Positions 1-64,000 of a DNA stretch of 64,000 nt are shown piece by piece (positions within the stretch are counted from its first letter, which is position 1; each line of letters starts with the position of its first letter). The DNA is from Planctomycetia bacterium. GTDB taxonomy: Bacteria; Planctomycetota; Planctomycetia; Pirellulales; UBA1268. The position numbers and the translations under genes are program-made. The notes under the pieces are model-generated. The model was not told the DNA's origin. It saw only the letters and a program-made list of their open reading frames with translations, and did not search any database. The stretch spans positions 252,623 to 316,622 of the forward strand of contig BJHK01000001.1 of NCBI GenBank assembly GCA_014192425.1. Reading direction: 5' to 3'.

Positions 1-1226
1 CCTTCCCAACTTCGAAGCTCGGCTCGCAACGCCAATGCCCCAAGGTGGTTCGGTGCAAGTCGCAGGGCTGTAGCCACATCCTTGCTGGCACTTTGCCGTT
101 CCTCGAGACAGTGGTAGCAGAGCGCCCGTGAGACAAGCGTGTTCGGCGCCTCCGGTAAAAGCGCAATTGCCCGGTTGAACAAAGGCTGCGCCTCCTTGAG
201 CCGCCCCCTACGCAAGAGGTGTTCCGCATAGCGACCGTAACAGTTCGCGCGATCCGGATCGTTTTGCAGGGCTTGCTCGAGAAAGGCTTCAGCCCGGTCG
301 ACGTCTCCGTCCTTGTGCTCAAGCCAACGAGCCATCGCCAACAAGACTAACGAGGAGTCGGGAGAGAGTTCAAAAGCCGTCTCGACCAAAGGACGTCCGA
401 TGTGCGAGCGATCAGAATCGAAGAACGAGGCAGCGGTGCCCACGAGAACGTAAGCCCGCACTTCATTGAGATCAATGGGCCTGACCTGGCGATGCAATCG
501 CAGGGGATTCGTTCGATCGATCAATTTCCAAGACGAGCCATGCCGTTTGTAGTGTTCGCTGAAGACAAATGGCGGACTGTTGACCTCGCCACGGTCATCG
601 ATGATACGGATGCGACCGTCCGCCAGACGGACCACCGGCGCCATGTGAAACGTGTGTTCATCGAGACATCCAACCGAAGGGAAAATGACGTCAATAGCCC
701 GGGCATCCAGCCCGACGGCAGATCCCAGCACGATATACAACTGGCTGTTTCCTACGCACTGCGACTGTCGTGTCTCAAGAATCCGTTGCAGGTGATGAAA
801 TTCCTGCGAGTTGTTACCCGGCCCAATGTCAACCTGCTTGAACGTTGCACGCACGTATTGCTGTATCTGGTCGAGCACTTCACTCTGCGCTCGCGCCACG
901 TCCGCCGTTGCCCGAGGCCCCTCTGCACGTTTTTGCTTTGCGTTGTCGATTCGTTGGCTCAGTTCGGGAAGCCGCCACGTGTCGACGAACTCGACAAACA
1001 GGTCGCCAACCTTGCTGTCATAACCAAGTTCGCTCGTCAGTCGCCGGATGCGGGCAGGAACGCCGTCGTCTGCAGCGGTTGGGCCTGCACTGCCGGTCTC
1101 GTCAGCACCGCGAGACGCGGCTGCGAAAAAAATGAGTCCAATCAACCCAACGCAAGACACAAAAAAACGTCGAGTCCCGAAGGGTTGAGGGGCGAGGCGA
1201 TGGACCGATAAACCAAACTCGAACAT
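1..1226 (-). CDS. Exported transglutaminase-like/TPR protein, C-terminus cut by window edge
   Basis: The minus strand is open from an ATG at 1226 to the first base of the window, giving 408 visible residues. Residues about 20-38 are a hydrophobic signal or anchor segment (FFVSCVGLIGLIFFAAA). The middle resembles the transglutaminase-like fold: a Cys in the QCVGNSQLY context (C157), HTFHMAP (H191/H194) and IIDDRGE (D210/D211) fit a Cys-His-Asp triad. From about residue 280 there are TPR-like helical repeats (for example DRAEAFLEQALQNDPDRANC, then RLKEAQPLFNRAIALLPEAP). The protein is probably periplasmic or membrane-anchored. Many bacterial proteins combine this fold with TPRs, as in the SirB1 family, but the substrate cannot be inferred. 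The stop codon lies outside the window. An overlapping plus-strand frame (402-1211) is a shadow. Confidence 0.82.
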   Translation of the reverse strand, partial: MFEFGLSVHRLAPQPFGTRRFFVSCVGLIGLIFFAAASRGADETGSAGPTAADDGVPARIRRLTSELGYDSKVGDLFVEFVDTWRLPELSQRIDNAKQKRAEGPRATADVARAQSEVLDQIQQYVRATFKQVDIGPGNNSQEFHHLQRILETRQSQCVGNSQLYIVLGSAVGLDARAIDVIFPSVGCLDEHTFHMAPVVRLADGRIRIIDDRGEVNSPPFVFSEHYKRHGSSWKLIDRTNPLRLHRQVRPIDLNEVRAYVLVGTAASFFDSDRSHIGRPLVETAFELSPDSSLVLLAMARWLEHKDGDVDRAEAFLEQALQNDPDRANCYGRYAEHLLRRGRLKEAQPLFNRAIALLPEAPNTLVSRALCYHCLEERQSASKDVATALRLAPNHLGALALRAELRSWE

Positions 1227-1288
1227 CGTCGTTACCAGAGACGTTGCGTCGTGGAGAATGCGTTCACGAGTCGAACGCTGACTTATAG

Positions 1289-1325
1289 CCTCACCGCGCG
1301 TGCCGAGGCAACGCGGTGCGTGAGG
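1289..1325. repeat. Imperfect inverted repeat between two minus-strand genes
   Basis: CCTCAC (1289-1294) pairs with GTGAGG (1320-1325), and GC-rich inner arms extend the stem imperfectly. It lies downstream of the cytochrome repeat gene and upstream of the transglutaminase-like gene, so it could act as a terminator. There is no T-tract on the minus strand, so this is only a structural observation. Confidence 0.3.
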
Positions 1326-1420
1326 CTTGTGGTCGGCGTCGGCTTCTCGCGGGAAACCCCTGTGACCGCGGCGACCATGGACGGACCGGCGAGGAGTCGT
1401 CGGTGCCGGCCGGATCAGGC

Positions 1421-4400
1421 TCAGCGTTGCGCCGTCTTGGCTGGCGGCTTGGCTGGTCCGGCTGCCGGCCCGCTCACGGTCCGGTATAGGAACGACTCCG
1501 AGGACAGCAGCGACACGAGCAGCGCCCTGAAGCTCCCGTCGCTCTCAACATAGGCGCGGTCGGCGTCCTGGAGGGTCGGGGCATCGCCGGGCGTCTCGTT
1601 GCGGCCCATGAAGAACCGGAAGGCGTAGCGGACGAAGACCTGCCGGACCCGCTCAGAAGAGGCCAGCCGGCGGAGCATTTCCGGTGCGTCGGCGACCGGG
1701 CCGTCGAGGGCCGGGTCGCCGCTGTTGGCGATGAACCCGGTGGTGTCGAGCGGGGCGCTGCGGAACAGCTTCTGCCCCTTGTTGCCCGACTTCTCCATCG
1801 CGGCGAGATCCACGACCTCCTCGCCTTCCATCGACCAGCCGTAATGATCGTAGGCCTCGAAGGGCAGGCCAAGGTCCTCCATCCGGTAGTGGCACTTCCA
1901 GCACTGCGCCTCGCGGGTCACGAACTGCCGCTCGCGGAGCGTGCGGTGCGGGTCGTCGGGGATCATGGCCGCCGCGTTGATCGGCAGGTCGGGGACGCGG
2001 CCGCCGAGGAGTTGCTCGCGGATCCAGCGGCCGCGGCGGACGGGATCGGTGTGGAAGTTGGTCGACCAGGCGACGAGCCAAGCCGGTTGCATGAGCAGAC
2101 CGACCCGGCCCTCGGCCGGGCCTTTCGCCACGCTGACGGCGTGGGGAGGGAGCGTGCGGAACGGGGCGTTGGCGGCCGCGTTGATCGCGCCCCAGTGGAG
2201 TTCGCCGGGCTCCGCGATCGCCTCGTCGCCCGTCAGCAGCCGGGCCAGCACTTGCCGGTCCTCGGTGAGGACGTCGAGCACGCGGGCGTTGCTCTGAGTG
2301 ACGTAGTTACTGGCACTGAAGTGCCGGCCGCGGTGGCGATGGTATTCCGGTGGCGGGTCCTTGAAGACGTCGGGAGCGTGGTGGTAGCCGAAGTACTCCT
2401 GGAAGAACTGCATCACCCGCGGCTTGGGTGTGTTTTGCGTGTCGAGGATCCGGCGGACGTGGGCGGCGACATCCTCGCGGGTCGTCAGGCCGCCGCCTGC
2501 GGCCGCCTGAAACAGGCCCGGCTCGCGAATGGTGCCGAGCGCCAGGCTCACCGCCAGGGCGATCTCACGCGGCGACAGCATGCGAACGCCGGGGCGAACC
2601 TCCGCGCCGGTGCCGACCTCGAAGCGGAGCACCGCCTCGGGCGAGAGCAGCGGGGCCATGAGGATCGTCTTGCCGGCGATCCGGTGATCACCGTCGCGGG
2701 CCAACGTCTCGTAGAGCTTCACGAGGCTCTCCGTCTCCGCGGGCAGCGGATCGCGGGCGAGGGCCGTCTTGAACTGCTGGGCGATGGCGGCCTCGAGTTC
2801 GGCGCGGGTGGCGGCCACGTGCGGGTGGAGGATCGCCGCGAACGCCCCGCCGCCGGCGACGCGGACGCCGTCGTCGAGTAGTTTCTTCTCCGCGGGCGAG
2901 CAGGCGTCGAACCGGCCGTCTACAGGCCAGGGCCGCTTCTTCGCCTCGTCGGGCTTTTCCTTGACGTTGATCAGCGAGTGCGGTCGGGTCTGGCTCTCGA
3001 CGATCAATTCGGCGTTGGTCAGCAGCAGGCCCGATGCCCCCTCGTCGGGCGAATACAGGGCGGCGAAGTCCTTGATGCCGGATTCCTGGATCAGGCCGAA
3101 CGGCTGCTGGTTGACGTCGTTCGTGTTGAAGGATTTGCTGACCCACGACGAATAGGCCGCCGGCGAGAGCCGCCACAGCCGGGGCGGCGGCGGCACACTC
3201 GGGCCGCGCGGGCCGCCGAACAGGATCGCATGCGGCAGCCGGTTGCCGTCGACGGGCTTGTCCTTCACCGCATACGGTGTCGCCGGGCCGGCCAGCGGCG
3301 TGTCGAGCTGGCCGAGAATCCAGCCGATCACCCGCGCCGAGTCCGCCGCGGCGGGCCGATCCTTCACGTCGGGCGGCGGCATGTCGCCGGCCCGCAGCCG
3401 CTCCAGAATCGAGGCGTAGGCGACGCGGCCCGCGATGCTGCCCATCGTCGGCCAGGGCTTGTCGATGGCGAACTCGCCCTTGATCTCTTCCGCATCGTCT
3501 CCGTGGCACTCGCCGCAGTGCGTGCCGAGAAATGCGTGGACGACCTTCTCGTCGGCCGAAGCGGCCGCGACGCTGGCCGACTTCAGGCCGACCGCCGCCG
3601 GCAGTTCGACGTGGCGGCTCTCTCGGAGGATCGCCGCCACGTCGTCCGGCACAGCCTTCAGGCCGCGAAGCGAGACGTGGCCGGCGCTGGCGGCAAGCGC
3701 CCGGGCGGCCGCCGGAGAGACCGTCGTCAGCCCGTCGAGGCCGAGCCGGCCCGACTTCCGCTGCTCGAATGTGCGCTTGTCTTTTTCTTTGCCGAGTTCC
3801 ATGGTGACGAGCTCGCCGGCGTGCGCGGCGAGCGACTTGGCGGCGGCATCGGAGAGCGTGGTCAGGCCGTTGAGCAACAGAATCCCCTGCTGGCTGGCAA
3901 GCGCCGCCGCCGCCTTGTCGGACAGCGTCTTCAGGCCGTTGAGGGAAAGGTTGCCACGGTGGCTGGCGAACGCCGCCGCGACGTCGTCGGGCAGCGCGGT
4001 GAGGCCGTCGAGAACCAGGCCGCCGCGGGACTCCGCGAGCCACTTCGCCGCCCCGGCGTCGAGGGTCTTCAGAGCCGGCAGTCGGCCATCGAAATTACGG
4101 CTCGAGACCAGCGCCGCCGCGGCCGGCTCGGACAACTCCGTGAGCAGCGGCAGCCGGCCGGACCACTTGTTCCAGCCGGAGAGAACGGCGGCGGTCTCGG
4201 CGGAGAGTTTTGTCAGGCCATCGAGGTGCACGCGGGTGCGATAGTTGGGATGCCCGCCATGCGCCGCCAGTATCTTCGCGGCGCCCAACTCGATCTCGGC
4301 GAGGCCGAGCAGAGAGATATCCTGGTCTCGTCTGGAGATCGCCTCGGCGGCCGAGGCGGAGAGGGTTTTGAGGCCGTTGAGGGAAAGCGGGCCTGACGTC

Positions 4401-5284
4401 TTCGCGAGCACTTGGGCGAGCTCCTCGGAGAGCTCCGTGAGGCCGTCGAGATTGACGCCGCGGGCCTGCTTCAGCGCGAGTGTCGCGGCCTCGGGAGACA
4501 GCGACGTGAGCCCGCGCAGATCGCTGCCGAGCTTGCCCTCGAACTTCTTGGCGACCGCGGGCGACAGTTCCTTCAGGCCGGGCAGCGACACGCCGCGACT
4601 GGCCATTATCTGGGCGAGCTCCTCCGACACCGTCGTGATCCCGGGGAGTGCTCCGTTCCAGGCGTGGGGGTGGACCGTCATCAGGATGGCCGCGGCTTCC
4701 GGTGTCAGCGTCGTCAGGCCGTCGATGCGGATCTCGATACTCTTGCGGCCGGCAATCGCCTTGGCGGCCGCGGGGGAGAGCGTCGTCAGGCCGCGCAACG
4801 AGAGGCCGCCGCGGGTGCCGGCGTGGCCCGCCATGCCGCCGGTCTGGAACAGCGGCGCGGCCGCCTCGTCTGGGAGCGTCTTGATGCCGTTGAGCGACAG
4901 GTAGCCGCCATGCTTGGCGAGTGAGGCCGCCGCCTCGTTCGAGAGCGCGGTCAGGCCGTCGAGAAGCAGGTAGCCTTTGTGGCCGCCCAGCGCCTCGGCC
5001 GCGCCGTTCGAGAGCGTGGTCAGGCCGTTGAGCGACAGCCAGCCCTCGCGCTTGGCGAGTTCCTTGGCGACGTCGTCGGGCAGGGTCGTGAGCGAGTCGA
5101 GCGACAACCGTCCACGAATCTCCGCCGCCAGTCGCTTCGCGTCGTCGACGGAGAGCGTCTTGAGCGTCGCGGAATCCACCGGTGCGGCGGCGCGGGCCGC
5201 GGGAGCGGGCCACTCGAGGCAGAGGACAAGGCAGAGGCCAAGGCAGAGAGCGAGGCACATCGCCCACCGGCAACGGACCTTCAT
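1421..5284 (-). CDS. Exported repeat protein fused to planctomycete DUF1592/1588/1585-type cytochrome
   Basis: This 1287-residue protein starts with a signal peptide (residues 1-33, LALCLGLCLVLCLEW core). About 520 residues follow of a degenerate repeat of roughly 22-24 residues with the pattern L-S-x-x-A-A-x-x-L-A and a G-x-L-S-L-x-G-L block, resembling leucine-rich repeats. Near residue 590 a heme motif CGECH is followed by the arrangement typical of planctomycete C-type cytochrome domains. The remainder matches the DUF1592/DUF1588/DUF1585 proteins, including a second heme-like motif, CWKCH, near residue 1127 and a terminal FFMGRNETPGD segment. These proteins are abundant in planctomycetes and are usually paired with DUF1552 genes; no DUF1552 partner is seen here. 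The role is probably periplasmic electron transfer or carbohydrate-related oxidation, which is inference. Confidence 0.85.
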   Translation of the reverse strand: MKVRCRWAMCLALCLGLCLVLCLEWPAPAARAAAPVDSATLKTLSVDDAKRLAAEIRGRLSLDSLTTLPDDVAKELAKREGWLSLNGLTTLSNGAAEALGGHKGYLLLDGLTALSNEAAASLAKHGGYLSLNGIKTLPDEAAAPLFQTGGMAGHAGTRGGLSLRGLTTLSPAAAKAIAGRKSIEIRIDGLTTLTPEAAAILMTVHPHAWNGALPGITTVSEELAQIMASRGVSLPGLKELSPAVAKKFEGKLGSDLRGLTSLSPEAATLALKQARGVNLDGLTELSEELAQVLAKTSGPLSLNGLKTLSASAAEAISRRDQDISLLGLAEIELGAAKILAAHGGHPNYRTRVHLDGLTKLSAETAAVLSGWNKWSGRLPLLTELSEPAAAALVSSRNFDGRLPALKTLDAGAAKWLAESRGGLVLDGLTALPDDVAAAFASHRGNLSLNGLKTLSDKAAAALASQQGILLLNGLTTLSDAAAKSLAAHAGELVTMELGKEKDKRTFEQRKSGRLGLDGLTTVSPAAARALAASAGHVSLRGLKAVPDDVAAILRESRHVELPAAVGLKSASVAAASADEKVVHAFLGTHCGECHGDDAEEIKGEFAIDKPWPTMGSIAGRVAYASILERLRAGDMPPPDVKDRPAAADSARVIGWILGQLDTPLAGPATPYAVKDKPVDGNRLPHAILFGGPRGPSVPPPPRLWRLSPAAYSSWVSKSFNTNDVNQQPFGLIQESGIKDFAALYSPDEGASGLLLTNAELIVESQTRPHSLINVKEKPDEAKKRPWPVDGRFDACSPAEKKLLDDGVRVAGGGAFAAILHPHVAATRAELEAAIAQQFKTALARDPLPAETESLVKLYETLARDGDHRIAGKTILMAPLLSPEAVLRFEVGTGAEVRPGVRMLSPREIALAVSLALGTIREPGLFQAAAGGGLTTREDVAAHVRRILDTQNTPKPRVMQFFQEYFGYHHAPDVFKDPPPEYHRHRGRHFSASNYVTQSNARVLDVLTEDRQVLARLLTGDEAIAEPGELHWGAINAAANAPFRTLPPHAVSVAKGPAEGRVGLLMQPAWLVAWSTNFHTDPVRRGRWIREQLLGGRVPDLPINAAAMIPDDPHRTLRERQFVTREAQCWKCHYRMEDLGLPFEAYDHYGWSMEGEEVVDLAAMEKSGNKGQKLFRSAPLDTTGFIANSGDPALDGPVADAPEMLRRLASSERVRQVFVRYAFRFFMGRNETPGDAPTLQDADRAYVESDGSFRALLVSLLSSESFLYRTVSGPAAGPAKPPAKTAQR

Positions 5285-5549
5285 CGCTGAGTCTCCGGAG
5301 AGGAATGCACGCTGGAACGGCGGCAGCCGCCCACAGCCTGCGTCGTTGGTCTGACGCTCGAACTCGTTCGCACAACCCTATCCAGGCAATTATACCACGA
5401 CAGCGGCGGCACGAGCCTGCCGTGTGGGGTCGATCGGCTGCGGTTGCCCGATTTTTCACGGGCGAAACACGCTTTGCCCGGCCCGATCGGGGCCGCTACC
5501 ATCCTCCCCCCGTCGGCTGCCGGCCGCGGTTCCTTCCAACGAGTCCGCG

Positions 5550-8500
5550 ATGGTCGTGCCCCGCACAGTCCGCGCCCTGGTCGCCAGCGCAGCCCTGTGG
5601 CTCGCGTGCTGCCGCGCCGCGGATGCCCGCGATCTGCCGCTGCCCGCACCGGTACCGGCCGCGCCGCCGCAGTCTGCCCCGGCGGCGCGGCCGGTGACGC
5701 TGCACATTCAGTGGGGCGGGGGCACGCCCCGGGCATGGGCCGGGCGCATCACCCTCGGCGCCGCCGACGCCGGCGGGCACGGGGGCGGCATCGGCGAATG
5801 GCGGACCCTGTCCCCGGACCGCGACGCCGCGATGCGGGTCCATGCCGAAGGAAACGCCGTCGTCGTTCACGAGCCGCGGCCGACCGCGTTCGACGGAGTG
5901 GAAGTTGTCCTCGACGACTGGCGCGGCCGACGGGTGCGGGTGGAACTCGAAGCCGCCGGCGGCGCGCGGCCCGCCGTCGTGACCGAGATCGACGTCGCCG
6001 ACGTGCTCGCTGCGCCGGTGCAGAAGCCCCTCGACACGGAGGGGAATCGGCTCACCGTCCGGCAGGCTGCCGGAGACGCGCTGGCCGTCGTCGTCGAGCC
6101 CGGCGACCAGCACACGCACGCCGCTGACCCCTCGATGTGCCGCCCGGGCAGCCAGGTGCGGCTCCGCGTCGCACCGCTGCTGGTGCTCAAGCCGGACCAC
6201 CAGTCGGCGCTCGAACTGCGGCTCCGGCTCAAGTCGGTGCCGCAGGGAGAGGTGCTCGCCGCACAGGCATCGTCCATCCAGCCCCGCCCGGTCGGATCGG
6301 CCGCGGGGGAGGCCGGCGGGCCGCAGGCGCTGGAACCCGTCACGTTCGACGTCGCCCTGCCGCCGCGCGAGGGCGCCTACGACCTCGAGATCGAGGTCCT
6401 GGAGCGGGGCGGGCTGCGCTGGGCGCGACCACTCGCCTCCCGCACCACCCAGCTCGTGGCGATCGAGGACCGGCCGCTGGGGCCGCGGCCGGAGGACGGC
6501 TGGAAACTCGTCCACGAGGTCGATCCGGGAAGTCCGCGGCTGCACGAACGACTGCGGCGCCTGCCGGGTGTCGGCCTGCCGCAGGTATCGCTCCCCGACC
6601 TGCCGACGATTCCGCTCCCGGAACTGCCGCGGCCCAGCGTGTCGCTGCCGAAGATGCCGCAGCTGCCGCAGATGCCGCCGATGGGAGGTTCGGTGCAGGC
6701 GCTGGTGCCGCGGCTGAGCGGCCTGCTTGCGAGTGGTCATTCCGTCGTCGAGCCGCATCCGCTCGGAGCGATGCTGCGGCTGCCGCCGGCGACGCCTGGT
6801 CAGCCGGCGTGGGAGGGGATCGTCGTGGCGGGCGTGCAGCCGGGCGTGCCGCTGGCTGTGGAGGTGGAGTTTCCACCCGATCAGGAGGCGGTCGTCGGCC
6901 TCACGGTGCTCGAACTGGACGCCGCCGGCACGGCCGTTCAGTGCCGGCACGCCGGCGGCTTCGAGTGCCCTGGGCAGCGGGCGGCCGCGACGGAGCCCGG
7001 GCGGCATCGGTTCGTCTTTTGGCCGACCACGAAGCAGCCGCTGATCGTGATCTCGAATCCATCCACGCGCCGACCCGCCATCTTCGGCAAGGTGCGGATC
7101 CTCGCCGGTCCGGCGCGGCTCCCGTTTCTCGATTTCGAAGGGGATCGCGACGCGCCCACCGCGACCCGGCCCGTGTACGCGTTTCTGCCCCGGCCCGAGT
7201 TCTGGCGGCGCGGAGGCGTGGAGCGTGTCGGCGAGGCGGGGGGCAGGCCGTTCGCCGACTGGGGCACGTATCTGTCCGGCATTCGCCATACCGCCGACCT
7301 GCTCGGAGCGCGCCGGGCGGCCGGGGCCATGGTGACCGTGTTCGCCGACGGTGCCGCGGCCTGGCCGTCGCGACTGACCAGGCACGCGCCGCGCTGGGGC
7401 TGCGGATCCGCCGAATCGGGGCTGGCGGCCGCGCCGCGGGACGTGCTGGAGGCGGTCCTGCGCGTCCATGCCAGCGAGGGGCTGCGGCTCGTGGCCGCGA
7501 TGTCGTTCGACGCGCCGCTGCCGCTGCTCGAGGCGGCCCTGCGCCGCGGCAACGCCGACGGACTGGTGTGTGTCGGTCGCGATGGCCGCGGGCGATCGGG
7601 GCCCGATGGATCGCCCCACTACAACATCCTCGATCCGCGCGTGCAGCAGGCCGTCGAGGCGCACGTGCGCGAGCTCGCCGGTCGGCTCCGCGGCCGGCCG
7701 CTCGTGGATGGCGTGGCGCTGCTCCTGCCGCACGACGGCTGGCTGCACCTTCCCGGCGTCGCCTGGGGGCTCGACGACGTGACGTTCGGCCGCTTCCTCG
7801 CGTCCGTCGGCGTGCCCGAGCAGGCCACGGGCGCCGACCGCTTCGCCCTGCGCGCGGAAATGGTGGGCGGCGCCCTCCGCGACGCCTGGCTGGCGTGGCG
7901 GGCCGACGAACTGGCGGCGTTTCACGGCCGGCTCGCCGGCGTGCTCGCGGAGCACGATCCGCGCTGGAGCCTGTACCTGGCGCCGACGACGCTGTTCGCG
8001 CACGGCGATCTGGCGGCGAAGTTCCGGCCGCTGCTCGCCGCCAAGCCCGATGCCGACGACGTGCTGCTCGAGATCGGACTCGATCCGGCGCGGAGCACAA
8101 CCGATCGGCGCGTGGTCTACGTCTCACCCCAGGTGCATGCCGCGGCCGGCGAGGTCGTCGATCGTGCGCTGGTCGCAGCGCTCAATCGGGCGGCGCCGCT
8201 GGTCGCGGCGGCGGCCGGCGCGGGCCGGCGCAGCGTGGCGATCGTCGAGGAGCCGCTCGACATCGACCTGCGGCGGGCCGCCCGGCACGGTCCGTTCGGC
8301 GGGGCCGCGGTCGAGGGCTGTGCGATGCACGCACTGCCGGCCGGCCCCGGCGGCCGGCGGTCGCTCGCCGAGTCGCTGGCCGTCGCCGACGCGGAGTCGA
8401 TCTTCGACATGCGGCTGGCCCTCGAGGCGCCGGTGGCCGCCGACGGCGCCCGGCGGGCGTTCGCGGCGCTCCCCGCGGGCCGGCTCCAGCCGATCGGCGG

Positions 8501-9578
8501 CACCGGCCCGGTGGTGCTGCGCGGCTTCCAGGGGGACGGAGGGCTCGTCGTCCATGCGGTCAATGCCGCGGCCGCCCCGGCCCGCATCCTGCTGCCTGTG
8601 CGGTCCGCGACCGTTCGCGCCGCCGACGATGGGCCGCGGGGGACGATCCCGGTGGTCGAGGGCGTTGCCACGCTGCCGATCGAAGCCTGGGGCATGCGGA
8701 CGCTCGTCATCGACGGCGGCCTCGATGGGGGAGCGCCGCGGGTCGAGCATGACGACGCGGTGCGCCAGGCCGTGGCGGAGGGGATCGAGGACCTGCGGCG
8801 GCGGCGGCGGGTGCTGGAGACGCCCGCTCCGCTCGACGTCCTCGACAACCCGGACTTCGAGATCGGCGCCGGACAGCCGCAGCGGCTGTCCGCGATCGCC
8901 GGCTGGGAACTCGTGGAGCCGCGTCGCGGCGGTCTGGCGTTCGTGCCGGGCGTGGCAATGCCGGATGCGCGGCCGGGCCGGGCGCTTGCGTTTTCCTCGG
9001 TTCACGGCCTCTCGACCCTGCGCAGCAATCCGTTTCCGGCTCCCGCCACGGGGCGGTTGAGCATCGCCGTCAGGCTGCGGATCGCCGACGGGGATCCGCA
9101 GCCGCCGCTGCGGATCGCGCTCGAGGGGGTGCTCGGTGACCGCGAATACTACCGCTTCGCCGCCGTCGGGGGGCTGACCGGAGGCCGGCCGCTGGCGGGG
9201 GAGTGGGCGCGGTTCGTGCTGCCGGTGGACGACCTGCCGCGGGACGGCCTGGAATCGCTGCGCGTGCGGTTTGATCTTCTCGGGCCGGGCGCGGTGCAGA
9301 TCGACGAGGTCAGCGTCTTCGACCTCGCCTTCGAGGAGCCGCAGCGCGTGCAGTTGTCGAAGATGATCGGCGTGATGGAGACCGCGGCGGCAGCCGGCGA
9401 CATCGGCCGCTGCGTAGTCGACCTCGACGGCTATTGGCCCCGGTTCCTCGCCGAGTTCGTCTCCGCCGCCGACGTGCAGCGGCTGGCAGAGGTGCCGCCG
9501 CCGGCGCAGCCCGCGCGGCCGGAGCCGGCGCGGCAGTCGCCCGGCGTCATCGACAGGCTGCGCGGCTGGTGGCGCTGA
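5550..9578 (+). CDS. Large exported protein with possible glycosidase-like barrel and C-terminal carbohydrate-binding-like domain
   Basis: The reading frame is open from further upstream, but the ATG at 5550 is followed by a signal peptide (VRALVASAALWLACCRAADA), giving 1342 residues. Residues about 340-385 form a proline/leucine repeat linker (LP-D/E-LP type units). The central region (about residues 520-900) has a barrel-like appearance, and its YNILDPRVQQAVEAHVREL segment recalls the GHL10/family 10-like glycosidase group. I cannot confirm catalytic residues. The C-terminal region (about 1105-1260) has the NPDFEIG start and jelly-roll-like strand pattern of carbohydrate-binding modules. 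It is divergent from the cytochrome gene across about 265 bp. The function is unknown; an exported polysaccharide-active protein is the best guess. Confidence 0.75.
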   Translation: MVVPRTVRALVASAALWLACCRAADARDLPLPAPVPAAPPQSAPAARPVTLHIQWGGGTPRAWAGRITLGAADAGGHGGGIGEWRTLSPDRDAAMRVHAEGNAVVVHEPRPTAFDGVEVVLDDWRGRRVRVELEAAGGARPAVVTEIDVADVLAAPVQKPLDTEGNRLTVRQAAGDALAVVVEPGDQHTHAADPSMCRPGSQVRLRVAPLLVLKPDHQSALELRLRLKSVPQGEVLAAQASSIQPRPVGSAAGEAGGPQALEPVTFDVALPPREGAYDLEIEVLERGGLRWARPLASRTTQLVAIEDRPLGPRPEDGWKLVHEVDPGSPRLHERLRRLPGVGLPQVSLPDLPTIPLPELPRPSVSLPKMPQLPQMPPMGGSVQALVPRLSGLLASGHSVVEPHPLGAMLRLPPATPGQPAWEGIVVAGVQPGVPLAVEVEFPPDQEAVVGLTVLELDAAGTAVQCRHAGGFECPGQRAAATEPGRHRFVFWPTTKQPLIVISNPSTRRPAIFGKVRILAGPARLPFLDFEGDRDAPTATRPVYAFLPRPEFWRRGGVERVGEAGGRPFADWGTYLSGIRHTADLLGARRAAGAMVTVFADGAAAWPSRLTRHAPRWGCGSAESGLAAAPRDVLEAVLRVHASEGLRLVAAMSFDAPLPLLEAALRRGNADGLVCVGRDGRGRSGPDGSPHYNILDPRVQQAVEAHVRELAGRLRGRPLVDGVALLLPHDGWLHLPGVAWGLDDVTFGRFLASVGVPEQATGADRFALRAEMVGGALRDAWLAWRADELAAFHGRLAGVLAEHDPRWSLYLAPTTLFAHGDLAAKFRPLLAAKPDADDVLLEIGLDPARSTTDRRVVYVSPQVHAAAGEVVDRALVAALNRAAPLVAAAAGAGRRSVAIVEEPLDIDLRRAARHGPFGGAAVEGCAMHALPAGPGGRRSLAESLAVADAESIFDMRLALEAPVAADGARRAFAALPAGRLQPIGGTGPVVLRGFQGDGGLVVHAVNAAAAPARILLPVRSATVRAADDGPRGTIPVVEGVATLPIEAWGMRTLVIDGGLDGGAPRVEHDDAVRQAVAEGIEDLRRRRRVLETPAPLDVLDNPDFEIGAGQPQRLSAIAGWELVEPRRGGLAFVPGVAMPDARPGRALAFSSVHGLSTLRSNPFPAPATGRLSIAVRLRIADGDPQPPLRIALEGVLGDREYYRFAAVGGLTGGRPLAGEWARFVLPVDDLPRDGLESLRVRFDLLGPGAVQIDEVSVFDLAFEEPQRVQLSKMIGVMETAAAAGDIGRCVVDLDGYWPRFLAEFVSAADVQRLAEVPPPAQPARPEPARQSPGVIDRLRGWWR

Positions 9579-9629
9579 CCAGAGCCGGGGGCCGCGCGGC
9601 AGCCCACCCGGGTCCGCCCCGTTCGACGC

Positions 9630-9971
9630 TCAGCCCGGCGGCCAGCCGAGCTGCCGGCCGCCGAGCAGGTGGACGTGCAGGTGATCGACCGACTGGCCGC
9701 CGTCGGGACCGCAGTTGACGACCAGCCGGTAGCCGGCGTCGAGGCCGAGCTTCCGCGCCAACTGCGTGGCCACCACGACGAGGTGCCCGAGCAGGTCGGC
9801 GTCCGCGGCGGTCGCCTCGGCCAGCGACGCAATCGGCCGCTTCGGGATCACGAGCACGTGGACGGGGGCCTGCGGGGCGACATCGTGGAACGCCAGACAG
9901 CGGTCGTCGTCGTGCTCGATCCGGGCGGGGATCTCGCCGCGGATGATGCGGCCGAAGACGGTGTCAGGCAT
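9630..9971 (-). CDS. HIT family nucleotide-binding protein (HinT-like)
   Basis: A 113-residue protein beginning [17 protein letters not shown], the usual HIT opening. It ends with the histidine triad [17 protein letters not shown], and the central [14 protein letters not shown] is also characteristic. Family members hydrolyse purine nucleoside phosphoramidates and AMP-lysine-type bonds in the cytoplasm. An ATG three codons upstream (9980) is possible; I prefer 9971 because family members normally begin just before the (D/N)-T-(I/V)-F motif. The start overlaps the end of the upstream small gene, which suggests translational coupling. It is convergent with the large exported protein gene across about 50 bp. 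Confidence 0.9.
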
Positions 9972-10281
9972 GGCCGGCATCCGATGCCGGGGCCGCCGCC
10001 GACTTCCGCGTCCGGCGCCGCGGCGGCCGCGGCAGGGCCCATTCCTTGGTCAGGGCCTCGAAGACCTCGGGCGTTTCGTAGCGGATGATGGTCCGCCCTT
10101 CCGGCATCGGCCCGACGAGGGCGCGGAAGACCGGCGCCCCGCGCAGGTCGAGGTCGGTGCTGCAGTCGTCGCTGCCGATCTGCAGGTGCGTGCGCAGGAT
10201 CTCCTCGGGGGAGTCGAAGTCATGGATGACCAGTTCGCCGTCCCTGCCCCGCGTGACGAGCCGCCATGTTTCCTTCGCCAT
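9964..10281 (-). CDS. Small conserved-looking hypothetical protein
   Basis: A 105-residue protein starting [20 protein letters not shown]. The ATG at 10281 is preceded by a GGAG about 11 bases upstream; an upstream in-frame extension to 10440 looks like non-coding, Arg/Pro-rich sequence. No recognised domain. The N-terminal half is mixed alpha/beta and the C-terminus is a basic, Pro/Arg-rich tail ([11 protein letters not shown]) that could bind nucleic acid. Its 3' end overlaps the HIT gene, so the two are probably co-transcribed. No function is assigned. Confidence 0.7.
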
Positions 10282-10523
10282 AGTTCCAGTCGCTCCGCGC
10301 GGATCCGCGACGGCCGGCCAAGGCGTCCGTGTCTCCGCTGTTCCCGGATCCATCGGCAGGACGCGGCCGCGGCGGCGAGCGGCCGGGTGGCCGGGTGTCG
10401 CCTCCGGCACGGGGTGTCGCGGACGGCATGCCGCGTCCATTCGCGCAAGTCGGCACAGGCGGCAGGTCCGGCACCGCGGCGTCGATCTTGAGCCGGCGGC
10501 CGACTGGGCCTAGACTCGGCCCC

Positions 10524-10605
10524 GGAGGGTAAGCGAACGGCTAGCGGTCTGACTCGAAATCAGATGCCCCGAAAGGGGTTGCGGGTTCGAATCCCGTGCC
10601 CTCCG
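10524..10605 (+). tRNA. tRNA-Ser(CGA)
   Basis: The acceptor stem GGAGGGT (10524-10530) pairs with GCCCTCC (10598-10604). The anticodon arm TCTGA-CTCGAAA-TCAGA gives anticodon CGA at 10555-10557. A long variable arm (CCCC-GAAA-GGGG) and the T arm GCGGG-TTCGAAT-CCCGT follow. The long variable arm and anticodon agree on serine (UCG codons). The D arm is short (about 2-3 bp), so an automated scan may score it low. CCA is not encoded. The tRNA lies at the left edge of the less GC-rich accessory region, a usual integration site for islands, but no duplicated 3' end was found at the far side. Confidence 0.87.
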
Positions 10606-10669
10606 CTTTGAGTTTTCGCCGGGTTTCGCAGTCCTTCGCCGGGCGTCGCACAGATCGCGTCCGGCGAGA

Positions 10670-10694
10670 GGTTTGCACGCGAGGCGTGCAAACC
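10670..10694. repeat. Perfect 11-bp inverted repeat between tRNA-Ser and the GNAT gene
   Basis: GGTTTGCACGC (10670-10680) and GCGTGCAAACC (10684-10694) form a perfect 11-bp stem with a GAG loop. It sits about 65 bp after the tRNA and about 85 bp before the acetyltransferase start. No T-run follows on either strand, so it could be a tRNA-proximal terminator or processing site, or an operator for the downstream gene. Nothing else is recognisable between 10282 and 10523 or around this element. Confidence 0.55.
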
Positions 10695-10777
10695 GCTGCG
10701 AACGGTGGCGTGCGGCAGGCCCTCGCCGGTCTGGCCTGCGGCGGGTTCTCGATATGGCGGCAGCCAACGGGAAAACC

Positions 10778-11560
10778 ATGATTGACCAGGCGGAGGTGAG
10801 GGAGTCGCACGAACTGCTCGGCGCGGCGTGGTCGCTTTATGCACATGCGAGCGGCTGTGGCGAGGTGGTCGACCTGGAGGGCGTCCGCGTCGCGAACGCA
10901 CGCTCCTCGTGGGTCCTTTTGAACGCGGCGCTGCTGACCGGGCCCGTGTCCTCCCAGGCGGAACTTGCCGCACGCGCTGGAGCGGCGCTGGCGTATTTCG
11001 GACGTGAGCCAAGGCCGTGGTTCTTCACAGGCAGCCGGCGCTGGCTGGGCGATGGCGCTCCAGAGACGCTGTCGCGCCTGGGGCTCACGGAGGCGTTCAC
11101 CGTTGTTGGCATGATCTCCGCAGGGCTCGCGCCGCCGACCCGCCCGCTGCCGGAGGTCGAAACCCGCCGCATCGACGACGAGAGCGGCCGGCTCGCACTC
11201 GCAGACCTCAACGCCGTCGCCTACGACGTCTCATCCGACTGGGTGCGTGATGCCGTCGTGAGCGAGTTCCTGTGGCAGACGCCGGTCTACGGATACAACG
11301 CATTCGTGGACGGCCAACCCGCAGCGACCGCCTTTGCCGTGCCGCTCGGCGGCGTCCTCTACGTTGCGTTCGTGACGACGGCGCAGGCCCATCGCCGCCG
11401 AGGCCTCGCCGAGCTCGTCATGCGACGCAGCCTGGAGGATGCAACACGAGAAACGGGCATCACGCGCACCGCCCTCCATGCGACGGCCGACGGCTACCCC
11501 TCGTACCTCAGGATGGGTTACAGGGCGGTCGACGAGTTTTCGCTGTACGTACCGAGCTAG
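10778..11560 (+). CDS. GNAT-family N-acetyltransferase
   Basis: The start ATG at 10778 follows ACGGGAAAACC, a better ribosome-binding site than at the alternatives 10754 or 10673; it gives 260 residues. The C-terminal half has the GNAT fold signature: strand VLYVAFVTTAQAHRRRGLAE, matching motif A (R/Q-x-x-G-x-A), then LHATADGYPSYLRMGYRAV, the usual motif B with the Y-x-x-MGY turn. The N-terminal half resembles the first GNAT-like domain of two-domain acetyltransferases. It transfers an acetyl group from acetyl-CoA to an unknown amine in the cytoplasm. The stop overlaps the stop of the truncated phosphatase gene on the other strand by four bases. Confidence 0.85.
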   Translation: MIDQAEVRESHELLGAAWSLYAHASGCGEVVDLEGVRVANARSSWVLLNAALLTGPVSSQAELAARAGAALAYFGREPRPWFFTGSRRWLGDGAPETLSRLGLTEAFTVVGMISAGLAPPTRPLPEVETRRIDDESGRLALADLNAVAYDVSSDWVRDAVVSEFLWQTPVYGYNAFVDGQPAATAFAVPLGGVLYVAFVTTAQAHRRRGLAELVMRRSLEDATRETGITRTALHATADGYPSYLRMGYRAVDEFSLYVPS

Positions 11561-11769
11561 CGGCGACGATCAGCCCAAGAATCGATCATGGGGCGGACGA
11601 TCTCGAGCGTCTCCCGGATTTTCGGGCCGCGATCGATGAAGTCACCGAGAAAGATCGCGGTCCGCTCGGGGGGTCGGTAGACGCCCTTGCGCCGCGAGAA
11701 TCCGAGTTGCCGGAGGAGCTGCTGCAGGGCGTCAGCGTGGCCGTGGATGTCGCCGATGAGGTCGTACAT
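11557..11769 (-). pseudogene. Truncated calcineurin-like metallophosphoesterase (N-terminal fragment)
   Basis: A 70-residue reading frame carries the first two metal motifs of PP2A-like metallophosphoesterases, DLIGDIHGHADAL (D-x-H) and IFLGDFIDRGPKIRE (GDxxDRG). It then stops, lacking the GNH(E/D) and later His motifs needed for the bimetal site; intact homologues are usually more than 200 residues. It begins 8 bases after the mcrC stop on the same strand. The 3' part appears to have been lost where the GNAT gene now ends, which suggests a recombination junction at the island edge. A functional short protein is unlikely. Confidence 0.75.
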
Positions 11770-11777
11770 GGTTTGGT

Positions 11778-13109
11778 TCAGCGATAAGACGCAGTTGCCG
11801 ACGGACCCAAGACAAACTGAAGAGCTATCGACTGCCGCTCACGTAGGGCCGCCGGGGTGCGTGCTCCAATCAACTCTTCGAGCCGCGGGAGAATCACGGG
11901 CCTAAGCCACACCTGCCCGATCTCCCTGCCATCGAGTAGGTCAGAGACTTCAATGCGGGCGGCTCTGGCAAGCGGGTCCATCGTCGGATAGAGGATGCTG
12001 CTCTGCCGAATCCCACGCAGACTGATCGCATAGACGACGAGCTGGTAGAGCATTTCCCGGGGTAGCGTGGTTTTCCAGAGGTCCCGGTACTTGGCGTCGA
12101 GGATGCAGCACGGTGATCCCTGCTTCGTCACGACGAAATCTGGCCGTGGGGCAGGAGCACGCTGCTTCCTAGGGTTGAAGGCGGGGCTGTACCGGATCAT
12201 GCCCTTCAACGCCTGCTCGTCCCGTACCACGTATCCCGGCAGGTTGTCCCGCAGGAATCGCGAGACGAGCAGTTGGAAAAACGCATTCATGTCAAACATG
12301 AAGCCCGGCAGCGTCGTTTTGGCCCCGGATCCGGCAAGCATGATCCCCTTCGACTCGACCAGCAGCCGGATGATCGAGAGTGCTGGTGTGTAGGCGTGCG
12401 TGAGCCTGTTCACGGCACGTGTCACCTGATCCATCACGCGACCATCGATTCTGATTCGCGACACCTCATCTTCCATCGTGGCGGCCAGCCTCAACGATTC
12501 CCGCCGAAGCTCGACCAAGGACGTCATGGAAGATGCCAGCCGTAGCCCCGCCATTACGACCTGATTGAGAAGCGTGTCCGCAATACGTGAGTGATGCACG
12601 CAGGGAATCGTTCCTGACACGATCCCGCCGTCGAGGGCGATCCGATCTAGCTCGATTCGACCCCGAAGGACGCCAAGCCGCTCGAAAGTCCGGCGGTACC
12701 CGCGAAACAGCCCGCGGGCGATGAGTTCCTGCACCTCGCGGTTCAACTGGCTGATCAGAAGTTCTTCGATTCCCTGACGGTCCACGCGATGGGTGGCATC
12801 GTTTGGCAGCGAGAGCCTACGGAAGCCATGGGCGTACCGGACCAGGTTCAGCAACGATCTTCCGGGAATCTTGGGGAGCACCGTCACGCTCAGATCGCCC
12901 ACCGCCACACGCCCAACGTGAGCAAACGCCTGCAGTTCGAGGCCGCCCCTCAGTTCCCGTATCCCGAGAACCCGTGACATCTCGAGGAGTCGGACAATCT
13001 CCCGGGTCCGTGCTGAAGAATCGAGAAACCGCCCCGCCAACGCCTCACAGTCATCAGGGCCGCAGGTCTCCCACTCCGTGAGCGTGATCGAGGTTTGGCT
13101 CGCGGTCAC
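11778..13109 (-). CDS. mcrC: McrC, nuclease subunit of McrBC modification-dependent restriction
   Basis: A 443-residue protein. The PD-(D/E)XK nuclease motif is visible: D324 in PRPDFVV, then D338 and K340 in CCILDAKYRDLW, which fits the McrC catalytic site. The preceding all-helical and OB-like regions fit the McrC N-terminal domains. McrC associates with the McrB AAA+ GTPase and cuts DNA containing modified cytosines. The start is GTG at 13109, overlapping the mcrB stop as GTGA, so translation is coupled. It is downstream of mcrB and upstream of a broken phosphoesterase gene. Confidence 0.93.
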   Translation of the reverse strand: MTASQTSITLTEWETCGPDDCEALAGRFLDSSARTREIVRLLEMSRVLGIRELRGGLELQAFAHVGRVAVGDLSVTVLPKIPGRSLLNLVRYAHGFRRLSLPNDATHRVDRQGIEELLISQLNREVQELIARGLFRGYRRTFERLGVLRGRIELDRIALDGGIVSGTIPCVHHSRIADTLLNQVVMAGLRLASSMTSLVELRRESLRLAATMEDEVSRIRIDGRVMDQVTRAVNRLTHAYTPALSIIRLLVESKGIMLAGSGAKTTLPGFMFDMNAFFQLLVSRFLRDNLPGYVVRDEQALKGMIRYSPAFNPRKQRAPAPRPDFVVTKQGSPCCILDAKYRDLWKTTLPREMLYQLVVYAISLRGIRQSSILYPTMDPLARAARIEVSDLLDGREIGQVWLRPVILPRLEELIGARTPAALRERQSIALQFVLGPSATASYR

Positions 13110-15763
13110 GGCTGCATGTCCTCGTCAGTGTCTTCCTCGGGCTGCGTGTCCTGCTCATCTTCTTCCTCGGCTGCAAGGACTTCCGTGGACGTGGCTATTT
13201 CGGGGCAAGGAGCCAAAAGCCCCTGTATAAGCGAGTCCTCCTGCCCATCTTCAAAGAGTTCGTGCCGGACTCGGGCTGCTTCCGGATCGACGATCAGCTT
13301 TCCCAAAATCTCGGACAGCGTGCCGTAGTCCTCGTAGCAGTACTCCTCGAGCAGCGGGATAATGTCGTCCCGAATGGCCCGTTTCAGAGAGCCAATGTCT
13401 TTGATCGGGCCGCCGTCGTGCATGAGATAGGAGTGCCCGATCTGCAGGTTCCTGGCATCCCGTCCGACATGCTCCCGGATTCTTGTGTTGAGGGCTTCCA
13501 GCCAGGCCCGCAGAGAAATCCCGGCGATCACCTGGTCTTTCAGCACCGTGCCGTCTGGCATGAGTTCCACGAAGCCGAATCGTCGCCGCAAGGCCGCGTC
13601 AAGGAGTGAGATCGAGCGGTCGGCGGTATTCATCGTTCCAATCAGAAAGACATTGCCGGGGACCGAGAAGGCCTCCTGGCTCACCGGGAGGATGATCCGC
13701 TTGCCCCGCTTGTCTTTCTCGAGGACCGTCAGCAGTTCACCAAAAAGTCGCGGAATGTCACCTCGATTGATCTCGTCCACGATCAGGTAGAAGTGCCGCT
13801 CAGGTGCGGCCGCTGCATCACGGCATAGCTTCTTGAAGACGCCGTCCCGCAGCATGAAAGCCAGAGACGGGTTGCCAGAGCTGCCTCCCGTGCCCGGCCG
13901 AAACCCTTCGATGAAATCCTCGTAGCCATACGCGGGATGGAAGCAGCACAGGCGTACCAATCCCGGTGTGTCGTCCGCACCGACAACGACGCGTTGCTGA
14001 GATTCGGTGAGCGACTCGAAACTCGTGGCGAAAGCAGCCAGAGAAGCGAGTTCACGGGCAGTGCGTTCCGCCCAGAAGGTTTTTCCGCCGCCTGGAGGGC
14101 CGTAGAGGATCGCCTGCCCTTTGCGGCCGAGAATCGACTGAATCCGTTCGGGGATTCCTTTCAGTCGTTGTTGCGGACTGGGAAGTCTGGGGTTCGTCGG
14201 TGGCTTCCGCTCGCCGAGTTGGATGTGATCCTCAATCGCCAGGCGATTTGACAGGTCCTTCGCCAGTTCCCGCACCGTAGAAAGCAGTCCCTCGCGGGGA
14301 TTGGGCATCTGCCACTCGTCCTCCACTAGCCACTCGACCGGCCTGTGATGCGGAAAATTACTGCTCGGCTCGTACGTATAGCCCCCGGTAACTCGCCCGA
14401 CCCCTAGGACACGCATTCCGTCGGCAGCCACGACCACATCGCCATCGTTGATAGCCTTCAGAAACTGGCCAATCTGGGAGGCAGTCTGCCCAATGGTTGT
14501 CGGGTGGTTGGGATAGGTTTCCGCAAGCCGTGACTTCAATTCCGCCGTGATGGTCTTGCCGTCCTGATCCGCGACTGATGAAAGGTCGCCGAGGCGGCTC
14601 CAGCCGATTGCGACGATGCTGCGTTCTCGCATCATGGGCCAGAAACTCTGACCGGTGCTGCCAGCCGTCGTACCGATCCGCCAGTAGCGGTGACGGTCGC
14701 CATGCAAGGCATTGAGCGTCGTTGTGAGGTGGTTGATAGTGAGACCGACTTCCTTGGCCGTAGCCTGAAATCGACCAGCACAGACGTACCGGCCGTCTCC
14801 GTCTGGGGGCAGTTGCAGGAGCTTTAGCAGGTGGAAACGCTGGTAAGCGGGGCTGTGGTAGTCGTCGAGTTTGCTGGGGAACAGCAGACTGAAGTACTTG
14901 TGCCCCCACGCCAGACCGCTCACGTCCGGTGCGAGTTCGTCCATCTGATCCTGGAGCTCGGCGTACTCGTCATCGGTCCCCTCGTCCGGGAATGCCTCGA
15001 GTAGCTCGACACCCTTGAGCAACTGGTCCCGATGACTGCGGGCGATGGCAATTGCCTGGTCTTTCGTGATGTCCTGTGGTTTGTTGCCTCGCTCGCTGCC
15101 TGCCTGCCAGAGTCCCGTCTCCTTGCGACGAAATAGCCGGAACTTCAGTGCACTGCCCCCGGAGATGCTCCCGAAGCTCTTCGTACCGAACTCCTCGTCG
15201 TCCTTGAACTCTAGCCAATAGACGAGGCTGTCTCGGTTGCGATGGTCGTGCATCAGCGTGAGCAGGGGATCTCCGTCCAGCGACTTCAGGACGGCTGGGC
15301 CAAACCGGTCCCGAAAAAGCTCGTACTGGCCGTCCAGCACCTCGTCCGTTTTTATCGCTCCATCTAGGAGCAACTGGCGATGACGGGCGATGATCTCAGC
15401 ACGTTTGGTTTCCGCCAGCAGCCGTGTCTGTGCATCTCGTGATACTCGTTTTGCTTCACTCAACGTCTTGCCATCGGCTCGCCGCCATGATGTCCATCCG
15501 TTGGCAGTCCTGCCCAGCACGACTGCCGCTGCACCGCTTGGCGACTTGAAGACGTGGTCTCGTGCAAAGCGGAGCTGGCCGCCGACGTCCTGGAGCACGC
15601 CCTCAGCCAATAGCCGCTGATGAACCGTACTAATGTTCCTGCCAGATGGGGCAATCTCCCGTCGGGCCATCGATCCCGCCTTGACGACGAAGCCGCTCTC
15701 AGTGAAGACACCTTTGCCCGCGGCATCCGGCCCATTCAACTCGTACTCGTCATCACTCGTCAC
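13106..15763 (-). CDS. mcrB: McrB-type AAA+ GTPase with DUF4357 and EVE-like N-terminal modules
   Basis: An 885-residue protein with a GTG start at 15763 behind a strong GGGGGAAAG site. Residues about 22-95 match DUF4357 (FKSPSGAAAVVLGRTANGW). Residues about 370-480 resemble an EVE/PUA-like modified-base reader (GDVVVAADGM, VLGVGRVTGGYTYEP). The AAA+ module follows: Walker A GPPGGGKT (555-562), Walker B YLIVDEINRGDIPRLFGELL (D663/E664) and the McrB signature MNTADRS (711-717) with RRR fingers after it. McrB normally reads modified DNA through its N-terminus and drives McrC by GTP hydrolysis. The double N-terminal module is unlike the short E. coli McrB reader domain, so the recognised modification is probably different. 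It forms an operon with mcrC. Confidence 0.93.
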   Translation of the reverse strand: MTSDDEYELNGPDAAGKGVFTESGFVVKAGSMARREIAPSGRNISTVHQRLLAEGVLQDVGGQLRFARDHVFKSPSGAAAVVLGRTANGWTSWRRADGKTLSEAKRVSRDAQTRLLAETKRAEIIARHRQLLLDGAIKTDEVLDGQYELFRDRFGPAVLKSLDGDPLLTLMHDHRNRDSLVYWLEFKDDEEFGTKSFGSISGGSALKFRLFRRKETGLWQAGSERGNKPQDITKDQAIAIARSHRDQLLKGVELLEAFPDEGTDDEYAELQDQMDELAPDVSGLAWGHKYFSLLFPSKLDDYHSPAYQRFHLLKLLQLPPDGDGRYVCAGRFQATAKEVGLTINHLTTTLNALHGDRHRYWRIGTTAGSTGQSFWPMMRERSIVAIGWSRLGDLSSVADQDGKTITAELKSRLAETYPNHPTTIGQTASQIGQFLKAINDGDVVVAADGMRVLGVGRVTGGYTYEPSSNFPHHRPVEWLVEDEWQMPNPREGLLSTVRELAKDLSNRLAIEDHIQLGERKPPTNPRLPSPQQRLKGIPERIQSILGRKGQAILYGPPGGGKTFWAERTARELASLAAFATSFESLTESQQRVVVGADDTPGLVRLCCFHPAYGYEDFIEGFRPGTGGSSGNPSLAFMLRDGVFKKLCRDAAAAPERHFYLIVDEINRGDIPRLFGELLTVLEKDKRGKRIILPVSQEAFSVPGNVFLIGTMNTADRSISLLDAALRRRFGFVELMPDGTVLKDQVIAGISLRAWLEALNTRIREHVGRDARNLQIGHSYLMHDGGPIKDIGSLKRAIRDDIIPLLEEYCYEDYGTLSEILGKLIVDPEAARVRHELFEDGQEDSLIQGLLAPCPEIATSTEVLAAEEEDEQDTQPEEDTDEDMQP

Positions 15764-15787
15764 GGCTTTCCCCCTAAACAGCTGTAG

Positions 15788-15916
15788 TCATACCGGCCTC
15801 AACTGACCATCCTGAATCAATCTGCGGAACTGCTCTTCAACTCGTCCCGGCATGGTTTCTTCTGGAACGAGATATCGTTTGTCCCCGTACGCGGAGAATG
15901 CACGAACGCTACCCAT
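15788..15916 (-). CDS. Small ORF (42 residues) between the mrr remnant and mcrB
   Basis: ATG at 15916 to TGA at 15788, encoding MGSVRAFSAYGDKRYLVPEE followed by an amphipathic, charged C-terminal helix. Its start overlaps the stop of the mrr fragment (CATGGGTAG) and its stop is 24 bases before the mcrB start, so it sits within the minus-strand run and could be translated by coupling. No family is recognised. It may be a real small protein or the tail of a gene broken in the same event that truncated mrr. Confidence 0.4.
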   Translation of the reverse strand: MGSVRAFSAYGDKRYLVPEETMPGRVEEQFRRLIQDGQLRPV

Positions 15917-16256
15917 GGTTCTCATCGAAAAAGTCGTTCGAGATTTCCTTCAACTCGTGGCTCTTGGCGGGCAGCACCCCGACGTTGGGATCGATCATCA
16001 CGTCTGAAAGTTGCGGGCCGTCGATTAACACGACCTTCTTGCCTTCGATGCGATCAACGAAGTCGACGGCTTCGACAGAAAACTGTGACTGGGTCAAAAT
16101 GACACCCTTTCGGGCTCGGACGAAGACCGTGCTTCCCACAAAGGCTTGAATTACCGGACGCCCGCCGGTGCCCTCCCAACGCTTCGCCTGAATGCAGACA
16201 ACGTCGAGTCCCTGGATATCGAGAATCGGCATGGATTGGCACGCAGCGAGGGGCAA
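15909..16256 (-). pseudogene. mrr: Truncated Mrr-type restriction endonuclease (C-terminal part)
   Basis: The 115-codon frame has the second half of an Mrr catalytic domain: GLDVVCIQAKRWEGTGGRPV (the Q-x-K catalytic strand), then QAFVGS, VILTQSQFS, and VLIDGPQLSDVMID, ending normally in ELKEISNDFFDE. The N-terminal winged-helix region and the first catalytic part (the usual GGDGGID strand) are absent, and an in-frame stop lies shortly upstream. The only starts are TTG (16256) or an internal ATG (16232). Intact Mrr is about 300 residues. It is therefore a remnant of a modification-dependent endonuclease next to McrBC. The 130 bp to hsdR are divergent. Confidence 0.8.
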
Positions 16257-16386
16257 GTGTGAGGGCTCATAAAAGGACGGCGGATTTGGTAGCCTTATCC
16301 CCCATTAGGCCGGGTGGGTCAAGGACCTTCAGACCAACGTTGTCCATCCCGCCTGCAAAGATTTGGGGTCCTGTTGAAAAGATGCC

Positions 16387-19152
16387 ATGACCCCTGAAAA
16401 ACAAGCCCGCGTCCAGATCGACCAGCACCTGCGGGAAGCGGGCTGGGTGGTCCAGGATGCTAACGCGATCGACCTCGGTGCCGGGGTAGGGATCGCCGTG
16501 CGTGAGTTTCCCCTCGCCACGGGCTACGCCGACTACCTCCTGTACGCCGACGGCAAGGCCATCGGTGTCGTGGAGGCCAAGCCAGAGGGCTTCCCGCTTA
16601 AGGGCGTCGAGACCCAGTCGAGCAAGTACACGAACGGCCTTCCGAGGAATCTTCCCCATCATTATTTCCGGCTGCCCTTTGCCTACGAGACAACGAGCAG
16701 GGAGACCCAATTCACGAACAGGCTTGAGCTCGACGCCCGTAGTCGGGCCGTTTTCGCGTTCCACAAGCCCGAGGAACTCCTGCGTCTGGTCGGGAGGGAA
16801 AAGCAGGGACGAGAACTTCTCCGTGAAATGCCCCCCCTCGACACGGGCAAACTCTGGCGGGTGCAGATCGGGAGCATCACGAACCTGGAGAAGAGCCTTG
16901 CAGAGAACCGCCCCCGCTCGCTCATCCAGATGGCCACGGGGTCGGGTAAGACCTTCACCGCGGTCAACTTTTGCTACCGCCTGATCAAGCACGCGGGGGC
17001 CAAGCGGGTCCTCTTCCTCGTTGACCGCAACAATCTGGGTGAGCAGACGCTCAACGAGTTTCAGCAGTTCTCTAGCCCCAGCACGGGCTACAAGTTCACC
17101 GAGGAGTACGAAGTCCAGCACCTCAAGGGGAAGACGATCAGCCCTAGTTCCAAGGTCTGCATCACGACCATTCAGCGTCTCTACTCGATGCTCGCCAACA
17201 AGGAGCTCGATGATGAAAGTGAGGAAGGCTCGCTCTTTGAAACTGAGAACAGCCTCGTCAAGGAACCCATGCCTGTCGCCTACAACCCCGCTTTCCCGAT
17301 CGAGATGTTCGACTACATCGTGATCGACGAGTGCCACAGGAGTATCTACAACCTGTGGCGACAGGTTCTCGAGTACTTCGATGCTTTCCTGATCGGCCTC
17401 ACGGCCACTCCCACGAAGCAGACGATCGGCTTCTTCCACGAGAACCTCGTTCAGGACTATGGCCATGAGCAGGCGGTTCTCGACAAGGTGAATGTGGGCT
17501 TCGATGTCTACCGCATTGAGACCCAGATCACGAAAGACGGTGCGAAGTTGGTGCGGGAGCCAGGGGTCTTCGTGCCCCATCGCGACCGCCGAACGAAGGG
17601 GGTCAAGTACAAGGAACTGGACGACGACCTGACCTACACCGCGGGCCAGTTGGATCGGGATGTGGTCAGCAAGAACCAGATAAGGCTCGTCATCAGGACC
17701 TTCAAGGACAAACTGCCCGAGATCTTCCCTGGGCGGGAGCATGTGCCGAAGACGCTGATCTTTGCCAAGACCGACCAGCACGCGGAGGACATTGTCGAGA
17801 TCGTCAGGGATGTCTTCGGCAAAGGGAACGAGTTCTGCCAGAAGATCACGAGCAAGTCGACAGGGGCCAAGCCCAAGGAACTATTGAACGAGTTCCGCAA
17901 CTCCTACAACCCGCGTGTTGCCGTCACTGTGGACATGATCGCCACTGGCACTGATGTGAAGCCCCTCGAATGCCTGATCTTCATGCGGAATGTGAAGTCG
18001 TTGGGCTACTTCGAGCAGATGAAGGGGCGTGGATGCAGGGTCGTGAGTTCGGACGACCTGCAATCGGTCACCCCCGACGCCAAGGTGAAAGACCACTTTG
18101 TCATCGTGGACTGCATCGGCGTCTGCGAGGAGGAAAAGTCCACGACCAAGCCCCTGGACCGTGAGCCGGCGGTCGCGCTGGATAAGTTGCTCGACCTGGT
18201 CAGCAAGGGCGTGGTGTCCGACGACATCGCCAGCACCCTCGCTTCTCGGCTCGTCCGCCTCGACCAGCGAATCGACGACAACCAACGGGAGGTTATCCAT
18301 GAGGCCTCCCAAGGAAGGACTCTTGGGCAGATGAGTACAGCCCTGCTCGAGAGCCTCGACCCAGACAAGAACCTCCAGATCGCGACGGAGAAGGCGGGCG
18401 GCGAGCCTTCCGACGAGCAGATCAAGAAAGTTGAGCTGGCTCGTATCGGGGATGCTCTCAAGACCTTCCAGAACCCGAAACTGCGGGACGCGATATTGTC
18501 TGTGCGTCGGTCCCTCGATCAGGTCATTGATGAGCAGACCCCCGATGTTCTGTTGAAGGCGGGCTTTAGCGAGGAAGCCCTTCTGAAAGCCCGCACGATG
18601 CTGACCTCGTTCAAGCAGTTCATTGAGGAGAACAAGGATGAAATAGAGGCGATCAAGATTCTCTACAGCCGTCCTTATCGGGCTGGCCTTCGCTTCAAGC
18701 ACATCAAGGAACTGGCCACCAAACTGAACCAGCCCCCGTTCTATGTGGATCCCGCCCGCCCCGAGTCACTGATACGGCTCTGGCAGGCCTACGAGCTCGT
18801 GGAGCCTGCCAAGGTGAAGGGCAAGGGCGGGAAGCAGTTGGTGGATGTGGTCGCCCTGGTGAAGCACGCCTTGGATCCGTCAACGCTCCTGGCTCCCATG
18901 GGTGTGACCGTGGAGGAGCGGTATCAGGAGTGGCTTGGTGAGAAGGGGAAGGCGGGGATCACCTTCACAGCGGATCAGAAGAAATGGCTGGATGCGATCA
19001 AAGATCACATCGCCAGCAGTCTCGCTATTGAGCAGGACGACCTGGAGGAAGTTCCCTTCAACACGATTGGTGGACTCGGTCGTGCCTACGAGTTGTTTGG
19101 AGATCGCCTCGCTCCCATTCTTGATGAACTGAATATGAGGCTGGCGGTATGA
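16387..19152 (+). CDS. hsdR: Type I restriction enzyme R subunit (HsdR, EcoEI-like)
   Basis: A 921-residue protein. The N-terminal nuclease has the HSDR_N pattern GYADYLLYADGKAIGVVEAK, with D49, E63 and K65 forming the PD-(D/E)XK site. The superfamily 2 translocase follows with Walker A MATGSGKT (182-189), VLFLVDRNNL, DECHRS (D314) and LTATP. The last third fits the EcoEI R C-terminal domain that contacts the methylase. HsdR pumps DNA and cuts far from the unmodified recognition site. It is the first gene of an operon whose next start (hsdS) overlaps its stop as ATGA. It is transcribed divergently from the mrr remnant. Confidence 0.96.
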   Translation: MTPEKQARVQIDQHLREAGWVVQDANAIDLGAGVGIAVREFPLATGYADYLLYADGKAIGVVEAKPEGFPLKGVETQSSKYTNGLPRNLPHHYFRLPFAYETTSRETQFTNRLELDARSRAVFAFHKPEELLRLVGREKQGRELLREMPPLDTGKLWRVQIGSITNLEKSLAENRPRSLIQMATGSGKTFTAVNFCYRLIKHAGAKRVLFLVDRNNLGEQTLNEFQQFSSPSTGYKFTEEYEVQHLKGKTISPSSKVCITTIQRLYSMLANKELDDESEEGSLFETENSLVKEPMPVAYNPAFPIEMFDYIVIDECHRSIYNLWRQVLEYFDAFLIGLTATPTKQTIGFFHENLVQDYGHEQAVLDKVNVGFDVYRIETQITKDGAKLVREPGVFVPHRDRRTKGVKYKELDDDLTYTAGQLDRDVVSKNQIRLVIRTFKDKLPEIFPGREHVPKTLIFAKTDQHAEDIVEIVRDVFGKGNEFCQKITSKSTGAKPKELLNEFRNSYNPRVAVTVDMIATGTDVKPLECLIFMRNVKSLGYFEQMKGRGCRVVSSDDLQSVTPDAKVKDHFVIVDCIGVCEEEKSTTKPLDREPAVALDKLLDLVSKGVVSDDIASTLASRLVRLDQRIDDNQREVIHEASQGRTLGQMSTALLESLDPDKNLQIATEKAGGEPSDEQIKKVELARIGDALKTFQNPKLRDAILSVRRSLDQVIDEQTPDVLLKAGFSEEALLKARTMLTSFKQFIEENKDEIEAIKILYSRPYRAGLRFKHIKELATKLNQPPFYVDPARPESLIRLWQAYELVEPAKVKGKGGKQLVDVVALVKHALDPSTLLAPMGVTVEERYQEWLGEKGKAGITFTADQKKWLDAIKDHIASSLAIEQDDLEEVPFNTIGGLGRAYELFGDRLAPILDELNMRLAV

Positions 19153-20669
19153 GTGTGCCCGACACATGGAGCATGTGCTTGCTGGAGGATGTTGTTGAGG
19201 TTCACGACGAACTCCGCCAACCAGTAAATGCGGAAGAACGCTCCCAGCGGGTGGGTGAGTATCCGTACTACGGTGCAACGGGGCAGGTGGGCTGGATTGA
19301 CGACTACCTCATGGACGGCGAGTACATCCTGCTTGGCGAGGACGGTGCTCCGTTTTTGGATCCGACGAAGCCAAAGGCGTATCGGGTTGAGGGAAAGACC
19401 TGGGTCAATAACCATGCCCATGTACTGCGGGGCATAGAAGGTCTGCTGACGAACCGTTTTTTGCTTCACGCCCTCAACTGCACGGACTACCGTGAGTTCG
19501 CCAACGGAACGACCCGTCTCAAACTGACGCAGGGGGCGATGAGGCGTATTCCTCTGTCCGTTCCTCCCCTCCCCGAACAGCACCGCATCGTTGAGAAGAT
19601 TGAGGAACTCTTTAGCGATCTTGATGCGGGGGTCGCCAGCCTAGAGCGTGCCAAAGCGAATCTGAAGCGATACAGGGCTTCGGTTCTGAAGTCGGCTGTG
19701 GAGGGCAGGCTGACGGAGGAATGGCGGAAGGAGCATCCGCAGACCGAAGACGGTCCGATACTCCTGGATCGCATCCTTCGTGAACGCAGGGAGAAGTGGG
19801 AGAAGGATCAACTCGCCCAGTTCAAGAAGAAGGGCAAGGAACCGCCCAAGAACTGGCAGAGCAAGTACGAAGAGCCGGCAGCACCAGGCACGAGCGAGTT
19901 GGCTGAACTGCCTGCGGGGTGGGTGTGGGCGACGGTGGAGCAGGTGGCGAGCAACGATGACTGGGCTATCACTGATGGGCCGTTCGGATCCAACCTCAAG
20001 ACTGAACACTACACATCATGTGGCCCGCTTGTGATCCGCCTTCAGAACATTGGAGACGGGTACTTCAAGCGAGACGACGCACACATTTCTGATGAGCATT
20101 TCGCTGGACTTCAAAGACACGCGGTCGTCCACAACGACATTGTGGTTGCCATGCTAGGTGAAGCCTTGCCGAGAGCATGTCTGGTGCCCGAAGAAATACC
20201 GCCTGCGATAGTGAAGGCTGATTGTGTGAAAGTTACAGTCAACGGTACTGCGTGCATCCCCGCTTTTCTGATGCGTGTACTGAACTCCCAGCCGACGCGG
20301 AGAAGATCCTCACTGCACATCGCTGGCGTGGGCCGCCCACGGATGAACCTGCAGAAACTGCGACCCCTACCCATCCCCCTGCCACCCTTTGCGGAACAAG
20401 AACAGATCGTCGCTCTCGTTGAGGAACGCCTCTCCCAGATTGATTCCGCCGAGAAGACGATCGACTCGGAACTGATCAGGGCCAAGAGGCTCCGCCAATC
20501 CATCCTGAAAACAGCCTTTGAAGGAAAACTCGTTCCCCAGAATCCCAATGACGAACCTGCGAGCGTCCTACTCGAGCGGATAACGACACGCGGGGGACAG
20601 GAGCAGCCCAAGAACACGACGAAGGCGAGGAAATACGCGGCCCTTCGGCTGAAGGGGGGCAGGGCATGA
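19149..20669 (+). CDS. hsdS: Type I restriction specificity subunit (HsdS)
   Basis: A 506-residue protein with the usual two target-recognition domains separated by long helices. The first ends at RIPLSVPPLPEQHRIVEKI and the second at LRPLPIPLPPFAEQEQIVAL; both are the standard boundary of TRD and conserved helical repeat. The second TRD contains the ITDGPFGSNLKTEHY signature. HsdS sets the DNA sequence recognised by both modification and restriction. It overlaps hsdR upstream and the HEPN gene downstream by four bases each (ATGA), so the gene order is under tight translational coupling. Confidence 0.95.
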   Translation: MSVPDTWSMCLLEDVVEVHDELRQPVNAEERSQRVGEYPYYGATGQVGWIDDYLMDGEYILLGEDGAPFLDPTKPKAYRVEGKTWVNNHAHVLRGIEGLLTNRFLLHALNCTDYREFANGTTRLKLTQGAMRRIPLSVPPLPEQHRIVEKIEELFSDLDAGVASLERAKANLKRYRASVLKSAVEGRLTEEWRKEHPQTEDGPILLDRILRERREKWEKDQLAQFKKKGKEPPKNWQSKYEEPAAPGTSELAELPAGWVWATVEQVASNDDWAITDGPFGSNLKTEHYTSCGPLVIRLQNIGDGYFKRDDAHISDEHFAGLQRHAVVHNDIVVAMLGEALPRACLVPEEIPPAIVKADCVKVTVNGTACIPAFLMRVLNSQPTRRRSSLHIAGVGRPRMNLQKLRPLPIPLPPFAEQEQIVALVEERLSQIDSAEKTIDSELIRAKRLRQSILKTAFEGKLVPQNPNDEPASVLLERITTRGGQEQPKNTTKARKYAALRLKGGRA

Positions 20670-21955
20670 GCCAATACCTTCGTGTTTTTGACGAGAACGG
20701 GCGACCCTCGGGTCAATGGGGCCGCTTCGACAGGCTGCTCGAAGACCTATTGGAGCACAAAAGGGAACTCAAGGCAGGCACGGGTGGGTTCGGTTCCTTC
20801 GCTCAGGTTGTGAAGTGGGAGCAACTGATAGGTGGCGTGCTGTGCGTTCAGTTGCCAGACCGAGATCTTCTAAACTCGTTTGATACTACGCGCATATGTA
20901 TGAGTGCTTTGGAAAAGTGTGCCAGTAGTGGTGAGTCGGATGTTGTGAAAGCACGCCGAATGTTTGTGAGGGCGTGCGAGGTCGACGTAGCCACGCTGAT
21001 CACCAAGGGCGACAGGGCGTTCACAATCCACTCCTCTCTTTCACTGCCATTGTCGGCGACGGGGGAGTTCGTCTATCAGGGTGCAGTCGTGAGATGTGCC
21101 ACGTCGCCACCTGTGCTGCCACCGATCATGAATGACGTAGCAAACGCGGAACTGACGGAGATGTGGCGTCGCTGCAAATACCTTCCGACGCAAGTAAGCG
21201 TCGCAGCCCTTACCGCAAGCGACGCGGTTCGCAGGGGTGTGCGACTGTTAAACCTGATGCGAGCCTTGCTCTCGCTCCGGTACGGCATCGGAAGAGAGTC
21301 TATACAACTGCATGGCAGACGGGACGCCCCGTTGGCTATGGTGCATCTCGGGCCACTCCATCTGGTGGCCGAAGGAGGGAGTGCAGCCTGCATAGATGAC
21401 GCTTGGGATGAAGAACTCTATACGAAGGATTGGAAACCCTTTCCGGCAGCCACAGACTGGGATGAAACGGCCGTCGAGTTGAAGTCGCTCCTAGGCCGAG
21501 TCTCTGCGTTGCCATACAGGCTACAGATGGAAGATCTGTTGTGTAGGTACGTGTCTGCCCTGGACGAGACGAGATGGCCTGTGACCCTGCTGCAACTATG
21601 GAGTGTTGTGGAGAAAATTACAGACACGATCGGACGCAACCAAAAACAGTTGGCTTCGCGAGCATCACGTGTGTTCTCGGATGGGGCTTTGGCTCGCGAT
21701 GTGATTGAGGCTGTCCGCTGCACAAGGAACAGGCTTGTTCACGCCGGGCATGCAAGGCCGTTGAATGAGCGGTGGGCGAGCGAAGTCAAGCGGACGGTAG
21801 AGGCACACTTGCATCACTTGTTGTTCAACACCTTTGGAGTAGACAGCACCGATGAGTATTCCGCTCTTTTGGCGATGCCCCGGGCAACAGCAGTGCTGTG
21901 CCGTGAGATAGCCCTTCGGCAAGCCATGATGAAGTTTGAGGATGAAGCCAAATGA
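20666..21955 (+). CDS. HEPN-domain protein embedded in the type I restriction operon (putative RNase)
   Basis: A 429-residue protein. Near the C-terminus is RNRLVH (R354 to H359), an intact R-N-x3-H catalytic motif of HEPN ribonucleases, preceded by the helix LARDVIEAVRCT and by TLLQLWSVVEKITD, typical of Apea-like HEPN domains. The N-terminal two thirds match no family I recognise and may be the sensor part. ATGA overlaps join it to hsdS upstream and hsdM downstream, so it is a true operon member. HEPN nucleases such as PrrC are known within hsd operons, where they cleave tRNA when restriction is disarmed; a similar backup role here is inference. The gene is complete. Confidence 0.8.
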   Translation: MSQYLRVFDENGRPSGQWGRFDRLLEDLLEHKRELKAGTGGFGSFAQVVKWEQLIGGVLCVQLPDRDLLNSFDTTRICMSALEKCASSGESDVVKARRMFVRACEVDVATLITKGDRAFTIHSSLSLPLSATGEFVYQGAVVRCATSPPVLPPIMNDVANAELTEMWRRCKYLPTQVSVAALTASDAVRRGVRLLNLMRALLSLRYGIGRESIQLHGRRDAPLAMVHLGPLHLVAEGGSAACIDDAWDEELYTKDWKPFPAATDWDETAVELKSLLGRVSALPYRLQMEDLLCRYVSALDETRWPVTLLQLWSVVEKITDTIGRNQKQLASRASRVFSDGALARDVIEAVRCTRNRLVHAGHARPLNERWASEVKRTVEAHLHHLLFNTFGVDSTDEYSALLAMPRATAVLCREIALRQAMMKFEDEAK

Positions 21956-23442
21956 CCACCAACCAATCCCAACAGATCGTCGCCAAGGCATGGAACTTCG
22001 CCCATGTCCTTCGTGACGACGGCTTGTCCTACATGGCGTACACGGAGCAGATCACCTTTCTGCTCTTCCTGAAGATGGCGGACGAGGTCACCAAGCCTCC
22101 CTACAACAAGCCCAACATCGTCCCAGCCAAATACAACTGGGAGAGCCTGCTTAAGCGGGAGGGTGCGGAACTGGAGACCCACTACCGTCACTGCTTGGAG
22201 GAACTCGGCAAACAGCCTGGGATGCTCGGGGAGATCTTCAAGAAGGCTCGGCCCGAGATCCAGAACCCCGCAACCCTCCGCAGACTCATCGTTGACCTCA
22301 TTGATGCCGAGAAGTGGTCGTCAATGGACGCCGACATCAAGGGCGACATCTACGAAGGCCTGCTCGCGAAATCAGCCCAGGAGAGTCCGAAGGGTGCGGG
22401 CCAATACTTCACCCCGCGTGAACTCATCAAGGCCATCGTGGACTGCGTTCAGCCGACCATAGACGACACGGTCTGCGACCCCGCCTGTGGCACTGGTGGC
22501 TTTCTTCTCTCCGCCTACGACTATGTGGTGAAGCACCAGGGGGCGAACCTGGACAAGGATCAGAAGAAGCACCTACGGACGGGCTTTGTTCATGGCGGGG
22601 AGATCGTGCCGAATACGGCTCGGCTCTGCATCATGAACCTTTACCTCCACGGGGTGAACGCTGAACCATGCCCGATTGAATCAGGCGTGGACAGCCTCGC
22701 TAGTGATCCAGGGGATCGCTACAGCGTGATCCTCACCAATCCGCCCTTCGGCAAGAAGAGTTCCATCAGCATCGTCAACGAAGAGGGTGAACTGGAGAAG
22801 GACGAGCACGCCTACGAGCGGCAGGACTTTTGGACGAGCACGAAAAACAAGCAACTCAACTTCGTCCAGCACATCAAGACGCTCCTCAAGGTGAACGGCC
22901 GATGTGCCGTGGTCGTCCCCGACAATGTTCTCTTTGAGGGTGGTGCTGGGGAGACGATCCGCAGGAACCTGCTCCGCCAGTTCGACTGCCACACGCTCCT
23001 ACGGCTCCCTACGGGCATCTTCTACGCCCAAGGCGTGAAGGCGAATGTCCTTTTCTTTGATGGGAAGCCCGCCCAGGAGAAGCCGTGGACGCGGAAACTC
23101 TGGGTCTATGACCTTCGCACGAATATGCACTTGACCCAGAAGACAAACCCGCTGAAGCGGTCGGATCTGGACGAGTACGTGGAGTGCTACAAGCCAGGCC
23201 AGACAAACAAGCGGAAGGAGACCTGGAGCGAGAAGAATCCCGAGGGTCGGTGGCGGGTCTACGACTACGACGACCTCATCAAGCGAGACAAGGTTTCTTT
23301 GGACATCTTCTGGCTGAAGGATAAGAGCCTGGAGGACAGCGAAGACCTGCCCCCGCCTGATGAACTCGCCCAAGAGATCGCTGATGATCTTCAGGCTGCA
23401 TGGGAGCAGTTCGCCTCAATTGCAGAGAAGGTGAAGGGGTAG
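21952..23442 (+). CDS. hsdM: Type I restriction-modification methyltransferase subunit (HsdM)
   Basis: A 496-residue N6-adenine methyltransferase. The N-terminal HsdM helical domain (LSYMAYTEQITFLLFLKMAD) is followed by the SAM-binding motif DPACGTGGF (176-184) and catalytic NPPFG (263-267). The QYFTPREL segment before the SAM motif is typical. With HsdS it methylates the host recognition site. The start overlaps the HEPN gene by ATGA. The order R-S-HEPN-M is unusual. The operon continues with an AAA+ gene two bases after the stop. Confidence 0.96.
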   Translation: MTTNQSQQIVAKAWNFAHVLRDDGLSYMAYTEQITFLLFLKMADEVTKPPYNKPNIVPAKYNWESLLKREGAELETHYRHCLEELGKQPGMLGEIFKKARPEIQNPATLRRLIVDLIDAEKWSSMDADIKGDIYEGLLAKSAQESPKGAGQYFTPRELIKAIVDCVQPTIDDTVCDPACGTGGFLLSAYDYVVKHQGANLDKDQKKHLRTGFVHGGEIVPNTARLCIMNLYLHGVNAEPCPIESGVDSLASDPGDRYSVILTNPPFGKKSSISIVNEEGELEKDEHAYERQDFWTSTKNKQLNFVQHIKTLLKVNGRCAVVVPDNVLFEGGAGETIRRNLLRQFDCHTLLRLPTGIFYAQGVKANVLFFDGKPAQEKPWTRKLWVYDLRTNMHLTQKTNPLKRSDLDEYVECYKPGQTNKRKETWSEKNPEGRWRVYDYDDLIKRDKVSLDIFWLKDKSLEDSEDLPPPDELAQEIADDLQAAWEQFASIAEKVKG

Positions 23443-23444
23443 AA

Positions 23445-25625
23445 ATGGAGGATCAGCCCGTTGCATGGTGGGTGAAGCATGAGGGACGCTCAGAAGGGCC
23501 CTGCACGCCCGACCAACTTCGTCGGTCTGCCCGCCGCGGCCTGATTAAGCCGAGCACCTTACTCTGGCGTGAGGGACTGGCCAGCCCAGAGGAAGCGGGG
23601 CGATTTAAAGGACTTTTCGCACCGCTTTCGCTCCCGCAGATCCACAATGTCCTCCTTAAGGAGTGTTGCGAACTCTTTCCTGAAGTGGAGACGGGGCTGC
23701 TCTACATCGGCATAGCACAGCCGAAGCCCGAAGTGCATGGGCGGCGTGCCCTGCGACTCGACCTTGGGATCATCACGACCGCGTTTTTCCCCAGCCTGTT
23801 GGAGGAACATCCATCGACCCCAAACGAAAGCGTTGTTGGGTTTGTTGGAGCAGTCATGGATGCCGTGGAGTGCCCCCATGAGGCTCTCACGACTGTCTGT
23901 CGCACGAGGGGAGAGCTTGCGAGCCAACTCAAGAGACTGCGTGAGTCGACGGGAGGTGTCTGGGACTTGTCGGGACACTCCATTGCAATGGAGATCTTGC
24001 GGACACATGACGCACATGCTGCGACGAGATACGCATCCGTATTGCGGCCGCTGCTGGCTAAATATGCGGAATGCTGTAGGGAGCTTGTAGATGCAGGCCG
24101 CGTGCAGGAGATACCCGCAGCAGAGACAATACTTCAGTGGCTTGAGAGGCCGAAGCCCGCGTTTGTACTTAACGAATCAGACAGTCTATCTCCAAGTGAG
24201 TATCAGCACTTCTACGAAACCTTCACTCGCTCAATGACGGAATGCCTTGCTATCGCGGGGGTGATTGCTTTTCCGAACGAGGACACTCAGCAGACTTCAT
24301 CTGAAAGTGCTGTCTCATTGATGGTGATGCGAGATCTTGGGCTTATAGCAAACGCAGTTGCACTTGCGGACGGGGCAATGAGCGGACGGGAAGCAGCTGT
24401 ACTCGTTGACTGCTTGGGAGCGATCATGAGTGGGCCGCAGGAATGGACATGGTTTGCCAGACCACCCGTACCTCTTGCGACTGTGGAACTCGCACATGAT
24501 GTGATCACAGTTGCAAGCAAGCGAACTTTCAGCGGGCAGTTCCCTTTTTCGATGGACTGTCCTTCGGGAATCACGAAGGGGCTCGCCGTGCTGGACTTTC
24601 GTGACGGAACCAGTACGGCTGTGAAGTACGCGAGTCAGATGGTGATATTTGCCAATGTGCTTGCGAGAGCAGATGGCTCCGTCAAGGCGGTCGAGAAACA
24701 CGGAATCGCACAGGTGGAAGAATGGCTGACAGCATCGCGGGAGTCGGCAGCACGAGAGATCGCCACTCCAGCAGGCGCTAGTGTACTGCGGCTAAATACT
24801 CATCTTGATGCGAGACGGCCGTTCGACGACCTCCTCGCCGACCTCCGTGCCCTGACAGGCCTCGCCACGGTCAAGAACGAAGTAGATGACTTGGTAGCCT
24901 TCCTCCAGGTACAGGGCATCAGGAAAGATCGGGGCATGGCACCTTCGGCAGTCAGCCGCCACCTCGTCTTTTACGGCAACCCAGGGACTGGCAAGACCGT
25001 CGTCGCCCGCCTTCTCTCTAGGATCTACGCCAGCCTGGGATTCCTGTCGAAGGGGCACATGGTGGAAACGGAGCGTTCGGGGCTTGTAGCAGGCTTCGTA
25101 GGCCAGACCGCGATCAAAACACGCGAGGTCTGCGACAAGGCTCGCGGAGGCGTCCTCTTTATCGACGAGGCCTACACGCTGGTTGGCAAAGATCAGGATT
25201 TTGGGCAGGAGGCCATCGATACTCTCCTGAAGTTCATGGAAGACAACAGGGACGATCTGGTCGTGGTCGTGGCGGGCTATCCCGACAAGATGGCTGGGTT
25301 CCTCAACTCGAACCCTGGCATCCGCTCCCGCTTCACCCGCTGCATGAACTTCCAGGACTACAGCCCCGAGGAACTTTCCAGCATCTTCGCAGCCTTCTGC
25401 AAAGAGGGCGGTTTCACCCTGTCCGACGGTGCGTCCGCGAAGGCCAAGGGCATCTTCGAGGAGCAGTACCTCCAGCGGGACGAGACCTTCGGCAATGCCC
25501 GCTTCGCCCGAAATCTTTTCGAGCAGTGCCTGGTGCGTCACGCCCGCAGGATCACCAAGGCGGACAACATCACCGATGGGATGCTGACGACGCTGGAAGA
25601 GGACGATGTGGAGTGGGTGGGCTAG
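23445..25625 (+). CDS. GYF_2-domain AAA+ ATPase (CbxX/SpoVK type) ending the type I operon
   Basis: The start at 23445 is two bases after the hsdM stop, with GAAGGGG as ribosome-binding site; it gives 726 residues. Residues about 5-55 are a GYF_2 (DUF4339) domain (AWWVKHEGRSEGPCTPDQLR). The middle (about 275-450) has two stretches resembling TerB-like helical domains (ALADGAMSGREAAVLVD; VLARADGSVKAVEKHG). The C-terminal AAA+ has Walker A YGNPGTGKT (about 510-518), Walker B GVLFIDEAYTL (about 573) and VVVAGYPDKM, typical of CbbX/SpoVK ATPases. Such ATPases remodel partner proteins in hexamers. A similar GYF_2 domain occurs in the membrane protein gene at 39.9 kb. A role in regulating the restriction operon or in a separate effector is inference. 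Confidence 0.85.
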   Translation: MEDQPVAWWVKHEGRSEGPCTPDQLRRSARRGLIKPSTLLWREGLASPEEAGRFKGLFAPLSLPQIHNVLLKECCELFPEVETGLLYIGIAQPKPEVHGRRALRLDLGIITTAFFPSLLEEHPSTPNESVVGFVGAVMDAVECPHEALTTVCRTRGELASQLKRLRESTGGVWDLSGHSIAMEILRTHDAHAATRYASVLRPLLAKYAECCRELVDAGRVQEIPAAETILQWLERPKPAFVLNESDSLSPSEYQHFYETFTRSMTECLAIAGVIAFPNEDTQQTSSESAVSLMVMRDLGLIANAVALADGAMSGREAAVLVDCLGAIMSGPQEWTWFARPPVPLATVELAHDVITVASKRTFSGQFPFSMDCPSGITKGLAVLDFRDGTSTAVKYASQMVIFANVLARADGSVKAVEKHGIAQVEEWLTASRESAAREIATPAGASVLRLNTHLDARRPFDDLLADLRALTGLATVKNEVDDLVAFLQVQGIRKDRGMAPSAVSRHLVFYGNPGTGKTVVARLLSRIYASLGFLSKGHMVETERSGLVAGFVGQTAIKTREVCDKARGGVLFIDEAYTLVGKDQDFGQEAIDTLLKFMEDNRDDLVVVVAGYPDKMAGFLNSNPGIRSRFTRCMNFQDYSPEELSSIFAAFCKEGGFTLSDGASAKAKGIFEEQYLQRDETFGNARFARNLFEQCLVRHARRITKADNITDGMLTTLEEDDVEWVG

Positions 25626-25627
25626 AA

Positions 25628-25664
25628 CGCGACAAAAGCAGCCCACTCACAGTTGCTTTTCGCG
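25628..25664. terminator. Putative bidirectional terminator between convergent genes
   Basis: CGCGACAAAAGCA (25628-25640) and TTGCTTTTCGCGG (25653-25664) form an imperfect stem with a one-base bulge and about a 12-base loop. It spans the 21 bp between the stops of the AAA+ gene (+) and the coiled-coil gene (-). The A- and T-containing arms would serve both strands. Confidence 0.4.
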
Positions 25665-27020
25665 GTACTTGTTTTCTCGTCGTTCTTCGTCTTGCTGCTC
25701 ATCTGCCACCACCTTCAGAGGCGTAGCCCCGGCGGCCACTGCCTTGACCACTCGAATTTCACCGCCCCGACCTGCTACGTACTTCTGAAGCAGGTCGAAC
25801 TCGCTGCACCACTTCTCCTCAGTCTGCTTGTCGGCATGTGGATCCCGGGCCGAACCTTGAACGGCAACCATACGGGCCTGGAGCCGGCCTCCCTCGAGGG
25901 TACCGGCTAGTTCAAGGGCCACTCCCGGCTTGGCTGCGTGTCTGACGACAAGCTGGCTTTTGTCTGCCCACTGAGTAGCCATTCCCTCTCGCACCTCGTA
26001 ACCGAGTTCCTTGAGGCCCTCTAGGATGGCTGCTCGACTGGCCTGGGCGGCCCGGTGCTTAATCCGCTGCTGCCGTAGGGCTTTTGCCCGATCTAGCTGG
26101 GAGCGAGCGGAATCTGTGTCTCCACGCTTCAGGTTGGCTTCGGCGGTGGTCAGTTCATTGCTGCAGGCGTCCCAGTCCTGCGTCGCTTTGGCGGCAGAGA
26201 TCTCGAGAGCGACTTCCCGTTCAAGTGCGTGCAGCTTCTGGGCTCGTGCGACAGTCGGGACTAGCTCTACCTCTAGCGACGTGAGCAGCAGGTCAGTCTG
26301 CCGGTTGTTTCCGACGGCCTCGGGCTCGCTTGCCAAAGCCAGCCGTGAGCGAAACGCCGCAGCGGCCTCGACTTGGCCAAAGCCCGCCAGAACGTCTATC
26401 TGTGATGCGATACGTGTGACCCGTGGATCGCGTAGAGCCTCCTCGGCAGTCCCTATGGCGTCAGCCGCAGACATCGACTCGCCAGTAGCACCCAAGAGCC
26501 TCGCAAGCTCCTGCTGTTGTGCGGATATTGTCGCGTCGTCTTGTGCGTAAAGTTCAGCGGCAGCACGCGAAAGGACCCGCGTCACGACTTCCGGTGAGAG
26601 ACTGCGGCCTGCTGCGGCGTCGGAGAGTATCTGGACACACTCAGCCGGAAGTTCAATCGGCATCTCACGGGCCCGGGCCAGAATTGCCTGGGCACTGAAC
26701 CGTAGTGACTGCTGCTGCCGGTGCTTGCTCGCAGTCTCAGAGGCGTGTGTCGTTAGGTGCTGCTGCACACTGGTTTCTATGGCCGTCCGCAATGCCGCTG
26801 CGGACTTCTGCAGATCAACGAAACTGCCGTCAGCTAGCATGCCGTGCAGCACATCCCGCTTGGCCTTCAGTTGTGCCAGATCCGCGGGGGCAGAAATCAT
26901 GTTTCGGTCCATGATCCTCTGCCAGTCCGCGAGGGCGGTGTCTACCTCGGCAAGGGCCACCCTGCAGGTGTCGATGACCTGCTGCAGCGGGACTACGTCA
27001 ATGACTTTTGGGCCACTCAT
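25647..27020 (-). CDS. Coiled-coil protein at the end of the helicase cluster
   Basis: A 457-residue, largely helical protein beginning MSGPKVIDVVPLQQVIDTC. Residues about 1-320 are rich in Ala, Gln and charged residues with heptad-like spacing (for example LHALEREVALEISAAKA; SNELTTAEANLKRGD). The last about 120 residues form a smaller mixed domain (VREGMATQWADKSQLVVRH; LELAGTLEGGRLQARMVAV) followed by a charged tail. GGAGA precedes the ATG at 27020, and only 17 bp separate it from the giant helicase gene, so it is very likely co-transcribed. No family is recognised; I recall short MSGPKVV-type proteins near large helicases but cannot verify this. An adaptor or scaffold role is inference. Confidence 0.75.
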   Translation of the reverse strand: MSGPKVIDVVPLQQVIDTCRVALAEVDTALADWQRIMDRNMISAPADLAQLKAKRDVLHGMLADGSFVDLQKSAAALRTAIETSVQQHLTTHASETASKHRQQQSLRFSAQAILARAREMPIELPAECVQILSDAAAGRSLSPEVVTRVLSRAAAELYAQDDATISAQQQELARLLGATGESMSAADAIGTAEEALRDPRVTRIASQIDVLAGFGQVEAAAAFRSRLALASEPEAVGNNRQTDLLLTSLEVELVPTVARAQKLHALEREVALEISAAKATQDWDACSNELTTAEANLKRGDTDSARSQLDRAKALRQQRIKHRAAQASRAAILEGLKELGYEVREGMATQWADKSQLVVRHAAKPGVALELAGTLEGGRLQARMVAVQGSARDPHADKQTEEKWCSEFDLLQKYVAGRGGEIRVVKAVAAGATPLKVVADEQQDEERRENKYREKQL

Positions 27021-27037
27021 GAATTCGTGTTCTCCGT

Positions 27038-30000
27038 CTACGGTGTATTGCTGGACGAGTCACTCAAGGCTTCGACGATCACCGTACGAAGCCGTCTCTG
27101 TTCCGACTCGCGATCGTGGTACCATGCGTATGGCGATACACGATGAACAACGCGGTATGCCCGTTCGAGTACGTCTGGCCTCCATATTTCTCGAGCCCGT
27201 GCTCGCTGAGTGAGCCTGTGGCGGGGCGGGTCACACTCAATCCCGACACCAAAAGAGCCGGTTGCAGGGTCGGTGATGGAGAAGTTCACGCCTAGAATCG
27301 GGTCATGGCTGGTGTTCACGGGCTCATACCCGAGAGACCGGATAAACCCCGCCACCGAAGCCAGAAACCCGTCGCTCTGACCGGTAGTCGATTCGCTCGC
27401 TTTCCCGGCCGTGACCAGCCTCCCTGTGAGCGAGCGGGCTTCTTCAAGCGATCCCCCTGACAAAAGCCAGGCGTACTGCAGATACGCTTGAAGATAATCG
27501 CGGGGTTTTTCCGGTTTGCGACGAGTCCGGAGCATGTCCGACACCTCGTCGATGGGCATGGAACTCACGATCACCACTTTGCGTCGGGCTCTCGTCACCG
27601 CAACATTGAGCCGGCGCTCGCCGCCTTTGTGGCCGAGGGCACCGAAATTGCGGCGGAATACCCCTTTCTCAGATGGGCCAAACGTCGTGGAGAAAAGAAT
27701 CAGATCCCGCTCGTCGCCCTGGACATTCTCGACATTCTTCACGAAGAACGACATGTCTTCGCCGCGATCGGAACGTGCCTGCTCCCGGGCATACACGATC
27801 CGGAAAGCTTCATCAGCTTCGGCACGATCCTCCAGGCACTCCTCAATCAGTTCCGCCTGCCGGAGATTGAAAGTCACGACGCCGACAGAAGGTGGACCGC
27901 CGCTTCCTTCGAGCCAGAGAGCAGCAAGGAAGTCAACGACTCTCTCGGCCTCATCTTGATTGGTCTGCTTTGTATAGACGCCCGCTACGTTCAGGTACTC
28001 GATGGGCTTTGCGGTGCGAACTGCCTCATCGGGATGACGTACCGGGACACCGAGCTCGTTCTGATAAAAAGCAGCATTGGAATACGCGATGAGTTCGCGG
28101 TATTCCGACCGATAGTGCACCTGCAGCGTCGCCCGCTTGAGGACCGCATCGCCCAGGTGCAGGAGATCCGGACAGTCCTTGATCTCGCGTCGGTTCCAGG
28201 CCTGCTCAAATGCCTGCCGTTCTTCGTCCGATGCGGTCTCGTCAGGCATATCTCCGTCGAGGACGTCACCTTCATCGGTCTCGATTCGCCCTCCAAAAAA
28301 GGTGGAGGGGGGCATCTGTTTGTCGTCACCGCTCACGACAGCAGAACGAGCTCTATAGAGACAGGGCAGGGCGTATTCGACCGGCATTTGCGAGGCTTCG
28401 TCGAAAATCACTAGGTCGAATAATCCCTTGTCCAGCGGGAGCAACTGACTTGCCACGTCAGGCGTTGTGAGCCAGACAGGCCGAAGAGACAGAAGTCCCA
28501 AATCCAGTCCGCGTCCGAAAAACTCCCTCAGCCGGATCGCCCGTGGCCCGACAAGGCGAGTGATGTCGGTCCAGGGTCCTCGGTTCTGGATGTGCTGGGT
28601 CGGCATGTCCTGCGATAGCCGTTGTCTGTTGACGGCACGTAACCGGATGTCCAGTTTGCGGAGACGATCGACTTTGGCACCCAGTTCAGTTCCCTCGGCG
28701 AGCAGACAGGGCTCTTGGGCTTCGAGGCGGTTCTTCCACCCCAGCAACGCCTCCCGTCGAATCACCTGGCGAACCAGGTCGCCGACAGTCCTGTCTCCAG
28801 TGTCAGATGCAGCTGTGCGGAGTGTTTCGCGGTACTTGGCGAGCACCGCGAAGCACTTCACTGCAGACTCGGGTAGCGTCGCCACCCTGCCACGAAACAA
28901 CTGGTAGGCTCGCAGCGTCGGCAAAGCCCGCACAATCCCAGCCACCATCTGTTTCGTTTCGTCGTTTCGGCGAATGGCTTGCGTGGCTGAATCTATCCAC
29001 TCTGGCCGCATGTAGCCCGCTAGGTCCCCGAGAGCACGCAGCGACCCCCGGACCACCCGGCCATGCTCTGCTGCGGTTGCAAAGCCGGAAAGAAGTGCCT
29101 GTAGTGGTTCGGCACCTCGCAGTGCAAGTGCCGAAGTGAGGTGGCTACCCAGAGGGCAAGTCTGCATGCTCTCATGGAGCCGCTTAGCCCTCGACAGAAT
29201 CTCCAACACCGCGTGGCCGTCGTGGGATGCGGTTGCAGCCAGAGCGTGAAGCACCGCGTACTGCTTCTCCAGGGCTTGCTTTGTGCCCTCGAGAGCGGCG
29301 TTGCGAATGGCTCGTTGCACTTCGTGCGGAAGGTCGCCGCTGGGCAACGCCTCGAGAACAGGGCGACTTACAGCTAGCCGGGCAAATACCTCGCCAACGT
29401 TTGGCTCACATGTAGCGAGTGCATGGCGGAAGTGCTGGTACGCTGCGATTGTTGGGGCTGCATCGACAATAGGGCTGAGAGCGGCGTCGTTTGAGTCTCC
29501 CGTGAATACAGCGTTTCTACGGGCGGTAACCCATTCCGCACGGAACCACGGCTCGAGGTTCTGCAAGGCTGAAAACGAGGCTTGTTGGGCGTGATGGATC
29601 TCGACCCCGGCACGTATTCCGCTCACCGTGCGAGAGACACTCGCTGGTTCGCCTGAGGTGACGGCTGCTTTGAGATCCTGTGGTTCCGGGCAACGGGCAA
29701 GATGTTGGGCAAGGTCTCTGACGGCCTTCAAGGCTGCGATCGTTTGGCCGAGTTGCTCCGGGAAAACAGCCCATACGTCTCGCAGGCACGGAACAGCCTG
29801 CCCGATAGACTTCTTTTTCTCCTCCAGCCATGTGCAAACGATGAGCCGATGGACACAAGCGGCAACAGCCTCTTGCGGTACGGCCCGCAACGCTGTCTGT
29901 ACTTCTGCAAGAGACTCGAATACGTTCCGCGGCAGCTCTGCACCGGGAGTCTGAAGCACTGCACGCAGATCCTGGTACGCATGCAGCATGGGAAGAGCAT

Positions 30001-33000
30001 CTGTTATCGGTCGCAAGTCATCGAGGAACGTTCGCCCCTCGAAGCGTGCCTGCTGACAGGCCCTGAGAAACTCTCGTTGAAACCACGGCTCACAGGCAAG
30101 TAACGCGGCCTGGACTCGCTGCGTTGCCCTCGCGTACGCCACGGCGGACTGGAACGCGTCGAGAGTCTCACGAAGACTCTTCGCTGAGCCGCTTGAGAGG
30201 CTCGCATGCAATTCCCCGCCGGCCGGACACGTCAGAACGGCCTCGCTGAGATCACGGCCACCCAACAGGGTCTCGAGGGCTTCTTGCTGTTGGGCCTGCG
30301 TGCGGCACTCCCCGAGGCTCTGGAGCAGGCTGCTGTGGGCGGCAAGCACACGCCGCTGTTCTGCACACCATGCCGCCGTCACAAGAGCACTAATCCGAGC
30401 AGCGGTGTCTGTGCTCGCACTCGAAGAGTTCCCGAGTATTGCGTCCAAAACAGGCAAACACTCCGCAACACTGGCATGTGATTGCCTGAGCCTCATCCGG
30501 ACCCGTTGAAAAGCCTCCAACTCCGAAAACGCTGCCTGGATCCCGCGTAGATCGCCGGTTGTATCGTTGCCCTGCTCGATGTCCCTTTTGCGACCCAGAA
30601 CCCATTCAGGACTGAACCAGCGCTCGCAGGTGGCTAGAGCGTCTTGCGAAATGCCGGCTGCCTGTGCCTGAACAACCGCAACGCGTTGGTCATGCAGGAC
30701 ACCCTGTACCCGAGCGCCGTTGCCTGACTCGATGGCGTCCGAAATGAGTTGTGGGTCAGGACAGGCGTTAAGAGACTGGCAAATACGCCGGGTCGCTTTG
30801 ATTGCTTTCAGTCTGGCTTGGACCTGGGCTTTGTCTGGCTCGCCTGACCACCCAAGTCTTGAGTCCATGGATTCCAGACGCCGCTTTCGGGCGAGAACCC
30901 GATGATGGCGAAACACGAGTTGCATGTAGCTGCTCCGGTCGTGCGGAGCACAGCGGCGAATCGTGTCCTGTATTGTGCTTAGTGCCCCGAGGGCTCGGAG
31001 CGTCAGTTGCTCGTAGCCCTCAACCTGTTTTCTGAATGCCTGTACTTTGTCGAGTGTGGCGATCGCCTCGACGAGCCGGCCAAGGGCAAGTGCGTCGTTG
31101 TCGGGCGGGCCGGTGCCTTCAATGCTGGCTCTACGGTCGGCGAGCCACGATGGGGCCATGTACGGTGTGACGACGTGCAAAGCCGCAAGGCTTGCCACCT
31201 TGGCCTCATGAGCGGAGGCCGCATCCTGCACGACCTCCACCAGGCGGCGTAAGGCGGCGGGAGTGGCTTTCTCAAGCATTCGCTGTCTAGGGAACACCGC
31301 AGGACACCGGGTGACGGCTGCTCGCACGCGATGGGCAGCCTGCAGAAGCTCCATCTGGCTTTTGAGGTGCCCATCGAGTTGCTCCCATAGTCGCGGCGGG
31401 GTGGGCAAACCTGTACCGGCCAAAACCTCTGCTGCTTGCCGGTAGATGTCCTGAACGGCTCGGGCGGCCGCGATGGTCTTGGACCACTCGTCAATCGACA
31501 GGCTTGGACTGGGCGAGGGCAGTGCCTTAACCCATTGCGTCCAGGTTGTGTTCGCCTTCCTATACCGTGGGCTGAGGAAGCTGAGAATGCTCTTTCGGCG
31601 TAGTACCCCAACAGTTTCTTCCAATTGCTCCAGGTACTCGGGCGACGTCTCGCAGAGTTGGTCTAGGGCTGGTTGGCTGCACGGATGCAACTGCTGTGCC
31701 GCGATCTCGGTGCGGAGCTTCTGGAGAGAACTGAAGAGCAGTTCGGCTGGACTTTTGCCACCCGGTCCGCGGTCATACTGGGAATGCATGACCGCCAGAA
31801 ATGCTGCGAGTTCCGCCGATACAGAGGCAAGAGTCGAGCCGTGTTGGGCGATCCAACTGCGGGCATTAGCAGTGTCGGCGACGCTTACTCCTGGCGGGAC
31901 CCGATTGGAGAGAGCAAGGCGGGAATGTTCAGACGCTGCCAACTGGCTCAGGCCATCACGTAGCCGTTGGGTGTGAGACGCATCCCGGGGGAAGCCTGCG
32001 AGGGATTCGAGCAGGACCGGGTCGACTGCCGAGTCCAGCCACACGCCCGTTGCCGACATACACTCCCGCTCAACATGCGAAGCGAGCGTGTCGGGCACCG
32101 AATACAGCAAGGTTTCGAGAGCCGGAACATAAGGTACCGGCTCGGAACTGGCGGAGTGAAACTTGGCCAGTAGATCTAGGAGTTTTTCATACCTGTCCAG
32201 AAGATCGCCCTGCCGTGACAGGTGCAGCAGGCAACTGGTCACTTCAGGTTGGGCTGCGATGGCGTCGACGATGTCTCGCTCTGCCGAGTCAAGCCAAGCA
32301 GCCAGCGACCCATAGTCGCGTAAGTTCCGGGCCATCTGGCTTGGTTGGCCCAAAGCCGCTCGAGCCACCTCTGCCGAGAGCAGGCATTCGAAGTCCTGCA
32401 GAAATTGTTCGCGGGTATGTTGGTCGCATCCGAACTGTGAAAGTACCCGCAGGCTGCTGTTCTCGAGGTTGGCTGAACGCCAGGCCGGCAGGAGTTCCGT
32501 ACACTCTTCACCCACGGCGGCCAACTCCCCGTCGGACAAGGAGCCGACCAAGGCTTGCAGGCGGGCTAGGGCCTGTTCGTCGGCAATATCGACGGGGCCA
32601 GCGGCCAAGGAATTCCGCAACAACCGAATGTAGGCCGAGACAAGTGCTGGTGACTCAAATGACGACAGTCGTGACGCGACCTCTGCAAGCCGTGGCTCGC
32701 TGATGGAGCTTAGAGTCGCCTGATAGCGCTCAAGCCAAGCTGCAAGTGGCTCCGCATCATGAAGCCTCAATGCAAGCGGAATCGGTGTGCCTAATGCCGT
32801 TCGGGCCTCTTCTGCGGTCACCAGGGCATTAAAGTCTCTCCTGAATGCATCGAGTGTGTGCCGAGCGGTGCCGAACGTTGCTAGGGCTCTGAGTGGAGTC
32901 TCCTCGTACTGACACTCAAGCCAGACACCCACCTGCTGGGACACCGCGTCAGCCAACTGCTCAACAGTGCTTTCGTCAAGCGGACCGATCAGTCCTCGCA

Positions 33001-36000
33001 GGGATGATGAAGGTTCTACGGAGACGAGGCCAGGGCCACGAATAGCGACAATCCGATCAAGGACGTCGATGTACCGCGATCCGAAACGGTCAGGCTGAAA
33101 TGCGGCTCCAAAGCGAGCGAAAGAAGCTAATAGCGTTTCAGTGAGGGAGGAAAACCTCGCTTCATGGTCGGCGAGCCATACGGACATCGCCTCCGGGTCT
33201 GCTGTCGGGATCGTGAACGCATTTTTCGCGATCGTCGAAAGGCGGCTCTGTTCGTGGGCCGCAAAGCTTAGAAGTGCCGCCTGAACTGCTTCCGATTCAC
33301 CCACCTGACCAGGCAAGTCGTTCATGACCTGCAGCGGGCTGTTTTCAAAGTGTGCGGCCAGCCAGACCTGAGCGTGTTGGCCGCACCGTTGTGCAAGACT
33401 TTCCACCTGCTCCGAAGAAAGCGAAGCAAGCGGCTCCGTCAGCCCCTCTACGGACAAAGGCTTGCGTATGTTGCCGGTCTGTAAGGAAACCAACGCCTCG
33501 ATCAGGCTGGCGTAACGGTTCCCGGGGCCCCCGTCCTGAAACAACTGTTGTAGCGGGGCAGTCGCCGTGATCTGGCTGGTAGTCAGCCCATCAAGAAAAC
33601 TTCGATAGGTCCGTAGCCACTCGCCCAGTGACTCCGGCGGCATGCTCGGCAGAGACGGGTGTGTTTGTGCGGGCAGTGAGCTCCGTAGAACCTCGGCAGA
33701 CTCGAAATCCTCGATTGCTGCCTGAAACTCAGAGATCGTGGCATTGTCGTGAGGAAACTGAAGAGTAGCCGACAGCGGACTGTTGTCGTACTCGGCCTCA
33801 AGCCATTGTTCAGCAACACCACGGCACGCTTCCTCCAGTTCGGCCACAGCCGCATCGGTTTGTGTGGAAAGCAGGCGGCGGAGTCTCGCTGCATCGATAG
33901 TTTCACGGGCACCGTCTTCTTCGAGAGCTATCAGGTCAGCAAGGATCTGGCGGTAAGACTTGCCTGATATCTCATCGACGCGAGCTGAGGCGTGGTACTG
34001 ATTGTCAATCTCCGTCTCAAGCTTCTCGATCTGGGAGGCGAGAGTAGCTGCTTCCCGCTCGAGATGTCGGGCCTCGTCTGGATTTGCCTGAGCCAGTGTC
34101 TCAAGCTGCTCGCGTATCGCACGAAGCAGGGGCTGACGGTCTCTTGTGACGTCTGTGACCATCGCCAGACGGGCTTCGAGGCCCTCGGCAACTAGGCGTT
34201 TTCTGACAACTTCAAGGGCTGGAAGTTTCTGGCACACGATCAGGACGCTTTTACGGCGGCCGATGCAGTCGGCGACGAGGTTTACGATCGTCTGGCTCTT
34301 GCCCGTCCCAGGCGGACCCTGAATCAGCAAGCCTGGTGCGGAACGGGCTCGTGCGATGGCCTCTTCCTGCGACGGGTCGCTGTGCGTGATGAGAAAGCGT
34401 TCGGAGATCGGGATATGCGGGCAACTGTTCTCGGACGGGCCGGTGGCTTGCGAACTGATTTCCCCGACGCGAAGCATCGGCTCAAGAGCGGAGTTCTCAG
34501 GCGGACGCTGCTTCAGTTGCCGCAGGTCTTCGACAAGAGACTGGCCCATGAACTCCATGTGGAACAGAACTGCACTGCAAATGCAGCGTTCCTCTCCGGC
34601 GGCGATGCCACTGAGATCCCGCGGGAGCGGCTGCAGCGTGCGGCTTGCCGGGGCGGCCCGCACACCAAAGGCATCCATGATGTCCGCAAGCCTGACGGCG
34701 GAACGACTCAGGATATCGTTGGCGATGGCCTGCCAGTGCTTCGCCCCCTCGATCCCAAACATGCCGGTGAATGCTGGGTTCAGCAGCACTTCTCGCCCCT
34801 CGCTGTCGAAGGCCAGCGAGAAGTCCATGCGGCTCCCAACTTGCCCGGCTACTTTGACGGGCCACAGCAGGATGGGTGCGAGTCTCGGGGCTGACTTTTC
34901 CGCATGATCCCTTCGGAGCAGGAATGGAAAACCGATGTACGTGCCGTTGATTCCCGTATCCCGCTCGTACTGCCGCGTCCGATTCAGCAGGTTCCGCATG
35001 CGTCTTTCCGGGCCTTCCGGGTCCTGGAACACATCTGCGTCGAGACGGAAGGTGCGATCGGTCCGCTGAAGAAACTGTTCGACCAGGGTTGCCGCGGCAT
35101 CGCCGTCAAGTGCAAGCTCCGTCATGTCGATGCGGGGTGTCGTCTTGGCGATCGTCATTCGGACGAGTTGCCCCCGCAAAATCGCTCCGGAAATCTTTTT
35201 CTCGAAGAATTCCAGGACTGACGAGATGTATTCCTGATGTGGTGGTTTCGCCCATTGCTCTGCAGGTATTCCCAGCAAAATCAGGATGTTCTCGATCCCG
35301 ATGCGTCGCTCCAGACGAAACTGATCTGCCCATGCATCGCAGCGTTCCACACCACACCGTGCGAAGCCACCGATTCGTTCATCGAGCAGCCCGTAGAGTT
35401 CACCTCGGGGATGAGCAAGGCTGCTCCGCATGTCCTCCGGCAAAGGCGATGCAAGGCCATACTGTTCCGCAAGATGCTCAGTAGCCTGGATAATCTCGTC
35501 GCACGAACGAAACTGATCGATGCCTGCTGCAAGCAGCAGGATCAGGTCTTCATCAGAGCAATGCTTTCGGGAGAGAATCGTTGCCAGGCTTGAATGCGAT
35601 GCGTCCGGGAAATCCAGGCGACGTGCGTCCCACGCGGCGGTGAGTTTCGCCCGGGAAGTTGAAAGGGCCAGCACCTGAAAGGCCTCGGTGGCGAGGGTGA
35701 TTTCCTGGGCCGCGGCTCGAGTCCGAATGGCTTCAGCTCGTCGGGCAAGACGTTGGAGCCAGTTGTCCGTCTGCAGCCCGTATTGGTGCAGGAGTTCCGG
35801 GATCGGTCCCGAAATTAAATCGTAGCCAGCGGCTGGGTTGTTCAGCAGCCAGGCGGGATTGACGATCGCCTCCTCAAAAATCAGGGGAAGCGTCGGGTTC
35901 AGCATCTGGAGGGCGACCCCGAGTCGGAAGCCAACGGCGGGTTCAATCCGCTGCCCCAGATCTCGGAGGCTCGAGATCGTACGGCCGTCGAGGTTCAGAT

Positions 36001-37201
36001 CCTCAGCCCAGGTGGCTAATCGGCCGTGGGCCAGAAGGTCGCAGGCTTCGCTCCAATGCAAGGCCCGTGCGGCGTCGACTGCAAAACGGCGCACGTCTGT
36101 GTAGTTCTTGCCCCCGAAGAAAATCGCGGGATCGTTCTCTGAAACAGAGCTCCCCCGCTGACGCTCCTGTACCGTCGGCGACTCTCCATCGAGCCAGGCA
36201 CGCACTTCCTTCCACTGCCACCTTTTGGAGCGATCGAGAGTGAGCAGCCCCTGCAGCAGTAGGTCGAGACGAGGATCAAGCCCCGGTGGAATCTGGGCAC
36301 CATTGGCGTTGACATCAATCAGAAACAGCTGGTCATTGATCCCCGCGAAGCACTCTCCACGGGTCACTATCCCCAGCACGATCATGCCGAGGCTCCACCA
36401 GTCGGAAGCGGAGGCCACACCCCCCATGACGGCCTCGGGAGCTGTATAGCGAGTGACCTCCAGTGGGGACTCCACGTCCAGATCGAGCTCAGAGAGCCTG
36501 CCTGACTCAAAGCCCGAGATAACAAGGTCAAGAGGCTCTCTGGCACGGACAAGAATCTTGTCTGGGCTAAGAGCACGGTGCCGTAAGCCCACCTCCATGA
36601 AAGCGGCGAGAGCCTTTGCTGTTTCGGCTACCAGGGAAAGAATCGTAGCCGTGTCGCCCGCGTCTAACTGCAATGTTGCGAGACTGCCACCATGTATCTC
36701 TTCGGTGACCTCATACACTTGGCCCTCCCAGCGACCAAAGTCCAGCAGAGCTGCTATGTGATCGGCAGAAACTCGCCGCTGCAAAGCCTCGTAGACGGTA
36801 GGGTCGGGTTCCGATCCCGGGCTGTACAGTGTCAACACGCCCTGGCGGTCATCTAAAACATGGCGAACGCGGTGGCGGGTTCGCACGACCCCTTTGGCTG
36901 GTAGGTCCGCCAAGACGCTCCATCCAGCGATCACACGAGTCGGCGGGGATGGATCAATGACGCAGTTGCAAGTACGACACAGCAGGTCCCCCTCACTGAT
37001 CTCGTGCCCGTTCGGGCACGTGAGCTGCCGCGGCTTGGCTATTTCGCCGTCGCCAATCGGAGGGTGGTCTTGATGGATGTCTTCACCGGTGAGATCCCAG
37101 CCGCAGAGGATGCCGTTTGGCTCGTTGGCACAGACAAACTCATCAACGCCGCGGGTGCTTCCGCACTTCGGGCAACGACGGTATGGGTTCAGCGTGCTCA
37201 T
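27038..37201 (-). CDS. Giant pseudokinase-SF1 helicase-nuclease protein (3387 residues)
   Basis: Domain order: two zinc-ribbon-like Cys clusters (C10PKC; C62PNG/C75RTC); a kinase-like domain (about 93-340); a DUF4011-like region to about 940; SF1 helicase Walker A GPPGTGKSQT near 963; Walker B FDEASQMP near 2930; motifs V/VI (NVQGDERDLILFS, LNVAVTRARR) near 3190-3215; and a Vsr/MTES_1575-like nuclease near 3275-3380 (GVGIECD). The kinase lacks the catalytic Asp (HRALSPDKIL, not HRD) and DFG (ISGF) but keeps APE (TAPEAV) and SDWWSLG. The nuclease has Asn where family members carry the first Asp (GVNFSI). About 1960 residues separate Walker A from B, mostly two tandem repeat families. The start overlaps the upstream radical-SAM stop (ATGA). 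It is a COG1112-like helicase; a defence role is inference. Confidence 0.85.
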   Translation of the reverse strand: MSTLNPYRRCPKCGSTRGVDEFVCANEPNGILCGWDLTGEDIHQDHPPIGDGEIAKPRQLTCPNGHEISEGDLLCRTCNCVIDPSPPTRVIAGWSVLADLPAKGVVRTRHRVRHVLDDRQGVLTLYSPGSEPDPTVYEALQRRVSADHIAALLDFGRWEGQVYEVTEEIHGGSLATLQLDAGDTATILSLVAETAKALAAFMEVGLRHRALSPDKILVRAREPLDLVISGFESGRLSELDLDVESPLEVTRYTAPEAVMGGVASASDWWSLGMIVLGIVTRGECFAGINDQLFLIDVNANGAQIPPGLDPRLDLLLQGLLTLDRSKRWQWKEVRAWLDGESPTVQERQRGSSVSENDPAIFFGGKNYTDVRRFAVDAARALHWSEACDLLAHGRLATWAEDLNLDGRTISSLRDLGQRIEPAVGFRLGVALQMLNPTLPLIFEEAIVNPAWLLNNPAAGYDLISGPIPELLHQYGLQTDNWLQRLARRAEAIRTRAAAQEITLATEAFQVLALSTSRAKLTAAWDARRLDFPDASHSSLATILSRKHCSDEDLILLLAAGIDQFRSCDEIIQATEHLAEQYGLASPLPEDMRSSLAHPRGELYGLLDERIGGFARCGVERCDAWADQFRLERRIGIENILILLGIPAEQWAKPPHQEYISSVLEFFEKKISGAILRGQLVRMTIAKTTPRIDMTELALDGDAAATLVEQFLQRTDRTFRLDADVFQDPEGPERRMRNLLNRTRQYERDTGINGTYIGFPFLLRRDHAEKSAPRLAPILLWPVKVAGQVGSRMDFSLAFDSEGREVLLNPAFTGMFGIEGAKHWQAIANDILSRSAVRLADIMDAFGVRAAPASRTLQPLPRDLSGIAAGEERCICSAVLFHMEFMGQSLVEDLRQLKQRPPENSALEPMLRVGEISSQATGPSENSCPHIPISERFLITHSDPSQEEAIARARSAPGLLIQGPPGTGKSQTIVNLVADCIGRRKSVLIVCQKLPALEVVRKRLVAEGLEARLAMVTDVTRDRQPLLRAIREQLETLAQANPDEARHLEREAATLASQIEKLETEIDNQYHASARVDEISGKSYRQILADLIALEEDGARETIDAARLRRLLSTQTDAAVAELEEACRGVAEQWLEAEYDNSPLSATLQFPHDNATISEFQAAIEDFESAEVLRSSLPAQTHPSLPSMPPESLGEWLRTYRSFLDGLTTSQITATAPLQQLFQDGGPGNRYASLIEALVSLQTGNIRKPLSVEGLTEPLASLSSEQVESLAQRCGQHAQVWLAAHFENSPLQVMNDLPGQVGESEAVQAALLSFAAHEQSRLSTIAKNAFTIPTADPEAMSVWLADHEARFSSLTETLLASFARFGAAFQPDRFGSRYIDVLDRIVAIRGPGLVSVEPSSSLRGLIGPLDESTVEQLADAVSQQVGVWLECQYEETPLRALATFGTARHTLDAFRRDFNALVTAEEARTALGTPIPLALRLHDAEPLAAWLERYQATLSSISEPRLAEVASRLSSFESPALVSAYIRLLRNSLAAGPVDIADEQALARLQALVGSLSDGELAAVGEECTELLPAWRSANLENSSLRVLSQFGCDQHTREQFLQDFECLLSAEVARAALGQPSQMARNLRDYGSLAAWLDSAERDIVDAIAAQPEVTSCLLHLSRQGDLLDRYEKLLDLLAKFHSASSEPVPYVPALETLLYSVPDTLASHVERECMSATGVWLDSAVDPVLLESLAGFPRDASHTQRLRDGLSQLAASEHSRLALSNRVPPGVSVADTANARSWIAQHGSTLASVSAELAAFLAVMHSQYDRGPGGKSPAELLFSSLQKLRTEIAAQQLHPCSQPALDQLCETSPEYLEQLEETVGVLRRKSILSFLSPRYRKANTTWTQWVKALPSPSPSLSIDEWSKTIAAARAVQDIYRQAAEVLAGTGLPTPPRLWEQLDGHLKSQMELLQAAHRVRAAVTRCPAVFPRQRMLEKATPAALRRLVEVVQDAASAHEAKVASLAALHVVTPYMAPSWLADRRASIEGTGPPDNDALALGRLVEAIATLDKVQAFRKQVEGYEQLTLRALGALSTIQDTIRRCAPHDRSSYMQLVFRHHRVLARKRRLESMDSRLGWSGEPDKAQVQARLKAIKATRRICQSLNACPDPQLISDAIESGNGARVQGVLHDQRVAVVQAQAAGISQDALATCERWFSPEWVLGRKRDIEQGNDTTGDLRGIQAAFSELEAFQRVRMRLRQSHASVAECLPVLDAILGNSSSASTDTAARISALVTAAWCAEQRRVLAAHSSLLQSLGECRTQAQQQEALETLLGGRDLSEAVLTCPAGGELHASLSSGSAKSLRETLDAFQSAVAYARATQRVQAALLACEPWFQREFLRACQQARFEGRTFLDDLRPITDALPMLHAYQDLRAVLQTPGAELPRNVFESLAEVQTALRAVPQEAVAACVHRLIVCTWLEEKKKSIGQAVPCLRDVWAVFPEQLGQTIAALKAVRDLAQHLARCPEPQDLKAAVTSGEPASVSRTVSGIRAGVEIHHAQQASFSALQNLEPWFRAEWVTARRNAVFTGDSNDAALSPIVDAAPTIAAYQHFRHALATCEPNVGEVFARLAVSRPVLEALPSGDLPHEVQRAIRNAALEGTKQALEKQYAVLHALAATASHDGHAVLEILSRAKRLHESMQTCPLGSHLTSALALRGAEPLQALLSGFATAAEHGRVVRGSLRALGDLAGYMRPEWIDSATQAIRRNDETKQMVAGIVRALPTLRAYQLFRGRVATLPESAVKCFAVLAKYRETLRTAASDTGDRTVGDLVRQVIRREALLGWKNRLEAQEPCLLAEGTELGAKVDRLRKLDIRLRAVNRQRLSQDMPTQHIQNRGPWTDITRLVGPRAIRLREFFGRGLDLGLLSLRPVWLTTPDVASQLLPLDKGLFDLVIFDEASQMPVEYALPCLYRARSAVVSGDDKQMPPSTFFGGRIETDEGDVLDGDMPDETASDEERQAFEQAWNRREIKDCPDLLHLGDAVLKRATLQVHYRSEYRELIAYSNAAFYQNELGVPVRHPDEAVRTAKPIEYLNVAGVYTKQTNQDEAERVVDFLAALWLEGSGGPPSVGVVTFNLRQAELIEECLEDRAEADEAFRIVYAREQARSDRGEDMSFFVKNVENVQGDERDLILFSTTFGPSEKGVFRRNFGALGHKGGERRLNVAVTRARRKVVIVSSMPIDEVSDMLRTRRKPEKPRDYLQAYLQYAWLLSGGSLEEARSLTGRLVTAGKASESTTGQSDGFLASVAGFIRSLGYEPVNTSHDPILGVNFSITDPATGSFGVGIECDPPRHRLTQRARAREIWRPDVLERAYRVVHRVSPYAWYHDRESEQRRLRTVIVEALSDSSSNTP

Positions 37202-37848
37202 CGGATGAGGTGCTCAGTCGTACGGCTGGCGATTCCCTGGGCTGCCAGCAGCTTCTGGAGCCTCTCCAGATCGCCGCGGCGAGGGATTCCGGCCATCCAC
37301 GCGGTACCATCTCCGTCGACCATGACGTCTAGGCGGTCATCTCGACCGTCTCGCGGCCGCTGAAACTCACCAAACCGCAGACGCCCTAGGTCCGAGAGCG
37401 TATGGAGCGTCTGGTTGTCGCTGCCCATCAGTGGCTTTGTCTGGGGGGCGGACAGGTCAAAGGGTTCAGAAATCACGGCGTCCACGAGGCCCTGCCAGTT
37501 GGTGAGCCAGGGCATGAGCGACGCAAATGCTAGTCCCGAATAGACGAGCACATCGCTGCCGGGGCGGAGAATCTGCCTCAGGCCACGAAGCAACTCGCCC
37601 AAGCCGTCCGGTTGCTCAAAAGGCTCGCCGCCGGAAATCGTTATCCCATCGGCCATGCCCGCGTACGCAGCCACTCCCGCAAGCACCTCTGCGACGGGAA
37701 TGCGATCTGCGTTCACCGACCACGTATCGACTGATATGCAACCTGGACAGCGAATGCTGCACCCCTGAAACCATATCCCCAACCGCTGTCCGGGGCCCAG
37801 GGTCGTGACCGGAAAATGAACACGGGAAATTGCAATACTGCGACCCAC
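37198..37848 (-). CDS. Radical SAM 4Fe-4S activase-like protein
   Basis: I place the start at GTG 37848, preceded by GAGAGG and just after the AAA+ stop; a longer frame to 37920 would overlap that gene by 61 bases. This gives 216 residues. C30, C34 and C37 (GCSIRCPGC) form the Cx3Cx2C cluster that holds the 4Fe-4S cluster for SAM cleavage. Next come GITISGGEPFEQP (the GGE SAM-binding motif) and DVLVYSGL. It most resembles anaerobic ribonucleotide reductase or pyruvate formate-lyase activases (NrdG-like), but no glycyl-radical enzyme is nearby. The C-terminal third (about 140-216) is extra to short NrdG proteins. Its stop overlaps the giant gene start by ATGA, so its product is probably needed with the giant protein. 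Confidence 0.85.
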   Translation of the reverse strand: MGRSIAISRVHFPVTTLGPGQRLGIWFQGCSIRCPGCISVDTWSVNADRIPVAEVLAGVAAYAGMADGITISGGEPFEQPDGLGELLRGLRQILRPGSDVLVYSGLAFASLMPWLTNWQGLVDAVISEPFDLSAPQTKPLMGSDNQTLHTLSDLGRLRFGEFQRPRDGRDDRLDVMVDGDGTAWMAGIPRRGDLERLQKLLAAQGIASRTTEHLIR

Positions 37849-37859
37849 GTAGCTGCCTC

Positions 37860-39758
37860 TCAGCTGTGTTCGAGCATCAGGGTCGTCACGGCTGAATCGT
37901 CTAGGCCCGTGACAGTCCATCGAGATCCGGGCTGTGCGTCCCGGTCGAACAGACTCCTTGCCAGCGGGTTCACCAGGTGAGACTCCACCTGATTGCGGAT
38001 TCCTCGCCCACCGTTTGAGAGATCGGCAAGACAGAGGTTCTCTAGCTGTTCGCGTACGGGCTTTGCGATATCGACCTGTATGCCCGTGGCGGCAAGATCC
38101 TTGAGCGTAGCCTTCACCATCTGCTCGAAGATTTCACGGGCAATCGCTGGGCGTATGAAGTCGAAGACAATGATGTTCTCGCCGATCCGGTTCAGGATTT
38201 CCGGCCTATTGAGAACAGCCTTGAAGTGGCGGTCGATTTCAGCCCGGACCTTGGACTTTACGGCATCGGGGGGCTCATCCTGCGACACGTTCAAGACGCG
38301 ATTGCCCTCAGCGTCTTGCCGGTAAATGCCAAGGTTTGACGTGAAAATGATGAACGCCTCCGAGAAATACACCCGGTCACCACGTCCCGAGGTGAGCACG
38401 CCGTCGTCAAGAATCTGCAGAAACTTGTCGAGGATTCTTGGGTGAGCCTTCTCGATCTCGTCAAACAGGATCACACAGAACGGCTTCTCGCGGACGGCGT
38501 TCGTGAGTTCACCGCCGACGTCATAGCCGACATAGCCGGGAGGAGCCCCGATAAGCCGCTGGTCAGAGTGCTCCGCGGAGAACTCTGACATGTCGAAGCG
38601 GATATAGGCCGATTCGTCGCCAAAAAGCAGATTCGTGATGGTCTTCGCAAGTTCTGTCTTGCCGACACCGGTAGGACCCGCCAGAAACGTGACACCTCTC
38701 GGGCGGCCACCACGCTTCGAGGCTCCGACGCCTGTGATGGCTCGCTTGATAATGTCTAGGGCATGCGTGACGGCATGGTCTTGGCCTCGAACACGCTCCG
38801 AAATTGATGCCTTCGCGTTTCGGATCTTGTCTCGATCGATCTTTCGCCACTGGTCGTCTGTGACCCCGACCTTATAGCGACGCACGGCATCTGAGATTCG
38901 GTTGAACGAAAGGTTTTCGTTACGCCCGAGTTGAGCAACGGCGTGTAGGTCCGACAGCAACAGCCCCTCAGTCTCTTCCACGAATTCAGACTGAGCAGTC
39001 GCCAGAGCTTCCGCAGTAGCCTGAGCGGCACCGGGCAGCGTCTTGAGCAGAGCCGGAATAACGGATCGGCGGGCGATATTGTCCGGTTTTGCAACTGGAA
39101 TATGGCGAATCCTGGGATTGCCCATCAGCAGCCAGTCGGGAAGATCCCCCTCTTTGTCCACGATCCACAAGACGGTGTTAAAGAAAGGCTTGCCTTCCGG
39201 GCCGATTGGACGGGCTTTGGCGGTGGCGGAATAGATGTGAGCCCGCGAAAAGAACGGGTGCTCGTCACGAGAAAGCGAGTCACTCCGGACGACCAGTCGA
39301 GCGGCGAAGTCCACGATCAACGCTATGGGTTGGCCGTCGGCGAAAACGACGCGGTCTAAAATGCGGCCGAGTGAGACAAGATCTGTTGCAGTCTGTGCTG
39401 CGGGCTCGCACTTGAGACGTGTGAGAAGCTCGTCTGCAGGTTGAAGACCGCCTGTTATTGATACCAGCCGTGCCCCTCGAACGCAGTCGATGGAAAGGAC
39501 TTCGGCATATCCGGCGGCGTACAACTCGCGAGCTATGGCCGCCTGGAGTGGAATTGTGCTGAAAATACCTGGTTGAACCTCATATGCCTGCAGGTCCTGC
39601 ACGCTTCCGGACAAGACAAACTGACTCTTGAGGGGCAAAAAACGGAGCAGGTCGCGAAGCCACCGTGGTTTGTGTTCGCCGCGGCCTGCCGTTGAGCCTG
39701 TGTGCTGGCCTGCGAGTACGGCTGGCTGACCGTCGCTGGGCACTACTGGCTGATTCAT
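37860..39758 (-). CDS. ClpB/AAA_2-type AAA+ ATPase with degenerate N-terminal AAA-like half
   Basis: The start chosen is ATG 39758 behind GGAATACAGCAG; an in-frame ATG at 39806 would add 16 residues. 632 residues. The C-terminal half is a Clp-type AAA+ module with Walker A GPTGVGKT (361-368), PPGYVGYDVGG pore-loop region, Walker B VILFDEIEKAHP (D433/E434), sensor IFTSN and a C-terminal D2-small domain. Residues about 33-240 look like an AAA fold that has lost Walker A (IALIVDFAARLV; TVLWIVDKEGDLPDWLLMGN keeps a Walker-B-like strand and sensor-like MGNP). ClpB/ClpA-type machines thread proteins. It lies 11 bp upstream of the radical-SAM start. It lacks the ClpB N-terminal domain and coiled-coil propeller, so it is not ordinary ClpB. 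Confidence 0.88.
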   Translation of the reverse strand: MNQPVVPSDGQPAVLAGQHTGSTAGRGEHKPRWLRDLLRFLPLKSQFVLSGSVQDLQAYEVQPGIFSTIPLQAAIARELYAAGYAEVLSIDCVRGARLVSITGGLQPADELLTRLKCEPAAQTATDLVSLGRILDRVVFADGQPIALIVDFAARLVVRSDSLSRDEHPFFSRAHIYSATAKARPIGPEGKPFFNTVLWIVDKEGDLPDWLLMGNPRIRHIPVAKPDNIARRSVIPALLKTLPGAAQATAEALATAQSEFVEETEGLLLSDLHAVAQLGRNENLSFNRISDAVRRYKVGVTDDQWRKIDRDKIRNAKASISERVRGQDHAVTHALDIIKRAITGVGASKRGGRPRGVTFLAGPTGVGKTELAKTITNLLFGDESAYIRFDMSEFSAEHSDQRLIGAPPGYVGYDVGGELTNAVREKPFCVILFDEIEKAHPRILDKFLQILDDGVLTSGRGDRVYFSEAFIIFTSNLGIYRQDAEGNRVLNVSQDEPPDAVKSKVRAEIDRHFKAVLNRPEILNRIGENIIVFDFIRPAIAREIFEQMVKATLKDLAATGIQVDIAKPVREQLENLCLADLSNGGRGIRNQVESHLVNPLARSLFDRDAQPGSRWTVTGLDDSAVTTLMLEHS

Positions 39759-39885
39759 CTGCTGTATTCCGAGGTTTTCGGGTGGCCTGAAAAGCCTGAG
39801 GGCCATTCTTCAGAGGGGCAGTCTGCCATTAGTGCGAGGGGGCAGCCAGAGCCTGGCTGCGTCGCGGCGACAAATCGAGGCGACT

Positions 39886-40851
39886 TCATTCTCTCACCAC
39901 GGTCGTCTTGCCCTCTGTCCACGGATTCCCGCTCAGGGCCCCGAGCACGCAGAAAAAGTGCAGAACAAGCCCCGGCACGAACAACGCCAGGTAGCCCAGG
40001 AAGACGAAGACGAACCACACGATGCCGTTGAGGATCTGGCCCTTGTAGAGCTGGCCAAGCCCGGGCACGAAGAAGCTCAAAACCGCCGCGAGACCGGGGC
40101 TCCAACGTTGGATCGGCGGCTGGTTGATGACCACCACCTGGCTCGCGCCTGCCGGGGCAGCGGGCACGTATTCAGCCTGTTGGTTGGCCAACACGGCTGC
40201 CGGGACGGGCGGGGCTTCTCTGGCGGCCTGCTCCTGGGCGATCCTGGCGGCCTCAACGTCGAGCCGCTGCTTCTCCAGAGCCAGTTCCTTGGCCCGCAGG
40301 CGACGCTCCGCGGCCTCCTTTGACGCCTTGCCGATGTTCTCAATGGCCTGCCCAACCAGCCGGCCGACCTCGACGTAGAGCCCAACCGCCGCGATGAAGA
40401 GGCCGCTCAGGGTGAACGCCAGAGCAATCCTGGATTGGGCGATCACCGTGAAGGCGATGCCCAAGGCTGCCAGGAACCCGCCGCAGGCCGCAACGATGTG
40501 TCGCGGGGCAAGTTGATCCCAAGGGATTTCAGGGGCTCTGGGCCGGGTGTGCCGCCGGGTTTCCTTCGGCGAGGGTGCGGGAATACTGGGCGGCGTGGTG
40601 GCTGTTTCGGACCGGGTCGGGGCCTCTTCGCGAGTTGGTCTCAGGCCGGCAATCGTCTTGTGCAGGACATCCCCCAAGGGATTCGCGAAAACGCCATCTG
40701 CTGATCGGGCAGGCACCCAGTCAACCATTCCCGACTGCCACACGAGGTCGTCGGGGGCCAGCCAACCATCCGCCGCCATGCTCTTGAGCTTGGCGAGCGA
40801 GACGGGGCCGCGCCGCTCGCTGCTTTTCACGTAGTACCAGGCGTCAGGCAT
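39886..40851 (-). CDS. GYF_2 domain membrane protein with TM2-like C-terminus
   Basis: A 321-residue protein. Residues 1-60 are a GYF_2 (DUF4339) domain (WYYVKSSERRGPVSLAKLKS; LVWQSGMVDWVPA). Two transmembrane helices lie at about 130-175 (FLAALGIAFTVIAQ, FTLSGLFIAAVGLYV). A charged coiled coil (AERRLRAKELALEKQRLDVE) and a Pro/Ala linker follow. The C-terminus is TM2-like (VLSFFVPGLGQLYKGQILNG). The protein is probably in the inner membrane with the GYF_2 domain cytoplasmic. It is the first gene of the minus-strand cluster and 127 bp upstream of the AAA+ gene. The GYF_2 match with the AAA+ protein of the type I operon suggests a shared partner. Membership of the downstream operon is likely but not proven. 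Confidence 0.8.
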   Translation of the reverse strand: MPDAWYYVKSSERRGPVSLAKLKSMAADGWLAPDDLVWQSGMVDWVPARSADGVFANPLGDVLHKTIAGLRPTREEAPTRSETATTPPSIPAPSPKETRRHTRPRAPEIPWDQLAPRHIVAACGGFLAALGIAFTVIAQSRIALAFTLSGLFIAAVGLYVEVGRLVGQAIENIGKASKEAAERRLRAKELALEKQRLDVEAARIAQEQAAREAPPVPAAVLANQQAEYVPAAPAGASQVVVINQPPIQRWSPGLAAVLSFFVPGLGQLYKGQILNGIVWFVFVFLGYLALFVPGLVLHFFCVLGALSGNPWTEGKTTVVRE

Positions 40852-40883
40852 GGGGCAGCCCTAGGGGAGCCTGAACACAGAAC

Positions 40884-41234
40884 ATGCCGCACGGACAACG
40901 TTGGTCCGGAGCGTGGATGCCCGCGAAAAGCACGGACCTCCGCAATCGTCGCATGCTCCAGATCCTCGTTGACCAGCCCATCCGGATGGGGGATGCTACC
41001 CGTGGTTGTCGGTTTGGGAAAGGAGGACCCGGTGTGGTCCGCAGCAGGTCACCTCATCCATCTATTGACCTCCATGGAATGACGGGCCAGGACGCACTCA
41101 ACGCGCTCGTGTCATTCTGCAACCGTGTGCATCTCAGCGGCTATCGTGGCTGGGTCACGGTCGTGCACGGCTACGGATCAACAGGAATGGGAGGGGGCAT
41201 CAGGCAGCGGGTGCGAACCCTGGCCGACTTCTGA
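40884..41234 (+). CDS. Small Smr-domain protein
   Basis: A 116-residue frame with the Smr domain in its second half: SIDLHGMTGQDALNAL (LDLHG-type motif) and VTVVHGYGSTGMGGGIRQRV (HGxG motif). Smr domains bind or nick branched DNA or RNA, as in MutS2 tails. The N-terminal about 50 residues have no family. ATG 40884 is used, but 40953 or 40986 are equally possible because only 32 bp separate it from the divergent GYF_2 gene. It stops soon after the HGxG strand, so it may be slightly short of a full domain. The following about 280 bp to the HD gene contain no gene I can support. Confidence 0.62.
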   Translation: MPHGQRWSGAWMPAKSTDLRNRRMLQILVDQPIRMGDATRGCRFGKGGPGVVRSRSPHPSIDLHGMTGQDALNALVSFCNRVHLSGYRGWVTVVHGYGSTGMGGGIRQRVRTLADF

Positions 41235-41515
41235 AGGCACGAGACTGCTCACTCCGGATGGCAGAAGCCAGGAAGCATTTTCTCAGCAGTCGGTCCGAGG
41301 AATCCGAAAACGGCGACCAGACCAACGCACTCTACGCCTGGATCGAACAAAGCTTTGATCGGTCTTATCAGATGTGAGGCCGCGGCTGCTCCTGAAGTTG
41401 CTTGTAGGCGGCGTGCCACGAAACGCCCGTGCAGATTCGGCCCATCCTTCAGCACAGGTGTTTTCCGAACCGTCCTAACGTGGCGAGATGCTCCCGGAGC
41501 GTGAAGGGAAACACG

Positions 41516-42067
41516 ATGCACGACGTTTCAGCCATCATGCGAGTGATCCTCGCTGAATACGCCCTTCCTGTGCGAGGCGATCATGGCGTCGTCCATTGGG
41601 CCCGTGTCATGGAAAACGGTCTCCGAGTAGCCGAGAGAACGGGGGCGGACCTCGAAGTCGTGAGGCTGTTCGCCCTGTTCCATGACTCGCGACGCATCAA
41701 CGAGTACCGCGACGACGATCACGGCCTCAGGGGCGGAGAGTTTGCACACTCTCTACGCGGAAGCCTGGTGCACCTCGATGATGCCCGGTTCGAACTCTTG
41801 TTCGAGGCCTGCCGGCTGCACACCGACGGTCATACAGACGGTGACGAAACCCTTCAGGCATGCTGGGACGCTGACAGGCTTGATCTGGGCCGTGTGGGAA
41901 TCATGCCGCGGCCCAATCGGTTGTGCACGGACGCAGCACGGGAGTTGCTCAACTGGTCGCATCAGCGGGCCGTCACCGGCTATCAGCCACTCGAGGTTCT
42001 CGCCGAGTGGGGAATGAGGTTCTTGCAGAGTGGGGAATTCGGGACACGAAGCCCGGGAAATCCCTAG
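41516..42067 (+). CDS. HD-domain phosphohydrolase-like protein
   Basis: ATG at 41516 is preceded by GAAGGGAAACACG; 183 residues. Metal ligands of an HD domain are visible: GDHGVVHWARV (first His), LFALFHDSRRINEY (HD pair), LHTDGHTDGDE (further His/Asp) and CWDADRLDLGRVG (last Asp). Proteins of this size hydrolyse phosphomonoester or nucleotide substrates in the cytoplasm. The neighbours are a Smr protein upstream and two tiny proteins downstream, all on the right shoulder of the less GC-rich region. The exact substrate is unknown. Confidence 0.82.
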   Translation: MHDVSAIMRVILAEYALPVRGDHGVVHWARVMENGLRVAERTGADLEVVRLFALFHDSRRINEYRDDDHGLRGGEFAHSLRGSLVHLDDARFELLFEACRLHTDGHTDGDETLQACWDADRLDLGRVGIMPRPNRLCTDAARELLNWSHQRAVTGYQPLEVLAEWGMRFLQSGEFGTRSPGNP

Positions 42068-42138
42068 CCCGCAGGTCCAAGCGGTAGACGGTTTCAGGGA
42101 AGCAGCTCCACCCATCTCAATCGAGGGCTCAACGCAAC

Positions 42139-42384
42139 ATGGTCCGATTCGGCTTCCGAATCCCTTCGCTCAAGAAACGCCTCTCGGCCAGGACGAGCTT
42201 GAAGCGGTACGTCCGGCACAGCCTTGGCCTGAAAGCACCTCGCGGCTGGGGCTGGCTCACGAACCCGAGGAAAGCCGCCTACAACCGGGTCTACAATCGG
42301 ACGACACGGGGATGCCTGGTAGGGCTAGCGTTCTGGACCGTAGCCCTGGCCGGTATCGCCGTGGCGGCTGTGTGGGCCCGTTAG
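42139..42384 (+). CDS. Small basic protein with C-terminal transmembrane helix
   Basis: An 81-residue protein. The N-terminus is very basic (SLKKRLSARTSLKRYVRH). A short motif, NPRKAAYNRVYNRTT, follows; I recall similar phrases in small bacterial and phage-associated proteins but cannot name the family. The C-terminal helix (CLVGLAFWTVALAGIAVAAVW) is a clear membrane segment. The ribosome-binding site is weak. The function is unknown; it is a tail-anchored membrane protein. Confidence 0.6.
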   Translation: MVRFGFRIPSLKKRLSARTSLKRYVRHSLGLKAPRGWGWLTNPRKAAYNRVYNRTTRGCLVGLAFWTVALAGIAVAAVWAR

Positions 42385-42397
42385 CCGGCGACTCCCG

Positions 42398-42607
42398 ATG
42401 CCCAAGAGTATTCCACGTACCGGCAAGAGGCTCAGGCCAAAGACGGCCGTGAGGGGCAAGCGGTATCTCTGCGCGAAGTGCCGAAAACGCAGTCCGCGGC
42501 CCGTAAGAACCCCGGCCCCGTGGTACTGCCCCAAGTGCCTCGCCCTGATGGCTGAGACACCAACGGCCTCCGTGTGGAGCGAGCCGTCGCGGCGGCGGAG
42601 GAGGTAG
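42398..42607 (+). CDS. Small zinc-ribbon-like protein
   Basis: A 69-residue protein, 13 bp after the preceding small gene. Two CxxC knuckles are present, YLCAKCRK and WYCPKC, which fit a zinc ribbon. N- and C-termini are basic (IPRTGKRLRPKTAVRGKRY; EPSRRRRR), compatible with nucleic-acid binding. No family is recognised. The ribosome-binding site is not obvious. Confidence 0.55.
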   Translation: MPKSIPRTGKRLRPKTAVRGKRYLCAKCRKRSPRPVRTPAPWYCPKCLALMAETPTASVWSEPSRRRRR

Positions 42608-42660
42608 ACGAGCCAGGGAATGGGGCTCGGCATGCTTGAATTCACAGCCAAGCCGACGAC

Positions 42661-43704
42661 CTACGGCCGCTGGTCGGTCGAGGGCTTGAGCCAGAGGTTG
42701 ATGCCGCCGTCCACCGCATGCTCGTCGATCGCCCGCAGTTCGTCGGCCGTGAACGTCGTCTTCTCGGCGGCGGCCGCAAGCTCGCGGATCTGCTCGGGAC
42801 GGCTCGCGCCGACGAGCGCCGACGTCACCTGCGGCTGCCGCAGCACCCAGGCCACCGCCATCTGCGCCAGCGACTGGCCGCGGGCCCGGGCGATGTCGTT
42901 GAGGGCCCGGACGTGCGCCAGGTTCGCCGCGCTCAAGTGCTCGTGCTTCAGCGACCCGCCGCCGGGCCGGTTGATGCGGGCGTCGGCGGGGACGCCGGCG
43001 AGGTACTTGTCGGTGAGCAGGCCCTGGGCGAGCGGGCTGAAGGCGATGCAGCCGACCCCCTCGGCGCGGAGCGTGTCGAGGAGTTCCGCCTCCACCCAGC
43101 GGTTGAGCATGCTGTAGGAAGGCTGGTGGATGAGCAGCGGCACGCCCATCTGCCGGAGGAGCGCGACCGCCTCGCGGGTCTTTCCGGGAGAGTAGCTGGA
43201 GATGCCGACGTACAGCGCCTTCCCCTGCCGGACCGCCGTCTCCAACGCCCCCATCGTCTCCTCGAGGGGCGTGTCGGGATCGAAGCGGTGGGAATAGAAG
43301 ATGTCCACGTAGTCGAGCCCCATCCGGGCGAGGCTCTGGTCGAGGCTGGCGAGGACGTGCTTGCGGCAGCCGCCCCCCTGGCCATACGGCCCCGGCCACA
43401 TGTCCCAGCCGGCCTTCGACGAGATCACGAGCTCGTCCCGGTAGGGACGGAAGTCGCGGCGCATGTGGGTGCCGAAGTTGCTCTCCGCGCTGCCGTACGG
43501 GGGGCCGTAGTTATTGGCCAGGTCGAAGTGGTTGATGCCCAGGTCGAAGGCGGTGCGGAGCATCGCCCGCTGCGTCTCCAGGGGCGTCGTGTCGCCGAAG
43601 TTGTGCCACAGGCCGAGCGTGATCGCCGGCAGCCGCAGGCCGCTATGGCCACAGGTCCGGTAGGGCATCGAGTCGTAGCGGCCGGCGGCGGCGACGGAGG
43701 TCAT
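42661..43704 (-). CDS. yghZ: Aldo/keto reductase, L-glyceraldehyde 3-phosphate reductase type
   Basis: ATG 43704 (preceded by GGAAATCC) gives 347 residues, the same size as YghZ. AKR hallmarks are seen: FDLANNYGPPYGSAE (catalytic Asp and Tyr), VISSKAG (Lys), YVDIFYSHRFD (His), SYSPGKT and a C-terminal NADP site (SALVGASRPEQIREL). Members reduce L-glyceraldehyde 3-phosphate and methylglyoxal using NADPH in the cytoplasm. The GC-rich composition returns here, so this is the first backbone gene to the right of the island. RNase D follows upstream on the same strand. Confidence 0.9.
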   Translation of the reverse strand: MTSVAAAGRYDSMPYRTCGHSGLRLPAITLGLWHNFGDTTPLETQRAMLRTAFDLGINHFDLANNYGPPYGSAESNFGTHMRRDFRPYRDELVISSKAGWDMWPGPYGQGGGCRKHVLASLDQSLARMGLDYVDIFYSHRFDPDTPLEETMGALETAVRQGKALYVGISSYSPGKTREAVALLRQMGVPLLIHQPSYSMLNRWVEAELLDTLRAEGVGCIAFSPLAQGLLTDKYLAGVPADARINRPGGGSLKHEHLSAANLAHVRALNDIARARGQSLAQMAVAWVLRQPQVTSALVGASRPEQIRELAAAAEKTTFTADELRAIDEHAVDGGINLWLKPSTDQRP

Positions 43705-43746
43705 GATGGATTTCCAGCCGGGTGATGGAGCCACGCGACCGGCGGG

Positions 43747-44958
43747 CTAGCGGCTGTCGCCGCGGTCGATGACGAGCGGATCGTGGGCGCGGACGTCGCC
43801 GATCCGCAGGCTGGCCCGGCCGGCGAGCAGATCGTCGACGATCGTGCCCACCGCCTCGGCCCGCCAGCCCGAGGCCAGGAGCGGCCGCCGGTCGTCGTCG
43901 AAGTAACCGAGCTTGTGGGCCAGCAGGTCGCGCATGTCGGAGGCGGTGCCGACGAGCGCCGGGGCCAGGTGCATCTGCCGGCAGGCACCGGCGATCGCCG
44001 TGGCGAGGAACTGGCCGAGCATGGCCAACTGCGGTGGGGGCGCGCGATGCCGCTCGCCGCCGGGGCACTCCTCGTCGGGCAGTTCCAGGCCGCGGGCGAT
44101 CGCCTCCGCGATCCCCTTGAGGATGTGCCGGAGGTCGGACCGCTGCATGCCGCGGATGGCGGAGATCTGCTGCGGGTCGGCGCTCTTCCGCTTGCAGAGC
44201 TCGACGAGCAGGTCGTCGCGAAGCACGCGGCGCGGCGGCATGTCGCGTTCCTCGGCGATCTCGTCGCGCCAGTGCCAGAGCTCGCGGGCGATCGCCAGCT
44301 CGCGGCGCGACAGGCCGTTGAGCCCCGCCACGCGGCGCCAGCGCTTGCGGACGAACGACTCCTCGACGTCGTCCTGCCAGGCCGCCATCTCCTCGGCCAT
44401 CCAGGCCGTGCGACCGAGCGAAGCGAGCTGGTTCTGCAGCCGCTGCCAGAGCTCCTCGAGGTGCCGGACATCGTCCACCGCGTACTGCAACTGGGCCTGC
44501 GTCAGCGGCCGCTGCCGCCAGTCGGTTCGCGTCTCCCCCTTGCCGGTCGCGAGGCCGAGGAAGCGGCGGACGATCGAGGCGTAGCCGGCGGGATAGTCGT
44601 GGTCGACGAGCCCCGCCGCCACCTGGACGTCGAACAGCGCCGCCGGCCGGGCGCGGATCGCCTGGAGGATGAACCCCATTTCCTCGCGGCCGGCGTGGAC
44701 GACGGTCGTCCGGCCCGGCTCGGCGAGGAGCCGCCAGAAGGGCTGGAGGTCGCGGACGGCCAGCGTATCGACGACCGCGAGGATCCCCGGGGCGGCCACC
44801 TGCAGGAGGCAGAGTTGGCTGCGGTAGGTGTGCTCCGACACGAACTCGGTGTCGAAAGCGACGTGCGGCTGGTGGGAGAGCCGGTCCACGAGGTCGTGGA
44901 ACTGCTGCTCGGACGTGACGATCTCGAAATCGTCGCGAGGTCTGCGGGCGGAGGACAC
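43747..44958 (-). CDS. rnd: Ribonuclease D
   Basis: A 403-residue protein with a GTG start. The DEDDy exonuclease motifs are present: AFDTEF (motif I), VVHAGREEMGFI (motif II) and QLQYAVDDVRHLEELW (motif III with Tyr). The HRDC domain follows (RRELAIARELWHWRDEIAEE; LLVELCKRKSADPQ). RNase D trims the 3' ends of tRNA precursors and other structured RNAs. It is 16 bp downstream of the antiporter gene on the same strand. Confidence 0.94.
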   Translation of the reverse strand: MSSARRPRDDFEIVTSEQQFHDLVDRLSHQPHVAFDTEFVSEHTYRSQLCLLQVAAPGILAVVDTLAVRDLQPFWRLLAEPGRTTVVHAGREEMGFILQAIRARPAALFDVQVAAGLVDHDYPAGYASIVRRFLGLATGKGETRTDWRQRPLTQAQLQYAVDDVRHLEELWQRLQNQLASLGRTAWMAEEMAAWQDDVEESFVRKRWRRVAGLNGLSRRELAIARELWHWRDEIAEERDMPPRRVLRDDLLVELCKRKSADPQQISAIRGMQRSDLRHILKGIAEAIARGLELPDEECPGGERHRAPPPQLAMLGQFLATAIAGACRQMHLAPALVGTASDMRDLLAHKLGYFDDDRRPLLASGWRAEAVGTIVDDLLAGRASLRIGDVRAHDPLVIDRGDSR

Positions 44959-44974
44959 GCGGGTCAGGCCGGGG

Positions 44975-46591
44975 TTACAGGAAGAGCACGGAGACCAGAA
45001 CGAACACCGGCAGGAGGACGCCGAGGCTGTAAAGAATGTAGCCGAAGAAGCTCGGCATCTTGACCCCCGTCTGCTCGGCGATCGCCTTGACCATGAAGTT
45101 CGGCCCGTTGCCGATGTAGGTCATCGCCCCCAAGAATACGGCGCCGAGACTGATCGCGGCCAATCGGGCTGCCTCCTGTCCGGCGAGCCCGTCCCGCGGG
45201 TCGATGCCGGCGGCCTTGAAGAACACGAGGTACGTGGGGGCGTTGTCGAGGACGCTCGACAGCGACCCGGTGGCCCAGAAGAAGGCCCGCGGCGAATCGA
45301 TCCCCAGGCTCGCCCCGTGCTCGTGGAGCAGGGCGAGCGCCGGCTGCATGCAGATGAAGATGCCGACGAACAGCGCCGCCACCTCGATGATCGCGCCGTA
45401 GTTGAAGCCGTTCAATCGCCGGGTCTCGCGGTTGCCGAAGAACAGCGACAGGCCGACGAGCGCCAAGAGCACCGCCTCGCGCAGGAAGATCCACGGGTGC
45501 CAGTCGGTGCCGGGCAGCGACTTGGAGGGATCGAGGAGGGCGACGGCGGCAATCACGCCCGCCATCAGGACCGCGTTGGGCCAGAGCCCGGTGATGCGGA
45601 GCGCGCCGGCGAGCCGCTGGTCGCGGATGATGTCGCGAGCCTCCTCACGCGGGTGGGCGAAGAACGTGTCCCAGGCCCAGTAGATGGCGATGAGCAGGCC
45701 GTTGGTCAGCAGCCACGGCTTCCAGAGGGAGAGCGTCCAGAGGAAGTCGACCCCCTCCAGGTAGCCGAGAAACAGAGGCGGGTCGCCGATCGGCAGGAGC
45801 AGGCCGCCGCAGTTGCAGACCACGAAGATGAAGAACACCACCGTGTGGGCGACGATCCGGCGCTCGCGGTTGGTCTCCAGGAGCGGCCGGATGAGGAGCA
45901 TCGCCGCGCCGGTCGTGCCGATGAAGCTCGCGGCCAGACCGCCGGCGGCGATGAAGGCGGCGTTGACCGTCGGCGTGGCGGCGAGGTCGCCCTCGATCCG
46001 CACGCCGCCGGTGATGACGTACAGCGCGAACAGGAGGACGATGAAGGGGACGTACTCGGCGAGCAGGGCGTTGGCGAGCACGGCGGCCGCCGTGGCCCAC
46101 GACGGGCCGGCCGCGGCCGGGGCCACGACCGCATGGGCGGGGAAGTGGAGATCGACCGGCTGGCGGTGGACGAACACGTAATAGCCGAGCGTGACGGCCG
46201 CCAGCAGTCCGGCCACGAGGAGTTTGCTCGAATTGTGCTCCCACCAGTGGGACAGGCCGGGCGCGAGCGGAAGGATGGCGATCGCCGCCAGGAGCAGCGC
46301 GAAGGGAAGGACAGTGAACGGCGGCGGTGCCGCGCCGGCATGGTCGGCCCCGGCGTGCGGCGCCGCGGCCGCGCGATCGGCGGCGTGGCCGTCGGCGGCT
46401 CCCGTGCCGTCCGCCGCGTGGGGCGTCGCGTGGGCCGCTTGTGCGGAGACGAGCAAATCACGACCATGTTGGGGCCAGCCGGCGATCGCCGCCACGGCGT
46501 AGCCAAGCAGAACTACGACGATGCCGGCGAGCGTCAAATCGCGGCCGCCTCTGCCCGGATGTCGTTGTCCGGCATGCTGGGCGTCGGTCAT
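44975..46591 (-). CDS. Sodium/proton antiporter-like (CitMHS_2/NhaD group) membrane protein
   Basis: ATG 46591 is preceded by GAGGAGACC; 538 residues. After an N-terminal helix and a His/Ala/Asp-rich loop (about 45-80, AAHATPHAADGTGAADGHAA), about eleven transmembrane helices follow. The loop could bind metal. Characteristic NhaD/CitMHS features are FIGTTGAAMLLIRPLLETN, CNCGGLLLPIGDPPLFLGYL and ATGSLSSVLDNAPTYLVFFK. These are polytopic ion transporters of the inner membrane. The transported ion cannot be told from sequence: Na+/H+ is the usual annotation and citrate is an alternative. It is divergent from a small membrane protein. Confidence 0.85.
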   Translation of the reverse strand: MTDAQHAGQRHPGRGGRDLTLAGIVVVLLGYAVAAIAGWPQHGRDLLVSAQAAHATPHAADGTGAADGHAADRAAAAPHAGADHAGAAPPPFTVLPFALLLAAIAILPLAPGLSHWWEHNSSKLLVAGLLAAVTLGYYVFVHRQPVDLHFPAHAVVAPAAAGPSWATAAAVLANALLAEYVPFIVLLFALYVITGGVRIEGDLAATPTVNAAFIAAGGLAASFIGTTGAAMLLIRPLLETNRERRIVAHTVVFFIFVVCNCGGLLLPIGDPPLFLGYLEGVDFLWTLSLWKPWLLTNGLLIAIYWAWDTFFAHPREEARDIIRDQRLAGALRITGLWPNAVLMAGVIAAVALLDPSKSLPGTDWHPWIFLREAVLLALVGLSLFFGNRETRRLNGFNYGAIIEVAALFVGIFICMQPALALLHEHGASLGIDSPRAFFWATGSLSSVLDNAPTYLVFFKAAGIDPRDGLAGQEAARLAAISLGAVFLGAMTYIGNGPNFMVKAIAEQTGVKMPSFFGYILYSLGVLLPVFVLVSVLFL

Positions 46592-46666
46592 GGTTAGGCA
46601 GGTCTCCTCGGAATCGGCACCAGGACGAGATCGTATGCCAGCCTGTCCCGTTCCGGAAGCGTCACC

Positions 46667-47251
46667 ATGAATGCCTCGGCGGGCCGCGGAGAAATCTGGC
46701 TGCGCGGCAACCTGCGGCCGGCCGTGGGACTGGTGCTCGTCGCGCTGGTCGTGACCTGCCTCGGCGCGGCCGCGGCGTTGGTCGGCGGCGCCCCGCCCGT
46801 CGTCGCCTGGACGGTGGCCGGGGCGGGAGCCACGGCCGTGGCCGCTGCCGCGCTGCTCGCCACCGCCGCCGCGCGGCCGCGACTCGAGCGGCACGGCTCG
46901 TCGGTCCGCGTCCGGCTGGCGCCGCTGACGGTGCACGACGTGCCGCTGGAAGTGGTCGAATGCGTGTTTCGCGGCTCCCTGCCCCTCGCCGGAGAAGCCG
47001 CTGCCGCGCCGGCCGAACCTCCGCATCGCGTCGCCACGCTGGTGCTGCGGATCGCCGAGCGGGCGACGGCGTGGCAGGCGCGGCCGACCTTCCGGTCGTG
47101 GGGCACGTGGGAGGGGGGCAGCATCGTCCTCGACGGCCGCTGGTGCGAACCACTGACGGGCGACGTGACCAGCGACGTCGCCCGTCGACTCCTCGAGGCC
47201 AAGCGGGCCGTCGCTCAGGCGGCCGAACCGTCTCCGGGGTGTGCGTCGTGA
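46667..47251 (+). CDS. Membrane protein with two transmembrane helices, unknown function
   Basis: A 194-residue protein. Two hydrophobic helices (VGLVLVALVVTCLGAAAALV; VAWTVAGAGATAVAAAALLA) at residues about 20-68 are followed by a soluble domain. That domain contains VHDVPLEVVECVFRGSL and a W-rich segment, TAWQARPTFRSWGTWEGG. It is the first gene of a three-gene plus-strand run with mfnB and a PHA-granule-type gene; its stop overlaps the mfnB GTG start. No family is recognised. Confidence 0.75.
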   Translation: MNASAGRGEIWLRGNLRPAVGLVLVALVVTCLGAAAALVGGAPPVVAWTVAGAGATAVAAAALLATAAARPRLERHGSSVRVRLAPLTVHDVPLEVVECVFRGSLPLAGEAAAAPAEPPHRVATLVLRIAERATAWQARPTFRSWGTWEGGSIVLDGRWCEPLTGDVTSDVARRLLEAKRAVAQAAEPSPGCAS

Positions 47252-48048
47252 GCCGCAGCGGCTGGTGGCGGCCGCCGCATGACATGTCGTGCAGCCTGCT
47301 CGTGAGCGTGCGCGATGCGGACGAGGCGCGGGCGGCCGTCGCCGGTGGAGCCACGATCGTCGACGTCAAGGAACCCGACCGCGGACCGCTCGGCCGCGTT
47401 GATGGCGGCACGGCCGCGGGCGTCGCCGCGGTCGTGGGGCCCGCCGCGCCGTGGACGCTCGCCGCCGGGGAGCTCGCGGATGGCGTGGACGACATTCTCC
47501 TGCACCTCGGAGATGTCGTGGCACGGTTGCCGACCGGAGCCGCCCGGCCGGCGGCGGTGAAGGTCGGACTGGCCGGCCTCGGGGCGGCCGGACCAGCCTG
47601 GTCAGCGGCGCTCCAGCGACTGGTCGCGGGTGTCGGTGCCGGGATCGATCCCGTGGCGGTGGCCTACCTCGACTGGGAGCGGGCGGCGGCCCCTGCGCCC
47701 AGGGACGTGATTCTGCTCGCTGCCCGCCTCGGCTGCCGTGTCGTGCTCTTCGACACCTTCGACAAACAGGGGCCCGGCGCCCTGGATTCCCCGACTGTTG
47801 GCCACCTCCCCGGCTGGATCGCCGCCGCCCGGCAAGCCGGCCTGGCCGTCGCCCTCGCGGGCCGGCTCGACGGGGAGCGGTTGCCCGCCGCCCTCGCCCT
47901 CCGCCCCGACGTTCTCGGCTTCCGTTCGGCCGCCTGCGTCGGGGGCCGCAGGGGGCGGATTTCCGGGAAACTGGTGGCCTGGCTGGGTACACTTTGCCGG
48001 CCGGCGGCGCTGGAGCCCGACGGACGACCCAGCGGAGCGCGAGCGTGA
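47248..48048 (+). CDS. mfnB: (5-formylfuran-3-yl)methyl phosphate synthase (MfnB/DUF556-like)
   Basis: GTG 47248 overlaps the upstream stop; an in-frame ATG at 47284 gives a core protein (254 versus 266 residues). The signature is MSCSLLVSVRDADEARAAV, then GATIVDVKEPDRGPLGRVDG and VKVGLAGLG, with FDTFDKQG further on, a TIM-barrel pattern with conserved lysines. MfnB condenses two glyceraldehyde 3-phosphate molecules to a furan precursor of methanofuran. Planctomycetes carry such genes with their H4MPT-linked C1 pathway. The next gene starts within its stop (GTGA). The assignment is by motif recognition only. Confidence 0.78.
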   Translation: MSRSGWWRPPHDMSCSLLVSVRDADEARAAVAGGATIVDVKEPDRGPLGRVDGGTAAGVAAVVGPAAPWTLAAGELADGVDDILLHLGDVVARLPTGAARPAAVKVGLAGLGAAGPAWSAALQRLVAGVGAGIDPVAVAYLDWERAAAPAPRDVILLAARLGCRVVLFDTFDKQGPGALDSPTVGHLPGWIAAARQAGLAVALAGRLDGERLPAALALRPDVLGFRSAACVGGRRGRISGKLVAWLGTLCRPAALEPDGRPSGARA

Positions 48049-48362
48049 AGGCTGTCGAGGTGCGGGTACCCCACTCCCTGGGGCGGGACGAGGTGAAGCG
48101 CCGGCTCGAAGCCGCCGTCGGCCGGGCCCGGGACGAGTTCGGCGAGAAGATCGGCGACCTGGATGCGTCGTGGGATAGCGACGAACGGCTCCGGCTGCTG
48201 CTTTCGGTGATGGGCATGCAGATCGACAGCGAGGTCGAAATTCAGGCCTCCGAACTGCTCGTACGCGTCCAGATACCGGGCATGGCGGGCCTGTTCGCCG
48301 GCCGGATCAAGCAGGGCATCGAGGAGCGGTTGGGAGGATTGTTGGGCTCGCAGGATGTCTGA
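48045..48362 (+). CDS. PHA-granule/PF09650-type protein
   Basis: A 105-residue protein with a GTG start overlapping the mfnB stop (GTGA). It begins with a short VRVPHSLGRDEVKRRLEAAV, then a beta-rich SEVEIQASELLVRVQIPG and a C-terminal helical GRIKQGIEERLGGLLG. This matches proteins labelled polyhydroxyalkanoic acid system family, whose exact activity is not well defined. Translational coupling with mfnB suggests a common transcript rather than a shared pathway. Confidence 0.72.
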   Translation: MKAVEVRVPHSLGRDEVKRRLEAAVGRARDEFGEKIGDLDASWDSDERLRLLLSVMGMQIDSEVEIQASELLVRVQIPGMAGLFAGRIKQGIEERLGGLLGSQDV

Positions 48363-48483
48363 CGGGCCGGTCACGACGCGGTGGGATCATGCGGATTGCA
48401 CTGACGAGGGCCGCGGTCGTCGCGGCCCAGCCGGTCCAAGCGGGCAAAGTGCCGAAGAACCTTCAGTTTTTCAAGCGGGGATC

Positions 48484-49563
48484 ATGACTACTTCATCCTG
48501 TTCCGGTCGGTCGGACGTTCGTGCGAACCGCCGATCCGTCGTGCGCTGCAGCGCCCGCCGCCATGCCCGACCGCTGACGCTCTCGTGCCTCGTCGCCTGC
48601 ATCGTGGTTGCCGCCTCGTGGTCAGGCCCGCTCCACGCCCAGCCGCCCGGCGTCCCCGAGGACGACCCGTTCGCCGACGAGTTGAATCCGGTTCCGAAGC
48701 AGCCGACGCCCCCGAGGCCCACCGCGCAGCCGAAGCCCGGCACGACCGACACGGAAACCAAGCCCACGACGAGGCCGACGCTGCCGGTTCCGTTCCCCGA
48801 TTCGACGGTGCCCGGCGAGCCGGCTGAGAAGCCCAGGCAGCGCGGCGACCGGGTGCGCATGGCTCCCGGCGACGGTGAGGAGGGCTGGGAGCCGTCCCCC
48901 GCCGAGAAGCTGACGCTGGAGGCGGAGAAACTCGACAAGGCCGGTGATCTCGCCGCAGCCCGCGACAAGCTCCGGGAGGCGATCAAGGCCGATCCCCAGT
49001 ACACGCTCGCCTACCTGGCCCTCGGCGTGACGCTGCGCCGGATGGGCGACCTGGAGGGAAGCGTCGACGCCCTGTCGAAGGGGCTGGCGATCGACGCCCA
49101 GGATCCGGAACTCTTCCTGCGCCGCGGCATCGCCTGGTTTCACCTCGGCCTGCACGGCATCGCGCTCGAGGACTTCGAGGACGCGGCCGGCATCGCCTAT
49201 GACGATCCGCGTCCCGAACTGTGGCGGGGGCTGACGCTGATCGAGCTCGGCCGGCCGCTGGAGGCGATCAACGCCTACGCCGCCTCGATCCGGCGCGACC
49301 GCACGTTCACGCTGGCCTATCTCAACCGCGGCCTCGCCTACCTGTCCAGCGACCAGCCGCGCAAGGCGGAGTTCGACTTCGACCAGGCGATCCGCCACGA
49401 TCCCAGTGACGTCCGTGGCTGGTTCAACCGCGGCGTCGCCCAGGCCCGGCAGGGCCGGTATGGGGCGGCCATCGCCTCCTACTCGGAGGCCCTGAAGAGG
49501 GATCCGCGACACGAACCGTCGCGACGCAACCTCGAAGCGGCCCGCGGCCGCGCGGGGCGCTGA
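48484..49563 (+). CDS. Exported TPR protein
   Basis: ATG 48484 (preceded by AGCGGGGATC) gives 359 residues. A signal peptide with core LSCLVACIVVAASWSGPLHA is preceded by an Arg-rich N-terminus. A Pro/Thr-rich linker (about 65-125) then leads to five to six TPR units: DLAAARDKLREAIKADPQYT, LEGSVDALSKGLAIDAQDPE, LGLHGIALEDFEDAAG, PLEAINAYAASIRRD and PRKAEFDFDQAIRHDPSD. It is probably periplasmic and serves protein interaction. It ends at the start of the first hairpin-repeat block. Confidence 0.85.
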   Translation: MTTSSCSGRSDVRANRRSVVRCSARRHARPLTLSCLVACIVVAASWSGPLHAQPPGVPEDDPFADELNPVPKQPTPPRPTAQPKPGTTDTETKPTTRPTLPVPFPDSTVPGEPAEKPRQRGDRVRMAPGDGEEGWEPSPAEKLTLEAEKLDKAGDLAAARDKLREAIKADPQYTLAYLALGVTLRRMGDLEGSVDALSKGLAIDAQDPELFLRRGIAWFHLGLHGIALEDFEDAAGIAYDDPRPELWRGLTLIELGRPLEAINAYAASIRRDRTFTLAYLNRGLAYLSSDQPRKAEFDFDQAIRHDPSDVRGWFNRGVAQARQGRYGAAIASYSEALKRDPRHEPSRRNLEAARGRAGR

Positions 49564-49589
49564 GCGCCGCGGGTCGAGGTGAGAAACCG

Positions 49590-50270
49590 CGGTCGGCTGC
49601 GACGGCGTGAAAGGCAGCGGGTCTTCTGGCCCAAATCGCGTGAAGACGGCAGCAGTCGCGTCGCTGAGGCAGGATAGCCTCACGCTCCGCGAGCTTCCGC
49701 CGCTCCCGCAGCTGCGACGGCGTGAGAGGCAGCGGGTCTTCTGGCCCAAATCGCGTGAAGACGACAGCAGTCGCGTCGCTGAGGCAGGATAGCCTCACGC
49801 TCCGCGTCCTGCTGCCGTCTTCCCGCTGCGGTACTCGACGCGTGCAGCACTCGACGCATGCAGCACACCGAGCCGGGCGGCAGCCCGGCGTGGGAGCCGG
49901 GCTTCGCCCGGCGACCGCAAGCCGGAGCAGACGCCATGTCGGCTGCGACGGCGCGAAAGGCAGCCAGTCGTCTGGCCCAAATCGCGTGAAGACGACAGCA
50001 GTCGCGTCGCTGAGGCAGGATAGCCTCACGCTCCGCGTCCTGCTGCCGTCTTCCCGCTGCGTTACACAACGCATGCAGCACCCCAAGCCGGGCAAAGCCC
50101 GGCGTGGGAGCCGGGCTCTGCCCGGCGACCTCAAGCCGGAGCAGACGCCGTGTCGGCTGCGACGGCGCGAAAGACAGACGCCGGGCGGCAGCCCGGCGTG
50201 GGAGCCGGGCTTCGCCCGGCGACCGCAAGCCGGAGCAGACGCCATGTCGGCTGCGACGGCGCGAAAGTGA
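49590..50270. repeat. Hairpin-rich two-module intergenic repeat block (copy 1)
   Basis: Two modules recur. Module A (about 105 nt) carries GGCCCAAATCGCGTGAAG at 49628, 49743 and about 49973 and an internal stem TGAGGC-AGGATA-GCCTCA. Module B (about 85 nt) carries GCCGGGC...GCCCGGC hairpins and CAAGCCGGAGCAGACGCC at about 49871, 50089 and 50180. The block lies between convergent genes (TPR protein + and hypothetical -). Every frame here yields repetitive Arg-rich artefacts. It matches the block at 63.0-63.8 kb. Confidence 0.9.
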
Positions 50271-50278
50271 GTCGCCGG

Positions 50279-51022
50279 CTACTTGAGCGAGATCGTTCGG
50301 GCCAGCGGCCGGAGGATCTGGTCGACCACGTAACCGTCCACCACCTCGCGGGCCAGTTTCGCCAGCCGGTCCATCACCTCGACGTAGGTCACGGAGGCGT
50401 CGAGACTGCCGTACTGCCGGGCCGTCACGTAGACGCTCAGTTGCTCCTCGCTGAACTCGCCGGTCCGCACCTGGAAGGCGTTGGTCCGCGTCTCCGTGCT
50501 GATCCGCACCTGCGTGCGGCAGTCTTCGTCGAGGGCCAGCGTCAGCGAGGGCTCGAAGTTGATCACCCGCCCCCCCGGGATCTCGCCGAACCGGTCGAAG
50601 GCCGGGCCCACCCCGAGCGCCTCGGCGAGCAGCGCGTTGTGGTTGCCGCGGAACGCGAAGTCGAACCCGAAGAGCACATCCAGCGCCTCGCAGTCGAGCG
50701 GGCTCACCGACAGGAAGGCCGGCGCCAGGTCGAGGACGAGTCGGTGCTGCTCCAACACCGACTCCAGCGACGGAGGATTGACCTGGCCGGAGCAGAGCCG
50801 CTTCGCCTCCACGGCCGCCCACCGGTAGCGGCCCTGGTCCTTGTCCTCCTCGAGCACGTAGTCGCGCTTGTCACGGCAGTAGAACTTCCGCATCGACGGG
50901 AATTTCTTTTGCACCCGTTCGAAGTAGTGGAGGATCGTCTCCCGCTGCGCCGGGAGTTCCATCTCCGTGGCCAGGTTCATGTTGACGTAGAAGTCGTCGG
51001 CCAGGGACGCATACGGCGTCAT
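50279..51022 (-). CDS. Conserved-looking hypothetical protein
   Basis: A 247-residue protein; ATG 51022 is preceded by GGAG about 11 bases upstream. The N-terminus is helical (LPAQRETILHYFERVQKKFP) and the middle is alpha/beta (LVLDLAPAFLSVSPLDCEAL; VLFGFDFAFRGNHNALLAEA). A C-terminal half with beta strands follows (VRISTETRTNAFQVR) and then helical segments. No signal peptide and no family are recognised. The lack of repeat sequence and the normal base composition argue that it is a genuine gene. Its stop lies at the edge of the hairpin block. Confidence 0.75.
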   Translation of the reverse strand: MTPYASLADDFYVNMNLATEMELPAQRETILHYFERVQKKFPSMRKFYCRDKRDYVLEEDKDQGRYRWAAVEAKRLCSGQVNPPSLESVLEQHRLVLDLAPAFLSVSPLDCEALDVLFGFDFAFRGNHNALLAEALGVGPAFDRFGEIPGGRVINFEPSLTLALDEDCRTQVRISTETRTNAFQVRTGEFSEEQLSVYVTARQYGSLDASVTYVEVMDRLAKLAREVVDGYVVDQILRPLARTISLK

Positions 51023-51202
51023 GCGGGACGGGCTCCGGGAGCGGATGAGTAAAAGATCACCTCGGAGTATAGGTGGCGATTTCGGGGGGTGTCAAAACAC
51101 CGCATTCAACCAGCCGCTGGCACCGGAAGCCGCTCCACCGGATAATCGATCTTCGTGTGGCGGCTCCTTTGTCGGCGCCGCCGTTCGCCAGCAGGCACGG
51201 TC

Positions 51203-51415
51203 ATGGCAGACGATCAGCGATCCGAGTCGATCCCGGCAGAACGGCTCTCGATCGAGAAGCAATCCAACGGCACGATCGTCGTCGCCGTCGAGGCAGCGGG
51301 GACGCGCGGAGCGGCCCTGCCCCCCGCTCGGTTTTCGTTTCGCGAAGGGGACCCCCAATACGCCTACTGGGCGCGGCGGTTCGACGCCCTGCCGCGTCCC
51401 CGGGTCGCCGACTGA
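51203..51415 (+). CDS. Small hypothetical protein
   Basis: A 70-residue frame starting MADDQRSESIPAERLSIEK, with no signal or membrane segment. It lies between two minus-strand genes and follows a 180-bp gap. The composition resembles neighbouring genes (GC-rich third positions), but no family is recognised and no strong ribosome-binding site is seen. Confidence 0.45.
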   Translation: MADDQRSESIPAERLSIEKQSNGTIVVAVEAAGTRGAALPPARFSFREGDPQYAYWARRFDALPRPRVAD

Positions 51416-51460
51416 CGGCCTGCCGGGCTCAGCCGGGCGGGTCTCAGTCGGACCGGCGGG

Positions 51461-52864
51461 TCACTCGTCGCCCCGCGAACTGGCGATCAGGGAGATGAAC
51501 TCGCGGTTGCTCTTGAACTTCGCCAGCTGCTTCGTCAGCTGCTCCATGGCATCCACGTGGTGCATGGAAGACAGCGTCCGACGCAGCATGTTCACGGCAT
51601 GGAGCGTGTTCGGATCGAGCAGCTTCTCCTCGCGCCGCGTGCCCGACTGGGAGATGTCGATCGCCGGCCAGACCCGCCGGTCGGCGAGCTTGCGGTCGAG
51701 GACGAGTTCCATGTTGCCGGTGCCCTTGAACTCCTGGAAGATCAGCTCGTCCATCCGGCTGCCGGTGTCGATCAGGGCCGTGGCCACGATCGTCAGCGAG
51801 CCCCCCTCCTCGAACACGCGGGCCGTGGCGAAGAGCTTCTTGGGAATGTCGAGAGCTTTGATGTCGACGCCGCCCGACATCGTTCGGCCGGTGTTGCCGA
51901 CCCACTTGTTGAAGGCCCGCGCCATGCGCGTGATCGAGTCCATCAGCAGGAACACGTCCTTGCCCGTCTCGGCCATCCGCTTGCAGCGCTCGATCACCAA
52001 CTGCGAGAGCCGGACGTGGCTCTCGACGTCGCAGTCGAGGCTGCTCGCCAGCACCTCTCCCTTCACCGAGCGGCGCATGTCGGTCACCTCCTCGGGACGC
52101 TCGTCGACGAGCAGCATGACGAGGCTCAGCTCGGGATGGTTGGTGGAGACCGCCTGCGAGACCTGTTGGAGGAGCACGGTCTTGCCGGTCCGCGGCGGGG
52201 CCACGATCAGGGCGCGCTGCCCCTTGCCGAGCGGCGTGAGCAGGTCCATGACGCGGGTCGTGATCGGCTGCTGGCCGGTCTCCAGCCGGAGCCACGTCTC
52301 GGGATTGATCGGCGTGAGCTGGTCGAACATCTTCACGTTCGAATACAGGTCGGGGGCCATGCCCTCGACCTCCTGGATCTCGCGCACCCGCGGGCCTTGC
52401 TGCCGCCGGCCGGGCTGGACGAGGGCCTTGATGAATACCCCCTCGCGCAGCCGGTAGCGATCGATCATCGTCGCCGGCACGAATGGATCGGTTCGCTCGC
52501 GGATGTAGTTGGTGTCGGCGGTGCGCAGGAACCCGTAGCCGTTGGGGTGCATCTCCAGCACGCCCGCACCCGGCTCCAGCGGAATCGGCTCGCCGTTCTC
52601 GCCGACCTCGGGCTCGGCCTCCGGGGGCCGCATGCCCTCGCTGTCCATGTCCACGGCACCGGCACCCGCCGGTGCGGGCCCGCCGCCGCCGCCACCGCGG
52701 CGATAACGGCCGCGACGCCGACCGTAGCCGCCGCCCCCGCCTTGATACCCCTGTCCACCCGCGCCCGGCCCGGGCCCCGGTCCGGGACCGAAGCCTCCGG
52801 GGCCACCCGGCCCGCCACCACCGCCATAGCCCGAGCGGCCCCTGGAACGTCTCCGTTTCGACAT
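51461..52864 (-). CDS. rho: Transcription termination factor Rho with extended Gly/Arg-rich N-terminus
   Basis: A 467-residue protein beginning MSKRRRSRGRSGYGGGGG. Residues 1-75 are Gly/Pro/Arg-rich and low-complexity, a feature of planctomycete and other large-genome Rho proteins. The RNA-binding OB/CSD region (GVLEMHPNGYGFLRTADTN) and RecA-like ATPase follow: Walker A APPRTGKT (about 222-229), LLVDERPEEV, SITRMARAFN (Q-loop) and KKLFATARVFEEGG (R-loop). Rho is an RNA helicase that terminates transcription. The upstream region carries a five-hairpin array (see next entry). Confidence 0.96.
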   Translation of the reverse strand: MSKRRRSRGRSGYGGGGGPGGPGGFGPGPGPGPGAGGQGYQGGGGGYGRRRGRYRRGGGGGGPAPAGAGAVDMDSEGMRPPEAEPEVGENGEPIPLEPGAGVLEMHPNGYGFLRTADTNYIRERTDPFVPATMIDRYRLREGVFIKALVQPGRRQQGPRVREIQEVEGMAPDLYSNVKMFDQLTPINPETWLRLETGQQPITTRVMDLLTPLGKGQRALIVAPPRTGKTVLLQQVSQAVSTNHPELSLVMLLVDERPEEVTDMRRSVKGEVLASSLDCDVESHVRLSQLVIERCKRMAETGKDVFLLMDSITRMARAFNKWVGNTGRTMSGGVDIKALDIPKKLFATARVFEEGGSLTIVATALIDTGSRMDELIFQEFKGTGNMELVLDRKLADRRVWPAIDISQSGTRREEKLLDPNTLHAVNMLRRTLSSMHHVDAMEQLTKQLAKFKSNREFISLIASSRGDE

Positions 52865-52964
52865 GGGTAAATCAACAACTCCACGGGGAATCAACCGCTT
52901 CGGCGCCCGCACGGTGCGGATGCAACGACCACGTGGCCCCGGTGAATGGGGCGCTGTTTGTTTG

Positions 52965-53080
52965 GTCCCGCATGAGGGACAGGTTGTATGTCCCGCGGAC
53001 GGGACGTCTTTCTGTGTCCCGCGGACGGGACCTCTCGTGTGTCCCGCTACGGGACGGATTACCTGTCCCATGGACGGGAT
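52965..53080. repeat. Array of five 15-16-bp palindromes upstream of rho, period about 25 bp
   Basis: Five near-identical hairpins start at 52965, 52990, 53016, 53041 and 53065 (spacings 25, 26, 25, 24). They read GTCCCGCATGAGGGAC, GTCCCGCGGACGGGAC twice, GTCCCGCTACGGGAC and GTCCCATGGACGGGAT. The arms GTCCC...GGGAC are invariant except the last base. Spacers are dissimilar. It lies about 100 bp upstream of the rho start on the minus strand, in its probable leader. It could be operators for a repressor or RNA hairpins in the leader; Rho autoregulation is inference. It is too short and lacks spacers of suitable length for CRISPR. Confidence 0.85.
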
Positions 53081-53531
53081 GCCGGACGGCTGGCGCACCT
53101 GCCGAAACGGCCACATACCACCGGGCGAACCACCGCTGCGGCGGATCACCGTTGAAACCGACGCTTCGAGCCGCGAACCGCCCTGGGATTCCCCCGAGAC
53201 GAACCTTGCGACGAAGCCTTCCGCGAAGACCGCGGGCAGAACCACGGTCGAAAACCACGGGGTTTCCGCGGAGTCGTCCCTTCGACGACAGCAGAAGTAT
53301 CCCGATCCGATCGCAAACTGTCAAGGAGCAGGCCGGCCGGGCGGAATGGGCGGTTCGGCCGCTCGGCAGGCCGGGCAGCATACGGAAGGCTGGGGGGGTT
53401 GGCGAACCGCCGGGCCTGCAAAATCGATTGGTTCCTCGCGATTCCTCCGACCACTTCGACCGATACACATGGAAGAGTCCCGAAATGCCCAGGGCCGCCT
53501 CAGGCGGCCATCCCGCACCGAGGCTGCTGCG
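53081..53531. other. Intergenic stretch between rho leader array and thioredoxin/YHS gene
   Basis: About 450 bp without a supported gene. The plus frame is open here, but codons are Arg/Pro/Gly-rich and lack any family likeness; ATG 53469 is an alternative start of the next gene. No further palindromes were seen. Confidence 0.4.
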
Positions 53532-55244
53532 ATGCCCCGATCCAGAGGAACGCCGAACATCGTCGTCCTGACCCGCCGCCCCCCGTCCTTTCGGCTCACG
53601 GCTGTGACCCTGCTCACGGCCCTGCTCGTGCTGCCCGCGGTCGCCCATGCGGCGGCGCCCTGGCACGACGACCTGACGCGGGCCCACGAGGCTTCCCGGG
53701 TCAGCCGCCGGCCGGTGCTGGCGATCTTCGTCGCCACCTGGCAGCCCGGCGGCGGCGTGGCCGACATGGCGATCGCCACCGCCGATGCGCGGGCCCTCGT
53801 CACATCCTGTTTCGAGCCGGTGATCATCGACGTCGATCAGCACGCAGATCTCACCCGTCGGCTCGGCATCAAGCACGTGCCGACGGCGGCCCTGCTCGGC
53901 GAGAATGACGAGGTGCTCGCCTCGTTCGCCTGTCCTTCCACCACGCCCGAGTTCGTCGTCGCAGCGGCGCAGGCCGCGCAGGAGGCGACGGCGCGTCGGG
54001 ATCGTGTCGAGGAGGCGAGCCGGCGCGCGGGCATCGCGCACGTGACGAATGCCCCGGCGTCGAAAGCGGCGATCTCGATGGTCACGAGCAAGGTCCGTCA
54101 GCTCTCCGACTTCGCGAGCCACGAGCCGCTCGGCAGCGCGGCCGCCGCCCCCGCCGCGACGGCCGCAACCTACCAGCAGCCGACCGCCTTCGACGTGCAG
54201 CAGCCGCGGTTTGCCGCCCCCCAGGAGGCAGCGCCGGACGGCGGGGTGCCGGCATTCGATGGCACCGTGGCCGCCCAGCAGACGCCCTTCCCGCGGAAGC
54301 CGCCGGCCTGGCCGGCCGAGACGGCGCTGGCACCGCTGACCAGTGCGATCGCCGAGTCGGCCCCGGTGCGGCCCGCGCTCGAGCCCGCATCGGCGGCCGC
54401 CCCCATCGCGGTTCCCCAGGCCGTGCCGACCCTGCCGTGGCTTGCAGCGACCGCGCCGGCTGCGGCAGCGGCCGGGCAGGTGGGCGCCACGTATGCCGCG
54501 CCAGACGCAGCGCCTGCCGCGGATGTCGAAACGACCGCGTCCGTTTCGGACATCCCGGCAACCATGCCGGCCCAGCCGCCGGCCGACGTGAAGAAGCCAG
54601 CGACGGGAGCGCAGTTCCTCGCCGCCCTGCAGAAGCCGTTCAGCGGGTTCGCCCGCAAGCCCGTCACGGCCCCGCCGGCGGGCCTGCCGCAGCCCCCCGC
54701 TTCTCCCCCGACCATGGCCCCTGCACGTCCGCAGTGGCCAACGCTGCCGCTGGCAGGCACGCCGCAGTCCACCGTGCCGCCGGGTGCGGCGCAGGCTTCT
54801 CCTCCGGCGTTGCCGCAGTCGCTGGCCGCCCAGCCGCAGGCAACGCAGCCGCTGGCGAACGCGCCGGAGTCGATGCCGCTCGGCCTCGAGGGCTACTGCC
54901 CGGTGACGCTCGCTGCCAAGGGCGTGTGGACGGAAGGGCGCGCCCAGTACGGCGTCCGCCATCGTGGCCGGACCTATCTTTTCGCCAGCGCCGCCGAGCA
55001 GCAGACGTTCCTCGCCGATCCCGACCGCTACGCCCCCGCGCTGTCCGGTGACGATCCCGTCGTCGCGCTGGACCAGGGACGCAGCCTGCCCGGGCAGCGT
55101 CGCTACGGCGTCACCTGCTCGTCGCGGATGTATCTCTTCTCGTCGCCCGAGACCCGGGCCGCGTTCCAGGCCCATCCCGACCGGTACACCGCGCGGATCG
55201 CCCAGGCCGAGCAGCCCGCGTCGGCCGGCACGCGAACGTATTGA
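53532..55244 (+). CDS. Exported thioredoxin-fold protein with two YHS-like C-terminal repeats
   Basis: ATG 53532 gives 570 residues with a signal peptide (LTAVTLLTALLVLPAVAHA). Residues about 40-135 look like a thioredoxin-like fold without a CxxC pair (ASRVSRRPVLAIFVATWQPG; VPTAALLGENDEVLASF). A long Pro/Ala-rich region follows (about 195-450). The C-terminus has two similar YHS-like units: YCPVTLAAKGVWTEGRAQYG ... TYLFASAAEQQTFLADPDRY, then VVALDQGRSLPGQRRYG ... MYLFSSPETRAAFQAHPDRY. YHS domains bind metals, and CP near the first unit may be a ligand. The protein is probably periplasmic; the role is unknown. ATG 53469 is an alternative start. Confidence 0.78.
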   Translation: MPRSRGTPNIVVLTRRPPSFRLTAVTLLTALLVLPAVAHAAAPWHDDLTRAHEASRVSRRPVLAIFVATWQPGGGVADMAIATADARALVTSCFEPVIIDVDQHADLTRRLGIKHVPTAALLGENDEVLASFACPSTTPEFVVAAAQAAQEATARRDRVEEASRRAGIAHVTNAPASKAAISMVTSKVRQLSDFASHEPLGSAAAAPAATAATYQQPTAFDVQQPRFAAPQEAAPDGGVPAFDGTVAAQQTPFPRKPPAWPAETALAPLTSAIAESAPVRPALEPASAAAPIAVPQAVPTLPWLAATAPAAAAAGQVGATYAAPDAAPAADVETTASVSDIPATMPAQPPADVKKPATGAQFLAALQKPFSGFARKPVTAPPAGLPQPPASPPTMAPARPQWPTLPLAGTPQSTVPPGAAQASPPALPQSLAAQPQATQPLANAPESMPLGLEGYCPVTLAAKGVWTEGRAQYGVRHRGRTYLFASAAEQQTFLADPDRYAPALSGDDPVVALDQGRSLPGQRRYGVTCSSRMYLFSSPETRAAFQAHPDRYTARIAQAEQPASAGTRTY

Positions 55245-55423
55245 TTCGGGCGGGATTGCCCATGTCCCAGGAGCCGGCCTGAGCTGCCCAGCGCAGCCAG
55301 GATGGCGGATCGCCGTGGCCGATTGACTCCCCGGCCGGTCGTCACCCATACTTCCCCCCCAAGCGGAGTGTCGCCATCGGTCTCGATCGCCGAGCTCTTC
55401 GGCACCGCCCACCCCACGCCGCG

Positions 55424-56044
55424 ATGCGGGCCGCCATGACCTTTCCCAATGCCGGTGACGAGTTCCACGACGCCAGCGTCACGAGCGGGCAACCTGCGGC
55501 CGACGAACCGGCGGTTCCGCCGTCCGGCCAGTCCGGCGGCCTGCCGAAGCTCGGCTCGCTCACGAGCCTGGCGCAGACCGCCCGGATGAAGCACATCAAG
55601 TCCGCCAAGACGGTGCTGTACGTCGTCGGCATCCTGACGATGGGCGTGAGCGCCGTGATGTTCACGATCGCCGATCAGTCGGTGCAGTCGCAGATCGACA
55701 GGGAGCTGCGCAAGCTCGGCCCCGACTTCGTGGTTGACGATGCCAAGATGGCGGAGGGGAAGGGGGAGGCCGTGGCCGCCACGCGATTCGGGGCGGGGCT
55801 GTCGTTCATGGAAGGCGTGGTCTTTCTGCTGCTCGGCATGTTCGTGCAGAAGGCGCCGGTGGCGATGACGGCGACCGGCCTGATCCTGTACATCGCCGAC
55901 TACGCCATCGGAGCGGCGCTCGATCCCGCCTATCTGGTCCAAGGCATCATCGTCAAAATCGTCGTCGTCGTGTGTCTGGTGAAGGCGTTGCAGGCGGCGA
56001 TCGCCTACGAACGCGAACGAGAGACCGCCGGGATGGCCGTCTGA
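55424..56044 (+). CDS. Multi-pass membrane protein, unknown family
   Basis: A 206-residue protein (55436 is an alternative start). After a soluble N-terminus (about 50 residues), helices are seen at KTVLYVVGILTMGVSAVMFT, GVVFLLLGMFV, VAMTATGLILYIADYAIGAA and GIIVKIVVVVCLVKAL. Between the first two is a charged segment (DRELRKLGPDFVVDDAKMAE). It precedes a CPBP protease in the same direction by 27 bp and may be co-transcribed. Confidence 0.75.
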   Translation: MRAAMTFPNAGDEFHDASVTSGQPAADEPAVPPSGQSGGLPKLGSLTSLAQTARMKHIKSAKTVLYVVGILTMGVSAVMFTIADQSVQSQIDRELRKLGPDFVVDDAKMAEGKGEAVAATRFGAGLSFMEGVVFLLLGMFVQKAPVAMTATGLILYIADYAIGAALDPAYLVQGIIVKIVVVVCLVKALQAAIAYERERETAGMAV

Positions 56045-56071
56045 CGCCGCCGCGACGACGAAGGGGCCGGC

Positions 56072-56935
56072 ATGTCGGACGTTCAGGAAGGCGAGCCGCG
56101 GGAAACTCCGGAAGCCGTGTGTCCAACGCCGGAACCGGCCGAGTGCTGGCGGTGCGGCAAGCGGTTCGATGCGCTGGCGGCCGCCTGTCCCTACTGCCGC
56201 GCGCGACGGGCTCAACGTGTCGCCCTCGACTCGCCCGGTGCGGTCCGCGAATCCGGCGCCGACATCCCGTCGATCGATCCGACGTCGCCCGTGGTTCGCC
56301 TCATCGGCTTCTACGCGGTCCTTCTGGCCACGTCGATCGTCTTCGCGATGATCGTGCGGGCCCGGTACCCGGACGGCATCGGCCCGGACGAGACGGACCG
56401 CGTGTGGCTGATGCATGCCACGCTGACGCTGGAGGTGATCGATACGGTCGTCGTGCTGGCGGCATGGTATGCGCTGCGTCGTCCGGGGATGCCCCACGAC
56501 CTGCGGTCACCGGCCCGGGCCTGGATGGCGGCCGGGCCTGTGCTCGCTCTCCTGCTCGTGCTCAACTTCGGCTATCACGGGCTGCTCATGCACCTCGCGG
56601 CATCGCCCGCCGAGCCGGAGCGGATGCTGCCGGGCCGTGAGTGGCTGTCTGTCGTCTGTTACGGATTGCAGCCGGCACTCGTCGAAGAGATGTTCTTTCG
56701 CGGGCTGGCGATCGACTGGTTCCGGGCGGTGATGACGACCCGTGCCGCACTCCTCGTCTCGAGCGTCATGTTCGGCCTCTGCCACATCTACACGCCGGCC
56801 AGCGTGCCGTACCTGATCGTGGCGGGGATCGTGTTCGGCGCGGCCCGCCTCGCGAGCGGGGGCCTGCTGCTGCCGATGTGCCTCCACTTTCTCCACAACA
56901 TCGTCATCGTCCTGTTCGAGCACTACCGGGCATGA
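56072..56935 (+). CDS. CPBP-family intramembrane metalloprotease with N-terminal zinc ribbon
   Basis: A 287-residue protein. A zinc-ribbon-like start is visible (CWRCGKRFDALAAACPYCRA). Several transmembrane helices then carry the CPBP motifs EEMFFRGLAIDW (EExxxR), FGLCHIYTPASVPYL (His) and CLHFLHNIVIV (His). The family comprises CAAX/prenyl-type intramembrane proteases and bacteriocin immunity proteins. The target is unknown. Its stop overlaps the next start as ATGA. Confidence 0.88.
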   Translation: MSDVQEGEPRETPEAVCPTPEPAECWRCGKRFDALAAACPYCRARRAQRVALDSPGAVRESGADIPSIDPTSPVVRLIGFYAVLLATSIVFAMIVRARYPDGIGPDETDRVWLMHATLTLEVIDTVVVLAAWYALRRPGMPHDLRSPARAWMAAGPVLALLLVLNFGYHGLLMHLAASPAEPERMLPGREWLSVVCYGLQPALVEEMFFRGLAIDWFRAVMTTRAALLVSSVMFGLCHIYTPASVPYLIVAGIVFGAARLASGGLLLPMCLHFLHNIVIVLFEHYRA

Positions 56936-57969
56936 CCGCCACGCTCTATCGCGCCTCGTCGCGGCCCGGCATCTGGGCCGTTCTCAATCTGGCCATAGCC
57001 GGAGCCCTGGTGATCGGCGGCGTCGCCAGCGGCTTACGAGACATGGCCGTCTGGGCCGTGTTGCCCGGGGCCTTGGCCGTGGTCGCCCTGCTGCGGCAGC
57101 GGTGGCGTTTCTGGGTCGCAATCGACGACGAAGGGGTCACGTCGTCCAGCGGCATCCGGTCGAGTTTCGCCGATCTGCAGGTCGTTCTCGCGCGGCCGGC
57201 GGCCGGCCGCAGTACCAGGCCGTTCCCGATCCATGCCGTCTTCCGGGATCACGTCCTCAGCATTCCCGCGCGGCTCGATGCCCCGTCGCAACAGGTCTAC
57301 GAGGCCCTGGCGGCCCGCGTCCCCCGGCACTCGAGTTCCGCGATTGCCGACGTCGTGCGCGAGTTTCGCGACGAGCAGGTGGCGACGTTCGGCGCCGACC
57401 GCGTCTGGCATTGCCGCGGGCGATCGCACCTCGGCTGGTTTCGCGAGGGAGAAGCGGGCCTCCCCTTCGGCCTCGGCCTGATGCTGGCCGGGGCCGTGGC
57501 CGTGCCGCTCGGCCTGGTGCTGAAACGGAGCGATTTCGGCGGCTGGGCCTGTCTCGGCCTGTTCTCCGGACTGGTGATCACCCTCGTATCGTTGGCCGCC
57601 CGGCAAGGGCCGAAGCGGCGGAAGTCCTGGGACGGCAACGGCATCGTCGTCGGGCCGCTCGGCATGGCGGTGGCGCAGGCCGATCTCCTCGGGCAGCTCG
57701 ACTGGGATGAAATTCAGCAGGTCAAGTATCCGGCGCGCCGCCGCCGCGGATTCCGCCTCGAGCATGGCGAGGAATACGGGAGCACGGTTCTCGAAATCCG
57801 GGTCGCCGGCGCAGTCATCCAGTTGTTCGACGTCTACGACCGCGCCCTCGACGTGATCCACGAGCGGATCATGGCCAACTGGAAGCACACTCCGCAGGAT
57901 GGTCCGGCCGGCGGAGAACGTCCGGCCGGCAGGGAACCGGGCACGGGCCCCGTCACCGGACGGCCATGA
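56932..57969 (+). CDS. Membrane protein of unknown function
   Basis: A 345-residue protein; the start overlaps the CPBP stop (ATGA). N-terminal helices (IWAVLNLAIAGALVIGGVAS; VWAVLPGALAVVALL), a soluble region, a central membrane pair (LMLAGAVAVPLGLVL; GLFSGLVITLVSLA) and a soluble C-terminal region (VLEIRVAGAVIQLFDVYDRA) are visible. The soluble parts resemble PH-like domains of membrane proteins. The C-terminal tail is Gly/Pro-rich. Co-transcription with the protease is likely. About 137 bp separate it from the convergent glpK gene, and I see nothing in that gap. Confidence 0.72.
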   Translation: MTATLYRASSRPGIWAVLNLAIAGALVIGGVASGLRDMAVWAVLPGALAVVALLRQRWRFWVAIDDEGVTSSSGIRSSFADLQVVLARPAAGRSTRPFPIHAVFRDHVLSIPARLDAPSQQVYEALAARVPRHSSSAIADVVREFRDEQVATFGADRVWHCRGRSHLGWFREGEAGLPFGLGLMLAGAVAVPLGLVLKRSDFGGWACLGLFSGLVITLVSLAARQGPKRRKSWDGNGIVVGPLGMAVAQADLLGQLDWDEIQQVKYPARRRRGFRLEHGEEYGSTVLEIRVAGAVIQLFDVYDRALDVIHERIMANWKHTPQDGPAGGERPAGREPGTGPVTGRP

Positions 57970-58106
57970 TCGTCGGGGCCACCCGAGACGCCCGCAGAAC
58001 GGCCGCCGGAATCCGGTTCCGCAGCCAGGGGCGGATCAGGTGGTGATGACGCCGGCGGCGATGGCCTTCGGACGACAGGCTGATGGTCTCGACGTGATCT
58101 CGGCTC

Positions 58107-59675
58107 TCATCCGGGGCGGCCCGGCGCCGCCCAGCCGCGGCTGCGGCCGACCGCGTCGGCCCAGCGTTCGCGGAGCCGCGTGCGCGCCGCCGCGTCGGCC
58201 ACGGGTGTAAACGACCGCTCGACCCGCCGCGCCGCCGCCACGGACTCGGCGCTTGCATAGACGCCGCTGGCCATGCCCGCCAGAAGCGCGGCGCCGAGCG
58301 CCGTCGTCTCCAGCACCGCGGGGCGATCGACCGGCCGGCCGAGGACGTCGGCCTGGAGTTGCATCAGGAGATCGTTGGCGGTCGCGCCGCCGTCCACCCG
58401 CAGCCGGTCGAGCGGCCGGCCCGCGTCGGCCTCCATGCACTCGACGACGTCGGCTACCGAGCAGGCGATCGCCTCCAGCGCCGCCCGGGCGATGTGGCCG
58501 CGGTGCGTGGCCCGCGACAGGCCGATGATCAGGCCGCGGGCGTGCGGGTCCCAGTGCGGGGCGCCAAGCCCGGTGAGCGCCGGCACGATCACCACGCCGC
58601 CGCTGTCGGGCACGCCAGCAGCGAGGGGCTCGATGTCGGCCGCCTTGGCCACGAGGCCGAGGCCGTCCCGCAGCCAGCCGACCAGGCCGCCAGCGAGAAA
58701 CACGGAGCCCTCCAGCGCGTAGGTCGGCGGTCCTCCCGCCGCGGCCGGGCAGCCAAGCGTGGTCAATAGTCCCCGGCCGCTCGTCACGGGCCGGTCGCCG
58801 GTCGAGAAAATCAGGAACGCGCCGGTGCCGTAGGTCGTCTTCGCTTTGCCGTCGCTGACGCAGCCCTGGCCGAAGGCCGCCGCCTGCTGGTCGCCCGCGC
58901 AGCCCGCGATCGGGATGGGCGCCCCGAGCAGCGCGGGATCGACCGTGCCAAAATCGCCGCTCGACGGCCGCACCTCCGGGAGCATCGCCACCGGCACGCC
59001 GCAGGCCTTGCAGAGGTCGACGCTCCACTCGCGGCGGTGGATGTCGTAGAGCAGCGTGCGGCTGGCGTTGGTGGGATCGGTGGCGTGCACGCGGCCGCCG
59101 GTCAGCCGCCAGATGAGAAACGTGTCGACGGTGCCGAACAGGACATCTCCCCTCGCGCAGCGTTCCCGCAGGCCGGGCACCGTCTCCAGCAGGTGCATGA
59201 TCTTCGTCGCCGAGAAGTAGGGATCGAGCCGCAGGCCGGTGCGGCGCGTGACCTCGGGCCCGAGCCCCTCCGCCTCGAGCCGGCGGCAGATCGGCGCCGA
59301 GACGCGGCTCTGCCAGACGATCGCGGGCGCCACGGGCCGGCCGCTGGCCTTGTCCCAGAGGATCGTCGTCTCGCGCTGGTTCGTGACGCCGATCGCCGCC
59401 ACCTGCGTGGCGGGAATGCCCGCCGTCTCGAGGACGCGCCGGCAGCAGGCGAGCTGGCTCCTCCAGATGTCCTCGGCGTCGTGCTCGACGATCCCCAGGT
59501 CCGCGCCGTCGGGGCCGGCGCAGGTGCGGGCGTGCTGGGCGAACTCCTCCTGCGCCGTCGCCAGCGGCAGGCCGCCGGCGTCGAAGAGAATCGCCCGGCT
59601 CGACGTCGTGCCCTGGTCGATCGCGAGCACGCAGCGGGTAGGGATGGCGGGCGTCGGGGGCGCGATTGTCGTCAT
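58107..59675 (-). CDS. glpK: Glycerol kinase
   Basis: ATG 59675 is preceded by GAGGAGCC; 522 residues, the normal glycerol kinase size. FGGY-family motifs are VLAIDQGTTSSRAILFDAGG at the N-terminus, VGVTNQRETTILWD-like sequence, GTVDTFLIWRLTGG, PIAGCAGDQQAAAFGQ and ATHRGHIARAALE. It phosphorylates glycerol to glycerol 3-phosphate with ATP. glpD lies upstream on the same strand about 260 bp away, so the two may be one regulon. Confidence 0.95.
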   Translation of the reverse strand: MTTIAPPTPAIPTRCVLAIDQGTTSSRAILFDAGGLPLATAQEEFAQHARTCAGPDGADLGIVEHDAEDIWRSQLACCRRVLETAGIPATQVAAIGVTNQRETTILWDKASGRPVAPAIVWQSRVSAPICRRLEAEGLGPEVTRRTGLRLDPYFSATKIMHLLETVPGLRERCARGDVLFGTVDTFLIWRLTGGRVHATDPTNASRTLLYDIHRREWSVDLCKACGVPVAMLPEVRPSSGDFGTVDPALLGAPIPIAGCAGDQQAAAFGQGCVSDGKAKTTYGTGAFLIFSTGDRPVTSGRGLLTTLGCPAAAGGPPTYALEGSVFLAGGLVGWLRDGLGLVAKAADIEPLAAGVPDSGGVVIVPALTGLGAPHWDPHARGLIIGLSRATHRGHIARAALEAIACSVADVVECMEADAGRPLDRLRVDGGATANDLLMQLQADVLGRPVDRPAVLETTALGAALLAGMASGVYASAESVAAARRVERSFTPVADAAARTRLRERWADAVGRSRGWAAPGRPG

Positions 59676-59829
59676 GGGGCGGGCTCCTCGGGGGCGGGCG
59701 GCACGCGAAACCGGCGTTCGACGGGGCGGCCACGCGCGCGTGTTGAGCGCTGGCTTGGAGTGTAGCCGCGCCGCCGACATTATCGTCGTGTTTGGCCCGC
59801 CGGTCGGAGGCATGCTCGTCGCCGGGGGA

Positions 59830-59881
59830 CTTTGCCGTTGTGGTCTTGTGCGGGATGGTGCGTCCCGCGGTGCAGGCAAAG
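59830..59881. repeat. Nested inverted repeat between glpD and glpK
   Basis: CTTTGCC (59830-59836) pairs with GGCAAAG (59875-59881), and inside it GCGGGA (59850-59855) pairs with TCCCGC (59863-59868). It lies downstream of glpD and upstream of glpK on the minus strand, so it may be a terminator/attenuator or an operator. There is no T-run. Confidence 0.4.
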
Positions 59882-59934
59882 CACCCCGGACTCCTGCGCG
59901 TGCCTCCGACCGGCTCCTCCGCGCCCGGTTCGGC

Positions 59935-61707
59935 TCACGTGAGGGGGTTCAAGCGTCTGTCGTAGCGTGATGTCAGCGTCATGATGCAGGCGTCGGCGGC
60001 TGCAGCGATGTCGGCCGCGGGCAATCGGCCGAGGCGGGCGAGTTCACCGGCCACGTCGCGGATCGCCGCGGCCGAGAGGGCCGGGTCGAAGGCAAGCATC
60101 AGCCGGCGCTCGACGAGGTCGTCGACCGTCGCGGCCCACTCCTCGCGAACGCAGAAGCCGACGGCCGCGAGCGGCAGCGACGTGCCGGTGATCAGCCGCG
60201 GAGGCGCGGCGTCGGCGCGAGCCGCAAACACGTCCGGGGCACGGCTGCCGAAAAGTGCAACGAGGCTGGCGGCCGCCCGTGCCGCATCCGCCTCGCCGAA
60301 GCCGGCGCCGAGAGCCGCTGTGGTGGTCGTGGTGACGACGTCCTGCATCGTCGCCGCATGTGACGCACATCCTGACGGTTGCCCGGCGGACTCCGCCGCC
60401 ACCGGCACAGCAAAACTTCCGGGCAGGGGGCGGTCGCGGGAGGAGCCGCGGACGGTGCGGCCAATCGCGGGCAGAATGTGCAGCGCCGCCGACTCGGCCA
60501 GGCTGCGGCAGGTCGTCAGCTTGCCGCCGACCACCGACCATGTCGGCAGCCGAGCCTGCGGATCCCTGACGAGCATGTGCCGCCGGGTGATCGAGGCGGG
60601 CGTGCCGGCTCGCGATGTGGAGGGCAGCGGTCGGACGCCGCAGTAGTGCTGCTGCACGTCGTCCCGCGTCGGTGTCACGGCCGGAAACAGCCGGGCGGTC
60701 GCCGCCAGCAGGTAGTCGATCTCCGCGTCGTCGGCCCGCGCGCTGGCCGGGTCGCCGCTGAAAGGGATGTCGGTCGTGCCCACGAGCACCAGTTCCGGGC
60801 CGAAAGGGAGCACGAACACCGGCCGGCCGTCGCCCGCCTCGGCATACACGCCCCGCTCATGCAGGGCCCGGCGCAGCGCGGCCGAGCGGATCACGAGGTG
60901 GCTCCCCTTCGTGCCGCCGATGAGCCGCTGGTGGGCATCGGCCCCGGGAGTGTCGCAGAACCCGGCGAGCGTGCGGTCGGCCCAGGCCCCCGTGGCGTTG
61001 ACGATCGCCGCGGGGCGCAGCGTGCCGATCGGAGCACGGTCCACGATCGACTCGACGACGATCGCGCCGTCGGGCTGAACGCGTGCCCGGGCCCGCGTGT
61101 GCACCGTGAAGGGGACCCCGGCCGCTGCCGCGGCCGACCGCGCATCGACGAGGAGCTCGACGGTGAACCGCTCCGGCCAGAGGAGCTGCGCGTCGGCGTA
61201 GGTGGCGACGAACGGAAACCGGCCCGTGTCGATCGCCGGCAGGTCGGCTGCGCGGCTCGACAGCATGCGGTGGCGGGGCCAGCCTGCGCCGCTGGCGAGC
61301 AGGTCGTAGAGCGTGAGGCCGATGGAAACGGCGATGCTGCCGCGGCCGGTGCGGCTGGCCCACCTCCGGGCCAGCGACTCGAGCCCCACGAACCGGGCGG
61401 CGGCGGCCCGCAGGCCGCCGAGCCGGCGCTCGATCGGCAGGCAGAAGGAGAGCGGCCGCACGAGGTGGCCGGCGAGCCGCACGAGCAGGTCCCGTTCGGC
61501 GAGGCTCTCGCGCACCAGAGCGAACTCGCCATATTCGAGGTAGCGCAGGCCGCCGTGGATGAGCCGGGTGGACCAGGCGGTCGAGCCGGACGCGATGTCG
61601 GCCGCGTCGACGACGACGACGGACGCCCCGGACAGGGCAAGTTCCCGGGCGATCGCGGCCCCGTTGATGCCGGCCCCGAGGACGACGATCGGGCGGTCTT
61701 CAGTCAC
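59935..61707 (-). CDS. glpD: Aerobic glycerol-3-phosphate dehydrogenase
   Basis: GTG 61707 (GGAA 7 bases before) gives 590 residues; GTG 61734 or TTG 61764 are also possible. FAD-binding GAGINGAAIARELALSG (GxGxxG), the STAWSTRLIHGGLRYLEYGE motif, LVLVGTTDIPFSGD and SVVGGKLTTCRSLAE are typical GlpD/GlpA motifs. It oxidises glycerol 3-phosphate to dihydroxyacetone phosphate and passes electrons to quinone at the inner membrane. With glpK it forms a glycerol use module. Confidence 0.93.
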   Translation of the reverse strand: MTEDRPIVVLGAGINGAAIARELALSGASVVVVDAADIASGSTAWSTRLIHGGLRYLEYGEFALVRESLAERDLLVRLAGHLVRPLSFCLPIERRLGGLRAAAARFVGLESLARRWASRTGRGSIAVSIGLTLYDLLASGAGWPRHRMLSSRAADLPAIDTGRFPFVATYADAQLLWPERFTVELLVDARSAAAAAGVPFTVHTRARARVQPDGAIVVESIVDRAPIGTLRPAAIVNATGAWADRTLAGFCDTPGADAHQRLIGGTKGSHLVIRSAALRRALHERGVYAEAGDGRPVFVLPFGPELVLVGTTDIPFSGDPASARADDAEIDYLLAATARLFPAVTPTRDDVQQHYCGVRPLPSTSRAGTPASITRRHMLVRDPQARLPTWSVVGGKLTTCRSLAESAALHILPAIGRTVRGSSRDRPLPGSFAVPVAAESAGQPSGCASHAATMQDVVTTTTTAALGAGFGEADAARAAASLVALFGSRAPDVFAARADAAPPRLITGTSLPLAAVGFCVREEWAATVDDLVERRLMLAFDPALSAAAIRDVAGELARLGRLPAADIAAAADACIMTLTSRYDRRLNPLT

Positions 61708-61915
61708 GCTTTGTTCCGAGTCTTCGCGAGCCACGACGCTGCCGCCGCAGCGGCCACGGGGCAAAGCGGGCGGCCGCCGCCAGGTATGCTACGGTTCCGG
61801 AGGCGGAGGTGTCGCGGTCGGCCGGCTGGCGTGGAATCGTGGCCAGCGCTTTTCCGAAAGAACGATCGCGGGACATGCCGGTCAGGCGGGTGAAAGCCTG
61901 CAGGGAGCGTGGTGA

Positions 61916-62995
61916 GTGGGTTCGCGACGCGGTGCGATTCCGGGGCGGTGTGACGGCCTCTGCGGCGGCGCTTGGATCGCGGGGGTCGTCGTCGCGGTCG
62001 CAGGGTTCGGGGGCGGTGCGTTGAACGGCGCGCCGCCTGCCGTCGCCGCGGAACTCGACCTCGACCAGCCGGTGCAGGCCGTCTGGACGGGCGTGCCGCT
62101 GCGCACCTGGGCCGACCGGGTGGCGAAGATCGCCGGCCGGCCGGTGGTGATCGACCGACGGCTCGATCCCGATCTCGCCATCACGCTCGCGGCGGGCGGC
62201 GAGTCGCTCGCGACGGTGCTCGAGAAGGTCGCCCAGGCGGCCGGTGCGCGGGTCGTGCCGCTGCGCTCGTCGATTCGGATCGCGCCGGTGCGGTCGCCGG
62301 CTGCGGCCTGCGATCGGGCCGAACTCGCCCGCGAGCAGGCGATCGGGAAACTTCCTCAGGCGGCGCGGCAGGCAGTCGCGCGGCGATCGAGCTGGAAGTG
62401 GCCCGCGGGGGCACGGCCGCGGGATCTCGTGGCGGCGGCGGTCGACGAGGCGCGGGTGAAGGTGCTTGTGGAGGGGATCGAACGGGTGCCACACGATCAT
62501 TTTCCGGCAGCCTCGCTTCCTGCGTTGTCGCTCGGAGAGCGGCTCGACCTCGTGCTCGCCCATTTCGACCTGCGGATCGACTGGCGGAGCGGGGCGACTG
62601 GTCCGGTGGCGGCGATCGTGGCGATCGATGACAGCCTGCCCGCGATGCCGCCCCCCGCGTTGCCGCGCGCAGGCGTCGAGCCGCCCAAGCCGTCCGAAAA
62701 AAAACCGCTGCGACAGGACCAGGGGCGGCCGGTGAAGACGAAGCAGACGTTCACGCTCACGGCGGCGGCGCCGCTGGAGGAGCTGCTGGCGGCGGTGGCC
62801 GGCCGGCTGGGCGTGAGGCTCGACATCGACCGCGAGGCGCTCGACGTCCGGGGGATCGCGCTCCGGGAGATCGTCCGCGTGGAGGTGCAGGATGCGTCGG
62901 CGGCTGAGTTGCTGGAGGCCGTGCTCTCGCCACTGAAACTGAGGGGAGAAGTGGTTGGTGGCCGGCTGGAGATCCGCGGGGCGGTAGGGCCGTAG
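61916..62995 (+). CDS. Exported protein with STN-like repeats
   Basis: GTG 61916 behind GGGAG gives 359 residues. A signal-like hydrophobic segment (AWIAGVVVAVAGFGGGALNG) is followed by two short domains resembling secretin/TonB N-terminal (STN) folds: WTGVPLRTWADRVAKIAGRP with VIDRRLDPDLAIT, and LEELLAAVAGRLGVRLDID with EVQDASAAELLEAVLSPLKL. In such proteins the fold is usually a periplasmic interaction module. No secretin or TonB-barrel domain follows, so this is an isolated STN protein. It ends before the second hairpin block. Confidence 0.72.
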   Translation: MGSRRGAIPGRCDGLCGGAWIAGVVVAVAGFGGGALNGAPPAVAAELDLDQPVQAVWTGVPLRTWADRVAKIAGRPVVIDRRLDPDLAITLAAGGESLATVLEKVAQAAGARVVPLRSSIRIAPVRSPAAACDRAELAREQAIGKLPQAARQAVARRSSWKWPAGARPRDLVAAAVDEARVKVLVEGIERVPHDHFPAASLPALSLGERLDLVLAHFDLRIDWRSGATGPVAAIVAIDDSLPAMPPPALPRAGVEPPKPSEKKPLRQDQGRPVKTKQTFTLTAAAPLEELLAAVAGRLGVRLDIDREALDVRGIALREIVRVEVQDASAAELLEAVLSPLKLRGEVVGGRLEIRGAVGP

Positions 62996-63039
62996 CGGGG
63001 ATCCGGCGGGCCGCGACAGCCATCGCAGCGCTCAATCCG

Positions 63040-63780
63040 CCGCTCCCGCGGCTGCGACGGCGCGAAAGGCAGCGGGTCTTCTGGCCCAAATCGCGTGAAG
63101 ACGACAGCAGTCGCGTCGCTGAGGCAGGATAGCCTCACGCTCCGCGAGCTGCTGCCGTCTTCGCGCTCTGTCACACGACGCATGCAGCACCCCAAGCCGG
63201 GCGGTAGCCCGGCGTGGGAGCCGGGCTGTGCCCGGCGACCGCAAGCCGGAGCAGACGCCGTGTCGGCTGCGACGGCGCGAAAGGCAGCGGGTCTTCTGGC
63301 CCAAATCGCGTGAAGACGACAGCAGTCGCGTCGCTGAGGCAGGATAGCCTCACGCTCCGCGAGCTGCTGCCGTCTTCGCGCTGCGTCACTCGACGCAAAC
63401 AGCACCCCACGCCGGGCGGTAGCCCGGCGTGGGAGCCGGGCTGTGCCCGGCGACCGCAAGCCGGAGCAGACGCCGTGTCGGCTGCGACGTCGCGAAAGAC
63501 AGACGCCGTGTCGGCTGCGACGGCGCGAAAGATAGACGCCGTGTCGGCTGCGACGGCGTGAAAGGCAGCGGGTCTGCTGGCCCAAATCGCGTGAAGACGG
63601 CAGCAGTCGCGTCGCTGAGGCAGGATAGCCTCACGCTCCGCGAGCTGCTGCCGTCTTCGCGCTCTGTCACACGACGCATGCAGCACCCCAAGCCGGGCGG
63701 TAGCCCGGCGTGGGAGCCGGGCTGTGCCCGGCGACCGCAAGCCGGAGCAGACGCCGTGTCGGCTGCGACGGCGCGAAAGA
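63040..63780. repeat. Hairpin-rich two-module intergenic repeat block (copy 2)
   Basis: The same modules as at 49.6-50.3 kb alternate. Module A markers (GGCCCAAATCGCGTGAAG) are at about 63083, 63298 and 63579; module B hairpins (GCCGGGC...GCCCGGC) are at about 63196, 63413 and 63694. Between them are extra short copies of GTGTCGGCTGCGACGGCG. The block lies between convergent genes (STN-like protein + and edge gene -). All frames here are spurious. Confidence 0.9.
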
Positions 63781-63786
63781 CAATTA

Positions 63787-64000
63787 TCAGCGGCCGCGGC
63801 CACCGCCACCCGGCCGGCTCTCGCCGCCGCGCGGCGAGCGACTGCGGGCGTCGAGGTTGCCGGCAATGACGATGCCGATCGCCTCGACCCAACTCGGCAC
63901 GTCGAGCACCGTGTTGAGGCCGCTCTCGGCGAGGATCTCCTCGTCCTCCGGCGACGGCTGGCGCTGCTCGGCCCGGCGGCTCACGTCCTCGATGCCGAGG
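63787..64000 (-). CDS. C-terminal part of a gene cut by the window edge
   Basis: The minus frame is open from the window end to TGA at 63787, giving 71 visible residues. The frame has a plausible alpha/beta segment (SPEDEEILAESGLNTVLDVP; WVEAIGIVIAGNLDA) and then a Gly/Arg-rich tail (GGESRPGGGGRGR). A GTG at 63984 could be a start, but the frame is open further upstream. No family is assigned. Confidence 0.55.
   Translation of the reverse strand, partial: LGIEDVSRRAEQRQPSPEDEEILAESGLNTVLDVPSWVEAIGIVIAGNLDARSRSPRGGESRPGGGGRGR

Follow-up and report, generated by a model that had tools for sequence, protein, structure and literature searches.

The closest described relatives of the large effector-like protein at this locus are the anti-phage helicase-nucleases Hhe (NF042953), ProA (NF058533) and PDC-S37, which unite a DUF4011 domain, a split SF1 helicase and an MTES_1575/Vsr-like nuclease in one protein. 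Type I Mokosh (MkoA plus MkoB) likewise combines a kinase-type domain with a COG1112-type helicase. The smaller proteins considered here resemble NrdG and the PFL-activating enzymes, with which they share the CxxxCxxC and GGEP motifs in a small single-cluster activase architecture, and the unfoldases ClpB and ClpC, with which they share two AAA+ rings and a second ring (D2) equipped with Walker A, Walker B and a GYVG pore loop. Operons of the DUF1257-DUF2997-rSAM-Ycf46-type AAA kind also place an AAA+ protein and the same kind of radical-SAM (rSAM) enzyme beside small alpha/beta proteins with a conserved Cys.

Here, we analysed a stretch of 64,000 nucleotides (the window) from a Planctomycetia bacterium, in which a tandem AAA+ protein, an NrdG-like rSAM enzyme, a giant pseudokinase-helicase-nuclease and a coiled-coil protein with an N-terminal MSGPK motif are encoded side by side. 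Compared with Hhe, ProA and PDC-S37, the giant adds N-terminal zinc ribbons and a pseudokinase, and the operon adds conserved AAA+, rSAM and MSGPK partners. In contrast to type I Mokosh, the kinase of the giant is dead, a PLD protein is missing and the AAA+, rSAM and MSGPK genes are extra. Unlike the NrdG and PFL activases, the operon rSAM is linked to a ClpB-like AAA+ protein and no glycyl-radical partner was found in the genome; unlike ClpB and ClpC, the AAA+ protein has no Walker A in its first ring (D1), shows no match to a Clp N-domain and is bound to an operon. The DUF1257/DUF2997 operons differ in their AAA+ family, and no helicase or nuclease was seen in them.

Gene layout and genomic setting

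An ORF check of the window established that five minus-strand reading frames proposed in an earlier note on this DNA are real. They encode the MSGPK coiled-coil protein (25647..27020, 457 aa), the giant (27038..37201, 3387 aa), the rSAM enzyme (37198..37848), the AAA+ protein (37860..39806, 648 aa) and a GYF_2/TM2 membrane protein (39886..40851, 321 aa), which we judge to be a neighbour outside the system. The close spacing that had been described was confirmed, with a 4-bp ATGA overlap between the rSAM and giant genes and 17 bp between the giant and MSGPK genes. An 11-bp gap claimed between the AAA+ and rSAM genes holds with the likely rSAM start, a GTG at 37848 in the same place as in relatives, but not with the longest rSAM ORF, which extends to 37920 (240 aa) and overlaps the AAA+ gene by 61 bp. 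Profile searches with Pfam and NCBIfam returned AAA_2 and ClpB_D2-small for the AAA+ protein, Fer4_12/NrdG-like for the rSAM enzyme, Pkinase, DUF4011, AAA_11/AAA_12 and MTES_1575 for the giant and GYF_2 for the membrane protein, all in agreement with the earlier domain calls, except that TM2 was a weak match.

The 16S rRNA gene of the genome contains perfect matches to the targets of the planctomycete probes Pla46 and EUB338-II, which places the host among the planctomycetes. The stretch from McrBC to the AAA+ gene (11778-39806) has a GC content of 58-62% compared with ~71% in both flanks. It also holds McrC and a McrB-type AAA protein together with a type I restriction-modification (R-M) set, and is probably an acquired defence-type island. 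A tRNA-Ser (cga) gene (10524-10606) lies just outside the low-GC stretch. The McrB-type AAA+ protein (13106-15763, minus strand) adjoins McrC and carries N-terminal DUF4357/RAMA-like domains, and within the type I R-M set a 429-aa gene of no Pfam or PADLOC family (20666-21955, plus strand) separates HsdS from HsdM. The convergent neighbour of the operon (23400-25625, plus strand), outside the conserved unit, combines GYF_2, weak TerB and SpoVK/CbbX-type AAA+ domains.

Comparison with catalogued systems

PADLOC 2023 and NCBIfam (June 2026) were used as references. Neither contains a full-length match to any of the four proteins, and their PADLOC matches arise through shared domains only. The claim that no named system has this gene set stands for both collections and for the open papers covered by the search. 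The giant scored 295 bits against the Hhe model (cut-off 2000) and 460 bits against the ProA model (cut-off 1500), and its Rhizobium relative 332 and 489 bits, respectively. Its best stretch of similarity to MkoA joins aa 2924-3216 to MkoA 788-1077 of 1112 and is limited to the helicase. No match to the MkoB-type PLD protein was found among the operon and neighbouring proteins scanned, as the earlier note had stated, and membership in Mokosh was rejected on these two grounds. The effector half of the system belongs to a type already described; the half made up of AAA+ and rSAM, to which we assign a licensing role below, is undescribed as far as this could be tested.

The AAA+ protein and the radical-SAM enzyme

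The description of the AAA+ protein as a degenerate ClpB type proved correct. D1 (aa ~45-330) has no Walker A, and the single Walker A of the protein is located in D2 (aa ~335-640) together with the Walker B sequence DEIEKAH and a GYVG pore loop; from these D2 motifs, the protein can be expected to thread protein substrates. Its AlphaFold model (mean pLDDT 70) aligned over both rings of ClpC/ClpB in Foldseek (~650 columns). When viral contigs were scanned with the AAA alignment, matches reached only 31-43% and nearly all were limited to the ClpB-like D2 half.

CSIRCPGC (the CxxxCxxC motif) and GGEP are present in every type-A rSAM, that is, in every copy from the conserved four-gene unit described below. 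The best NCBIfam match is NrdG, with 64.8 bits against a cut-off of 126.1, and the best matches in phage records are annotated as anaerobic-RNR activators. The genome of the window (G000, 96% complete) contains no detectable Gly_radical (PF01228) or NRDD (PF13597) protein, the controls being positive, which leaves an "activase" without its classical substrate. A profile search for NRDD proteins was likewise negative in G167 and in the Bradyrhizobium and Burkholderia genomes. From these searches, the rSAM substrate probably lies inside the operon. A glycyl-radical sequence within the operon was considered as the target and rejected: in a motif scan of the operon proteins, RxxG[YF] occurred twice in the giant and in none of the others, and nothing further spoke in support.

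The giant protein

The giant begins with two zinc ribbons, followed by a pseudokinase domain (aa 141-333; 36203..36781), a DUF4011 domain matched in Pfam (aa 724-811; 34769..35032) and the first part of the SF1 helicase with Walker A GPPGTGKS (aa 941-1090; 33932..34381), all on the minus strand like the remainder of the gene. A helical insert (~aa 1092-2860; 28622..33928) separates this part from the second helicase half (aa 2887-3226; 27524..28543), which carries Walker B DEASQ and motif VI, and the protein ends in an MTES_1575 nuclease domain of the PD-(D/E)XK, Vsr-like type (aa 3279-3374; 27080..27367). The matches to PF13195, PF13086/PF13087 and PF18741 exceed the curated Pfam cut-offs (45.8 bits versus 38.2 for MTES_1575) and the SF1 helicase motifs are intact. 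Relatives measure ~2090 aa versus 3387 aa in the window copy. The extra ~1300 aa stem from the insert, where two helical repeat units that are single in relatives are multiplied to ~4-5 copies each.

The beta3 Lys and the DFG Asp (Gly in the window copy) are missing in every aligned giant, which upholds the pseudokinase assignment, and the HRD Asp is lost (HRA) in the window copy alone. The window copy also differs from its relatives in the nuclease domain, where the conserved Asp of LDFA is replaced by Asn. This exchange makes cleavage by the window copy doubtful, and the protein may bind instead of cut, or may be decaying.

The MSGPK coiled-coil protein

The MSGPK protein consists of the N-terminal MSGPK strand, which is invariant across all aligned copies, long helices and a C-terminal alpha/beta domain. 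Cys19 and, in the C-terminal domain, Cys405 are invariant among five aligned proteins. The structural model (mean pLDDT 78) shows mostly helices and a C-terminal sheet domain; it found no Foldseek match (best E 0.43), and a Pfam search of the C-terminal domain was also negative. The protein is specific to the system (1/392 same-phylum genomes), and no relatives were found in viral contigs. The type-A C-terminal domain has a homologue in a Methylocaldum protein (hhalign E 5e-10) and shows a weak likeness to its counterpart in Aristaeella. A KA1-type fold (Chk1, SNF1, SOS2, MARK3, SAD) was aligned to the strand and C-terminal domain with VIA-align Z of 6-7, among other alpha/beta folds, which we considered too weak. 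By eye, the layout of the domain also resembles DUF1257/DUF2997 and a coiled-coil protein of the type B operons described below; profile comparisons were not significant in either case, and both candidates were dropped.

Recurrence and conservation of the four-gene unit

The order AAA+ - rSAM - giant - MSGPK coiled coil on one strand, here called type A, was found in six other loci (L021, L026, L027, L028, L234 and L236), which belong to Rhizobium leguminosarum (L021), Caballeronia (L026), Bradyrhizobium hipponense (L027), Burkholderia territorii (L028) and two Pseudomonadota genomes (G771 and G603). Recurrence in unrelated genomes had been set beforehand as a test of the system. The four-gene order recurs across phyla, with ~60-65% identity between the planctomycete AAA+ protein and its relatives in Pseudomonadota, and is not a chance arrangement. 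Further Rhizobium plasmid records have gene positions compatible with this order. The AAA+ and rSAM genes accompany every complete type-A copy, and their trees agree on the main splits. Incomplete copies also occur: in G649 the giant is frame-broken and the coiled coil was not detected, and in Microvirga all that remains, behind a transposase, is the coiled coil and the final part of the giant. The system is sparse, as the type-A AAA+ protein was found in 4/349 Pseudomonadota genomes, the centre genome counted in.

Between Caballeronia and G771 and between Caballeronia and Burkholderia, dN/dS amounted to 0.05-0.20 for all four genes, with dS near saturation in the Burkholderia pair, which indicates that the four genes are kept by selection. 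Judged from sequence, the unit is a co-inherited gene set of fixed order under purifying selection, in which intact D2, rSAM and helicase motifs are combined with a D1 and a pseudokinase that are dead. Current annotations of these proteins read "AAA family ATPase", "4Fe-4S single cluster domain-containing protein" and "hypothetical protein".

Proposed function and alternative explanations

With confidence that is evenly balanced, we propose a horizontally transferred immune-type system of four genes, in which the giant is the effector, the MSGPK protein a scaffold or gate, and the AAA+/rSAM pair a module for maturation and licensing. We infer the defence role from the acquired island of low GC content, which also contains Mcr and type I R-M genes, from the Hhe/ProA-like effector and from the carriage on plasmids. 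The zinc ribbons and the pseudokinase would form a sensory or regulatory front end on the DUF4011-SF1 helicase-REase, which would translocate on invader nucleic acid and cut, and the MSGPK protein would hold or gate the giant. We further infer the substrates of the rSAM enzyme and of the AAA+ protein and the order of the steps: the ClpB-like D2 ring would pull or remodel a partner protein, for which the MSGPK protein is the best candidate, and the rSAM enzyme would install a radical-made modification on it, such that threading and radical modification together would mature or release the gate. Points against this reading are the low scores of the giant with the Hhe and ProA models, PADLOC matches through shared domains only, the exchanges in the kinase loop and nuclease of the window copy, which may have abolished cutting there, the related AAA+ proteins with no rSAM in the flank read, and the non-significant comparison of the MSGPK C-terminal domain with the type B coiled-coil protein.

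It is unlikely, in our estimate, that the locus is a single-effector defence of the Hhe/ProA or Mokosh kind with the AAA+, rSAM and coiled-coil genes as dispensable accessories. The DUF4011-SF1-REase core common to Hhe and ProA and the partial MkoA matches speak for it, but no complete type-A copy lacks AAA+ and rSAM, which moreover work with different helicases elsewhere, the PLD partner is missing and the full-length cut-offs are not reached. We regard as equally improbable a quality-control or stress system for nucleic acids or proteins (repair, plasmid maintenance) with no anti-phage role. The ClpB-like unfoldase, the resemblance of the SF1 helicase to SMUBP-2 and the frequent location on plasmids would fit, whereas the patchy distribution (1/60 close relatives), the transfer across phyla, the adjoining McrBC and type I R-M genes and the anti-phage relatives of the giant point away from it.

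The GYF_2/TM2 gene had been counted as a fifth member, and its shared strand and the 79-bp gap to the AAA+ gene would suit one membrane-anchored system of five genes. This we consider very unlikely: homologues occur in 16/40 relatives without the system, several of them full-length at 54-58%, whereas an AAA+ protein over the E 1e-100 cut-off is present only in its own genome (1/60 close relatives), and the GC content of the GYF_2/TM2 gene (65.5% vs 57.6%) is like that of the 41-43 kb stretch. Moreover, no such gene was seen upstream of the other inspected type-A loci. On the basis of the relatives and the flank-like GC content the gene was left out of the system; it is a lineage resident. Least credible of all is that the rSAM enzyme simply activates a glycyl-radical enzyme of anaerobic metabolism and its neighbours are coincidental, since NrdG is indeed the best NCBIfam match but falls well below its cut-off, the gene order is conserved and the searches for glycyl-radical and NRDD proteins in the window genome, and for NRDD proteins in G167, Bradyrhizobium and Burkholderia, were negative.

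AAA+/rSAM pairs with other partners

The AAA+/rSAM pair of the proposed licensing module was also found next to other proteins. In nine type B loci, the order is MkoA-like SF1 helicase - PIN or other protein - coiled coil - AAA+ - rSAM, most of them with PIN, and the helicase match to MkoA is stronger than that of the giant. The hosts are Moellerella, Polaromonas, Acinetobacter, Photobacterium, Leisingera and four genomes of the same phylum as the window. Type C comprises an active kinase, FHA, PP2C and an MSGPK-type protein with AAA+ and rSAM, complete or partial, in Aristaeella, a Lachnospiraceae MAG, Methylocaldum, G060 and G459. In Aristaeella, the active kinase, a DUF4011-SF1-MTES_1575 protein, the MSGPK protein, rSAM, AAA+, FHA and PP2C are encoded by separate neighbouring genes. 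By its domain content, the window giant appears as a fusion of functions that are separate in Aristaeella, which argues for their joint action. Beside some related AAA+ proteins (Clostridia L030-L032, G451 and G626), no rSAM was detected in the flank read, so that beyond types A and B the pairing does not hold throughout.

We advance as a possibility, less likely than not, that the pair of degenerate-D1 AAA+ and NrdG-like rSAM is a general maturation module that licenses several unrelated immune effectors (the pseudokinase-helicase-REase, the MkoA-like helicase with PIN and the kinase/FHA/PP2C sets) through radical modification of a scaffold protein, so that immunity would be controlled by post-translational radical chemistry. 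If true, mobile systems in which a motor that threads proteins and a radical-SAM enzyme are paired with varied helicase-nucleases form a large class that is still uncatalogued, orphan "activases" would gain a function where the genome has no glycyl-radical enzyme, and it becomes testable whether protein radical chemistry switches an immune effector on or off.

Individual loci of these types showed further features. In L208 (5197-8289), the second type B protein has a Ppx/GppA phosphatase domain in place of PIN, which suggests that this position is an exchangeable effector slot. Type B is carried by plasmids in Acinetobacter (L219, pNDM1_010055, named as an NDM-1 plasmid) and Moellerella (L022, a conjugative plasmid). 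In Methylocaldum (L029, 1981-9845), a kinase, a DUF4407 membrane protein, the MSGPK protein, AAA+ and rSAM are followed by genes that resemble type III CRISPR (Cmr), as judged from their sequence. As a parallel arrangement of AAA+ and rSAM, the operons with a Ycf46-like AAA+ protein, DUF1257, DUF2997 and rSAM were found on plasmids of Paenibacillus (L024, 9676-12543) and Arthrobacter (L025, 9076-12699).
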